Source: Halichondria panicea (taxonomy: Eukaryota > Porifera > Demospongiae > Suberitida > Halichondriidae). From it: a DNA stretch of 64,000 nucleotides. The stretch is from the NCBI RefSeq assembly GCF_963675165.1, contig NC_087388.1:5523047-5587046 (forward strand), in the 5' to 3' direction. The position numbers were made by a program, and so were the translations under genes. The notes under the pieces were generated by a model. It was given only the letters and a program-made list of their open reading frames with translations, was not told the origin of the DNA and did no database searches. Shown piece after piece: positions 1-64,000 of this stretch (the stretch's first letter is position 1; each line of letters starts with the position of its first letter).

Positions 1-911
1 CAGACAGAACGACAGAGCCAATGTGAAGCTGCCCTACAAATGGATGGCCATGGAGAGTCTCAACGATGCCATATTCACAGAAAAAACTGATGTGGTGAGT
101 CAGTGCATGATCACAAGCTCTATAACTCAGTAATAGCTTTATTTCGTGAACACGCTCTATCTAACCTCAACCCCTAATTTGTGTCTGAAATACGTTTTCC
201 TTTCATAATCATTGTTACTTGTCGTCCATGTGCCCATGCAGTGGTCGTATGGTGTGACTGTGTGGGAAGTCTTCAATGGAGGACGGACCCCCTACCCTGC
301 TGTGGACCCACACTCCCTCATCCAGCTGCTGGGAGAGGGGCGGAGACTAGAGAAACCTCTCAACGCAGCCTGTTCCGCCGAAATGTGAGTGTACACTCTC
401 TGAGTTGAGTATCGTAGCAGTTGCATTGAGCTAGTTGTTGTGTTGGGTAGACTGAGATTTGGAATTACCATTATGTTCCAACTGACTGTACATCCCTCTA
501 CACTCACTCAGTTCTGAAGTGATGCGTCAGTGTTGGAGGGAGGACCCAGAGGAGAGACCAACCTTCTCACAACTGTCCTCCACTGTGGACAAGTTACTGA
601 CATCTATTGCTGGCTACACTGAGCTCGGTATGGTGCTACTGAACACAGTTCAAGAGGTGGAGCAGCTCAGTAAGTGCATAATTAAAAGATAGTATGATAC
701 TATAAATAGCAGCTCTTAATGAATACTTACTTAGTGTAGTATGCTAAGACATGCTAAAAATCATTATTCATTCCATGCTTTTACTGCAGAATGTGACAAT
801 GTACCTTCACCTACTGAAGACGCTAATCGTTATGTCGATGGTCCACCAGGTCACCCTCTAGCATTCAAAAACAGAATGTACGAAGAAGAATTTACTGCAA
901 CAGACGATTAA
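1..911 (+). CDS. Receptor tyrosine kinase, gene A, 3' end only (C-lobe and tail)
   Basis: The gene enters from the left edge. Exons, from splice sites and from alignment to genes C and D: <1-94, 242-384, 512-669, 790-911 (TAA at 909-911). They encode the activation segment end ([12 protein letters not shown]), the alpha-F region ([19 protein letters not shown]), the RP-containing end of the C-lobe ([15 protein letters not shown]) and a tail of about 40 residues. Exon lengths and phases equal those of the complete genes. The tail begins KCDNVPSPTED, with Cys where gene D has Tyr, so the YDNV motif is absent. No disabling change is visible, but most of the gene lies outside the window. The 3' flank is nearly identical to that of gene C, so A and C are recent duplicates. 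Confidence 0.85.
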
Positions 912-1231
912 CTAATTATAGCCTTTAGCTAGTGAGTTGTCCCTGTACATATAGCGTGTATATAAACGTACAATTCCAGCTGCTTTAATCTTTAGTACAA
1001 CCGTGCATGATACAATCAGTTTACTTTATTCTTTATTAGTATCATGCATGTATACACATGGTCACCGTAGCCTATTATTGTTTTACACAATAAAGTCACA
1101 TGCAATGTTTCCCGTCTTAATAATTTTGTCCTCAATTAACTATTTTCACATGCAGTGCCTATAATATTATATAGGCAGTCTTTTTACAATTTGAACAAAA
1201 AATATTCCGGAATATTGGTTTGGCACAGACC

Positions 1232-1278
1232 TAGCCTCGAATCCAGGCCGTATTTTAATCGGCCTGGTCTCGAGGCTA
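1232..1278. mobile_element. 47-bp TAGCCTCG palindromic mini-element with 9-bp target duplication
   Basis: The element starts TAGCCTCGAATCCAGGCC and ends GGCCTGGTCTCGAGGCTA, a near-perfect palindrome. GCACAGACC flanks it directly at 1223-1231 and 1279-1287. The duplicated 3' flank of gene C (around 11275-11300) has one GCACAGACC and no element, which is an empty site. A 9-bp duplication is typical of Mutator-like elements; assignment to that superfamily is inference. Confidence 0.85.
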
Positions 1279-1437
1279 GCACAGACCTAGCAATGGGCAA
1301 GGGAATATTGATGTGTTTACTGATAGTAGCATGATGCATAAGTGACATTCCAAGGATTGTTATGACAGTACACATCACATGCAGCCTGTCATAATAATGC
1401 ATACTTTGTATTTATGTACTGACAATTCGGTGTACAG

Positions 1438-1800
1438 CTTACGTTTTCTGCTGTATAGGGTCGGCTGCTCTGGTTGTCATGGTAACCTGGACGCATCAAC
1501 CACCCACTGAGCAACATATTGAAACAAATTTCAAGTATCATTTCTTTCTGTCAACAATCATTGTTATACTCTATATGCATGCAGGTCTGTTCTCTTTGTC
1601 AGATGTTCAGAGCATGGTGTGTGAGGTGAACAAGATGCAGAACTTTGACCATCCTCGCGTCATGTCTCTAATTGGGGTGTGTCTCGATGCTGGCCACGGG
1701 ATTGCCATAGTGATGCCATATATGGCCAACGGGAGCCTTTTTGACTACCTCAAGAAAGAGAGGGATAATCTGGAGCTGGACGATGACTGTGAGATTGATC

Positions 1801-1842
<42 letters not shown>

Positions 1843-2421
1843 TTTAGCAATTTTAATTAGCACTATTATACATATATGCCCCAAGGCATAACTACTTGAC
1901 TGTAGAAATTAATTTGTATCAGTACAGAACATATTTTATTAAGCTTTATCAGTATACGGAAGTTCCCGAAATTAATTTGTATCACTATATGCATGCAAGT
2001 ATAATTATTATTGTATATAGGGACAGTACAGAGTGGTCATCTTTGCACAATACTTCTATGTAACGGACTGTAACTTCAGAATACATACAAATAGTATACG
2101 GTTTATTTTACTGACAGTATCCACAAATACACGGATTACCCCCTTTTTGGGGTAATGTACACGCATGCGCATACAATGTATACCATGCAGGCCGCCTTTC
2201 TCTTCGCGGCCTGGAATTGAGGCTAATAATTATGTAGACTGTCATTATCTGTAACTCGAGACTTGTACGTTAGAAATGTCAAATTTCTTAATACCACTAC
2301 AGAATATGACTATGTCCCCACGCCCACGGAAGCCTCTCATCACTATGGCAACTTTCCATTAAGTGACCCTCTAACAACTGACAACAGTGCGTATGGCCTC
2401 AGGGAAGAGATAACTACATGA
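1438..2421 (+). pseudogene. RTK relic B (three isolated exons)
   Basis: Only three parts of an RTK gene remain. Positions 1438-1534 match ectodomain exon 9 (VVMVTW region) but carry a stop and shifts. Positions 1585-1802 match kinase exon 19 (alpha-C to hinge: [22 protein letters not shown]), full length with both splice sites intact. Positions 2303-2421 match the tail exon (KYDYVPTPTEA... TGA). Exons 10-18 and 20-23 are missing. The tail resembles that of gene F rather than those of neighbours A and C, so the relic comes from a different subfamily. It is very unlikely to make a receptor. Confidence 0.8.
1803..1840. repeat. (GT)19 microsatellite
   Basis: Perfect GT dinucleotide run starting at the donor site of the relic B kinase exon, apparently grown from the GTGTGT donor context shared by the paralogs. 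Confidence 0.95.
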
Positions 2422-2425
2422 CTTG

Positions 2426-2805
2426 CAGGGGCGTAGGCAGGAATTTGAGGAAGGGGGGGCTGAGCTGTTCGCGCCAGAAACTACTTGGCGCGGAGCGCCG
2501 AAAATTCCGGTGACCAGGAGCCACACCCCCTAATTAATGACTCATTGCGCATGTGCAAGAAATAGCCACACCTTGCTTCAATTAATAATACTGCTAAAGC
2601 TAGCTAGCTTAGTTCTGTTGCACTAAAGAATCAAAGTTACTAGTATAGTATAGCTAGCTCTTGGACATGCTGTTTGTCTGCCACTAATCTATACCAGTAA
2701 TTCCCAGGCTGAAGACTCATCAGAGAAGGTGGGGCTCTTAGTGTAGTTTTTGCAGAGAAAGGGGGGGCTCCAGCCCCCAAAGCCCTCCCCCTCCCTACGC
2801 CCCTG
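2426..2805. mobile_element. Non-autonomous CAGGGGCG element, 5-bp target duplication
   Basis: Ends are CAGGGGCGTAGG and CCTACGCCCCTG, inverted repeats flanked directly by ACTTG on both sides. The interior has G-rich and C-rich tracts and no open frame with recognisable protein. Termini of the CAGNGGCG type occur in hAT elements, some groups of which make 5-bp duplications; the superfamily call is inference. Confidence 0.65.
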
Positions 2806-3386
2806 ACTTGGACTATTTAAAATACAGCTGAACTACGATGTCTGCATTATGTAATACAATTGCATTGAGCTTTGTTTCACTTATATATTACTTAGTGCAT
2901 GGCATAATTAGAATACTGCTGCCTTTTTTCTTATAGTGCCATGTACCCTAGCCAACTTTATAATAGTTAAAAGCAATAATTATATCTCACGGGCAGTTCA
3001 CCTGAAATTTCAGATAACCTTTTTGTGAGTGCTGATTGGCTCCAAAGTGGAATATGTAGCGAATGGACACTCGTATTTTTTTGAGTCACACTAATTATAT
3101 ACCAGGGTGTGGTCTAGTTACATTGCATGGCAAAATTATGTGCATGTACATGTACCAATGCAAAAACTTGAAGTTCAATTATCATTAAAATATTGCACTG
3201 TCAGCAATGAGTCATTATGACCTCATGGCCTAGAGTCAACCACATCTAATTACAAAACTATGTGATGATAATGACTTTCAGTGGGCTTGGTTAACCGTTT
3301 CACTTTGCTTGGCATATAATAACAGTGAAGTATCAATACTGCTAAGTTTGTATTAAGGTTACCCTAATTGTCCAATGCTAGAATAG
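2806..3386. other. Spacer upstream of gene C
   Basis: AT-rich, with no gene recognised. It presumably holds the 5' region of gene C; the last about 25 bases before the ATG (AATAGATGGCTAT) are shared with relic E. No promoter element can be named with confidence. Confidence 0.5.
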
Positions 3387-6300
3387 ATGGCTATATTAGT
3401 AACTCTCCTTGCTTTGTTTCTGCTGCAAGGAGCAGCTTATTCTCAATCACCCTCCTTTGATTTCATTTCAGCTGAAAATCTCGGACTGCAAGTGGACTCC
3501 ACTGGGAGAACATTCCTTGCTGCAGACAACTACTTGTATAGACTGAATGCTCAGCTAATACAAGAGGAGAGAGTTTATCTAGGAGCTAATTTTTATGTCA
3601 TTAATGAAGGACTTGCCCTGAGCTCTACTGGGATGTTGGTGGTGTGTTTAGAGGATCTCTCTTGCTCTGTCTACAATGCAAGCAACCTCAGTGCTGGTCC
3701 CATTAGGAGTGTCAGTAATGCTATAGCAGGAGATTTTTACTTCGGAGCAGCTTTGTTTATGTCAGGAGACGCTTTCTACACTGGAGCAATGACTGATGAA
3801 GGACAGAGAATGGTACTGCAACAATTCGGAGAGGGGTTCAATAGATCGTCCAACAACAACAATCCATCAGACACGCGTAATGAACTGGTTTTTGGAATTA
3901 GTTCGTTTACGCGACAATTCTATGCATATGGTGGTTTTGTGAGTGGTGGATTTTCATATTATGTTGTCGTCGACTCTGAACCTGCTGATACACGAGCTAT
4001 AAGACTGCTACGTGTTTGCAACCTGTTTAATTGTGGAGGCCAAAGTACCTGTGGAGTGACTGCTTTGTATGAACTGGGAATCAATTGTAGCTTTCAGTCG
4101 ATCACTGAAGATACTCATGTGTGTGCAGTGTCATTAGTGGAGGACTTCAGTGGAATATCTGGACCCACTGCTGTGGTAACTATTTGCTTTGGCAATACTA
4201 ACTCTATTTGTGTGGTCAATATTACTGCTGTCAATGAAGCTATGGACGCTAAATATGACTCATGTATTGTGTCACGCACTGTTGGAGAAGAAATTGGTTT
4301 AGCATGGAAAACAGGCTCTTCAGAAAGCTGCGATACTCTGCCTCAGCCTCAGGTACACATTTATGTAGCATATACTGGTCTACATCAACAATTGATTCAT
4401 TTTCCAGGATACAGGGGACAGATGTGACACACCCAGTCCAGTCGGCCTTCTCATCCCAAATGGTGGTATTGACATAATAGCACCAGTTCGTATCAATTTT
4501 GGAGTCGACCTTGTCCCTTTTACTTCAGTAGCTGTAAAGGTGGAGCAGTTTTCCTTTGTGTTTGTGGCAACGGATGATTCCAGGATACTAGGAGTAAGTG
4601 AATGCAGTTAGTGTGTAAAATAACGGCATTGTTTGTCTTCACAGTACGATGTCAGTGGTACATCGACCCTGGACACTGATAGCTCATTCTACAATCAGCC
4701 AGTGGCCTCTGATGTATTTTATTTGGCATGGCATGAGGGACTAAACTACATCACAGCAGCCACTGAAGACTCCGTGAGTTAATGCTTGCATGTATGTCCT
4801 ACCCCATCTATCTGCCTCCCCCCTCTGAAGGTGTACCAAGTACCCATAGAGGAGTGTTCCCAGCGTATAAACTGTACCAGTTGTACCAATGACCTTAACC
4901 CGCTGTGTGGGTGGTGTGTGGTGGAGAACAAGTGCTCTCGTCAGACGCAGTGTCAGAATTCCGGTCTCTCCAGAAGATGGATACAGTACAACTGTTTTAC
5001 TATCACTGTTGATCCTATGCAACTTTTCATTGACCCTGCAATTCTTGCTAATGAGGTATGCATTAATGTGACTGTCTGAGGTTATATATATAAACTATCC
5101 TCACAGGTCACGGTGACCCTGCCTAACCCCCTTCCTGGGGAGAACATCTCCTGTCATTTGGCGGACAGTGAAGGACGTTTCCCACCCATCTTAGTACCAG
5201 CTGTTGAGGTCATCCCAGGAACAGTGTTCAGTTGTGATATTGAAGGGCTGGTACCTGACTACCCTGGAGTGACTGCAACCATCAACCTGGGATTTCAGAG
5301 CTCTCTGTTCAATGAGCCATTTAACGTTACCAACCAAGCACTCACAATCTACAATTGCTCAGCAGGGAAAAGGTATAGGTACCTCAACCATATTCATGAC
5401 CTGCTGATCACACTATGAATGTGCAGCTGTAAGGATTGCCTGGAGCCCAACAGTCCGTGTGGATGGTGTAACCTCAACAAGCATTGCAGTGGAACAGCAA
5501 CTCTGTGCAGGAATGCATCTCACTTCCTACAGGTGATAGCTTGATGACCCCTGACTCTCTAATGCCTATATCCCTCTATATAGGTGTCTATATCTACACA
5601 CTTCACAGACCTATGCCCCCTGTTAGATACGGCCCCCTTTGGGGGGCACACTCTACCAGTGAGGGTGGTCCAGGACTTTCTACTGACCACTAGGAACCTG
5701 ATACCAACAGTAAGTCAACATGACCTCTGTACCCTGACCAATCCATGGCTTCCCTATATATAGACGGATGGTTTCGAGTATTCGTGTATTGTGAATGGAG
5801 TTAGTCTGACAGCTCAGTATGAGAACGAGACCTCTATCCTGTGCAATGTGGGCAGTGGAGACGTAAGTGCTAACACTGTAATACAATACAATACAATACA
5901 TTGTATGAACAGTTTCACAATAAAAACCTTTAATTGATTGTGATTTAATTAGCGTTGCATTCTAGTTATCACAATACCATACATGACACAGCTCAACCTG
6001 CCTACTGGTAGTGGTAGCTACTCTGTGGTTGCTACGGTGATATGGTCCGGGAATGGCGTCAACCACCCACTCAGCAGTGTCGCACAACAGACCAACAGTA
6101 CGTACTGCTACACCACCATCACAGTAACTACAATTGGACTAACATTATTTTTATACAACCTCTGTCCACCATATGCCACCTCCTCTATACAGTTACGTTG
6201 TTTGATTGTCATAACTTGGGCAGTGGATGTTCAGAGTGCCTTGCATCCAGACTGGGGTCAGAGTTCACGTGTGGGTGGTGTAGCCTTAGCGACAGCTGTG

Positions 6301-9300
6301 AGGTGTTGCAAGAATGCACCAATGATGTTTTTGTTACTGAGGGGAGAAATTGTCCTACTCCTTTCATCACCTTAATCTCTCCAGAATCTGGTAATTATTA
6401 TATATAATTATACTGACTGCATGCCATGATACTTCCTACATCCTCAGGACCAGTTGATGGTGGTACAGCAATTACTGTGATGGGCACTGACCTCGGAGTG
6501 ACCTTTGCTGACGTTCTGAACGCCACCCTTACATTAGGAGGTGTGGCCTGTACTATCATCAACACTGACTATATACCAGGGAGGCAGTTTGTGTGTGTGA
6601 CCAACAACTTTGGAAGTACAGGCTCCAATGTGTTCACTATGGTCCTGTATGGCAATATAGACGTCAATGTAAACGCCAATCCCTTCATTGCGTTGAATCC
6701 TGTTGTCAGTAGTGTGAAACCGACCTTTGGACCCGTGGCCGGGGGTACCACACTGACTGTGAGGGGTACTGCACTAAGAGTGGGTAACCATGAGAACACT
6801 AGAGTCACTCTGGTCAGTGGAGGGTCAATTTACCCCTGCAACGTATTGTAAGTGGTAGTATAAATTATGTCTGGACAATGTTAAAACCTTTCCTTGCAGA
6901 TCAGTCTTTTCTCAAGAGATTGAATGCATCACTACAGCAGCAAACCTCACCTCCGCTGCAGAGGTGGTGGTTACTATTGATGCAGCTAGACTGGACTTTG
7001 AAGTGTTTTTCACTTACAGTAACAACCCCAATGTAACTGCTGTGCGTCCTAGCAACACCATTCCCAGTGGAGGCATCACATTGACCTTCACTGGAGTGTA
7101 CTTGGATGTGGTAGAACAGCCTGTGTTGAAGATCTACCAGCCAATGGAGGATCCTCTGGTAAGCCAGCAACTATAATTATGTCTGTATTATTTACTCTCC
7201 CCTACAGAGGAGCAACTGCAGTGTTGTGGACAATACAACCATCACATGCTTGACTCCTAGTCTGACAACAACCTCACTGACCCCATTGGACTATGCCCTA
7301 CTGTTTGACAATGTCCCACCTATCACACAAGCACGTTTTCCTATTAGCGTCCAATCAAATCCCTCCAATTTCCGGCTGGAAGGTTCTCAAAAGGTTCCTA
7401 ATGGCACAGAGACCCTCATACGCATTGTGGTACGTCCTACAACTAGTAAACTGACCCTATTGTTATTGTGTGTGTATCCAGGGTGATAATCTCGACTCAG
7501 TGGAGACCAGTGAGATACGAGTGACCGTGGGAGGGGAGGAGTGTGTCAAGACACCCAGTAGCGTAAGAGGGAGTGAATTCATCTGTACTGCCCCCTTGGA
7601 GCCGCCAGGAGGGGAAAACCCAGCCAACATAAATGTGTGTATGACTACAATTATACGTAACTGTGTCACTGTTCACTTCAGGTAACCGTTGGAAGCAACA
7701 TTGCTCAAAAATTGGACCGGCAACTGACTTATACATTTCCTGAGGCAACGGTTCTTGGGCCAACAGTTCCTCTGAGGATCATCATTCCAGTTATTGTTAT
7801 CATAATTATAATGATCGTGTGTGTACTGATGATTGCTATTGTCTGTTTGTATCTGAATTCGAGGAGAAAGTCAGTACCAATTTTTATTCATCAACATGAG
7901 CAAAGGATAGAACTCACGGCTACTGGGTAAGTAATGATATAATTATACTGTTCAATTTGCAAATTAATTTGCTACAGGAAAACTCATGAGGTAGTCGATG
8001 GTAATACTGCACTCGTTAGTAAGTTTTCTTTTCTACACACACATGTATAGTCCCTGTTACATGCCACATATTATATTCAGAATCAGAACTTATTGAGATT
8101 GCTGAGTCCATCCCAGACTCATTCAAAATAGCTGCCTCAAAATTGAAGCTCTCCAGTACTGCGATTGGACAAGGTAAACAAAGATGTGCATTTCACTTTA
8201 TTTATAGGATGTCATTATAATTATGTACAGGTGAATTTGGTGTTGTGTACAAGGGCGTCCTGACAAACTGGAACAAAGTGCCTATGCAGGGGGTGGCCGT
8301 GAAGACATTAAAAGGTTATTATTTTAACAGTATAATTTCATGAACCGTATAGTGGGTAGTTTTCTCGGGGTGGGGGGGGAGGCAGTAGTTTTCGTGGCGA
8401 ATATTTCAACTATTAATAAAGCGACCTGACTACCTTTACCTGTGTGCAAGCAGCAACCACGAAATACACCAACTGACTAATTAAATATTTTGTTTTGCTG
8501 CCCCCTATACAGAGATCACCCGACAATGATAATACACTACACACATCATCTAGCAATATTCATATCTCGTGCATTTATCAACAGCAACCTGCCTAAGGGC
8601 GTACAAGGCGGGGTTATAATTGCTCTAGCATGGAAAAGTTGTGAGATGAATATTAATACACAATGAAACCTTTTGAACACAGAAACTATAAACTCACGAT
8701 TATTTCGCGATCATTCCCTCTATAGACATGTTAACCTAAATTCCGGTCTGCAGTCAGTTATACATTTTCTGTGCCCTAGAGATTCATTTTTCTGCAATTG
8801 TAACACACAACATTTCATTTCATTTCTGATGAGTTAGTTCTTCATTATTTATGCAGGTCTGTTCTCGTTGTCGGATGTTCAGAGCATGGTGTGTGAGGTG
8901 AACAAGATGCAGGACTTTGACCATCCTCACATCATGTCCCTAATTGGAGTTTGTCTCGATGCTGGCCCCGGTGTTGCCATAGTGATGCCATATATGGCCA
9001 ATGGCAGCCTTATTAGATATCTCAAGAAAGAGAGGAGCAGCCTTGAGTTGGACGATGACTGTGACATAGATCAGGTGTGTGTGGTGTAGCGTATACGAGT
9101 AGTAAATAGCTCAGTATCTATGACGACTACCTTTTGGTTTAGAGCATTGTGGTATTAGTGTGAGCATTGTGTGGGTGTCTCAACAGAGAGGTGGGTGGGG
9201 CTGATTACTGTGATCCATGTGTATAGAGAGATGCATTCCCGGTCAAAATAATATATTTCTTTCCTTGACTGCTTAACCAGCCTATAAGATCATCATTCTT

Positions 9301-10958
9301 TTGGCCTTGACCATATTTAATAAGATCCATGCCACAACAGCTTTATATTTATTTCACTATAATTATAGCTATATATATATGCATGCATGCAAACAAAGTG
9401 ACAAAATGTACATAAGTGATAGTTGTAAAACTGATGCTGAAGACTAACAGTGATGGCAGGGAAAGAATGATATTAATCCATAGCTAGATCTAGTTATAAA
9501 CTTAATTGTGTCAGTGTGACTGTTGTGGGGATAATACTGCATGAGTATATATATAGGTGCTTTTTCAGAGCTTGGTAAAAAATCAGAGCACCAATTAACA
9601 ATTTATAAAGAAGTGGTTGCCATTGGTACAGATTCTGGAAGTGAGGAAACTGCTACTAAAGATGTGTCGTCAGATAACACTGGGAATGGCCTACTTGGCC
9701 GAGCAGAAGTTTGTCCATCGAGATCTTGCAGCCAGAAACTGCATGTGAGTGAACTATTTACAGTGTGTTCACAATACTATAGACTAAAATATAAGAATTA
9801 TGCATGCAAAGTTCAAGCCCCACGTTATACTATAGTTGGAGCTTGCATGCGACATATATAATGCATCGATATTGTAAAAATATCACTAACACACTGCATG
9901 GTTAGCATGTTACATGATTGTTTCCGTGAGGTTTCATCTTGTACATTCCTATAGGCTGGACTCGGGAGGGGGTATCAGGGTGGGGGACTTTGGTCTGGCT
10001 GAGGACGTCTATGCTAGCGGCTACTTTAGACAAAACGATCGAGCCAATGTGAAGCTGCCCTATAAATGGATGGCCTTGGAGAGTCTCAACGATGCCATCT
10101 TCACAGAGAAAACTGATGTGGTGAGTCAGTGCATGATCACAAGCTCTATATAACTAATAGGAATACACACTGTTTAACCCAGACCCCTACATTGCTTCTA
10201 AAATACATTTTCCTTTCATTCATTTTGCTAGTGGCAATAATTATTGTTACTTGTCGTCCATGTGCTCAGTGGTCATACGGTGTGACTGTGTGGGAGGTCT
10301 TCAATGGAGGACGGACCCCCTACCCTGCTGTGGACCCACACTCCCTCATCAAGCTGCTGGGAAAGGGGCAAAGACTAGAGAGACCTCTCAACGCAGCCTG
10401 TTCCACCGAAATGTGAGTGTACACTCTCTGAGTTGATTATCATAGCAGTTGCATTGAGGTAGCTGTTGTGTTGGGTAGACTGAGATTTGGAATTACCATT
10501 TTGTTCCAACTGACTGTACATCCCTCTACACTCACTCAGTTCTGAAGTGATGCGTCAGTGTTGGAGGGAGGACCCAGAGGAGAGACCAACCTTCTCACAA
10601 CTGTCGTCCATTGTGGACAAGTTACTGACATCCATTGCTGGCTACACTGAGCTCGGTATGGTGCTACTGAACACAGTTCAAGAGGTGGAGCAGCTCAGTA
10701 AGTGTATAATTATATAGACATAATTAAGAGTGTACCTTAGTATGCTACTATAAATAGCAGCTCTTAATGCCCATATATGAATACTTATACTTATAGTGTA
10801 TGCTAAGACATACTTATTCATTCCATGCTCTTACTGCAGAATGTGACAATATACCTTCACCTACTGAAGACGCTAATCGCTATGTAGATGGTCCACTAGG
10901 TCACCCTCTAGCATTCAAAAACAGAATGTACGAAGGATTTACTTCAACAGACGATTAA
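3387..10958 (+). CDS. Plexin-ectodomain / MET-like receptor tyrosine kinase, gene C (complete)
   Basis: Exons: 3387-4352, 4408-4593, 4645-4773, 4831-5055, 5107-5372, 5427-5532, 5584-5709, 5764-5862, 5992-6097, 6193-6390, 6448-6847, 6900-7158, 7208-7429, 7482-7634, 7682-7926, 7978-8018, 8081-8173, 8231-8314, 8857-9074, 9632-9744, 9955-10120, 10270-10412, 10540-10697, 10840-10958. They sum to 4821 nt (1606 aa) with every join in frame. Order: signal peptide 1-19; Sema about 25-427; PSI1 about 430-470 ([12 protein letters not shown]); IPT-like; PSI2 about 591-620; IPT-like; PSI3 about 740-785; IPT modules to about 1147; transmembrane 1180-1205; kinase about 1260-1540. Kinase landmarks: GQGEFG loop, VAVK Lys1298, HRDLAARN Asp1405, DFG Asp1423, activation-loop Tyr1431 and Tyr1435 in DVYASGYF. 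It should bind an extracellular ligand and phosphorylate tyrosines; the ligand is unknown. The tail has KCDN in place of YDN. Start chosen because the signal peptide follows directly. Confidence 0.9.
8343..8400. repeat. Degenerate single end of a CCGTATA element in gene C intron 18
   Basis: CCGTATAGTGGGTAG resembles the start of the TA-flanked elements at 18261 and 39183. No clear matching right end was found in the 542-bp intron, so this is probably a truncated copy. Confidence 0.4.
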
Positions 10959-11590
10959 CTAATTATAGCCTTTAGCTAGTGAGTTGTCCCTGTATATAAT
11001 TATAGCCTGTATAAAAACGTACAATTCCAGCTGCTTTAATCTTTAGTACAGCCGTGCATGGTACAATCAGTTTACTTTATTCTTTATTAGTATCATGCAT
11101 GTATACACATGGTCACCATAGCCTATTATTGTTTTGCACAATAAAGTCACATGCAATGTTTCCCGTCTTAATAATTTTGTCCTCAATTAACTATTTTCAC
11201 ATGCAGTGCCTATAATAATTATTATATACTAGGCAGTCTTTTTACAATTTGAACAAAAAATATTCCGGAATATTGGTTTGGCACAGACCTAGCAATGGGC
11301 AAGGGAATATTGATGTGTTTACTGATAATTATTGATAGTAGCATGATGCATAAGTGACATTCCAAGGATTGTTATGACAGTACACATGCAGCCAGTCATA
11401 ATAATGAATACTTTGTATTTATGTACTGACAATTCGGTGTACAGCTTACGTTTTCTGCTGCATGGGGTCGGCTGCTCTGGTCGTCATGGTAACCTGGACG
11501 CATCAGGCACCCACTGAGCAACATATTGAAACAAATTTCAGGTATCATTTCTTTCTGTCAACAATCATTATCTGCATGGATAGATGCTTC
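10959..11590. repeat. 3'-flank duplication shared by genes A and C
   Basis: This stretch repeats 912-1560 almost base for base, including shared AATAAAGTCACATGCAATG and GGTAACCTGGACGCATCA tracts. The main differences are the 47-bp palindrome present only in the first copy and small AT indels. AATAAAG at about 11140 could serve as a polyadenylation signal for gene C, as could the equivalent at about 1089 for gene A. Confidence 0.85.
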
Positions 11591-12580
11591 TAGACAGTCT
11601 AGACGATCCTTTACAGTGATTTTTATTGATAGCCATGATTTGACCAGTGGCAGCAGGGTATAATATATGATTAGTGTGTGGGTGTGTGTGTGTGCATGGA
11701 CACACAAATGAGCTGTTTGAGCGAACTAGACACTTTTATCAGTTTTTCACGAATTGCTAATGAGACAGTAGTTGAAAAATAATAGGCTACGTATAGTTGA
11801 ACTTGTATACATAGGCAATCTTCGAAGGCGCTAAAAACACTGTTTTAATAGATTCACAGTCACCTATATAGTCATTCTCGATTCACCCATAATAATAATG
11901 TACTTGTACACTGAATAAGGTCATTACGGTAAAAAGTTATAATTATTGTATCCATTTTGCTCCTTGTGCAATTGATAAATGAGTTAAGTATCTTGCACTT
12001 AATTCAACACACGTACTAAATCAGTCATTCGATATATAGTGCAAGTCTTGCACTATATGATTTATAAGTGTATTCTCGAATATAATTGTATAGAGCAGCC
12101 TCAGCTCTGCTATTGAATAAATTACACGCTTGCTCAGAATAATTTTAGTCGAATAGCTAGCTAGGAGGTAAGTGTCTAGCCTCGACTCCAGCCCCTTGAA
12201 TAGCCTTTCTCAGCGGCCTGGAATCGAGGCTAGTAAGTATCTAATGGTCATCGTCCATTTTTGGTAAAGATCATTGCATTAAGTTTTGCATAACGAAGTT
12301 CTCATGGCTGAAAGTTGAGATCACTTCAAGTCAGCAAGAAAACACTGTAGGTGGTGGCATATCCTATGTGTGTGTCCAGTTGTGTCTAGTTGTGTGTGCT
12401 GTTTATGTCTATACATACAAAGGGATAGCATTAATATTCATGCATGCATGTACTTTATTAGTGTATATACTAATTAAAACATGTTATTAGTTGTATAATT
12501 GGCTTATGTTTTATTTAATGCAGAATATGTGACAGTAAACCCACACCCACTAAAGAAGTTTATCGCTATATATCGACTGA
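11445..12580 (+). pseudogene. RTK relic between genes C and D (exon 9 and tail pieces)
   Basis: Positions 11445-11541 match ectodomain exon 9 with shifts. Positions 12524-12580 follow a good acceptor (TTTAATGCAG) and resemble the tail exon (AATATGTGACAGTAAACCC, then CCACTAAAGAAG), with the frame broken. Nothing else of the receptor remains between them. This matches the pattern between genes A and C and shows that another receptor copy was lost here. Part of 12590-12690 also resembles, in inverse orientation, the interior of the foldback element at 32706-34696. Confidence 0.6.
12177..12232. mobile_element. 56-bp TAGCCTCG palindromic mini-element with 9-bp duplication
   Basis: Starts TAGCCTCGACTCCAGCC and ends GGCCTGGAATCGAGGCTA. 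Flanks are GTAAGTGTC (12168-12176) and GTAAGTATC (12233-12241), one mismatch in nine. It is the uninterrupted counterpart of the nested copy at 39157-39423. Confidence 0.8.
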
Positions 12581-12948
12581 TTGGAGTTACTAATAACTAC
12601 GCTCTATATAGTATAATGTCTCGTTCCACGCCTTTTGGTGCTTTTTCCCTGGCCAATCTTAGCAACGTTTCACATTGCAATAGTCGGATAGATTTATGTA
12701 TTATTATACATGTAGTATATTTTGCTGGAAAAATCAAACTTCATGCTTTACCTTAGATCGAAGAATTATGAATCTCAGTGCACGAAAATGTAATCTGATA
12801 TCAATTTATCAGGTTGCACTTCCCACTGACAGAGAAGAATACCTTTCAATGAATAATATTTACTTAGCAGTGCATGAGAATACCAGTGCTGCTGACATGT
12901 ATAGCTTAATTGTGATGATACAATGATAGAATAGATTCTTATATAGAT

Positions 12949-15900
12949 ATGTTATTAGTAACTCTCTTTGCCTTGTTTTTACTGCAAAGAGCAGGTCATT
13001 CTCAATCATTCTCCTTCCAATATTCTGCCAATCTCCCAGGACTGCAAGTAGACTCCACTGGGAGAACATTCCTTGCAGCAGACATCTACCTGTATAGACT
13101 GAATGCTCAGCTACTACAAGAGGAGAGAGTTGATCTAGGAGCTACTGTCATTGACAAAGGACTTGCCCTGAGCTCTACTGGAATGTTGGTGGTGTGTTTA
13201 GAGGATCTCTCTTGCTCTGTCTACAATGCAAGCAACCTCAGTGCTGGTCCTATCAGGAGTGTCAGTAATGCTATAGCCTCAGCAGATCCTGACTTTGGAG
13301 CAGCCATCTTCACGTCAGGAGACACTTTCTACACTGGAGCATCAACTGGTGCAGGAGAGAAGATGGTACTGCAACAATTTGGAGAGGGGTTCAATAGATC
13401 TTCCAACAACAATCCATCAGGCACACGCAATGCGCTGGTTTTTGGGGTTAGTGATTTTAGACGACGATTCTATGCATTCGGTGGTTTTGTGAGTGGTGGA
13501 TTTGCCTATTATGTTGTCGTCGACTATCGACCTGCTACTGCACAAGCTATAAGACTATTACGTGTTTGCAGCATGCCTGATTGTGGAGGCCCAAGTACCT
13601 GTGGAGTGACTGCTTCGTATGAACTGGAAATCAATTGTGGCGTTCAAACGATCACTGAAGAGATTTGTGTGTGTGGAGTGTCATTAGTGGAGGACTTCAG
13701 TGGGATATCTGGACCCACTGCTGTGATAACTATTTGCTCTGACATTACTAATTCTATTTGTGTGGTCAATATCACTGCTGTCAATGAAGCTATGGATGCT
13801 AAATATGACTCTTGTATTGTGTCACGCACTGTTGGAGAAAAAATTGGCATAGCATGGAGAACAGGCTCAGATAACTGCTCTACCCTGTCTCAGCCTCAGG
13901 TTAGTTATTGTAGTCTGGGTCTGGTATGCTTCTAACATAACATCATTATCCAGATAACTGTGGACAGATGTGACACACCCAGTCCAGTTGGCCTTCTCGT
14001 CCCAAATGGTGGCATTGACATAATAGCACCAGTTCGTATCAACTTTGGAGACAGCCCTGTACTCCTTGCTTCAGTGGCTGTGAAGATGGAGCAGTTTTTC
14101 TTTGTATTTGTGACAACTGATAATTCTAGGATAATAGGAGTAAGTGCTGCATGGTTGAGTCAGCTACATTTATTGTGCATTGGCTCCAATAGTATGATGT
14201 CAGTGGTTCATCTACCCTGGATGCTAATAGCTCATTCTACAATCAGCCAGTGACCTCTGATGTATATCATTTGTCATGGCAGGAGGGACTGGACTACATC
14301 ACAGCAGCCACTAGAGACACTGTGAGTTAATGCTTGTATGTCTTCCTCTATGAACCCCTCCCCCCTATGAAGGTGTACCAAGTACCCATAGAGGAGTGTT
14401 CCCAGCATATAGATTGTACCAGTTGTACCAATGATCTCAACCCGCTGTGTGGGTGGTGTGTGGTGGAAAACAAGTGCTCTCGTCAGACGCAGTGTCAGAA
14501 CTCCAGTTTCTCCAGTAGATGGATACAGGACAATGCCAACTGTTTTACTGCTGCAATTGTGGAGCCAATGCAATTTGTGCTTGACCATGCGATTCTTGAT
14601 AATGAGGTAAAGCTAGTGTAGTTGTGTCTGATATCACAAACAGACCCCACAGCTCACGGTAACCCTGCCTTACCTCCTGCATGGAGAGAACATCTCCTGT
14701 CATCTGGCAGACGATAAAGGACGTTTCCCACCCATCATAGTACCAGCTGTTGGGGTCACCCCAGGAACAGTGTTTAGTTGTGATATTGAAGGACTCGTGG
14801 TACCTGACTACCTTGGAGTGACTGCAATCATCAACCTGGGCTTTCAGAGCTCTCTGTCCAATGAGCCATTTAACATTACCAACCAAGCACTCACCATCTA
14901 CAATTGCTCAGCAGGAGAAAGGTATTACCCATATCAGGAGCACTGCCCAGATTCAATTTCAAAACACCCAGATCAGGTTCCTCTAATTCCTCTAATTAAG
15001 CACATGATCAACTCCCCCTTGAAGGAAATTTATACAAATCGTTTATGTTTCCTAATAGACCGCATTGTGGGTTATAGCTTTTTAAACTGGCTTTCTTTAG
15101 CTGTAAGGATTGCCTCGGGCCCAACAGTCCGTGTGGATGGTGTAACCTCAACAAGCAGTGCAGTGGAACACCAGCTCCTTGCAGGAATGTATCTCACTTC
15201 CTACAGGTGATAGCTCAGTGACCATGGTGACCAGTAACTCCATTTGTATACATGTAGGTGTCTGGAGGCAATGATTTCACTGCTGAGTGCCCCCTATTGG
15301 ACACACCCCCCTCTGGTGGGTACACTCAACCAGTGAGGGTGGCCCAGGACCTTCGACTGACCACCAGAAACCTCATTGCTCCCGTAAGTCACATGATTTG
15401 TACGTCGTTTTTCCATGACTTCCCTCTCCATTAGACGGATGGCTTTGAGTACTATTGTGTTGTGAATGGAGTTAGTCTGACAGCTCAGTATGAGAACAAA
15501 AGCTCCATCCTGTGTACAGTGGGCAGTGGACAAGTGAGTGTTGCTTACATAATATACTTACTTAATGGGGCTTGTAATTGTATTTACCGTATTTACTTAA
15601 TTAAACGCCCGGGCGTTATTTCATATCGAAGTCTGTAAAAGGGGCGTTTAAACGAGATGGGTGTTTATTCGAAATGGGCGTTTATTGGCCATGTCTACTC
15701 CAAACTCTTGCACAGCAGCAGTTATTATGCTCTTTTTGGCTGCTGCCACAGCTCTCAGATTAAATCTTAAGTATAGGAGTGGTGTTTCTCCCTCTGTGTC
15801 TCTCTCTCTGCCATCATATATATTCTATGCTGCCATGCTTACAACTGGTTCCACCTGCTACTTCAGCTCCACCCACAGTGCCACGCCCATACATGGGCGA

Positions 15901-18900
15901 TTATTTAAGTTGGGCGTTTATTGACAAAGACAGAGCTTTTACTGGGCGTTTAAACGAGATTGGCGTTTAATCAAGTAAATACGGTACTTAATTATATGCC
16001 TTATTTGCTTGTAAACTGCGAGTTTCTGTGTGCAGCTGACACTTTCTGCTGGAGCCAATAGTTCCCCTGTGGTTGCCATGGTAACCTGGGCGGGAAATAA
16101 TATCAGCCACCTACTGAACAACACTCTGCAACTAATTTCAGGTATACAATTATCTGTCAACTGTCATCTCGACATATTTAATGTTTGCACTACGTCCGGA
16201 CTCAGTTCATCCCCCCTCCCCCTCTCCACACACACACACACACACACAACACAGTGACGCTGTATGATTGTCGTGATTTGGCTAGTGAATGTTCGGAATG
16301 TATTGCAGTCAGAATGGGGTCAGAGTTCGCATGTGGGTGGTGTGGGGGTAGTTGTGAGGTTATGCAAGAGTGCTCCAATACTTTCATTACTGAGGGGGAC
16401 AGTTGTCCTGCCCCTGTCATCAACTCATTCACTCCAATGTCGGGTAAGAATCAAGTGAGCGTATGTTCACCTCTCTTGTTAGGTTATTTAAAGCAGTATA
16501 TTGGTATACTGCTATATACGAGCTTGTACTAGTAACAACTTAAGCCTTTGATCTTGCAACCATAATTACGATACAATTAATCCTGGCTTGCACACCCAGG
16601 ACCAGTTGAGGGTGGTACAGCAATCACTGTGATTGGTACTGACTTCGGAGGAACTTTTGCCGAGATTCAGAACTCCACCCTTACATTAGGAGGCGTGGCC
16701 TGCACTGCCCTCATCACTGGTTACATACCATGGCACCAGTTTGTCTGTGAGACCACCAATTTTGTAACTGGAGGGTTAAAAGTCTTCTCTCTAACCATTG
16801 GCTCTAGAGTAGCCATTGAAAACGGTGGCTCCTTCACTGCAGTGAATTCTATTGTCAGCAGTGTGACTCCGACCTTTGGACCCATGGCCGGGGGAACCGA
16901 AGTGGTTGTGAGGGGGACTGCACTGAACGTGGGTAACCAGGAGGATACTAGAGTCTCTTTGGAGATCAATGAGTCAAGCTACAACTGCAACATAACATTG
17001 TCGTAAGTGACTGTTGTATTAAGTTTACTAACAATGCAAACCTCTTTTCTGCAGATCTATCGAGTCTAAAGAGATTCGGTGCAGAACCTCAGCAGCAAAC
17101 CTCACCTCCGATGCTTTAGTGGTGGTGTACATTGATGCTGCCAGAGTCAGCAATCCAGGAGTGGTCTTCAGTTATCGTAACAACCCCAACGTGACTACCG
17201 TGTTTCCTAGCAACACTATTTCTAGCGGAGGCATCAAACTGACCTTTACTGGAGTGAACTTGGACGTGGTACAACAGTCTGTGTTGGAGGTCTACCAGCC
17301 GATGGGGGCTCCTCCAGCAACTACCGAACAACACCATGTAATTTTCGACTTTTTTGTGAATAAAATTTTTGCAGTGAGCATTTTACAGAGAGCAACAAGT
17401 TCCACCTATCAAAAATATGTATCGTAAATATTTAAAAATACAATTTTTTGGGGGACTGAGCATCATTCCAGGAAAATTGTTATTTATGTCATGACGGTAT
17501 TACATAATGTACTTACTCTCCTGCAGAGGAGCACCTGCAGTATTGTGGACAATACCACCATCACATGCTCAACTCCTAATCTAACAACAACCTCACTGAC
17601 CCCATTGAACTATGCCCTGATGTTTGATGATGTCCCACTCGCCACACACGCAAGCCTTCCCATCAGCGTCCAATCAGATCCCTCCAATTTTCGGCTGGAG
17701 GGTTCGCAAGAGGTCACCAGTGGTACAGCGACTCTCATACGCATTGTGGTATACGTTTTATCCTGTAATACTGACCATACTGTTACCGTGTGTGTATCCA
17801 GGGTGATAATCTCGACTCAGTGGAGACCAGTGAGATAAAAGTGATCGTGGGAGGGGAGGAATGTGTCAAGACATCCAGTAATTCAAGAGGGAGCGAATTT
17901 ATCTGTACCGCCCCCTTGGAGATCCCAGGAGAGGAAAACCCGGCTATTATACGAGTTGAGTAAAACTATATAACTTAACTGTGTTACAGTGCTATTTAGG
18001 TGAACGTTGGGAGCAACATCGCTCAAGTATTGGACCAGCGACTGACCTACATAGTTCTTGTGGTGGAGGTTCCTACGGTGGAGGTTCTTGAAGCGGCAGT
18101 TCCCCTGGAGGTCATCATCCCGAGTGTTTTGGGGGGGGCTGTAGTGGTAGTGTGTGTAGTACTGATCATTTTTGTCTGTTTTTGTCTGAACTCACGAAGG
18201 AAGACCGTGTCCATCACTATGCATGAACAGATGATGGAGCTCGTGGCTAATAGGTAATTACCGTATGGCGGGTATATTTCGAGGGTATAAAAATGTTCGT
18301 GGTTTTCGCTGATCAAACATCTACCACAAACATTTGTACCCACGAATTTATCAATGCATGCTGCAGAAAGGCTGCTATTCCGCGAAAATTAAATCGCTAT
18401 AGCATAGTAGCAGTGATCGACTGTTTCTAACGGGTCATTCTGCGAAAGTTTATACCCTCGAAATATACCCGTTATACGGTATAATACTTATAGTCCAGCT
18501 GTCCAATTATGTTACAGGAGAACACAGGAGGAAATATTACCTGTGGATGGCAATACTGCACTCGTTAGTAAGTTTCTATGATTTTTATACATCCATGCAT
18601 GCAGTCTATACTATATTCACTGACTTATAATTATACAGAATCAGAACTTGTTGAGATTGCCGAGTCCATCCCAGATTCATTCAAAATACCAGCCTCCATA
18701 TTGAAGCTCTCCAGTACTGCAATAGGACAAGGTAAAGAAAGATGTGCATTTCACTTAATTTATGGGATGTCACTATACAGGTGAATTTGGCATTGTGTAC
18801 AAGGGCGTTCTGACAGACTGGAACAAAGTACATATGCAGGGGGTGGCCGTGAAGACACTAAAAGGTTTAACAGTACAATTTTATAAATTCAATCTGTTGT

Positions 18901-21694
18901 CAGCCATCAAGTTCATAAATTAGTTGTCATGGAATTCACTTATACCAAATTTACTGCCCCCCAGAGACTACAATTTCTGCTGTGTTCTTAGAGTTGATCA
19001 CTGAGTTCTTCATTGTCTACCTTGCAGGTCTGTTCTCGTTGTCGGATGTTCAGAGCATGGTGTGTGAGGTGAACAAGATGCAGGACTTTGACCATCCTCA
19101 TGTCATGTCCCTGATTGGGGTGTGTCTTGATGCTGGCCCCGGTGTTGCCATAGTGATGCCATATATGGCCAACGGCAGCCTCATTGGATATCTCAAGAGA
19201 GAGAGGAGCAGCCTTGAGTTGGACGATGACTGTGAGATTGATCAGGTGTGTGGTATAATTATTACAATACATAATACAAAAGGAAGACACACAAAGTTGT
19301 TGTTTTTTACAATGCAGATATATACAAGTAACAAAGTGTAAAGTTGTTGTAGCTTCTCTGTGTTCTAAACGGCTGAATACAGCGACGAAAGTAAATAGTG
19401 AATATCTTGCTGTGGCGTAGGCGGAGGGGGGCTGACGGGGCTAGAGTCCCCCCCCCTTTTGTGCTACATCAACTCCAACTTAGCTTGAATCACTGTGATC
19501 TGTCGATCTATTCTGCAGTACTGCATGCATAGTTAATAGAATAATGTCATGTAATTGAAATGTGGTCAAGGCCATCTGATGCGCATGCTTACCGCTGAAG
19601 AAAAGTGATGACCTAGATAAAATTCTATGAAACCCATTAGTGCCTATAATTATGCTCAACTGATTTGGGCCCTGCCCTTCCCAAATTCCTGGCTATGCCA
19701 TCAGTTCATTCCGATACCTAATACTTATGGAAATCTATCGATTCTATAAAATGTCTAGAGCCAAATTATTGTGTTCCCAAGTTTTATGGCATTCTAATAA
19801 GCACTTTTATGAATTGATTTATGTATATATGGGAAATGAGTAGAAATATTACAAAAATGTAACAAGGATGTAATTAAAAACTAGACCACATGATTGTGTC
19901 AGACCTCCTCTGGTCTCAACAGAGAGGTATAATCTCTGTAGGGAAGCCATTATAGTGTTTGTGCAAGGGACAGTACTGAGCGATCTCAATAGAGAGGTGG
20001 TTTCTTTTATATGAAGATAAGTGGTAGAGAGACCTATATGTTTAGGGTGAGCAGCATTCTCACGATCAACTATATTATAGCGACTACCTGAATGAGTATG
20101 GATATAAGTTGTATACCTTTAGCATGAGCAGCATCTAGAGTGTCTCAAATAACACCACCAATAACTGTGTGAGTGAATTGTCACCAATTTTCTCCACAGA
20201 TTCTTGTTGTTAGGAAGCTGCTACTAAAGATGTGTCATCAGATAGCACTGGGAATGGTCTACTTGGCCGAGCAGAAGTTTGTCCATCGTGATCTTGCAGC
20301 CAGAAACTGCATGTGAGTTGGCAATTGGTATAGTGTGTACCAAGATACATCAGTATAATAGGCTAACTGTAAACACACATTGCTTATAAAATTGAGAGAG
20401 CTTTCATTTATTAATCTTATATATATATCAGCCTCAGTTAATAGCATACTTGCTATAGATATGTTCACTTGCTAGAATATACATGTGGCATTGTTCGTTT
20501 CATATCGTGTACATTCCAATAGGCTGGACTCGGGAGGAGGTATCAGGGTGGGGGACTTTGGTCTGGCTGAGGACGTCTATGCTAGTGGTTACTTCAGACA
20601 GAACGACCGAGCCAATGTGAAGCTGCCCTACAAATGGATGGCATTGGAGAGTCTCAACGATGCTATCTTCACAGAGAAAACTGATGTGGTGAGTCAGTGC
20701 ATATAGTAGATCCTAAGATCCTAAGCATAATTATACTCTCTCTAACAAATTGTGTGAATGCAAGTACCATGTAATAGACCCCAAAATTGCTTCTGAAATA
20801 CACATTTTACAATTCATTTTGGTGGTAGCAACTGTGTTATATACTTGCTGTCCATGTGCCCAGTGGTCGTATGGTGTGACTGTGTGGGAGGTCTTCAATG
20901 GAGGACGGACTCCATACCCTGCCGTGGACCCACTGTCCCTCATCCAGCTGCTGGGAGAGGGACGAAGACTAGAGAAACCTCTCAATGCAGCCTGTGCCAC
21001 CGAGATGTGAGTATACACTCTCTGAGTTAATTACTATTATAGTAGTTGCAGTGCCGAGCACTATATTTAACATGCCCCCCCTCCCCCTGTGGTGCTCAGG
21101 GGCATGTAGATTGAAATTTGGGATTATTGTTTGGTTCAACTGATGGTACATCCCCTTATCCTCACACAGTTCTAAACTGATGCGTCAGTGTTGGAGGGAG
21201 GACCCAGAGGAGAGACCAACCTTCTCACAACTGTCCGCCATTGTGGAGAGGCTACTGACATCCATTTCTGACTACACTGAACTCAGTATGGTACTACTGG
21301 ACACCAGTCAAGAGAAGGAGCAGCTCAGTAAGCGTAGACTCAGCTGTTTGAAACTTTTATCTTCTGTTATTAAAAACATTTCGAAGGTCTTATATTAACA
21401 TAATACATGCATATTATTCTACGTATAGTTTAAAAGACTGTATGTCGTCGTCTACTATAAATGCTCACAAGATCATTAGATATGATTATCCACTGTTATA
21501 AACATGTTTAATAATAATTATGTTAGCTTGTGTTACGATTTTTTTTTACTGCAGAGTATGACAATGTACCCACACCCACTGAAGACGCTCATCGCTATGT
21601 CGACGCTCCACCTGGTTACCCTCGAGCATTCAAGAACAGAGTGTACGAAGAAGTTACTGCAACAGGCAGTTATAAATTAGCCACTATAGGTTAA
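12949..21694 (+). CDS. Plexin-ectodomain / MET-like receptor tyrosine kinase, gene D (complete, one altered splice site)
   Basis: Exons: 12949-13899, 13954-14139, 14193-14321, 14373-14606, 14653-14921, 15101-15206, 15258-15383, 15435-15533, 16036-16141, 16255-16443, 16600-17002, 17055-17337, 17527-17748, 17802-17954, 18000-18253, 18518-18567, 18639-18731, 18781-18864, 19028-19245, 20200-20312, 20523-20688, 20864-21006, 21170-21327, 21555-21694; total 4875 nt, 1624 aa. Same domain order as gene C. The usual exon 12 donor has been deleted; the next GT (after 17337) keeps the frame and adds about eight residues, and I used it. The membrane segment is more Gly/Val-rich, preceded by a small VEVPTVEV duplication. 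Kinase motifs are intact ([21 protein letters not shown]). The tail starts [15 protein letters not shown] fits the pYxN pattern bound by Grb2-type SH2 domains, comparable to the YVNV docking site of MET. Confidence 0.85.
15587..15984. mobile_element. 398-bp CCGTATTTACTT element on TA, gene D intron 8
   Basis: Ends CCGTATTTACTT and AAGTAAATACGG are perfect inverted repeats flanked by TA on each side. Subterminal GGGCGTTTA motifs recur in both orientations. No protein-coding frame is recognisable. TA targets suggest the Tc1/mariner superfamily (inference). Confidence 0.8.
18261..18479. mobile_element. 219-bp CCGTATGGCGGG element on TA, gene D intron 15
   Basis: Starts CCGTATGGCGGGTATATTTC and ends with the near complement GAAATATACCCGTTATACGG; TA on both flanks. 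It begins seven bases after the exon 15 donor, leaving the splice site intact. Same family as 39183-39388 and 63493-63724. Confidence 0.85.
19410..19704. mobile_element. Possible CTGTGGCG element, gene D intron 19
   Basis: CTGTGGCGTAGGCGGAGG at the left and CCTGGCTATGCCATCAG at the right are imperfect inverted ends, with the G/C-tract interior seen at 2426-2805. No clear target duplication, so the limits are uncertain. Confidence 0.35.
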
Positions 21695-22101
21695 AGGTCA
21701 AATGTTATCTCCTGCATGTATAGTGATAGTTATATACAGCGTATATATAAATTTACAACTAGCAGCTTTGATATTATTATTTTGGTGCAACCATAGCATT
21801 GCACAGTATTTTATTTATTCTTTAACTCCAGCCTCTTTGATTTTGGTGCAACATGCTTTTACATTACTGTATTTTTATTATAGCCATTTATGCATGCAAT
21901 GCTTGCCATCTTTATTTCTGCAATATATTTTAATGTACCTATAATAGTGATAAAACTTCATGCATGAATGCAAACTCAATTTACAACCTGCTGTGCATGC
22001 GCTAGGTATCATAATTATTACATTTCCCCAGGAAAATTTCTATCAATGTTAGTTATGACACTAACAAGTAACTTAATTGTGATGATTCAATTCTAGAATA
22101 G
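21695..22101. other. Spacer between gene D and relic E
   Basis: AT-rich; no coding or repeat structure recognised beyond short sequence shared with the upstream regions of genes C and D (TGTGATGATTCAATTCTAGAATAGATGG). Confidence 0.5.
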
Positions 22102-22430
22102 ATGGCTATGTTAGTGGTTCTCCTGGCTTTTTTTCTGCTGCAAGGATCAGCTCATTCTCAACCACCCTCATTTGATTTCATACTGGACTGCAAGTGGACT
22201 CCACTGGAAGAGCATTCCTTGCTGCAGGCAACTACCTGTATAGACTGAATGCTCAGCTAATACAAGAGGAGAGAGTTGATCTAGGAGCTAATATCATTGC
22301 CAAAGGACTTGCCATGAGCTCTTCTGGGATGGTAGTGGTGTGTTTAGTGGATCTCTCTTGCTCTGTCTACAATGCAAGCAACATCAGTACTGGTCCTATC
22401 AAGACTATAATTTCCGGTATAATTTACTAA
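22102..22430 (+). pseudogene. RTK relic E (signal peptide and start of Sema)
   Basis: ATG at 22102 opens a signal peptide like gene C (MAMLVVLLAFFLLQGSAHSQ). A deletion near 22185 then shifts the frame; the other frame continues as [20 protein letters not shown] and on to [10 protein letters not shown] before homology stops near 22405. A stop follows at 22428-22430. No other receptor exon lies downstream. This is a 5' truncated duplicate; the rest was never copied or is lost. Confidence 0.85.
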
Positions 22431-23760
22431 GGTTTTACGTTTATAGTAATATGGGTAATCGTACTACGAATGCTTTCCGCCAAATGGGATCAGACCTATA
22501 ACAACACACTACGCTGACTAAGATGCAGATTAGCCTTCTCACTGATACGCTCGTCAATACAAGCCGTCCGAGGGGCCCGATCATCACGTGGCCACCCAGT
22601 CCACAATTCTGTGGCGGTAGACGTGGTCATCCAAGAAGCTCATCTTTAACTCGTAACTAATTCTATCCTTACATGTTTATTTATATTTTTGTACCATAGT
22701 ATTTTTACCTGTGAAAAAAATATATATATATATTCTGGGTAATTTGAAACGCATGCGCACTATCACCTCGATCTGCAATAGGTACTTTAATTGGCCTTGA
22801 ATCGAGGCTATAATACATACATTGATACAACTGCACGAGGTAGTACAATAATAATACACACGCTGATATCCATAGTACAGGTAGCTTGTACTATGAACAC
22901 GTATTGCAATTAGAAGCTGTTATCCAACCCATTTACAACTGAGTAGCAGTAAACACTCTTTGATCCCTGCCGTGCATGCACTGTGCACATTTTGTGTGCT
23001 GTGCTTGCACTTGACAAACCACATTTACAACTTCACACAACCCAGTTCCAATGTGGTCCAGTAGTTTTAGTGAATCTGATTGGATACTGAAGAATTGATC
23101 TTCACAATGTGACACTAGTGTGTCACAGTGGTGATCTATAAAAGAGTGGCTCCTTTAAGGGTGGAGGGTGGGCTTTAGGCTGACCACAAGCCAATGTATA
23201 CCCTAGGGTACATGGGATTTGTACGTACCCTGGAGTATCCTGAGAGTTTCAATTGATATTCCTTAGTGTCAGAGCACATCATGGTACAAGTCAGGAAATA
23301 TGTTAAATTGTAAGCCAATCAAAACGTTAGATGATGTACTCTACACCATATGCAATTCAAGACTCTGCACTTAATGAAAGCAGCTGATGCCTAGTGGATG
23401 TGTCAAACATATACATATTAACATAAAGCTATAATTATACTAGCCTCGAATCCAGACCGATTAAATGGCCTGGTCTCGAGGCTACATGCATACATGCATG
23501 CAATAAAATTATTATGCACAGGAAACTCAAAGAAGTTAAAGAGGGGGAAATGATCGACCATGATTGTTGCTAAAGGATGCTAAATTGAATGGCTGCGTGT
23601 GCTGCATCCGTGAAGGTTTTTAATAATTATATGGTCACTAATAATTATTTATACTCAGAAATTCGTTTCAAAATGATGGGTTTTGTAATGTAGCGAATAC
23701 GTTTTTACTGTGAGTGCATGTTATCGTATTACATAATGCAATATCAAAATTCAGCTGCAG
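22431..23760. other. Spacer between relic E and gene F 3' end
   Basis: No intact gene seen. A slightly GC-richer patch at about 22440-22660 has an interrupted frame (MGNRTTNAF..., then RPRGPIITWPPSPQFC) that could be a transposon-derived relic; I cannot identify it. The stretch also holds a 44-bp TAGCCTCG palindrome (23441-23484) and, at 23522-23600, an end resembling the arm of the 31634-32674 element (GATCGACCATGATTGTTG). Confidence 0.5.
23441..23484. mobile_element. 44-bp TAGCCTCG palindromic mini-element
   Basis: TAGCCTCGAATCCAG at the left, CTGGTCTCGAGGCTA at the right. The flanking nonamers match at only five of nine positions, so the insertion is older or the flank has changed. Confidence 0.7.
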
Positions 23761-26700
23761 TTAAGTTATGTTCATCTCTTCCCTGAGGCCGTATGCACTG
23801 TTCTCAGTTGTTAGAGGGTTCCTTAATGGAAGGTTACCATAGCGATGAGGGGCTTCAGTGAGCATGGGGACATAGTCATATTCTGCAGTAAAATAAATTT
23901 GACACATTGCTGACGTAAGCCTTAGGTAATACAGTTTAAATGTCTGCTACGACTCAAGGAAGTGCATTTCACATCAAGAATTCAAGTATGTCATACTACG
24001 GCACTCTCAAACCGCATTTTAAGTGGGTGCATAGGTGTAGTGGTTAATAGTTAAAAATGATATCAGCATACACGCATGTGGTAATTAATTTGTATACCTC
24101 CAGCCCACATTTCATGGCTAACAGTTTACACAACTGAAGCATATATTAACTTAGTGAAGTCAGTCCTAGATGTAGTAAGAATGGAATGTGCGTGGGAGTT
24201 GCATACTCCTACTATAATATACAACTCTTGCCCTCGGGCTCGAGTTGTATTAGCAGTACAATTCCTGGGACCGAGGCTACACGAGGGCATGAAGTAATAA
24301 CCTACAATTATACTATAATAATTCCAAGGATCAAATTTCAAGGATCATTACCTGATGGACCAATCAGATGGCAGGTTTATACCCGGCTGCATTGGGATTT
24401 GCCACGCATCAATACACTCTAGTTTGTTATAAAAGCAATGCAATTAAGCTAATAGGCTGGTGAGTGGTGCGTGGTGCTCTAGGTTGAATCAGTCTGCATC
24501 CTGGGTAATATCGATAATCATCCAGACATGTTTGGTACAAGATTTTGTAGACACTTTTGTCTGGCTTGCTAAAAAGTTAAAAAGAGTTTTTGTGGATGTT
24601 TAGTATTTCATATGGTAAAATGTTGTAGTTTAAGGTGACACAATTATTTTCACAGGTAGATTTGTCTGCTGTTTAAGCTCATTTTGCTGGTATTAAATTC
24701 TGTTAAATTCTGCTCAAGTTCATAGTATTTTTCTATAGTTCTATACAATGAGATTCATTGCCTCAAATCATAATCCATAGTTATAACAAATTAATAAATC
24801 AATGCATGTGGAATATAAATAGGTTGAAGTTTGAAAGTGAGTTCCCATGGTAGGGAAGTAGATGCGTAGCATAGCATAATTATATAGCATAGCCAGGATA
24901 TATACACTCATACTATGGTCATAGGAATTTATTGCAACGTAAACCACCTCGCCCTCGGGGGATTGGTGAGTTTACTGCCAGAACCATAGATGAGTGAGTG
25001 TAACACTATAACATAATTATACATTCGGGGGGTCAAGGACTATTTTAATTAAAAACCGGGAAGCAATTCGGATCCGGGCTCACTGCATGTCTTGCTCTTG
25101 AAGCTTCTATACTCACTTTAAACAAACGTAGCCTCTTTCTTTACTGCTTGAATGCTGAAAAGTTCTAACCTGTCCTAAACTCTTGTCTGGTTTCCTGGAG
25201 TAGATTGATACTATTGGATTTTTGCATATATCCTCGTTCTTGCACATGCTACTGATTCTATAACGAAATTAGTGGTTTTAAACGCATGCCATGCAAAAAT
25301 TTGGTTTCCATCGTTTGTTTGCAGAATTTTGAGGGCAGCCAATAATTATAGCCACTTGCACAGGGCCATAAGAGTTCATTTACAATAGTATACAACGTTG
25401 TACACTATCAACTTTCTTTGTAAACTATGAAGGAAACTATTGTAGATGAACTAAAATTCAACAACATTGTAAACTATGATGTACACTCGCAAGTACAAAC
25501 ATAGTTTACAAGCTGTAAACTACCACTTCTGGCCCTGTGTTGTTTTGCACATCATAACTTTTTCTGTGCATCCCATCACGAACTACAAAAGATATCATTA
25601 TTATTATAGACCTACTCTTAAATCCAAGGTATTAATTAACGAATCAACTTTTGCATGGTAAGAAAACATGTACTACAGGTTTGCATATAATGCCTCTTTA
25701 CCTTGACTGGCGGCATGGAAACGATCGCATTACACTTCTATATAATTTTGCTTAGTCTTCCCTTTCATATGGCTTATAAACAACCAATGCCGAGGGCATA
25801 GTTATTGGCGCTGGACAGAAAAAACGGTTAAACAGACAGCTACTAATCGCCTATTTTGGCACGGGTTGATAATTGCATATTTAGACGTAGAAATTGAACC
25901 TTGACCCCCGAATGATATAGCAATTGAAGGTACAAAGTACATATACACTGGTCTATGGCATACAGGTATAATAAAAACTGGGTAACAAATTTGAGTTTAC
26001 ACTTACTGAGCTCCTCCTCCTCTCGACTGGTGTCCACTAGCACCATACCGAGTTCAGTGTAGCCAGCAATGGATGTCAGTAACTTGTCCACAATGGAGGA
26101 CAGTTGTGAGAAGGTTGGCCTCTCCTCTGGGTCCTCCCTCCAACACTTACGCATCACTACAGAACTGTGTAAGAGCAGAGGGAATGTAATGGGGGGGGGG
26201 GGCATTGCACACAGTACTCAGCTATAATTAATATATATATATATACATGTATATATTGCTACAATTGAGGGAACATTAACATTTCGGTGGCACAGGCTGC
26301 GTTGAAAGGTCTCTCTAATCTCCGCCCCTCTCCCAGCAGCTGGATGAGGGACAGCGGGTCCACGGCAGGGTAGGGGGTCCGTCCTCCATTGAATACCTCC
26401 CACACAGTCACACCATACGACCACTGGGCACATGCATGGACAACAAAATATTTATTAATTGTCCACTTGTGTTTGGTCATAATTATTTCAATTTACCACA
26501 AGAGTGTGGAGCATGTGCATGATTAAGGCCATAATGATCATGAATCTACCATGCACCGACTGACCACATCGGTTTTCTCTGTGAAGATGGCATCGTTGAG
26601 ACTCTCTAAGGCCATCCATTTGTAGGGCACCTTCATATTGGCTCGGTCGTTCTGTCTGAAGTAGCCTTTAGCGTAGATGTTCTCAGCCAGACCGAAGTCC

Positions 26701-28796
26701 CCCACCCTGATACCCCCTCCCGAGTCCAGCCTATAGTGTATAAGATGAAACCACACGGCATGCAATCATGTATACATGCTATAATCAGTGTGCAACTTGT
26801 GATGCTGTTTACAATAATTATATCAATGCCATTGAATATGTTTCAGTGAATGCTTCAAATTGTAAAAATTAATGGTGTGTTTTTAAACTTTGGATGTATT
26901 GATATCTTCCTGTACACACATGCAGTCGATGGGTTCACTCACATGCAGTTTCTGGCTGCAAGGTCGCGATGGACAAAATGTTGCTTGGCCAAGTAGGCCA
27001 TTCCCAGTGCTATATGATGGCACATCTTTAGTAGCAGTTTCCTCACTTCCAAAATCTGTGGAGAATGATAATGACAGTTGACCAAACAATTTAATTGTGC
27101 TCAGACCACTCCGTATTGTCTCTATAATTATATACAATGCTCACACATTGACCTTACTTAAGAGACCACCTATCTATTGAAACCACTCAGTACTGTCCAT
27201 AAAATATTTGCATGCATTATGTATCCCATAATTATGTCCACACTATGGTTATATGCCGTATAGGTAATTAAAAGCTGTTCTTGCTATATATCTATAACGA
27301 TAACACACACACCTGATCAATCTCACAGTCATCGTCCAGCTCCAGATTATTCCTCTCTCTCTTGAGGTAGTCGAAAAGGCTCCCGTTGGCCATATATGGC
27401 ATCACTATGGCAATGCCAGGGCCAGCATCGAGACATACACCAATCAGGGACATGACGTGAGGATGGTCAAAGTCCTGCATCTTGTTCACCTCACACACCA
27501 TGCTCTGAACATCCGACAACAAAAACAGACCTGCAGAGTAGTTATGAACTAACTTATCAGAAATGCAATGTTGCTTGTATTGTATTGTTAGCAGTTTCCA
27601 GAAATTGTAATTCTATATATAGGGGACAGCGAAATAAACCTAGCATGAGAACCAAACTCCATGATGACCACGTTATATTGGAGAAAAGTTTCGTTAGTGT
27701 CAAGTTTCATGTAAATTTCAATTGGTGTACCTTTTAGTGTCTTTATGGCCACCCTCTGTACAGGTACATTGTTCCAGTCTGTCAGGACACCCTTGTACAC
27801 AATGCCAAATTCACCTTTATAGTGACATCTCAAAAATTTAGTGTAATGAACATATTTTTTGTTTACCTTGTCCAATTGCAGTTACTGTACTGGAGAGCTT
27901 CAATATGGAGGCTGGTATTTTGAATGAGTCTGGGATGGACTCAGCAATTTCATCGAGCTCTAATTCTGTATAGGTCAGTAAAAGTTAGACTATACACATA
28001 ATTATACTAAGATAAGAAACTTACTAACACGTGCAGTATTTCTATCCCCTACCATCTGAGTTTTCCTATAATGTAACTGTAAAAGTGACATAACTTAACA
28101 GCTATACATCACTCACTCTGTAGCCACAAGCTCCACAACTTGTTGATGCATGACAATTGACGCTGACTTCCTTCGAAAGTTCAGATACAAGCAGACAATA
28201 ACAATCATCAGTACACAAACGATCAGTACGAAAATGATTACAATAACTGAAATGATGATCTCCAGTGGAACCGTTGCCCCAGGAACTGCTACCACAGTAA
28301 CTGTGTAAGCCAGTTGCCGGTCCAATACTTGGGAGATGTTGCTCCCAATGGTCACCTGACAGGACAGTGACACAAAGTTATATTATTTTATGCTTTTAGC
28401 ATTCCCCTATAATAATAACTAGGAGAATGCAGAGCATGTTTGGGGCGAGGAGCAATTTTGTATTTGTTGCACAGTGATTTTAAGGTACAATGTGGTAATT
28501 TTAAGTATATTTATGAATCGAATGAAGAATCAGTGATTGTGAATAACCGAGTAGTCTGATGTAGATACGACTTCCCTGTGCCAGCTGTATACCCGTGACA
28601 ATTATTCTGAGTGGTGTAGGGTTGTTGTCTTTGACTGTGTATGCTGTAACATCAAGTGGACTTACTAAGAGTGAAACATAATTATCTATGAGTGAACGTT
28701 CAGCACGAAAGAGCTGGCTGTACAAACTAAGCAAGGAGATATTATCACTTTTTGCTGGACCCAAATTACTATACTGTCAGTGTAAATAATCCTTGA

Positions 28797-28827
<31 letters not shown>

Positions 28828-31800
28828 AACTTTTCAGTGGTGCTGAACAAAAATTAAATATTGTGTAAACTGAGTACGTTTGTACAAAATGTATACTTTA
28901 GAGAGTAAGTAGCCCACTGCCTGTCTTAGATTTTTTAAAAGTCAAGCTGGTAACTATTTAATAATAATTTTTTAAAGTATGACCTGTTGTAAGCGTGCCT
29001 GTGTGACCTCAGAAGTTTCTATCTGAGCTGGTCTGACCTGCCCGCCACTGTGTTGTCCTGTTGAGCTATATAGCAGGTTTATTATCACAAAACACAAGAG
29101 TGATCTATCCTCGATGAAACATGGCAAGTAAGCTGCTGTGACCTCCTGCAGGCATGCCTGTGTGATCTCAGGCTCAAAAGGTCCCAATCTGAGCTGCTCT
29201 GACCTGCTGTAGGGCGTGCCTGTAGCCTCAAGAGTCTCTGTGTCTTGGCTGAGCCTTCGTTGCTGAGTGTTAGCTAGCTAGCTAGCTAGCTCTGGTGCCG
29301 CCCCTATGCGCAGCTTTCACGTAAAAGTTGGTAAAGGGTCACGAGTACAAAAAACAAATATCGTGCCGGCCCATGACACACACACACAGACAAAATTGCA
29401 ACGTTCATCACTAGGAAGGGACTCGCTTCGCTTGCCCCAATTATAGTTAAAGTTACTCACATTTATGATGGCTGGGTTCTGCCCTCCTGGCGGCTCCAAG
29501 GGGACAGTGCAGATGATATCACTAACTCTACTATTGGAAGGTGTCTTGGTACACTCCTCCCCTCCCACGGTCACTCGTATCTCACTGGTCTCCACTGAGT
29601 CGAGATTATCACCCTGGATACACACGATAATAGTAGATAGAGTCAGTGTCATTAGCTATATAGGACGTACCACAATGCGTATGAGGGTCTCTGTGCCACT
29701 GGTGACCTCTTGAGAACCCACTAGTCTAAAGATGGAGGGATCTGATTGGACGCTGATGGGGAGGCATGCTTGTGTGTTGGGAGGGGCATTGTCTACCAGC
29801 AGGGCATAGTTCAATGGGGTCAGTGAGGTCGTCCCTAGACTAGGAGTAGAGCATGTGATGGTGGTAGTGTTCACAACAATGCAGTAGCTTCTCTATATAT
29901 AAGGAGAGAGAGTAAGTACATCATGTACAGACATTATTGCTGGCTCACCAGAAGAGACCCCGCTCCTCTATACACCTCCAACACAGGCTGTTGTACCACG
30001 TCCAAATTCAGTCCACTAAAGGTCAGTGTAATGCCTCCGCTGGGAATAGTGTTGCTAGGAAACACTGCCGTCACATTAGGGTTGCTATGATAACTGAAGA
30101 GCACTCTAAAATCGAGTCTGGCATCATCAATGAACACCACCACCTTTGCAGCTGAGGTGAGGTTTGCTGCTGTAGTGGTGCATTCAATTTCCTGGGGCAG
30201 GACAATTCTGCAGGGAAAGGTTTGAACATTGTCTACTTAAGATATAGCCACTTACATTATGTTGCAGATATAGCTTGACCCTCTGCTGACCTCTAAAGAG
30301 ATTCTAGTGTTCTCATGGTTACCCACTTTTAGTCCAGTTCCCCCTACAGTTATTTTAGTACCCCCAGCCACAGGTCCAAAGGTCGGTGTCACACTGCTGA
30401 CAGTAGGATTTAGCGCAGAGAAAGAGCCAGCGTTTACATTGACATTTCGAGAGCCATATATGGTCATAGAGAAGTCATTAGGGCCTGTACTTCCAAATCT
30501 TTCGGTGACACACACAAACTGCCTCCCTGACATATAGTTAATGTTGATGGGAGTGCAGGCCACACCTCCTAATGTAAGGGTGGCGTTCAGAATATCTGCA
30601 AAGGTCACCCCAAGGTCAGTCCCCCTCACGGTGATTGCTGTACCACCCTCAACTGGTCCTGTGAGGGTATATATATATCATAAAAATTATATATAGATGT
30701 AAAATGATTACCAGAATCCGGAGATATTGAGTTGATGAAAGGGACAGGACAATTTCTCCCCTCAGTAATAAAAGCAAAACCATTGCACTTTTGTAGAACG
30801 TCACAGCTATCCTCACACCACCCACACGTGAACTCTGACCCTAGTCTGGATGCAAGGCACTCGGAACATCCACTGCCCAAATCAGGACAATAGTAAAGGG
30901 TCACTGTGTGTGTATGTGTGTGTGGGGGGATAAGCATACAGAGAATGTGTCATGATCAATGGTGTATATACATACCATTGGTTTGTTGCATGACGCTGCT
31001 CAATGGGTGGTTGATGCCATTCCCGGACCAGATAACCATGACAACTACAGTAGAACTGCCAATACCAGCAGAAAGTGTGAGCTGTATACACAAAATTATC
31101 AGCATGTAGAATCCATGATTTATGTTATACTCGAGATATTACCTATTATTTGCTATTCTTTTATGCAAATATTAACAGCCTATTATTCCCATGTCATAAT
31201 ACAAGTAACATCAAACTATAAATAATTTGGCCACACAACTCTATATCTATTACTACACTATAATATAGAATGCCAATGAGTAAGGCCACTCCAAGTGATA
31301 CTCTGGTTTCTGGTCCTGAAGTTTTTCTAATTGCATGCGGGCGGGTGGCTTTTCTCATTATGTCATTATTAATTTCACCTTATGAATCTCATTATTTTGC
31401 AAATGAATATCATTATCACACTATTTTGTACCACATGGACCATTCTGCGCATGCGTAGTAGATAGAAATCAGATAGAAATCCAAGAATAAAATCTGATGC
31501 GGGCGGTGGACCAGAAACCAGAGTATCACTTGGAGTGGCCTAATTAACCGCCTAGTATAATTATATTCCATCAGGCCTACAAACGTTTATACTATGATTC
31601 ATACTGACCTGTATTTCCAAAACCTGCCTATAATAATCGACCATGATTGTTGTTAAAAACGATCGATGCCAAAAGTTTAATGGCTGCCATCAGCAGAGCC
31701 TTGCAGCTCTCTTCTCACTATTGCAGCTACCAATAGCTAGCGTTCTAGTGCAGAGCTAACTACTAAGTAGAGTAGTAACACTCGGTAAACAAGTTTGGCT

Positions 31801-34800
31801 ACGTGCTCTTCTGAAAAGGCTGCAATGGCATTCCAAGTAAGCAAAACGAGGCATAACTCGAGAACAAAGCATTATTTTGCAAATCTACGAATTAAAATCC
31901 AAGAAAACATGACTATAGAAGCCTATAGAAACTCTTACTTGCACTTGATTCATCATTGAGCAGCTGTAGCAGTCTACACACACAGACACATAAACACACT
32001 ACCGTATACCTCGCTTGCGCATGCGCACCGAGGCATAAACTATTACGTCAGCTAACTCTCCAAAAATTATGCTCAAAATTATGTCAGCATAATCTACCAA
32101 CTCGTATAATTACTTTTTAATAAGTGCTGACATCAGCGTTTTACATTCAAATTGTTCAGGAAGCGACTCATCACTATCGCACACCCGGAAGTATTATTGC
32201 ACACTAGGAAGTGATTATTATTTGGAATAAAACGTTTTCAGCAGTGAGAGAACTAGTTTACACACTTATACAGTATAATCATGCATTGCAATGTTTATCA
32301 GTCTCTTTTTCTGTCTGTGTGTGTGTGTGTGTGTAGACTGCTACAGCTGCTCAAGGATCAATGAAGTGCAAGTAAGAGTTTCTATAGGCTTCTAATCATG
32401 TTTTCTTGGCTTGGTATTTGTGGATTTGCAAAATAAAGCTTCGTTCGAGTTGTGCCTAGTTTTGCTTACTCGGAATGCCATTGCAGCCTTTTCAGAAGAG
32501 TCCGTAGCAAAAACTTATTCACCGAGTGTTGCTACTCTACTTAGTAGTTAGCTCTGCACTAGAACGCTAGCTATTGATAGCTTCAAGAGTGAAAAGAGAG
32601 CTGCAAGGCTCTGCATGCTCTTGACTTGAACTTTTGGCGTCGATCGTTATTAACAGCAATCATCGTCGATCATTACCCACTCTTTGAGTTTCCCTGTGAT
32701 TCTGGTAACCAATCCTAGATTACATCATCTATATATATACCTTTCTAATGACGTCATAGTAGCTGGTACGTAATTATAGTAGTAGGTAACTGGCAGTAGC
32801 ACTGGTAGCGCTGGTAGCAGCAGTAGCACTAGTAGCACTGGTAGCAGCAGTAGCACTGGTAGCACTGGTAGCAGCAGTAGCACTGGTAGCAGTAGTAGCA
32901 TTGGTAGCAGTGGTAGCACTGGTAGCAGCAGTAGCACTGGTAGCAGCATGCAGTACGTAGCAGTAGTAGCATTGGTAGCAGCAGTAGCACTAGTAGCACT
33001 GGTAGCAGCAGTAGCACTGGTAGCACTGGTAGCAGCAGTAGCACTGGTAGCAGTAGTAGCATTGGTAGCAGTGGTAGCACTGGTAGCAGCAGTAGCACTG
33101 GTAGCAGCATGCAGTACGTAGCAGTAGTAGCATTGGTAGCAGCAGTAGCACTAGTAGCACTGGTAGCAGCAGTAGCACTGGTAGCACTGGTAGCAGCAGT
33201 AGCACTGGTAGCAGTAGTAGCATTGGTAGCGCTGGTAGCACTGATATAGCAGCAGTAGCACTGGTAGCAGTAGTAGCATTGGTAGCAGTAGTAGCACTGG
33301 TAGCGCTGGTAGCAGCAGTAGCACTGATAGCACTGGTAGCAGCAGTAGCATTGGTAGCAGCACTGGTAGCGCTGGTAGCAGCAATAGCACTGGTAGCACT
33401 GGTAGCAGCAGTAGCATTGGTAGCAGTAGTAGCACTGGTAGCGCTGGTAGCAGCAGTAGCACTGGTAGCAGTAGAAAAAAGAAGGCCGGTGAAGGAGGCT
33501 AACTCCTCAATTCCCTGAGTGAAGTGTGGCCTGGGATCGAGACTATTGAGGAGTATAATATAATCCTGTCCAACGACCACTTATATATTATCTTCAACAA
33601 GATTACAGGACGATGACAAATTAATCAACGTCACATTAATTTTATCTCAAAACTAAAAAACATTTGCAATGTGAACGTTGCTAGGATTGCCAGGAAAAGA
33701 AAAGCGCGAAAAAGCGAAGAAACAAGAAATTCGGCGAGTGCATGCATAACTCCAAATCCGTTACAACGTCATTCACATGTACTGTTTCAATAAGTTATAA
33801 TTATTATTTTTGTTTTGGTACTTTTCCTGGCCAATCCTTTCACATTGCAAGTAATTATTATAGTGATGTTGATGGTGATGTTCATGATAATGATGTGTAT
33901 TTTTTTCAGGCTATAGTAAATGTGTTTATGGTGTTGGTCCCTTACAGTGTTGAGAAAACATGCAAGTGTTGGATGCGTGGGTGATCTTATGTAGACCTGT
34001 CAGTTTTATGTGTGAATCCTTATTTCTTATTGTATTGCAATAACTGTGCATTTTAACCAACCTGTATTTTGATTCTAATATTCCTTATCAATAGTAGGCC
34101 ACTCAGCTGTACATGTTCATGACGTTGTAACGGATTGGAGTTATGCACTCGCCGTGCTACTACTGCTACCAGTGTTACTATTGCTACCAGTGCTACCAGT
34201 GCTACTACTACTACCAATGCTACTGCTGCTACCAGCGCTACCAGTGCTACTGCTGCTACCAGCGCTACCAGTGCTGCTACCAATGCTACTGCTGCTACCA
34301 GTGCTACTGCTACTACTGCTGCTACCAGTGCTGCTACCAATGCTACTGCTGCTACCAGTGCTACCAGTGCTACCAGTCCTACTGCTGCTACCAATGCTAC
34401 TACTCCTACCAATGCTACTGCTGCTACCAGTGCTACTGCTGCTACCAGTGCTACTGCTGCTACCAGTGCTACCAGCGCTACCAGTGCTACTACTGCTACC
34501 AATGCTACTATACTGCTACCAGTGCTACTGCTGCTACCAGTGCTACTGCTGCTACCAGTGCTACTAGTGCTACTGCTGCTACCAGCGCTACCAGTGCTAC
34601 TGCCAGTTACCTACTACTATAATTACGTACCAGCTACTATGACGTCATTAGAAAGGTATATAGATGATGTAGGATTGGTTACATGGAGAAACAACCGTGA
34701 TTCTGGATTGTGCATGCAGCAAAATTAAAAATGTTCAGTGGCGGATCCAGTGGGGAGCTTTGGGGGCTTGAGCACCCCCCTGGCCTTGATGACAAGCCTG

Positions 34801-37800
34801 AAGAATGAATCTAGAGCTAGCTATCAACTCACTGCATGCACTGGATCCTCCTTGGATAGCACGTAGCTACAATTACATTATCATGGCCACACCCAGTTTA
34901 TTACTGAGCATGAGTCATGCAGGAAACACATTGTGCTTGAAAAACAGATGACCTTTTTTTAGTAAAATATTTTTAGCTCCCCCCTATCAAGAATCCTGGA
35001 TCCACCCCTGATGTTCGTCATGATAAATTATAATCAATGTGTGTATAAAAGCTGGCTCGCTTTATGTTATGTAGCTTTGGCACCTCCAAGGCATCAGCAC
35101 CTGCGGTGCTTTCATTGTAATTTGTAATGTGACAATCTACAATACAATTGTATGCTACAGTACAACTCGTTAATCGCTTGAAACTGCAATGGTACACAAC
35201 ATGAGACTTGGAGACTATAGACTATAGCTAAAGCAACATTTCGAGCATAATTGGAAGCCCTATGCGCGCAGTATGTATTGTGACATGCAATCCTCTTTAT
35301 TCCGTGACTAATTCAATTACTTAAAACTACTTCTATAATATTATTAGTAAAAGCAATACTCACTAGTCCACTGCCCACTGTACACAGAATCGAACTGTGG
35401 TTCTCATACATCGCTGTCAGACTAACTCCATTCACAACACAATAGTACTCAAAGCCATCCGTCTAATGGATAGGGAAACCATGGAACAATCAGGTACAGA
35501 GGCTATGAGACTTACCGGGGCAATGAGATTCTTGGCAATCAGTCGAAGGTCCTGGGCCACCATTACTGGTTGAATGTACCCACCAGAGGGGGGCTTGTCC
35601 AATAGGGGGCACACAGCAGTGAAGTCATTACCTCCCATTAACTGTACAGAGGATCAATGTATAGAGTCACAGGTCACCATGATCACTGGGCTATCACCTG
35701 TAGGAAGTGAGATGAATTCCTGCAAGGAGCTGCTGTTCCACTGCATTGCTTGTTGAGGTTACACCATCCACACGGACTGTTGGGCATGATGCAATCCTTA
35801 CAGCTGTATAGAACGAGAAAGAAAGATTACTATTGAACATTGCACAATTATTAGTACAAAGTCTCGCAAATGTTTAGTGATCGGAATACAATAATGATTT
35901 TGGTGATTTAAAGTTGATAATCATGAACTTACTGGAAAACTAAACACGAATATTGAAAATGGGTGCATGGATACCTTTCTCCTGCTGAGCAATTGTAGAT
36001 TGTGAGTGCTTGGTTAGTGATGTCAAATGGTACATTGAACAAAGAGCTCTGAAATCCCAGGTTGATGGTTGCAGTCACTCCAGGGTAGTCAGGCACCAGT
36101 CCTTGAATATCACAACTAAACACTGTTCCTGGGATGACCTCAATAGCAGGTACAGAAATTACGATGGGGAAGAAATGTTCTTCATTGTCTACCACATGAC
36201 AAGAGAAACTCTCCCCAGGCAAGAGGTTTGGCAGGCCGGGGGAGGTCAGGGTCACCGTAAGCTATGGGAATAGGGGTGGAACTGCATGCATGCTATCACA
36301 CACAGATACACAATCCTCACCACTCTAGCAGGAATTGATTGGTCAAGAACAAGTTGCATAGCGTCCACAGTGGCAGTAACACAGTCGGTATTATCTCGTG
36401 TCCATCTATCGGAGAGATTAGAGTTCTGACACTGCGTCTGACGAGAGCATTTGTTCTCCACCACGCACCACCCACACAACGGGTTGGGGTCATTGGTACA
36501 ACTGGTACAGTCAGTACGCTGAGGGCACTCTTCTATTGGTACTTGGAACACCTATATACAAACAGCTGGGTATGGTAATGGATAGGGTAGGACATACAAG
36601 CCTAACTCACGGAGTTTTTAGTGGCTGCTGTGATGTAGCTCAGTCCCTCCTGCCATGACAAATAATATACATCAGAGGTCACTGGCTGATTGTAGAATGA
36701 GCTATCAGCATCCAGGGTAGATGTACCACTGACATCGTACTGTGGAGACAAGCAGCCATTATTATATTATATGCACTATATAGCTGACTCAACTAATATA
36801 TGCACTCACTCCTCTTATCCTCGAGTCAGCAGTTGCCACAAACACAAAGGAAAACTGCTCCACCTTCACAGCTACTGAAGCAATGGGGACAAGGCTGGCT
36901 CCAAAATTGATACGAACTGGTGCTATTACGTCAATACCACCATTTGGAATGAGAAGGCCAACTGGGCTGGGTGTGTCACATCTGTCCCCTGTTTCCTGGA
37001 AAATATAGTGTTATGTTAAAAGTATATATACCAATAATCTATAACAAACCTGAGGCTGAGATAGGGCATCGCAGCTTTCCGAAGAACGTGTTCTCCATGC
37101 TAAACCAATTTCTTCTTGAAAAGTCTGTGAGACAATACAAGAGTCATATTTAGTGTCCATAGCTTCATTTACAATAGTGACATCGACCAAACAAATAGAG
37201 TTTCTGTTGAAACCAGGTGTACAAATGGTTATCACAGCAGTGGGTCCAGATATCGCACTGAAGTCATCCACTAATGACACTCCACACACACGAGTAGCTC
37301 CACTGATTGCTTGAAAGGCGCAATCAGTGATTCCCAGTTCATACAAAGCTGTCACTCCACAAGTACTGGGACCTCCACAATCAGGCATGTTGCAAACACG
37401 TAAAAGTTTTATAGATCGACCAACAGTATTGGGTTGGTAGTCAGCAACAGCATAGTAGGCAAATCCACCACTCACAAATCCACTATAGAATTGTCGTGCA
37501 AAGTCACTAACCCTAAAAACTAGTTCATTGCGTGTGCCTGGTGGATTGTTATCTGACGATCTATTGAACCCCTCTCCAAATTGTTGCAATACCATTCTCT
37601 CTCCTGCACCAGTCGTTGCTCCAGTGTAGAAAGTGTCTCCTGACGTAAAGATAGCTGCTCCAAAGTCCGGATCTGCTGAGGCTATAGCATTACTGACATT
37701 CCTGATAGGACCAGTACTGATGTTGCTTGCATTGTAGACAGAGCAAGAAAGATCCTCTAAACACACCACCAATATCCCAGTAGAGCTCAGGGCCAGTCCT

Positions 37801-38009
37801 CTATTAATGATAGAAGATCCTAGATCAACTCTCGCCTCTTGAATTAGTTGAGCATTCAGTCTATACAGGTAGTTGTCTGCAGCAAGGAATGTTCTCCCAA
37901 TGGAGTCCACTTGCAGTCCTGGGACATTAGTAGAGGCAATAGAGAATGATTGAGAATAAGCTGCTCCTTGCAACAGAAACAGCGCAAAGAGAGCAACCAA
38001 CATAGTCAT
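23761..38009 (-). CDS. Plexin-ectodomain / MET-like receptor tyrosine kinase, gene F (complete, inverted)
   Basis: Exons in transcript order: 38009-37050, 36995-36810, 36739-36611, 36551-36321, 36261-35975, 35803-35698, 35641-35516, 35462-35364, 31081-30976, 30903-30712, 30658-30256, 30207-29949, 29892-29671, 29613-29461, 28355-28117, 28065-28025, 27965-27867, 27814-27731, 27530-27313, 27055-26943, 26730-26565, 26423-26281, 26164-26007, 23882-23761; 4842 nt, 1613 aa, all joins in frame. Domains as in gene C. Differences: GTACCAATA-type insert VISVP in exon 5, two extra codons before the Gly-loop (exon 17), activation segment ENIYAKGYF, and KVPYKW instead of KLPYKW. Intron 8 is 4.3 kb and packed with mobile elements; intron 23 is 2.1 kb. 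The last exon gives a tail [11 protein letters not shown], unlike C and D. An in-frame upstream ATG exists at 38108, but the start at 38009 (MTMLVAL) matches gene G and opens the signal peptide. It is the only receptor on the minus strand. The distant last exon is the least certain join. Confidence 0.85.
28798..28826. repeat. (ATT)n microsatellite in gene F intron 14
   Basis: Perfect ATT triplet run of about ten units between the exon 15 and exon 14 sequences. Confidence 0.9.
31284..31540. mobile_element. Harbinger-like element, 33-bp perfect inverted ends, TAA duplication
   Basis: Both ends read GGCCACTCCAAGTGATA... inward and are identical over 33 bp. TAA precedes (31281-31283) and follows (31541-31543) the element. 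A TWA triplet target duplication is the signature of PIF/Harbinger elements. The 190-bp interior has no coding frame, so it is non-autonomous. The perfect ends suggest recent insertion. Confidence 0.85.
31634..32674. mobile_element. Long inverted-repeat element (about 360-bp arms), gene F intron 8
   Basis: The left arm, 31634-31995, and the right arm, about 32318-32674, are inverted copies with scattered mismatches (AATCGACCATGATTGTTG / CAGCAATCATCGTCGATT; GGCTGCAATGGCATTCC / GGAATGCCATTGCAGCC). The spacer of about 320 bp has CA/GT tracts. Related single arms occur at 23522-23600, 50394-50560 and 53550-53600. No protein is encoded. The family is unknown to me. Confidence 0.75.
32706..34696. 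mobile_element. Foldback-type element with minisatellite arms, gene F intron 8
   Basis: Inverted arms 32706-33784 and 34104-34696 share, from outside in, TAACCAATCCTA, a unique block (TTTCTAATGACGTCATAG), a GTAGCAGCAGTAGCACTG-type array (32792-33474; 34155-34604 in complement), and an inner block (GTGCATGCATAACTCC). GTGATTCTGG flanks the element at 32696-32705 and 34697-34706. Tandem-repeat arms and 9-10 bp duplications are features of foldback (FB/Galileo-like) transposons. The left arm also has a 161-bp higher-order repeat (32943 and 33104) and about 260 bp of extra sequence. The open frames in the arrays are repeat artefacts. Confidence 0.75.
34736..35010. mobile_element. 275-bp CAGTGGCGGATCC element, 5-bp duplication ATGTT
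   Basis: Starts CAGTGGCGGATCCAG and ends CTGGATCCACCCCTG. ATGTT lies at 34731-34735 and again at 35011-35015. A related repeat at 53611-53650 reads AAAAATGTTCATCATCATG without the insertion and serves as an empty site. The termini are hAT-like. Confidence 0.85.
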
Positions 38010-39147
38010 TTCTATTCTATTGAATGTAAAGCATCCTGTTATTTTCCTTGTGACATAACATTCCTGAGTGATTATGTTATGAAAGCTGTCTATGTAGGAA
38101 GGGACCATCTATATAAACACACTCTTTCACAGTAAAACACCTATCCTTCAATTGATTAGCACAACAGCACAGAAAAAATGGGGCTGCACGCGATTTTACG
38201 CCCCCGCATTTATTATACGAACAAAGAGATAGAACACTTCTCATTCTGCCCCCGAGTGTTTTCGTTGACAGGAGGACTGGCCCCAATCGCAACCAAAAAC
38301 TTACCTCCCAATTATCGGAAAAGTGGAAACAACCCTATGGCCCCACGATGCGATGGCTGAGGTGCCGTATCTCCTTCTCCCTATTGAGATCATGCATCAT
38401 GTGCATTCGAGGAGCAAGGTCATACGCAAACAGCTTCAACGGTCAGCTCGCAGACCTAACAATTGCTGACACTAACCTAAACTAATGCCTCAATTCATCA
38501 TCACCTCAAACCATTATTATTACATGAATTGTTAGCCCCACCTAAAAAATATACATATATATTTTGCGGCACGTCTTTTAGAATCGAGGCTAGTCTTTTA
38601 TACATGCATAGCGTGATAATAAGAGTTATCAAGACATAATTATGAGTCAGTCATCTTGTAGAATCTCCATGCACTATTCTCCTGGGGTACATCTTAGAAA
38701 ACTGGTCAATCACTGCAATGGGGATGTCCAGTCAGTCTAGTGTTAGTCATTGCTTCTCAGTGGAGCAAGAGGTGACCGGGACAGTATGCTGTGGTTTATC
38801 CATGTCATCATGTCGGTTAACACCCACTTGAGAAGAAGGATATTCATGGCAGTTGAATCAAGGCAAATTACGTATTCACTGACCAGGCTAAGGGGAAAGG
38901 AAGTACGCATGCACATAGGCAAACACCACCTTTTTAAGATTGGAGAGCCATAAATGCAGAAGCTCCAGTATAACAGGCCTTCATAAAAGTCTAGCACATG
39001 CAATAGCAGAAAAGCGTTGAAGAGGTAAGGCTCATAATGTGAAATAATAATTATGTAGAAGCTAATTATTTATTATTGGGCACTGTAATTGCTCCAGTGC
39101 CAATAGTAGACATGTATACAAGGGTACAGTCACATCACAATGTGTTT
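38010..39147. other. Spacer upstream of gene F and relic H
   Basis: Presumably contains the gene F promoter. At 38178-38360 a 60-codon frame (MGLHAILRPRIYYTN...) runs into an overlapping frame ending near 38465 (MAEVPYLLLPIEIMHHVHS). Composition looks protein-like, but I recognise no family; a decayed transposon gene is possible. Remainder AT-rich and featureless. Confidence 0.45.
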
Positions 39148-39156
39148 GACCCTTGC

Positions 39157-39423
39157 TAGCCTCGACTCCAGCTCCTTCAATACCGTATAGCGGGTAATTT
39201 TCGGGGGACAAAATATTCGTGGTTCAGCAATATTGAGACATTTCGTGGGTAATATTTTCGTGGTTGGAGCTTGCACTGCAGGTAAAGGTAGGCAAGGTCG
39301 CTTCATTTGTGGGTAAAATATTCGTGGTCAGACCTCCAACCACGAAAACCATGAATATTTTGCCCCACGAAAATTACACGCTATACGGTAGTGGCCTTTC
39401 TCTGCGGCCTGGAATCGAGGCTA
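39157..39423. mobile_element. Nested insertion: TAGCCTCG mini-element interrupted by a CCGTATA element
   Basis: The outer element has ends TAGCCTCGACTCC and GGAATCGAGGCTA with a perfect 9-bp duplication GACCCTTGC (39148-39156 and 39424-39432). Inside, at 39183-39388, sits a 206-bp element (CCGTATAGCGGGTAATTTTC ... CGCTATACGG) flanked by TA. Removing the inner element and one TA gives an outer element almost identical to the copy at 12177-12232. Confidence 0.9.
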
Positions 39424-39442
39424 GACCCTTGCATGCAATAAT

Positions 39443-42400
39443 ATATTTTCAATCATCATTCCAGTTGTTGTCGTCATATTCGTATTGATTGTGTGTATTC
39501 TGGTGTTGTTATTGTCTGCTTGTATCTGAACTCTCGAAAGAAATCAGCGTCAATTGCCATGCACCAACAAATGGTGGAGCTTGTGGCTACTGGGTGAGTG
39601 ATACTATAGCTGTTCATTTTAACGAGTTTTTTTATTTGCAGGAAAACTCAGGAGGTGAAAACTCAGGATGTAGTGGATGAAAATACTGCACTCGTTAGTA
39701 CGTTTCACTTTTCTTTATCGTTTAGTTTCTGTTATACATGCAATTTTTACTGACCTACAGAATCAGAGCTCAGTGAGATTGCTGAGTCCATCCCAGACTC
39801 AATCAAAATACCAGCCTCCATATTGAAGCTCTCCAGTACTGCAATAGGACAAGGTAAATAAAGATGTGCATTTCACTTAATTTATGGGATGTCACTCACT
39901 ATACAGGTGAATTTGGCATTGTGTACAAGGGCATCCTGACAGACTGGAACAAAGTACCTATACAAGGGGTGGCCGTGAAGACATTAAAAGGTGACATCAT
40001 TTAACACTTTTTCGTAATTACTTTACATCAGGGTACTATTATTAGCTTTTGCTAGTCTTGTATTTTGGCAATTGCCGAATTGTACTTGTCTGTGTATAAG
40101 TGCATGGTTGTCATTGAATTTGATTACCGTACACGTAATTACGTTATCTAGAAATTGCTATAGTTCTGGCTAACTGCTATATATACAACTCCCAACACCT
40201 GATGATCATAATTTTATTGTCTACCCTACAGGTCTGTTCTCATTGTCGGATGTTCAGAGCATGGTGTGTGAGGTGAAGAAGATGCAGGACTTTGACTATC
40301 CTCACGTCATGTCCCTGATAGGGGTGTGTCTTGATGCTAGCCCCGGTATTGCCATAGTGATGCCATATATGACCAACGGGAGTCTCCTCGATTACCTCAA
40401 GAGAGAGAGGAGCAGCCTTGAGCTGGATGATGACTGTGACATTGATCAGGTGTGTAGTATGCTACATGCATGTGGTATTGTTATACAGATCGAAACATAT
40501 AATCATATACCTCTGCGGCTACGTATACTAAGGCATATACACTTTAGTGGAAATTTCTTTGGATAATATAGTTATGTGTATGCAAGGATTATATATAGAC
40601 AGTACTGAGTGATTTCAATGGAGGTGATGAACATCAGATATGGAGCACTATAGTTGTCATGCCATTCTCAACAGATTCTGGCAGTGAAGAAACTGCTACT
40701 AAAGATGTGCCATCAGATAGCACTGGGAATGGCCTACTTAGCAGAGCAGAAGTTTGTCCATCGAGATCTTGCAGCCAGAACTGCATGTGAGTGTTAACCA
40801 TTGACAGGAGATAATTATGTGAGTGAACTATTGATCTGACTGCATGTAATTTTTAGTGAGAGATGTTAATAAAATTATTAACAGTTTATGAATTGTTATA
40901 CTTACTGCCATAATTGAGAGAACATTAATTGCATGCAACAATCCAATGGTAATACACTCAAGTATAACAATATCTTAATTGTACATTCCATGCAATATAG
41001 GTTGGACTCAGGAGGGGGTATCAGGGTGGGGGACTTTGGTCTGGCTGAGGACGTCTATGCTAGTGGCTGCTTCAGACAGAATGACCGAGCCAATGTGAAG
41101 CTGCCCTACAAATGGATGGCCTTGGAGAGTCTCAATGACGCCATCTTCACAGAGAAAACTGATGTGGTGAGTCAGTGCACGGATGGTAGACCAATTTACT
41201 GCCTATAAGACCACATGCATGCTTCACTTACTCAATAGAAAATTGCGAGGAAGAATGTGTCCATGTCATACACCTCCCTGTGAGGCAATTTTTGTTTGCT
41301 ATGACAGTACTCTGTAACAAAACACTAGTGGTTACAAGTCTTGTTATCCATGTGCCCAGTGGTCTTACGGTATGACTGTGTGGGAGATCTTCAATGCAGG
41401 ACGGACCCCCTACCCTGCGGTGGACCCACACTCCCTCATCCAGCTGCTGGGAGAGGGGCGGAGATTAGAGAGACCTCTCAACGCAGCCTGTGCCATTGAG
41501 ATGTGAATGTATGTATATACCCACTGAGCTATTATAGCAGTTGCAGTGAGCACTGATTGTAATAAAGTTTGTGCTCTGTCGTTGGTTGGGAGGCATGTGT
41601 ACATGATTGGGGTTGGCTACAATCCTCTGAGGGAGTGGCTTGGGAGGAGGGCTGTCATGTGATTGAGTACTGTTGTAGTCTCCTTCAGACCAGTTGAGAC
41701 AAGGATTCTAGTATTTAATACTAGTGACTTTTTACTCGTGTTGTATACTTATCATAATGATATTATAGTGTGTGTACAACTGCAAGAGGGGGAGGAGTGG
41801 AAAAATGATGCAGTATTCAAATGGGGTTTATGTGGAGGCATATATAATTAGCGCTACGTGAAGACACATATATAGTTCTAGTTGTATAGTAGCAGCAGCA
41901 GTTGTGATACTTATTATAGAGTCTCATGAGCAATATATTGCTCCATGGTCTTTACAAGAGCCTTGATTATAAGTATTTTCAGACACAATCATGCGTATAC
42001 ATTATGAGTTAATTGGCCATGCATGGCCTATATCAACAATAATCATTACGATTTCAGAGTATGACAATGTACCCACACCCATACACTGAAGACGCTCATC
42101 GCCTTACTATCCTCCGTCGTGTAAACAATGGGTACAATGTAGTACGTTCACATTTTACTTGCACACAGCTCTGAAGTGATGCGTCAGTGTTGGAGGGAGG
42201 ATTCAGAGGAGAGGCCAACTTTCTCACAATTGTCCTCCATTGTGGAGAGGCTACTGACATCCATTGCTGGCTACACTGAGCTCAAAATGATGCTACAGGA
42301 CACCATTCAAGAGAAGCAGCAGCTCAGTAAGTATATATAGACTACCACATTTTGACGTAGGTTTACCTATGGTAAAAATTAACTGCTGTATACTTATAGG

Positions 42401-42740
42401 ATCCATATAAATTGTGATAAGTATACAGTGTATGGACTGTACACATGCTGTGTAACACTATTTAGTTTGAGTCCATAATCTTATTTGCTTACAACAATAT
42501 AATGTTTCATGACCTCTAATGTAATAACCCAAATTAATTTATGAACATCATTAATTCTCTATATATAATGTTTGGGTTGGCCATGCATGGCCTTATGTTA
42601 ATAGTAATAATTCTTGAATGTGACAATATACACACACCCACTGAAGATGCTCATCGCTATATGTCGACCCTCCACCAGGTTCCCCTCTAGCATTTAAGAA
42701 CAGAATGTATGAAGAATTTACTGAAAAGACAGTTAGTTAA
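39443..42740 (+). pseudogene. RTK pseudogene H (transmembrane to tail, ectodomain missing)
   Basis: Only the 3' half of a receptor is present. Recognisable exons: transmembrane about 39443-39594 (one-base frameshift inside the helix), 39642-39697 (15-bp internal duplication), 39761-39853, 39907-39990, 40232-40449, 40675-40786, 41001-41166, 41360-41502, 42169-42326, tail 42615-42740. A base is missing in the HRDLAAR(N) exon, shifting the frame inside the catalytic loop. The tail exon has lost its AG acceptor and carries a TA duplication that shifts the frame. A second tail-exon fragment (KYDNVPTP, 42058-42109) lies before exon 23. The 5' break falls next to the nested mobile elements at 39157-39423. 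It is a dead copy. Confidence 0.9.
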
Positions 42741-43490
42741 TGCTATAACTATAACTTTGAAGGCCAAATAGCTGTCCTCTAGCCTGTATAGTGTAGTATG
42801 GAGTATAACTGCATAATTATATACTTATACATGTTTTTACAATGCATGGTTAAGATTTTGTTTACCATTAATTTTTAGCAATTTTATGTCTGTCATACTT
42901 TAGGCTGTATATATGCAAATGAAATTCAGTAAGTGATCATAAACGTCATGCACAAAATGCAAGTGCTCAAAACACGCATGTAATACGAATTACGAATCCA
43001 TGCATAATTATCTTAAAAGAGACTGTTGTCAGCAGAACAGAAACTCAACAACTAATGCTCGTTAAACTAGATAAAGATGAATACACTAATTGCTGACAGC
43101 TGCATGTCACAGTTCCCTAACCTCTGCAAACAGTTATTTAACAGTGTCTCCAATCTTGGACAACTTTGTCTCCAGTTCACTGATTTGTTGCAATGATGTG
43201 GCAATATCCCCCATTTCCTCGAGGAAAAAAAGAGGGGGGTTTGGTAAACTGTGGGGCCACTCTCTCACTGTGCCAACATTCATATACCACTGTATGCTTG
43301 AACAGCAGCTTTTTAAAGCCTTATGCTGATGACTGCTTTGGCCGCTTGGCCACGTCATCTGCTAGGCCGCTTGGCCATACCACATTCATATATGCTTAAT
43401 ATTACCATACTCTAATCTGGGGGAGTGAATGTTTAAGCTCCCATAAGTGTGAGACACACCGAGACAATAATTATGAAGGATAATAGAATT

Positions 43491-43676
43491 AGCAATGAGT
43501 GTTGAATGCTATGTTATTGATTCCCTTATATCACCACAACAAAACAAATCTAAGTATATACTTAGATTTTATTGAAAACTTGATATCAAGTTTTCAGTTT
43601 TGATATGGTATATAGAGCTTAGGTGTCAATAGAATTAAAAGAAATGAGTGTTGAAACACTATTTTAACGTAACAAT
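43491..43676. repeat. Direct repeat, copy 1
   Basis: AGCAATGAGTGTTGAATGCT through ATTTTAACGTAACAAT, repeated at 43972-44140. This copy has about 17 extra bases forming AAGTATATACTT and ACTTGATATCAAGT palindromes. A weaker third copy of the middle part lies at about 43690-43760. Confidence 0.85.
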
Positions 43677-43971
43677 TCATAGTATTATTATATCAACACA
43701 ACAAAAATATACATGCAAACAAATCTAAGTATAGTCAATTTTTCAGTTTTGACATGGTAGAGCTTCGGTACATGTCTTGCAGCTAACGCTGTAGATGCAG
43801 ATGTTCTATTGAAGACCAAGAATAGCCATCAAGAATCCAGGTATACACTAGCTTTAGGAGCTAGCTTTACACGCATTGCAATTATCGGACAGTTACAGCT
43901 GGAATACACACATACAGATTACTATATGCAACCGTGCGCATGTGTACACTGAGGCACCCTTAATAATACAT

Positions 43972-44140
43972 AGCAATGAGTGTTGAATGCTATGTTATTG
44001 ATTCCCTTATATCACCACAACAAAACAAATCTAAGTATAGTAAACAATATCAAGTTTTCAGTTTTGATATGGTATATAGAGCTTAGGTGTCAATAGAATT
44101 AAAAGAAATGAGTGTTGAAACACTATTTTAACGTAACAAT
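43972..44140. repeat. Direct repeat, copy 2
   Basis: Second copy of the 43491-43676 unit, about 480 bp downstream, nearly identical apart from the missing palindromic segment. Confidence 0.85.
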
Positions 44141-44713
44141 ACATGGATTAATACAATAATAACAACCCGGTAAAATGTATTTTACACACAATAATTAAGG
44201 ATGTACATTTGCATGGTTAGAAAACACAGAACTAACTTGTTTCCCATGTAAAGGCTCATTGTGCTCTTGTTCGGTGCCAGAGGAATGCACACTTATTAGT
44301 TAGTCTATGACTACAATTACTTAGTGACATCATGCCTACCACAAAAAGTTGTTTCATATACTGTAGGGTTCCTATATAAAAGGGACCTTTTCGTACATAG
44401 CACTGATTTGCCCTGGGTCACAACTTTAACCATGCCAAAATTACCCTCTATATATACGGACTTGTATACATGCAGTTAGTGAGTATAGAGTCTACACGTT
44501 TCAGAAGCTTTTCTATACATGTAGATACACATATTCCACTTCTTCTGTCTGCATGTATTTTTCTGTTTGTATGCATGGTGCACAGAATGGCAGTGGTAAG
44601 CAACCAGGTCATGATCCCTCAGGAATGTTATGTCCCAATAAAATAACAGGATGCTTTAGCTAGATCTATATTTAGATGTAGATCTATTTAGATTTACATT
44701 CAATAGAATAGGA

Positions 44714-47700
44714 ATGACTATGTTGGTTGCTCTCTTTGCTCTGTTTCTGTTACAAGGAGCAGCTTATTCTCAATCATTCTCCTTTAATTATAATGCCTCC
44801 ACTAATTCCTCTGGACTTCAAGTGGACTCCACTGGAAGAGCATTCCTTGCTGCAGACAACTACCTGTATAGACTGAATGCTCAGCTAATACAAGAAGATA
44901 AAGTTGATGTAGGAGCTACTGTCATCACTAGAGGACTAGCCCTGAGCTCTACTGGGATGTTGGTGGTATGTTTAGAGGATCTCTCTTGTAATTGCTCTGT
45001 GTACAATGCAAGCAACTTTCAGTCTGGTCCTATCAGGAGTGTCAGTAATGCTATAGCCTCCGCAGATCCGAACTTTGGAGCAGCTATCTTTACATCAGGA
45101 GACACTTTCTACACTGGAGCATCGACTGGTGCAGGAGAAAGGATGGTACTTCAACAATTCGGAGAGGAGTTCCATAGATCGTCTGATAACAATTCATCAG
45201 GCACACGCAATGAACTGGTTTTTGAGGTTAGTGACTTTGCACGACAATTCTATGGTGGATTTGTGAGTGGTGAATTTGCCTACTATGTTGTCGCTGACTA
45301 CCAACCTAATACTGTTGGTCGATCTATAAAACTTCTACGTGTTTGCAACATGCCTGATTGTGGAGGTTCAAGTACCTGTGGAGTGACTGCTTTGTATGAA
45401 CTGGGAATCAATTGCGCCTCTCAAGCAATCAGTGGAGCTACTCGTGTGTGTGGAGTGTCATTAGTGGAGGACTTCAGTGGGATATCTGGATCCACTGCTG
45501 TGGTAACTATTTGTACACCTGGCTTCGCTACTAGAAACTCTATTTGTGTGGTCAATATCACTGCTGTCAATGAAGCTATGGACACTAAATATGACTCTTG
45601 TATTGTGTCACGAACTGTTCGAGAAGAAATTGGTTTAGCATGGAGAACAGGCTCTTCAGAAAGCTGCGATGCCCTACCTCAGGTTGGTTAGCATAATTAT
45701 TGGTATAATTATTAATAATTATATTTTCCAGGAAACAGGTAACAGATGTGACCTAACCAGTCCAGTCGGCCTTCTCATTCCAAATGGTGGTATTGCACCT
45801 GTTCGTATCAACTTTGGAGACAGCCTTATCCCTGTTTCTTCAGTAGCTGTGAAGGTGGAGCAGTTTTCATTTGTGTTTGTTGCAACTCGTGATTATAGGA
45901 TACTAGGAGTAAGGGCTGCATGGTTGAGTCAGTTAGTGTGTAAGTAATGATATGTTTTTTCACAGTACTATGTCAGTGGTACATTGACCCTGGACACTGA
46001 TAGCTCATTCTACAATCAGCCAGTGATCTCTGTTGTATATCTTTTGTCATGGCATGAGGGACTGAACTACATCACAGCAGCCACTAGAAACTCGGTGAGT
46101 TAATTCTGGCATGTACGCATGTGTGTCCTATACCCTATCCATGCATTATACCCCTCTGTAGGTGTTCCAGGTACCCATTGAGGAGTGTTCCCAGCATACA
46201 AACTGTACCAGTTGTACCAATGACCTCAACCCGCTGTGTGGGTGGTGTGTGGTTGAGAACAAGTGCTCTCGTCAGACGCAGTGTCAGAACTCCAGTCTCT
46301 CCAGTAGATGGACACGCAATAATACTGACTGTGTTACTGCCACTGTGGACACTATGCAACTTGTGCTTGACCAATCAATTCCTGCTAGAGTGGTGAGGAT
46401 TGTGCATGTGTGTGATATAGAGTGACCCCCCATCCCTACCCCTACTCCCCCACGTACAGCTCACAGTGACCCTGACCCCTCCCGGCCTGCCTGACCTCCT
46501 ACCTGGAGAGAACATCTCCTGTCATCTGGCAGACAGTGAAGGACGTTTCCCACCCATTATAGTACCAGCTGTTGAGGTCAACCCGGGAACAGTATTCAGT
46601 TGTGATATTCAAGGACTAGTACCTGACTATCCTGGAGTGACTGCAACCATCAACCTGGGCTTTCAGAGCTCTCTGTTCAATGCGCCATTTGATATCACCA
46701 ACCAAGCGCTCACCATCTTCAATTGCTCAGCAGGAGAAAGGTATAATAAATGCACCCATTTTCAATATTCTTGTTACGTTTAGCTTCCCAGTAAGCTCAT
46801 AATTATCAACTCCCACAAATCACCAAATCCTATTCAGAATTAATGTATGTTTTAAGGCACCACTAAACATTTGCGAAACTCTACTAATAATTGCGTAATG
46901 TCCTATTAGATAAAGGTAAAAGCGATGATTATATATCCTCGTTCTACAGCTGTAAGGATTGCCTGGAGCCCAACAGTCTGTGTGGATGGTGTAACCTCAA
47001 CAAAAAATGCAGTGGAACATCAGCTCCTTGCAGGAATGCATCTCACTTCCTACAGGTGATAGCCCAGTGACCATGGTTACCTGTGACTCCATACATTGAT
47101 TCTCTCAGTTAATGGGAGGCAATGACTTCACTGCTGTGTGCTCCCTATTGGACAAGCCCCCCTCTGGTGTGTACACTCAACCAGTAAGGGTGGCCCAGGA
47201 CCTTCGACTGACCACTAGGAACCTCATTGCCCCGGTAAGTGTCATAGCCTCTGTACATTTTCCTGATTGTTCCATGGCTTCTCTCTCCATTAGACAGATG
47301 GCTTTAAGTACGCTTGTGTTGTGAATGGAGTTAGTCTGACAGCTCAGTATGAGAACGAGAGCTCCATCCTGTGTACAGTGGGCAGTGGACAAGTGAGTGT
47401 TGCTTACATTGATATCTTGAGCGATTGAATTAGCCACTGTAATGTCACAATATATTGCTTTGCCCAATTATGCTCAAAATGTTGCTTATTAGCTATAGTA
47501 GTATTCATATAGTCTCCAAGGCTCATGTTGTGTACAATTAGTTCCTCGAGTTATTTTTGATTAACAAATTGTACTTAAAAACTTCGCCGTGTATTCTAAA
47601 TCACTGTGTGCTTCTTTTAAACAAGTGCATGGGGACAATAATGTTTGCCTTATTATTATAGTGTGTTGTTGTCCTTAAGTGGATTGAATTAGCAATTAGA

Positions 47701-50700
47701 ATATCACAAACAAATAATTGTCGCATTACAATTACAATAATTATTATTATATAATTGCCTTGCCTGCATACATAAATCATGGATTCTAATATAGATAATT
47801 ATGATGATTTTGTGTACAGCTCACACTTTCTGCTGGTATTGGCAGTTCCACTGTAGTTTTCAGGGTTATCTGGTCTGGGAATGACATCAACCACCCACTG
47901 AGCAGCGTCATACAACAGACCAATGGTATGTACACAACCAGTACACATGCATCGTTGATCTATGACACAGTCTCTGTGAACCTTAACCCCCCCCCACAAC
48001 ACACATGCAGTGATCTTGTACTATTGTCGTGATTTGGGAAGTGGATGTTCAGAGTGCCTTGCGTCCAGACGAGGGTCAGAGTTCATGTGTGGATGGTGTG
48101 AGGATAGCTGTAACGTTCTGCAAGAGTGCAATGGTTTTACTTTTATTACTGAGGGGCGAAATTGTCCGGCCCCTTTCATTAACTCAATATCTCCAGATTC
48201 TGGTAATCACTGTAGCTACCGGCATACTAATACTACTTCCGCCCGTAGGACCAGTTGAGGGTGGTACAACAATCACAGTGAGGGGAACTGACCTCGGAGT
48301 GACCTTTGCCGATATTATGACCTCCACCCTTACATTAGGAGGTGTGGCCTGCACTCCCATCAACACAGACTATATTCCAGGGCGTCAGTTTGTCTGTGTC
48401 ACCAAAAGATTTGGAACTACAGGCCCCAATAACTTCTCTATGATCATATATGGCTCTCAAAATGTCAATGTAAACGCTGGCTCTTTCTCTGTGCTGAATC
48501 CTGCTGTCAGCAGTATGACACCAACCTTTGGACCTGTGGCCGGGGGAACAAAAGTGACTGTAGGGGGGACTGGACTAAAAGTGGGTAACTATGAGAACAC
48601 TAGAATCTCTTTAGAGGTCAGCAGAGGGTCAAGCTATATCTGCAACATAATGTAAGTGGCTATATTGAGTAACTAGACAATGTTCAAACCTTTCCCTGCA
48701 GAATTGTCCTGCCTCAGGAAATTAAATGCACCACTACAGCAGCAAACCTCACCTCAGCTGCAAAGGTGGTGGTGACTATTGATGCTGCTAGGTTTGATTT
48801 TGGAGTGCTCTTCAGTTATCGTAACAACCCCAATGTTACTGCCGTGTTTCCTTGCAACACCATTCCCAGCGGAGGCATCCCACTGAACTTTACTGGAGTG
48901 TACTTGGACGTGGTACAACAGCCTGTGTTGGAGGTGTATAGAGGAGCGGGGTCTCCTCTGGTAAGCCAGCAACCTTGTCTCTATACATGATGTACTTACT
49001 CTCTCCCCCTCTTACAGAGAAGCTACTGCATTGTTGTGGACAATACCACCATCACATGCTCTACTCCTAGTCTAGGGACGACCTCACTGACCCCATTGGA
49101 CTATGCCCTACTGGTTGACGATGCCCCACCCAACACACAAGCATACCTCCCCATCAGCGTTCAATCAGATCCTTCCAACTTTAGGTTAGAAGGCTCTCAA
49201 GAGATCACCAGTGGCACTGCGACCCTCATACACATTGTGGTACATCATATAGCATATAATTATATACAATGACCCTATTAGTATTGTGTGTGTATCCAGG
49301 GTGATAATCTCAACTCAGTGGAGACCAGTGAGATACGAGTGACAGTAGGAGGAGAGGATTGCACCAAGATACCTTCCAGTAACAGAGTTAGTAACATCAT
49401 CTGCACTGTCCCTTTGGAGCTGCCAGGAGGGCATAACCCAGCCATCATAAATGTGAGTAACTATATTATATTATTATAGGGGAATGCTAAAGGCATAAAA
49501 AAAATGTGTGTCACTGTCCTGTCAGGTGAACATTGGGAGCAACATCGCTCAAGTATTGGACCAGCAACTCACTTACACAGTTCCAGCTCAACTGGAGAAC
49601 ATTATTCCAGTTATTGTCATCATCTTTATACTGGTCCTCTGTTTACTGATGCTTGCTATTGTCTGCTTGTATCTGAAGTCGAGGAGAAAGTCCATGTCGA
49701 TTGCCATGCACCAACAAATGGAGCTTGTGGCTACTACTGGGTAAGTAATGCTATAATTTATATATCGCTTTTACGGTTGTATTGCAGGAAAACTCTGGAA
49801 GTAGTGGATGGAAATACTGCACTTGTTAGTAAGTGTTATTTAGTTAGTACATTTCTGTTACATGCAATCTTCACTGACCCACAGAATCAGCTTTCGATGA
49901 GATTGCTGAGTCCATCCCAGACTCAATCAAAATACCTGCCTCCATATTGAAGCTCTCCAGCACAGCGATTGGACAAGGTAAACAAAGATTTGCATTTCAC
50001 TTTATTTATGGGATGTCACTATACAGGTGAATTTGGCGCTGTGTACAAGGGTGTCCTGAGAGACTGGAACAAAGTTTCTATGCAAGGGGTGGCCGTGAAG
50101 ACATTAAAAGGTACACCAATTGAAAATACATTTTAGTTTACATGAAACTTGATCCTTTTATTATTTTCAGCCAAACTTTCTCTATCATTCTTTAGAAAAT
50201 GCTTGTCACAAATGGTGCAATCTGATTGGTTACTGAGAGGTCCTTTATTTCACTTAGAGACCTCAGCAGAGGTCTTCTACAGAGGTCCATTATATGTACA
50301 CTGTACTTGCCTATGGAAATTTATGTTGAAGTCATATAACGATGATACAGTGCATTATTAAAAAAATAAAATTTTGTTTTGTTTTACAGTGCAGCTTTGC
50401 AGCTTTTATCTCACTCCTTGCAGCTACCAATAGCTATAGTGCTCGAGTGTAGAGCTAACTACTAAGTAGCTATATATAGAAAAGCAACTTTCTATTAGCA
50501 GTTTTTGCTATGCATGATTCTCAAGAGACGGAAATGGCCTTCAATGTGAGTTTTTTAACAATTTTTTATGTAGACTTAGCCAGAGCGAAGCTTTAATGTT
50601 GCTTGAGACTTGTAGAAACTATTGGTTGCAAAGTCTTCTTTGTGTTAATATAGCTTAGCTTGCTTAGCACTATTCTAAATCAGTTATAGGCCTCATCCAA

Positions 50701-53199
50701 CGGTCACTATGGGATTATGAGACCCTCAGGCCCTTAGTAGCGCCCTCGCTATGCTCGGGGGCGCTACAGCCCGGACCCTCGGGGTCTCATAATCCATAGA
50801 GACCTTGGATTCAGCCATATAATGTGGTCATCATGGACTTTGGGTTTCGATGCATGGCTAGGTTTATTTTTGCTGCCCCTATAATGTCGAGATTACATAC
50901 AGTTTCTGAAAACTGCTAACAATACAACACAAGCAATATTGCATTTCTGATGAGTCAGTTAATCACGTTTTACCCTGCAGGTCTGTTTTCGTTGTCGGAT
51001 GTTCAGAGCATGGTGTGTGAGATGAACAAAATGCAGAACTTTGACCATCCTCACGTCATGTCCCTGATTGGGGTGTGTCTCGATGCTGGCCCTGGTGTTG
51101 CCATAGTGATGCCATACATGGCCAACGGGAGCCTCCACGACTACCTCAAGAGAGAGAGGGATAATCTGGAGCTGGACGATGACTGTGAGATTGATCAGGT
51201 ATGTGTGTTATCGTTATAGATTCACAAGAACAGTTTAATGAAAGCACCGCGGGTGCTGATGCCTCGGTTGAGGTGCCAAAGCTACATAACATAAAACTAC
51301 TAGCTAGCTTTTATACACACATTGCAGTGGCGTAGGAAGCATGGGTGCTCAGGGTGCTGGAGCACCCCCTTATCTCAAGCTACCTTACCTACTTGCTCGA
51401 TGAAGTTCAGAACAGCTAGCTAGAAGTCGAGCTAGTAGCTAGCTAGCTATTTAGAGCTAGCTAGCTATACTAGCATAGTTACGTACACAGTACAAAGGTC
51501 AGCTAGATGAACCACATCGTAGATATCTCTTATAAAGAGCAAGCACATTGCGAATCTGCAATGTAATGGCAAGTAAACAAGCAAGTCTCCTCTCATTTTT
51601 GACATCAATGGTAAGTTTCCATGAACAGCTACTAAAGAGGGTAGCTGGACTATAGATCAAGTGTAATTGGATCGTAAAAATAGACATGCTGTCTAACTGT
51701 CGAACGTTCGTTTTCTTCACTGCGAAGATTGAAACATTCCTGGATACGTATGCAAGTATTGTAGGGACAGCACCGAGTGGTTTTAATATAGAGAGGTGGT
51801 CTCTTAAGGAAGGTCAATGTGTGAGCATTGTATATATAGGGACAATACGGAGTGGTCTGAGCACTATCAAATTGTTTGGTCAGCTGTCATTATCATTCTC
51901 CACAGATTCTGGAAGTGAGGAAACTGCTACTAAAGATTTGCCGTCAGATAGCACTGGGAATGGCCTACTTGGCCGAGCAGAATTTTGTCCATCGTGACCT
52001 TGCAGCCAGAAACTGCATGTGAGTTAACAATGACTGTATGTACAGAAGATAATAATATTCTAAAAAAGTAAAGAGAATCTAGCTCTAAAGGTAGACTAAG
52101 CAACGCAGCCACTATCACTAAACAAATAAATGCTATACAAGAAGGAATAGCCCTTACTATGAAGTCGTGGGAGGTCAAGGCCCGTGGTGTCTCTAAAAGT
52201 ATACTAAAGCAGTTTGAAGGACTATACTACAAACGTTTATGAACAGTACAGCTTATCCATAGCATAAAACCATTCTATATAGCACTTAGATACATAATAA
52301 CCAAGTCAAGCAATGTCTTTTGCTGTTTAGGCTTCGCAGCAGGGAAAGAGATATTGTAAACAGCATTACAAGTTGCACACTGGTTATAGCATGTATACAG
52401 ATTAACTGTCTCAATGTGGTTTCATCTTGTACATTCCTATAGGCTGGACTCAGGAGGGGGTATCAGGGTGGGGGACTTTGGTTTGGCTGAGAATATCCAT
52501 GCTAGCGGCTACTTCAGACAGAATGATCGAGCCAATGTGAAGCTTCCCTACAAATGGATGGCCTTGGAGAGTCTCAATGATGCTATCTTCACAGAGAAAA
52601 CCGATGTGGTGAGTTAGTGCATGGTAGACTCATGATTATACGGCCTAAATATCGCATGCTTCACACTCTCGTGATAAATTGAAATAATTATGAGTGGACA
52701 ATTAATTATTGTCCATCCATGTGCCTAGTGGTCGTATGGTGTGACTGTGTGGGAGGTCTTCAATGGAGGACGGACCCCCTACCCTGCCTTGGACCCACAC
52801 TCCCTCATCCAGCTGCTGGGAGAGGGGCGGAGACTAGAGAGACCTCTCAATGCAGCCTGTGCCACCGAGATGTGAGTGTTCCCTCAATTGTAGCAATATA
52901 TACACATGTATACAATATTAAAGTTGAGTACTATGTGCAATGCCCCGTATATGGAATCGGCTGCAATTATCCTGATCATTTTGTTCTAACTGAGGATGAT
53001 CATATACATTCCCTCTATACCCTAACTCAGTTCTGTAGTGATGCGTAAGTGTTGGAGGGAGGACCCAGAGGAGAGGCCGACCTTCTCACAACTGTCCTCC
53101 ATTGTGGATAGGTTACTGGCATCATTTTCTGGCTACACTGAGCTCGAAATGGTGCTAGTAGACACCAGTCAAGAGAAGCTTAAGGAGCAGCTCAGTTAG
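44714..53199 (+). CDS. Plexin-ectodomain / MET-like receptor tyrosine kinase, gene G (complete, tail probably lost)
   Basis: Exons: 44714-45682, 45732-45908, 45966-46094, 46162-46392, 46460-46740, 46950-47055, 47109-47234, 47294-47392, 47820-47925, 48011-48202, 48249-48651, 48702-48960, 49018-49239, 49300-49452, 49526-49740, 49788-49828, 49885-49977, 50027-50110, 50981-51198, 51906-52018, 52443-52608, 52729-52871, 53031-53199; 4695 nt, 1564 aa. Domain order as gene C; closest to gene F in the ectodomain ([14 protein letters not shown] start; NPAIINV-like IPT). Kinase motifs intact ([32 protein letters not shown]), although the first activation-loop Tyr of the other copies is His. The usual donor after exon 23 reads GTTAGT instead of GTAAGT, and no tail exon is visible downstream, so I end the protein at the TAG in 53197-53199, giving a kinase without the 40-residue tail. 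A spliced tail outside my recognition remains possible. Confidence 0.85.
50394..50560. repeat. Single diverged arm of the 31634-32674 element family, gene G intron 18
   Basis: CTTGCAGCTACCAATAGCTA and AGAGCTAACTACTAAGTAG match the arm of the element in gene F intron 8. No inverted partner nearby. Confidence 0.6.
50702..50804. repeat. 103-bp imperfect palindrome, gene G intron 18
   Basis: GGTCACTATGGGATTATGAG on the left pairs with CTCATAATCCATAGAGACC on the right; the centre (AGCGCCCTCGC / GGGGGCGCTAC) is GC-rich and self-complementary. It could be a short inverted-repeat transposon; no clean target duplication seen. Confidence 0.6.
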
Positions 53200-54441
53200 T
53201 GTAAACGCAAATTTGTTACCCAGCTTTTATTATACCTGTTGCCATACCATAAAAATGTGCTTCAAACTAAATTGTACCTTCAATTGCTATATCAGTTGGG
53301 GCCAAGGTCCATACAATTTCTATGTGAATATGCATTTATCAATGGCCGATTAGTAGCTGTCTGTTTAATTGTCTTTTCTGGATGACAGCGCAGTTTGAAG
53401 AGGAAGACTAATCGTAATTGTTTCCAGCGAGTCAAGGTAAAGAGGCATGAAGATAATTATACCAACCTGAGTAGCATCCACTACAATCAGTGTTACTGTA
53501 GACTGTAGCAGATGTTTTCTTACCGTGAAAAGTTGGTTCCCACTTCAATCGTTTTTAACAACAATCATCGTCGATCATTACCCACTCTTTGAGTTTCCCT
53601 GGATTATGTGCGCAGCAAAATTAAAAATGTTCATCATCATGCATGATAAGTGTAAAAGCTAGCTATTATAGTAGCTCTATCAAGAGCTCCTTCCTGGCTC
53701 TATGTTATGTATAGCTTTGGCACCACCACCGAGACATCAACACCTGTGGTGCTTTCATTATTTTAATTAATGAAGATTTAGTGTCCGAAATATGACGTCT
53801 AATGAGATACTTTACTCTATAATCTAGCATGGAAACAATTTTTTTTCGAAATATCTACATGTTAGATTACCTTTTATGGGATGTTAATGTAATAGTCTAT
53901 ATGCATGGCTGCAACCAAATCAAGAATGTTGACTTATTGACTAGCTGTAGTTTTACATAAATAGATCTAAATCTACCTTCACAATAATCACAACATGTAT
54001 ATACTCATGATTCTGGTGGCAGACAGTGGGGTAACCAGTTCTTCTCAGAGACCATGCATGCATGCAGGCTTTGCCAGTGGCCAGGAGAGCGTCTTCCTGC
54101 CAGTACGCAAAGCTACCAGCTATACACCCCCATAATGTTTAGCTCAGTTATGACATTCAGGGTCGATGGAAGGGGTGCACCAAAAACCAAAAATGTATTG
54201 CATTGAGATTGTTCATCCCACTTCTCTATATATCTATACATTAGAATGAATAATCTCTCCTGCATGCTAAATGTTAGCATTCCATGTAGAAGACTACGGC
54301 ATACCAATTAAACACACTACACGTTCGTATGACATCAGGTATGACATCACAAGGTACACAGCAAAAACACTTAATAATTATGTTATAGTTATGAAATGCA
54401 TCATCGTATTTTAGTGTCATTTTAACAGAAATATGTGTCTC
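53200..54441. other. 3' flank of gene G with decayed intron 23 and dispersed repeats
   Basis: Positions 53220-53530 align with intron 23 of gene F in complement (CTTCAATTGCTATATCA, GATTAGTAGCTGTCTGTTTAA, GTCAAGGTAAAGAGGCAT), showing that gene G once had the same long intron. At 53550-53770 lies a dispersed repeat shared with 32650-32700 plus 34707-35120, interrupted there by the foldback and hAT-like elements. No tail exon found. Confidence 0.6.
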
Positions 54442-54710
54442 AAATTGCGTTTTATTTACATGTTTTATGTTACTGTAACGAATATGTTTTTACTGTGTAT
54501 GGTTACCTACAAGCATGTAACTATAAAAAGCATAGATGAAGTTCACAAAATAATAGACTTAAATTAGTCTATAGATCCAGGAGAGCTCAAAGTTTAGATA
54601 CTGAATTATTTTGCTTGTCTGTACTATAGCTGTGCTATAGCTAGTTAACAGTATCAAGATCCGAAAGAGAAGGTGGTGCTTAGCTATATAATCAAATACA
54701 CTTTTTCACA
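54442..54710. repeat. Upstream duplicate of a 260-bp segment (second copy at 59652-59904)
   Basis: From AAATTGCGTTTTATTTACATG to GATACACTTTTTCAC the two copies are almost identical, with small deletions in the second. This copy sits directly before the Cys-rich exon; the other is inside a pogo-like element. Confidence 0.85.
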
Positions 54711-54729
54711 TCTTCAACCATTGATACAG

Positions 54730-55227
54730 CCAGCTTGAATTCCACTGGACACCTCTCATGCCGTAGTGCAACAATCACGTGTCAAATTAACAATGACTGT
54801 GAAATAAATTGCGGTGGTGAGGACTCTTGCAATAGTGCAGCCATCACACTATCTAACACTGACACAGGAATTTTAAAATGTACTGGATCTCACTCTTGCA
54901 GAGGTGCAGTTATTACACTTCCCAATATCGATGAAGCCAGCTTAAATTGCACTAATGAATACACATCCCAGAGTGCAAGAATCACTTGCCCAAACAATTA
55001 CAATTGTACGATACATTGCGGTGGCCTGCAGTCTTGTAACAATGCCCAAGTGACCTGTCCCACTGCATGGAGACCACAGCTGCAACATCCTCTGCACTGA
55101 CCCGCTGTCCTGTGAAAACTTGAGTATTACAAACACACACAATGTCTACCTACAATGCTGCAGAGGTTTGGCCTGTGCCGGAACTACTGTCACCCCATCC
55201 TCAACAGAGTGTCCATACACTAACTGA
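54730..55227 (+). pseudogene. Cys-rich repeat protein, 3' exon with a frameshift
   Basis: After an acceptor (ATTGATACAG) an open frame encodes repeats of about 20-25 residues of the type C-x-x-A-x-I-T-C and C-x-I-x-C-G-G-x-x-S-C, for example ATITCQINNDCEINCGGEDSC and NYNCTIHCGGLQSCNNA. Near 55063-55076 one base appears lost: the frame then continues as SCNILCTDPLSCENLSI and ends PSSTECPYTN at TGA 55225-55227. Regular Cys spacing suggests a secreted, disulfide-rich, possibly beta-helical protein. Upstream exons were not identified. The call is pseudogene or sequencing error; function unknown. Confidence 0.55.
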
Positions 55228-56328
55228 TTAATAAAGACATGCACTAACACGATTAGTTTATAAAAAACATCAGCTTATTTGCTGTGTCAATAACTATTTT
55301 AGTGAATACAAACTGGAACACATTATTAGAAGTTAGAGTGTACACCATATAACATGATTATTTAGAAGTTTTAGTCTTCGATCATGACATTTGAATCTGC
55401 AATAGATTATAGGTGCCAACCTCCAAAGAAAGAAAAATTTCCCCATTTTGTAACCACACTCAAAATTATTGTTATTTGCATGCTCAGTATGATCATCATG
55501 CTGGAGAGCCCACCCACAAAACTACAAACAATATTTGACCCAGAGGAGGTCCGACATAGGCGCGGTGCAGCTCAAGTAATTAGCCTCTGATTATACTCAG
55601 CAACGACGTGGGCGGGGCGTGGGCGGATAATTATTGATTATAATTGTTCCTGTCAGTGTGTTTAAATATTTATGTACTCATTCTTTAGGGTGCACTTTAC
55701 ATCTAGCTACTAGCTAATTGTGTATATCGTATGCTATATGATGAATTGTTATAAAAAAAGCTAATTGCTTGAGCTGCACTGCGCCTGTCGTACCTCCTCT
55801 GCGTTTGAACGTAGCGATACAGACAGCATATATAGTGCAAGAAACTGATTCTGTTCATGATTTAAGCTACAGTATTTTTGAGCTTCTTTTGACTTTATTC
55901 TCCCAGTTCACGAGCAACCACCTTGAACATTTGGCCGAATGGGACACAGGACAGAGCTTCCAAATCCAGGACAGTTAGCACCTATAATAATTATATATGA
56001 ATGGCTCCCTGACACACATGCACACAGGTCATCAATGTATATATACCAAAAATGTATCGCACAAAATTAAGATTGAACACATGTACCTATGTGCATTACT
56101 AAAAAAAAAAATGACCAAACACAGTCGACTTAATTGCATAGACAGACCAACAGTGGCCTGCTACCACAGGTAATTGCTATGGAGAATTTGGGGCCAGTAA
56201 TCAAATGCATTGTATAGACCAACACACCTGCTAAATACGGGGTTTATCCCTCCCTCCCAAGTACACACACTACTCACCATATTTTGTCGGCTATCACTCA
56301 GCAGCTATATAAAGTTTTGTATCTCGTT
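55228..56328. other. Spacer without recognised genes
   Basis: AT-rich. A short frame at 55384-55590 has no recognisable domain. No inverted-repeat element with clear ends seen. Confidence 0.5.
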
Positions 56329-57545
56329 TCATGTATGTTCTTCTTGAGAAGTATGCTGTTTGTTGTTGACCAGAGCAGCTATCCTGTCCTCGGCCAACAC
56401 ACCGTACCTAATCTGACTCTGCTTTGTCCGCAGGGACCTGTGACTATCTCCTCCTGTAGGTGTGAGGGAGTTATATATAATGTGTCCGTTATGTAAGTGT
56501 GGAGGGGAGGAAGGTTGTGTTTTTAGAAACATCTACTAACTGTTCAAAAGTTTAACACCTCTTGAACAAACGCATGCAGAGAGATAATTATTGGTTCAAC
56601 CATAGATAGAAGAGGAAGAGGGATTGGTAACGGAAGTACCCTCGAATAACATCCGCGTTACCCGCGGTTTGATCGAGGCTGTGTCAACACAAGCCAAAGC
56701 TGGAGATGGCCGGGCATGGTCCGGCTAGCCAAGCTAATGGCCTAATTCTACACACAGAGCGTACAAATAAATATTCTCAGTCTGTACAACTCACTCATAT
56801 TTAAAGCTATTTTAGCAGTTATATAACCAGCACGCTTGCACATAATTTTTAGCAATACAAGACTATAAATAGCAGCTGTACGCTTATAACTTCACTGGAA
56901 TGAAAATTAAATGTTTACCACTACACCTACGCACCCACTTAAGATGCGGTCTGATAGTGACGTGGTATGACATACTTGTACCGTAACATGGTTTACACTA
57001 CAACTGCTACAGTTGGATACTCCTCTTCATACACTCCTGTGGAGCTATTTTAATTCAAGGAGTGAATTGTATTTAATGGTTATGTGCTTACAGATATTAT
57101 AGACTCTTCTATATTTTTATGCTTATATCTCTAGCCTAGCCATGCCCAGGTGTGAGGGAGTTAATGTTAAGGTTGCGTTTTTAGATACATCTCCTAACTG
57201 TTCAAACGTTTAGGTCTGAACAAATGCAAAGAGCACGCACAAAAATACATGGACAGAGGTATTAAACTCTATTATACACTATACACCACTAGAAAGGTAA
57301 TAATTATGATATTGTATTGACAGAGAAAGGGTGCTCACACAAAACAAACAGTCAATCAACAATCCACTATATGAGACAAGCCATCTCATATGACACACAT
57401 TTCCCCGATAATCGATAACTTGATTTCTGCGAGTGTTGGATGACTCGGTAACAGAGTTGGAATATGTAGTGAATGGACTCGTATCTCTTGTCCATGAGGT
57501 CGCTAATCTAGAACAGGGGTATCTCTCCACTCGGACGATTCATCG
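56329..57545 (-). pseudogene. Relic resembling the inositol trisphosphate receptor, copy 1
   Basis: Two conserved patches lie in the same minus-strand order as in IP3 receptors. At about 57545-57400: DLMDKRYESIHYIFQLCYRV, then QHSQ and SYR, with a stop just upstream. At about 56480-56329: KQSQIRYGVLAEDRIAALV, then NN. In the family these correspond to the CYRVLRHSQ...YRKNQ and QIGYDVLAEDTI..L..NN segments. Stops and the short extent show it is not a working gene. Identification rests on motif memory. Confidence 0.55.
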
Positions 57546-57855
57546 GGCCGGACGGATACAACACAGGAGGCCAAATAAAATATGTATACAGAAATAGACG
57601 TGACCAACAGATAGGAATCTGTTATCATAAGCAGCTCACATGATTGTATATGCTGTTTGTATACTCACAGTTTCTTTTAGTTGGTTTCACAATAATCAAT
57701 GTGTACGCAAACAGTTCAGTTTCCTACTTTTTAGTAATTGCTTACCATAAGGGGACGACTGGCACAATATCAATACACTGATAACATGCACGAGACCATC
57801 GACTATAAAACCATTTCTTGTCCGTTCATCGACTACACTCGATCTCAACCCAGCC

Positions 57856-58915
57856 ATGGAAGGAATCCAGTGTATGAGCTTCCGGACCGACTTCGTATGA
57901 CTGAAATGTCTGGAGGCAGGGATGATAACATAGCTCTAGCACACGCATGGCCCAAGAAACCCACTAGAGGGAAAATCTCCAGTCGAACATTATTGTCAGC
58001 CAACAGCAGGCTCAACTGAACCAACAGATCCAAACCTTGCAAGCTCAGCTGAACAATTCAAAACTATTGTTACAGGCTCAACTGAACCACTCGAACCAAC
58101 ATTACATGGTACCATAAGTTATCCAGCCAGTTGGTGCAGTGACATCCCTCAAGACCGACCATCTGGAGAATACTGGATTGCCACTAACAGTACTAGCTCT
58201 CCTGTTCGGGTCTACTGTGACATGCATCGAACAAGCTGTAGCTGCAACACTACAGGAGGATGGATGAGGGTATAGCCAACCTTGACATGACTGACCCCAA
58301 CCAGAACTGCCCTGATGGATTCAGACAGGTGAACAGGACAACACCACCACTGCGCGTACTTGTGGAAAACCTGGACCTGGATGTGTGTCTACTACCTATC
58401 AAACTTATGGGGTGGAGTACTCTCGAGTTTGTGGAAGAGTGATTGGTTATCAATACAAAACTACAGATGCGTTTGAACTGTATTCGTTCTATGGTACATC
58501 AATTGATGGTAATTACGTTGATGGTGTGAGTCTAACCCATGGAAGTTTGCCTCGTCAACACATCTGGACATTTGCTGGTGCACTCGATGAACTTCGCTCG
58601 AATCACTTGGTGTGTCCCTGTACAAGACCTGACCTCAATTACTCTGGAGTTATACCTCCCTTTGTTGGTCAAGACTACTTCTGTGAAACTGGAAGCCGAC
58701 AAATATATAGTAATATTTTCTACCATGACGATCCACTCTGGGACGGTCAGGGATGCGGGGGCACCAGTACTTGCTGTGAGTTTAACAACCCACCGTGGTT
58801 CTGCAAGCAGCTCCCTCAACCAACTACAGACAATATCGAGTTGAGACTTTGCGGTGATTACAATTTCTCAGTTGAAGATTCCCCGATTGAAAATGTAGAC
58901 ATTTATGTACAGTGA
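57856..58915 (+). pseudogene. Broken paralog of the 61903 membrane protein, with Cys-rich C-terminal ectodomain
   Basis: The cytoplasmic start (NPVYELPDRLRMTEMSGG) matches the gene at 61903, but one base is missing after the ATG at 57856. The transmembrane segment is gone: RGKISSRT runs directly into coiled-coil sequence (QAQLNQQIQTLQAQLNN). The C-terminal domain reads SGEYWIATNSTSSPVRVYCDM, then GGWMR and ANLDMTDPNQNCPDGF, then TCGKPGPGC and STTYQTYGVEYSRVCGRV to a stop at 58913-58915. Two 2-bp duplications (TATA at 58271-58274, CGCG at 58353-58356) break the frame. The GWMRVAxLDM...C domain is one I associate with surface proteins of sponges and cnidarians; its function is unknown. It may show what follows the CCP domains of the intact relative. 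Confidence 0.7.
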
Positions 58916-59397
58916 ACTGATGGTATGTATGAGATTCATGTAGAATGATGATCTGAATAGTATTTTCATTACAATCGGTGTATATATAGTCAGCACACTG
59001 TAGCTTTAGTTTTGCTCTCTCACTGAAAACCGTAATAATTTTCTTTAATAATTATTTTCCATGTGAACATAACAGAAAAAATTACTATTTCAAGGGCCTA
59101 CAGTCTGTGGTGGTGTATTAGAATATGTGATATATATATACAAGGGCGTATACGCCCTTGATACAAGTGAGCTTTATTAATCTTTTTGTGTGTGATTTTC
59201 TCTCCAAAGTATGCTTTGTCAATCCCCTCCGACAAATAGTAAACCATGACTTGTCTGCAGAAGAACAGATTTTTCAATCTTCAATCTCAATGGGCTAAAG
59301 ACGTGGTTATTTTTTGTTAGTAGCAGTTATTGTCTATAGAGGTGGTTAGTACCAACCACCAACAACCAGCGTGCGTGGGTACATCCCTGTATGTGTA
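58916..59397. other. Spacer before the pogo-like element
   Basis: AT-rich, with a short hairpin ACAAGGGCGTATACGCCCTTG at 59141-59161. No gene recognised. Confidence 0.5.
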
Positions 59398-59399
59398 TA

Positions 59400-60532
59400 C
59401 AGTAGATTCTCGCTATTCCGGCTACCGTAATTGATGCAATTACAGCGCCAGAAAAAATTAATTCCACTTCTGAGTGGCGCATCTTTAGAGCACAAAAAAT
59501 TGCAAACTGGCGCCTAAATTATGGTGGCACTTATGTTTAACAGCTAGTATAAAATTTGTAGAGAAAATGGGCGTGGTCTGGCTCAGTTTCGCTTGCTAGC
59601 TGCACTGTTGAGAGCTGAGTGACTTGTGAACAACGTTCATTGACTGTAGGCTTAATTGCGCTTTATTTACATGTTTTATGTTACTGTAATGAATATGTTT
59701 TTACTGTGTATGATTACCTACAAGCATGCAACTATAGCATAGATGAAGTTCACAAATAGACTTAAATTAGTCTATAGATCCAGGAGAGCTCAAAGTTTAG
59801 ATACTGAATTATTTTGCTTGTCTGTACTAGCTGTGCTATAGCTAGTTAACAGTATCAAGATCCGAAAGAGAAGGGGGTGCTTAGCTATAGATACACTTTT
59901 TCACGCTTCATGTACTAAACTCTAGCTGGATAGGGGTGCTCAAACTCCCAAAGGCACCTCCACTAGCTATGGGTTAGACAACTGTTTAGAAGTGAAGGAA
60001 GTCAAAGATGCAGGATGATTGTCTTGATGTCTCAAACAAGCCTTTTTATAAGCGCCAGAAAAAAATAATTCCAACAACGGTTGGCGCTTTTTTAGGACCT
60101 AAAAAATTATGCTGATGCTGACGTGGCGCTTAAATTATGGTGGCGCTGTAATTACATCAATTACGGTATCTGAAGTACGGCCACCTCGATATACCGCGGC
60201 CATTAATGATTTGGTTTGGCACGGATTGCTAGCTAGATATTTACTGCACAAACTCACCCTAAAATGCAGCCACTTGCTATTCCGTATACTGGCTGCCCCA
60301 ACTAGGTTTTTGATGTAGGTATATTACGGCCGAATAAAACATTTTGGGTATGGTTTAGCGGATAAAATTGGTATAGAAAACACCATTATCCTTCATTATC
60401 CTCGAGACATAACCGTTATTAGATTCGAGGTAAGGTCGCTTTTAATCTGCGGCTATTTTCTGAAATACAGCCACCTCGCTATTCCCCAAGCTGCACTGTT
60501 CCAAGGCTGACTGGATTAACGAGAGCATACTG
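59400..60532. mobile_element. Pogo/Tigger-like non-autonomous element, TA target
   Basis: Ends CAGTAGATTCTCG and CGAGAGCATACTG are inverted with few mismatches and flanked by TA (59398-59399, 60533-60534). Several CAGCCACCTCGCTATTCC-like motifs recur near the right end, as is usual in pogo-like elements. Inside are two truncated direct copies of a CCGTAATTGATG element (59425-59533; about 60050-60166) and a 250-bp segment (59652-59904) that also occurs outside any such element at 54442-54710. No transposase seen. Confidence 0.7.
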
Positions 60533-60534
60533 TA

Positions 60535-61424
60535 CGTCATGTAAACTCACCAAATGTGATCTTATTTTTGGAAAGCCATTAGTACTCGAAATTTGCACAT
60601 AATTACACCAAATACAACAATAGTCTCAACCGATGTGCTCCAAATTACGTAGATCGATTTTGAAAGCCGTTAACTTTGGCTTGTTCTTCATCGTACGAGT
60701 TCTGTAACAGCTGCTTAATGGGCGCTTACAATGAATTACCATAATAGGCTATATATAATAATAGATCATAGATATCATACAATATGACTGGGTAGATCTA
60801 GCTAAAGCTCATAGATCTAGATGAAGAGAGTCTATATAGACGTAATGCTTATTTATTTCTAGCCTAGCTAATGTGCTGTGGTACTGTGGCTAACTGTATC
60901 CTTGCATCCTGATATAGTGATCGGTTGGTTATACGTTCCTTATACCATAACCTACAAACTTGATTCAAGCCAGTTAGCATAGTATGACGCTCATTATTCA
61001 AAATAATGTTAAAAATATTGACAGGTCACACTCCACAGAATCTACGTCTCGGCTCCACCTATAGCTATGATTTGACCAAGGCGGGCTCACCAATAATTAT
61101 AGTAAGTTAATGTGCTTCCAATAAAGGTATAGTCTTTAGGAAGGTCAAAATCAACAACATGACAACAGTGCAAATGATCTCAATGGAAAGGTGGACCTCG
61201 AGTGCAGTGCATGTGCTGTACAATGTATACTATCATAAATGGATGTAAGTGACTACACAAACCAATACTCACAACACATACCAACCACACATGCAGGCAC
61301 ACTCTGCATGGCCGGTCTTCACCACCTCTATACTGTGTAAGCTGGTATAGATACTCTTGTTCACACAAAACACCGATTTAATTCCCAGATAGCTAGGCTA
61401 TACTGGTTGGAGGCACTTAATTTT
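60535..61424. other. Spacer without recognised genes
   Basis: AT-rich; no open frame with protein-like composition and no clear repeat ends. Confidence 0.5.
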
Positions 61425-61580
61425 TCCGATAACCATTCTGCGAGTGTTGGTGACTCATAACAGGGTTGGCAATGTAGCAAATGGACTCGTATCTCTTGTC
61501 TATGAGGTCGTTCATCTGGAACCGGGGCATCCCCCCACTCGGACGATTCATCAGGATACGTGGGAGACCAAATATCTGTA
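61425..61580 (-). pseudogene. Relic resembling the inositol trisphosphate receptor, copy 2
   Basis: Minus-strand frame after an acceptor-like CTTACAG: MNRPSGGMPRFQMNDLIDKR, YESICYIA, then a shift, HSQNGYRKN and stop. It is the duplicate of the patch at 57400-57545, less decayed in its first half. The two patches keep the same distance and orientation relative to the paralogous genes at 57856 and 61903. Confidence 0.55.
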
Positions 61581-61902
61581 AGGGGAGAGTAAACCATAGT
61601 TAAATTCGATTGATCGGACAGCAGTATATATAAGACATGTGTACAGAAGTAGACGTGACCAAGACGGATATTGAAATCATAAGCAACTCAAACAGACCCA
61701 ATGGTTCTGCCACAACAATCAATAAACATGCATGTGTACTCAAACAGATAAGTTTATCAAACATTGCTACATTTCAGTTCCCTAACATAAGGGGACGACT
61801 GGCGCAACATCAGTACAACAGTGATAACGTGCACGAGACCATCGACTATAAAACCATTCCTCTTGTTCCTGTTCATTGACTGCACTAGACCTCAACCCAG
61901 CC

Positions 61903-63965
61903 ATGGAAAAGAATCCAGTGTATGAGCTTCCGGACCGACTTCGTATGACTGAAATGTCTGGAGGCAAAGACAGCACAGCTCTAGGACACGCAAGGCCCAA
62001 GAAACCTACAAGAGGGAAAATATCCGGTCGAACATGTGCACTAGCCTTTGCTGCTCTTGTTGTGATGGCTCTCACTCTGGTGATAGTGATCGCCATTATT
62101 GTGTTCAGACCCACGACAACTGAGTCCAGGACTGAGACCAGCGCCTCTAGTGATCAGGTGGAACTACTCAAACAAGAGATGAAGAATTTAAGGGAGCTTG
62201 TCAGCGAACAAGCTACTAAACATGCTTCCAACATTTCATCATTGAAAGAGCTTCACGGCAATGCAATAGAAGAAATCCAACAGCTATTTAGTGGCTCAAA
62301 TCTAAGAAACAACGAGATTATTCAAGAGCTACAAAATCAACTGGACAACTCGAATCAAACGATTCAGCAGCAAATAAGTAGCTCAAATCTAAGAAACAAC
62401 GAGATTATTCAAGAGCTACAAAATCAACTGGACAACTCGAATCAAACTATTCAGCAACAGATAAGGAGCTCAAATCTAAGAAACAACGAGATTATTCAAG
62501 AGCTACAAAATCAACTGGACAACTCGAATCAAACTATTCAGCAGCAAATAAGTAGCTCAAATCTAAGAAACAACAAGATTATTCAAGAGCTACAAAATCA
62601 ACTGGACAACTCGAATCAAACTATTCAGCAACAGATAAGGAGCTCAAATCGAAACAACGAGATTATTCAAGAGCTACAAAATCAACTGGACAACTCGAAT
62701 CAAACTATTCAGCAGCAAATAAGTAGCTCAAATCTAAGAAACAACGAGATTATTCAAGAGCTACAAAATCAACTGGACAACTTGAATCAAACTATTCAGC
62801 AGCAAATAAGTGGCTCAAATCTAAGAAACAACGAGATTATTCAAGAGCTACAAAATCAACTGGACAACTCGAATCAAACGATTCAGCAGCAAATAGTTCA
62901 GCTAACTGTAAACATTGATGCTAAAATCGACAACACTACCCAGATGCACAATCAGAGGTACCTCGACTGCAAACAGACTGCTTTCTCTCTGAATGAGCAG
63001 ACACAGAGAAATGTCAGCCAACAGATCGAGCTACAGGCCACCAAGTGTTCAGAGGGAATCAATGCACTACAGCTGCAAGCAAACAACTCAAACACAGCAA
63101 TTCAAATAGTGCAAATGAACATTCAAACTTTGGGATTAAATCTCACGGAAACAAGCACAAATGTTGAAACTCTTGAATACAATTTTAGGGAGCTAAACGC
63201 AACAGTTATTGAACAATGTAGGTAACACTATCAATAAATTCTTTATTATAATAACGTTCTTCCTCCATAGTGGCATTAAGTTGTGAAGTGCAATCCCCAC
63301 CTACTAATGGAGGTGTCAATGTACAGGCTGGTCCAAACTCACTAACTTATGGACTGGGCTCAGTGGCTACCTACTCATGTGACCCAGGCTATGCTCTAGT
63401 GGGACAGAGGACCAGGACTTGTCAGGACAATAACGGAGGGACAGTCACCATGGGAACATGGAGTGGTGCACTACCACTTTGTCAAGGTACTACCGTATAG
63501 CGTGAAATTTTGAGGCACTTATATTTCGTGGATTGGCCTCTAAAAGCATTTTCGTTGCACAATGTTCGTGGAATGACTTACCAGAAGCCACGCCTTTAAA
63601 TCTTTGCACATTATAGCAGGTAATTCTGATTAAAGAACAATTTTCGTGGACTTAATTTTCGTGTAGGATTGCTACTCACGAAATCCGCGAAAATTAAGCC
63701 CCTCGAAAATTTCGCACTATACGGTATATACTACATAATGATTGCAAATACTTAGCATAACTCCAAACAGCTCTACACTGTCTGGAGCTTGCAACACCTA
63801 ATAATGGAAATGTGGTACTCAGTAACCCATCTCTACTAGTGGGTACCATGGCTACCTACACCTGTAACCAAGGCTACGTCCTAGCTGGTGATACAACAAG
63901 GACTTGTAATGAGAGAAGTGACAGAACTATTGGAAGTTGGAACGGAATCATGCCCAGATGTGAAG
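61903..63965 (+). CDS. Type II membrane protein with glycosylatable coiled-coil stalk and CCP (Sushi) domains; 3' end outside the window
   Basis: Exons 61903-63217, 63271-63486 and 63771-63965 (donor GTAAGA follows) join in frame. Cytoplasmic residues 1-44 are rich in Lys/Arg near the membrane (RPKKPTRGKISGR); one hydrophobic helix spans about 45-68 and there is no signal peptide, so type II orientation is inferred. The stalk contains seven 29-residue repeats with core IIQELQNQLDNSNQTIQQQI, predicted coiled coil, each with an NQT glycosylation sequon. Exons 2 and 3 each encode a CCP domain: four Cys, GYALVGQRTRTC / GYVLAGDTTRTC, and W-x-G before the last Cys. Such proteins act in cell-surface recognition or adhesion; the partner is unknown. 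The ATG at 61903 is preceded by a duplicated 5' region shared with 57740-57855. Confidence 0.85.
62300..62896 (+). repeat. Seven tandem 87-bp coding repeats (stalk)
   Basis: Units differ at few bases; unit 5 lacks one codon (SSNRNNEII). High identity suggests recent expansion or gene conversion, so repeat number may vary between individuals. Confidence 0.9.
63493..63724. mobile_element. 232-bp CCGTATAGCGTG element on TA, in intron 2 of the CCP gene
   Basis: Starts CCGTATAGCGTGAAATTT and ends AAATTTCGCACTATACGG, with TA on both flanks. It lies six bases after the exon 2 donor, like the copy in gene D intron 15. Confidence 0.9.
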
Positions 63966-64000
63966 GTAAGAAAAACAACAGTAGGGGAGTGTCTAAACAG

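Follow-up and report, generated by a model that had tools for sequence, protein, structure and literature searches.

A single-chromosome array of predicted receptor tyrosine kinases with plexin-type ectodomains in the sponge Halichondria panicea, probably derived from a lineage-specific fusion

The window, a 64,000-nt stretch of Halichondria panicea DNA, harbors four genes (C, D, F and G) with the same exon layout, the last exons of a preceding array gene (its Sema exon, at C12:5516613-5517569, is outside the window on the upstream side), a truncated copy (gene H) and two remnants (Table 1). Gene C is predicted to encode a Sema-like propeller, three PSIs alternating with two IPTs (PSI-IPT-PSI-IPT-PSI) and roughly four further IPTs; a single membrane helix connects these to a tyrosine kinase. 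All of its internal exon borders are AG/GT, and the reading frame is open with a single stop. Exon 9 was set by homology at 5992; the version subjected to Pfam analysis has this exon at 5953 and comprises 1619 aa. No ectodomain was detected for gene H, and its membrane exon matches in two frames. Five additional array genes show the layout of gene C except for a few missing exons. The exon order is the same in all nine genes modelled; G and L036 lack exon 24, and L036 also lacks exon 5. As the model builder accepted borders only in the phase of gene C, the equal exon phase across the genes is partly built in; border positions were not forced by it, and a shift of 0 was obtained for most exons of D, F and G.

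Table 1. Predicted genes, gene parts and remnants in the 64,000-nt window
Feature	Position	Strand	Evidence
Gene C, 24 exons, ATG at 3387, stop at 10956-10958, 1606 aa	3387..10958	+	
Gene C exons 1-3, signal peptide (by eye) and Sema-like propeller	3387..4773	+	open exons; plexin-only top profile matches; borders common to plexin locus, exact for exons 2-3
Gene C exons 4-10, PSI1-IPT1-PSI2-IPT2-PSI3	4831..6390	+	three PSI stretches; continuous alignment to Plexin-A2
Gene C exons 11-14, about four IPT/TIG modules	6448..7634	+	four TIG stretches, only the best one placed; Plexin-A2 alignment
Gene C exons 15-17, hydrophobic putative membrane helix, juxtamembrane segment, kinase start	7682..8173	+	translation
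Gene C exons 18-23, tyrosine kinase, [14 protein letters not shown] present	8231..10697	+	PF07714 5e-80; dN/dS 0.20
Gene C exon 24, C-terminal tail and stop	10840..10958	+	gene model/translation
Gene D, 24 exons, 1622 aa, exon layout as C	12949..21694	+	exon model
Gene F, 24 exons, 1613 aa, exon layout as C, intron 8 about 4.3 kb	23761..38009	-	exon model; Pfam on first 1200 aa
Gene G, 23 exons, 1564 aa, exon layout as C, stop in exon 23	44714..53199	+	exon model; Pfam
Preceding array gene, last four exons (21-24)	2..908	+	Sema exon upstream of window
Gene H, truncated copy, membrane and kinase exons	39452..42740	+	homology to array exons
Sema first-exon remnant	22102..22421	+	homology to array exons
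Isolated kinase exon-19 copy, remnant	1587..1802	+	homology to array exons

The proteins of genes C and G and the first 1200 aa of F were subjected to a Pfam scan. The kinase (5e-80), four TIG and three PSI stretches were obtained for gene C, the kinase, three TIG and two PSI for gene G, and four TIG and two PSI for the scanned part of F. This Pfam check had been proposed in an earlier sequence-only reading and confirmed the PSI and TIG modules as well as the kinase of C and G, but the Sema model PF01403 matched neither C nor G nor the first 1200 aa of F. The region from PSI1 to IPT5 of gene C aligned continuously with Plexin-A2 (residues 473-1080, E 5e-58), and since this one alignment covers all three PSIs and the IPTs between them, PSI2 and PSI3, whose absence the same reading had named as an objection to its proposal, are both present. 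MET aligned to the gene C ectodomain only from query position 315 to 708 (8e-32), and the MET/RON layout, in which a single PSI after Sema is followed by four IPTs, was not found in the array genes, which have three PSIs.

The Sema region was further analyzed with a profile of Sema and PSI1 searched against the PDB. Among the 30 sequences matched at E<=10, the top 17 were all plexins (E<=1.2e-4), including Plexin-A1 (8e-16) and Plexin-B1 (over profile positions 145-456), and MET was absent from these 30 matches. AlphaFold gave a poor model of exon 1 alone, based on window sequence (pLDDT 43). In Foldseek, plexin-A2 ranked second and third among the PDB matches of this model (probability 1.00); unrelated chains are numerous in the same list, and one of them ranks first. 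Owing to the low pLDDT and these unrelated chains, the structural result counts little. The profile match and the exons shared with a plexin locus described below indicate that exons 1-3 of gene C encode a predicted plexin-type Sema propeller, to which the structure model contributes weakly.

The kinase had been described as MET-like. The top kinase match is an EGFR chain in which two kinase domains score 157 bits each, and it was set aside as a summing artefact. The array kinase scored 225 bits with MER vs 217 bits with MET, and the kinases of C, D and G are about 42% identical to MER and 41% to MET. In a tree with eight of nine array kinases (L037 was left out, having too few columns), these grouped with MET/RON and AXL/MER (support 88/92) and RET was rejected, while placement with MET/RON or with AXL/MER was not separated (AU p 0.4). 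The motifs put forward as MET markers were rejected, as [11 protein letters not shown] is found in MER too and KWMALES in EGFR too. The description as MET-like is thus too narrow: by sequence comparison, the array kinase falls in a MET/TAM-like group and is assignable to neither MET/RON nor AXL/MER. AXL, MER and TYRO3 have ectodomains of Ig and FN3 modules; the array genes resemble them in the kinase, which is as similar to theirs as to that of MET, but not in the ectodomain: Pfam detected only TIG and PSI and neither Ig nor FN3 in the ectodomains of C and G.

A genome-wide search recovered 29 near-full-length first exons encoding Sema, and a single chromosome holds them all. A kinase exon lies downstream on the same strand, at a distance of 4.2-9.8 kb, in 28 of them, and the exception is a plexin locus. 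The first exons of the 28 receptor tyrosine kinase (RTK) genes share 65-100% identity among themselves. The predicted array therefore consists of at least 28 Sema-headed kinase genes on one chromosome, and the proposal of a plexin-type ectodomain joined to a tyrosine kinase, made for C, D, F and G, holds for an array larger than claimed. It is very improbable that adjacent ectodomain and kinase genes were merged by the model builder; the genes were modelled from DNA and the phases of gene C were required, but the exon order is constant in 9/9 modelled genes with mostly exact borders, the Sema-kinase pairing recurs 28 times and the frame is open throughout C, D, F and G. Because median dN/dS was 0.54 in the Sema exons and 0.20 in the kinase exons (36 gene pairs), the predicted open frames are not due to chance, and selection appears to preserve both the ectodomain and the kinase half. 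Median dN/dS was below 1 in all six regions, the Sema exons being highest; for exon 16 alone median dN was about equal to median dS (0.99), which with 13-15 codons is too short to read.

The origin of the ectodomain was addressed at the plexin locus at C12:6.73 Mb. Here, all 12 RTK ectodomain exons were found, of which 10 have both borders exactly as predicted from the RTK exons (AG and GT frequencies give a chance of about 0.005 for each exon) and six have the exact length of the exon in C. Exon 1 is 61-74% identical to that of the array genes; for exons 10-12, the range is 57-70%. The ectodomain exons are followed, after a gap of 5000 N between exon 12 and the next exons, by plexin RBD and GAP exons. 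The simplest reading is one continuous plexin gene across the gap, within which a kinase could hide. PF08337 and PF20170 matched genome-wide (E<=1) only at C12:6.48 and 6.73 Mb, and no RBD or RasGAP-like domain was detected by Pfam in the C and G proteins. Array genes match plexins throughout the ectodomain, including the exon borders of the resident locus, but carry a kinase instead of RBD and RasGAP.

Because of the shared borders and the exon 1 identity, the ectodomain most likely comes from the animal's own plexin, with the direction running from plexin to kinase gene. Of the two options offered by the sequence-only reading, a domain swap is thus supported. The similarity to a plexin locus on the same chromosome (61-74% identity in exon 1) and the shared borders favor a fusion specific to this lineage over an architecture intermediate between the two families or an ancestral form. 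An ancestral form, in which plexin ectodomain and kinase were joined before MET arose and MET/RON and the bilaterian Met-LPs derive from it by loss of PSI2 and PSI3, is quite unlikely. It would agree with the kinase grouping and with the recurrence of the architecture in bilaterians (PMC6374515), but an ancient split should leave far less similarity to the same-genome plexin in exon 1, and the borders match as well; moreover, the 2019 survey places the Mets, like both Met-LP groups, within plexin clades of bilaterians (PMC6374515).

The reverse direction, with the plexin as recipient of RTK ectodomain exons through recombination or gene conversion, is somewhat less improbable, though still unlikely. 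In an unrooted exon 1 tree the plexin attached among the array genes, with L033 as its neighbour (support 83), and the 28 RTK exons range over 65-100% identity among themselves; at a second plexin locus, the best PSI1 matches are only about 29% alike. With 19-40% identity over most matching stretches, this second locus was judged uninformative as a root for the ectodomain. Against this direction, plexins are described as older and widespread (PMC6374515), and L033 is the array gene nearest to the plexin in both ectodomain regions tested (74% and 70%), as a single source would give; in the stalk tree, L006 was not used and L009 was included without exon 10.

We therefore consider it probable that these Met-LP-type RTKs arose by a plexin-ectodomain/kinase fusion in the lineage of this animal, and that duplication then raised their number to at least 28. 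Ectodomain exons of the resident plexin would have become linked with a MET/TAM-like kinase, and the fused gene would then have been duplicated along one chromosome. The Sema head may bind a semaphorin or another cell-surface partner and so bring receptors together, whereupon the clustered kinases would phosphorylate each other and their own tails, with no RasGAP route as in plexins. The direct kinase output for plexin ligands proposed in the sequence-only reading is a conjecture. Since PF01403 matched genome-wide (E<=0.001) only on C15 and C11, with one match on each adjoining a PSI match, semaphorin-like candidate ligands exist.

The size of the array raises the tentative possibility of a recognition repertoire, in which heads for sensing self, neighbours or microbes are interchanged on one stalk-kinase chassis, similar to immune or allorecognition systems. 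This reading is compatible with an origin by plexin fusion. It is suggested by the number of Sema-headed genes, by the highest regional dN/dS lying in the Sema exons, and by five loci on C2, C4 and C5 with the same stalk and kinase, in which no Sema was detected and two of which have IgGFc-binding-type or Sushi exons upstream. Clear positive selection was not found in the Sema exons (overall pN/pS 0.62; best 15-column window 1.38), which speaks against it.

Plexin-type ectodomains joined to a tyrosine kinase were described as Met-LP in annelid, mollusc and starfish (Junqueira Alves et al., 2019; PMC6374515), where the group is called polyphyletic and the starfish genes have multiplied to four, one of them adjoining a plexin gene. 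The array genes share with Met-LP the complete plexin-type ectodomain (Sema, recognized by profile and common exons and not by Pfam, three PSIs and IPTs), the membrane helix and the tyrosine kinase in the same gene, the latter in predicted gene models with conserved layout. They differ in occurring in a sponge, in numbering at least 28 instead of one to four, and in sharing exon borders with a local plexin locus. MET is described with Sema plus PSI and then four IPTs (PMC6374515); MET/RON have in common with the array Sema, PSI, IPTs, membrane helix and a kinase of the same broad group, but differ from the three-PSI genes, whose Sema+PSI1 profile gave no MET match at E<=10. In the survey, this architecture is not reported for sponges (PMC6374515), and no plexin-ectodomain kinase of a sponge was found in the open-access literature, as judged by titles and the beginnings of abstracts. 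For Amphimedon, that text lists four plexin copies, Plexin-A1 to -A4, beside two full plexins, with A5 grouping with them (PMC6374515). These are likewise sponge plexin ectodomains in multiple copies, but are described with short intracellular parts and no conserved domains.

Because a sponge array lies on the same chromosome as its likely donor plexin, animals seem to make such fusions more often than recorded. This additional case outside Bilateria would indicate that plexin ectodomains have repeatedly been plugged into kinases, and the array may serve as a clean system for asking what a Sema head does when driving a kinase. It is possible, though doubtful, that a non-bilaterian independently turned a plexin into an RTK and then built a modular recognition system, with a shared stalk-kinase that bears diverged Sema heads in at least 28 genes and IgGFc-binding or Sushi heads at other loci, channelling plexin-type and immune-type recognition into one kinase. 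If so, those Amphimedon 'plexins' for which no cytoplasmic domain is known would be members with overlooked kinase exons. The swapping of heads provides a concrete example of the growth of a sponge RTK repertoire.

Rebuilding gene C exon by exon gave a model of 24 exons and 1606 aa with a single terminal stop and AG/GT at all internal borders, and its exon order is repeated in the gene models of the paralogues D, F and G. Identity to gene C is 75-79% for exon 1 of D, F and G and 89-91% for the kinase (D and G compared). The majority of exon borders in the three paralogues lie exactly at the position predicted from gene C, and many exon lengths are equal across the array genes; conservation of phase is partly assumed, because the model builder admitted borders in gene C's phase only. 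Five further array genes outside the window were fetched and modelled. All 24 exons were obtained for L033, L034, L035 and L037, with exon 24 short and badly placed in L035 and L037, and the L036 model had exons 5 and 24 absent. Two versions of tail exon 24 occur across C, D and F, with RYVD among the tail sequences; YDN in the gene D tail fits a pYxN docking motif.

Features in the window and elsewhere on contig C12
Feature	Location	Strand
Gene C	3387-10958	+
Gene C, tail exon 24	10840-10958	+
Gene D	12949-21694	+
Gene D, tail exon 24	21555-21694	+
Gene F	38009-23761	-
Gene F, tail exon 24	23761-23882	-
Gene F, minisatellite-like arrays	32793-34601	
Gene G	44714-53199	+
Cys-rich open frame	54684-55100	+
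457-aa open frame and following Sushi-like frames	61852-64000	+
87-bp tandem repeat	62290-62895	
Near-identical copy of gene C	C12:5462471-5468176	
Second plexin locus	C12:6.48-6.51 Mb	
PSI-containing stretches (L003-L005)	C12:6.482-6.507 Mb	
Sole full Sema exon without kinase (plexin locus)	C12:6736206-6737153	

A second gene, nearly identical to C, was seen ~64 kb upstream of it (exon 11 99% identical, exon-1 branch length ~0.004); the pair probably represents a recent segmental duplication, though possibly an assembly duplication. The unusually long intron 8 of gene F holds two minisatellite-like tandem arrays with periods of 9/18/27 bp, apparently inverted relative to each other. Downstream of gene G lies a Cys-rich open frame with internal CxGxxSCxxAxITxxN-like repeats. 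By eye, a 457-aa open frame has a membrane-like stretch and is followed by two Sushi-like frames; seven copies of an 87-bp tandem repeat within it encode a repeated NNEIIQELQNQLDNSNQTIQQQI unit, and it looks like a coiled-coil membrane receptor.

The plexin module order PSI-IPT-PSI-IPT-PSI-IPTs, claimed by the sequence-only reading, is real in gene C, since its post-Sema residues aligned unbroken with Plexin-A2 473-1080 (E 5e-58), whereas MET aligned only partially (E 8e-32), and since Pfam matched the modules. Pfam matched the kinase (5e-80) in a 1619-aa earlier version of the gene C model, together with four stretches of TIG and three of PSI; TIG and PSI stretches number three and two in gene G, and four and two in gene F, where the first 1200 aa were scanned. 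The same Pfam check of the predicted proteins missed the Sema head, the Sema model giving no match to it in C, F or G. A Sema + PSI1 profile built from C, D, F and G was searched against PDB sequences. It matched 30 at E<=10, of which the best 17 were plexins and none was MET or RON. Matches to plexins were strongest over the propeller end and PSI1, that to Plexin-B1 covering 145-456 of the profile. A weak structural model of exon 1 placed plexin-A2 within its top three hits in the PDB, with an unrelated chain ranking first. The Sema identification is firm enough to use because the exons are common to the array and a plexin locus.

The extent of the array was determined in the genome (131 Mb, 39 contigs; window on C12). 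With exon 1 of gene G as query, 29 near-full-length copies without stops were found, all 29 on C12, plus partial copies. Kinase exon 19 follows on the same strand 4.2-9.8 kb downstream in 28 of the 29, with no second full Sema exon in between. C12 carries at least 33 copies of kinase exon 19, at least five of them without a full Sema, both counts being lower bounds as only the best candidates were scored.

Around the one full Sema exon without a kinase, all 12 RTK ectodomain exons (1-12) are present, followed on the same strand by 5000 N and then plexin RBD and GAP exons. Both borders are exactly as the RTK exons predict in 10 of the 12 (chance ~0.005 per exon from local AG and GT frequencies), exons 1 and 11 deviating by 12 and 18 bases, and six have exactly gene C's length. 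Exon 1 of this locus has 61-74% identity to the 28 RTK copies, and those copies have 65-100% to one another; exons 10-12 of the locus show 57-70% identity to the 13 other rows. Its exon 11, 70% identical to that of C, belongs to the C, F, G type; exon 11 of the D type and of dispersed copies reaches 52-62% to C (two partial matches left out). The second plexin locus shows 19-41% identity over most matching stretches, and 46-50% in one short 26-residue IPT stretch. Two more PSI-containing stretches upstream of this second plexin are possibly further plexin or semaphorin genes. On a plain reading, the RTK ectodomain would descend from the resident plexin. With the ectodomain trees unrooted and the 5000-N gap unfilled, the reverse transfer, from RTK genes into the plexin, is a less likely alternative.

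The best single-domain profile scores of the kinase were MER 225, MET 217, AXL 210, RON 208.5 and RET 206 bits. In a tree of eight array and eight human kinases, in which long branches meet, as flagged by the tree's own check, the array grouped with MET/RON and AXL/MER (support 88/92). These two were not separated (MET/RON placement support 58/0; AXL/MER AU p 0.4). Grouping with RET was rejected (p 2e-5), and grouping with INSR was a borderline rejection (p 0.042); the sequences in the INSR and FGFR1 rows are provisional.

Eight kinase relatives fetched from other chromosomes suggest that heads are interchangeable. Five (L006-L009, L013) have the stalk in common with the array from exon 7 on (L009 from exon 11), exons 11 and 12 not being found in L006. 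No Sema, PSI1 or PSI2 match occurred within the 10 kb read, which covered little upstream in L006, L007 and L009. L008 carries Sushi-like exons (Pfam 2.7e-11 for one scanned), and L013 a Sushi-like exon and an exon of >500 aa that has relatives in L010 and L011; scanned in L011, this exon matched IgGFc_binding (1e-37). Modelled matches in L010, L011 and L012 were confined to membrane-proximal and kinase exons. L010 (C1) and L011 (C11) combine IgGFc-binding-type and Sushi-type head exons with a kinase related to the array; judged from sequence, they form a branch of their own within this RTK superfamily. One further exon is Calx-beta-like by eye and had no Pfam match.

Among nine array genes (36 pairs, six regions), median dN/dS was highest for Sema (0.54), lower for PSI/IPT and membrane segments (0.35-0.45) and lowest for the kinase (0.20), and no pair exceeded 1 in any region; the very short exon 16 alone gave ~0.99. 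Since dN/dS is below 1 throughout the six regions, both halves of the receptor are maintained. Across 28 copies of exon 1, overall pN/pS was 0.62. Six 15-column windows exceeded 1, five of them overlapping or adjacent, with a maximum of 1.38 at G residues 238-252, which is suggestive of positive selection at most.

Met-LP, the receptor kinase class with a complete plexin-type ectodomain, is defined in PMC6374515, where the parts consulted report it in annelid, mollusc and starfish, adjoining Plexin-B in the last, and argue for separate origins. Section 8 of that paper lists neither a Met nor a Met-LP for Amphimedon, but describes four plexins of this sponge whose short cytoplasmic parts lack conserved domains. 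In a sponge, semaphorin-pathway genes respond to LPS according to PMC8242945, and IgGFc-binding, Calx-beta and Sushi are among the domains in a figure legend there. On the genomic evidence presented here, the array is a real, constrained and strongly expanded family of Met-LP-type receptors. The proposal that it is intermediate, a missing link between plexins and MET, was not borne out; the simplest explanation for the family is a plexin-kinase fusion specific to this lineage. What is new is the variant and the setting in which it occurs.
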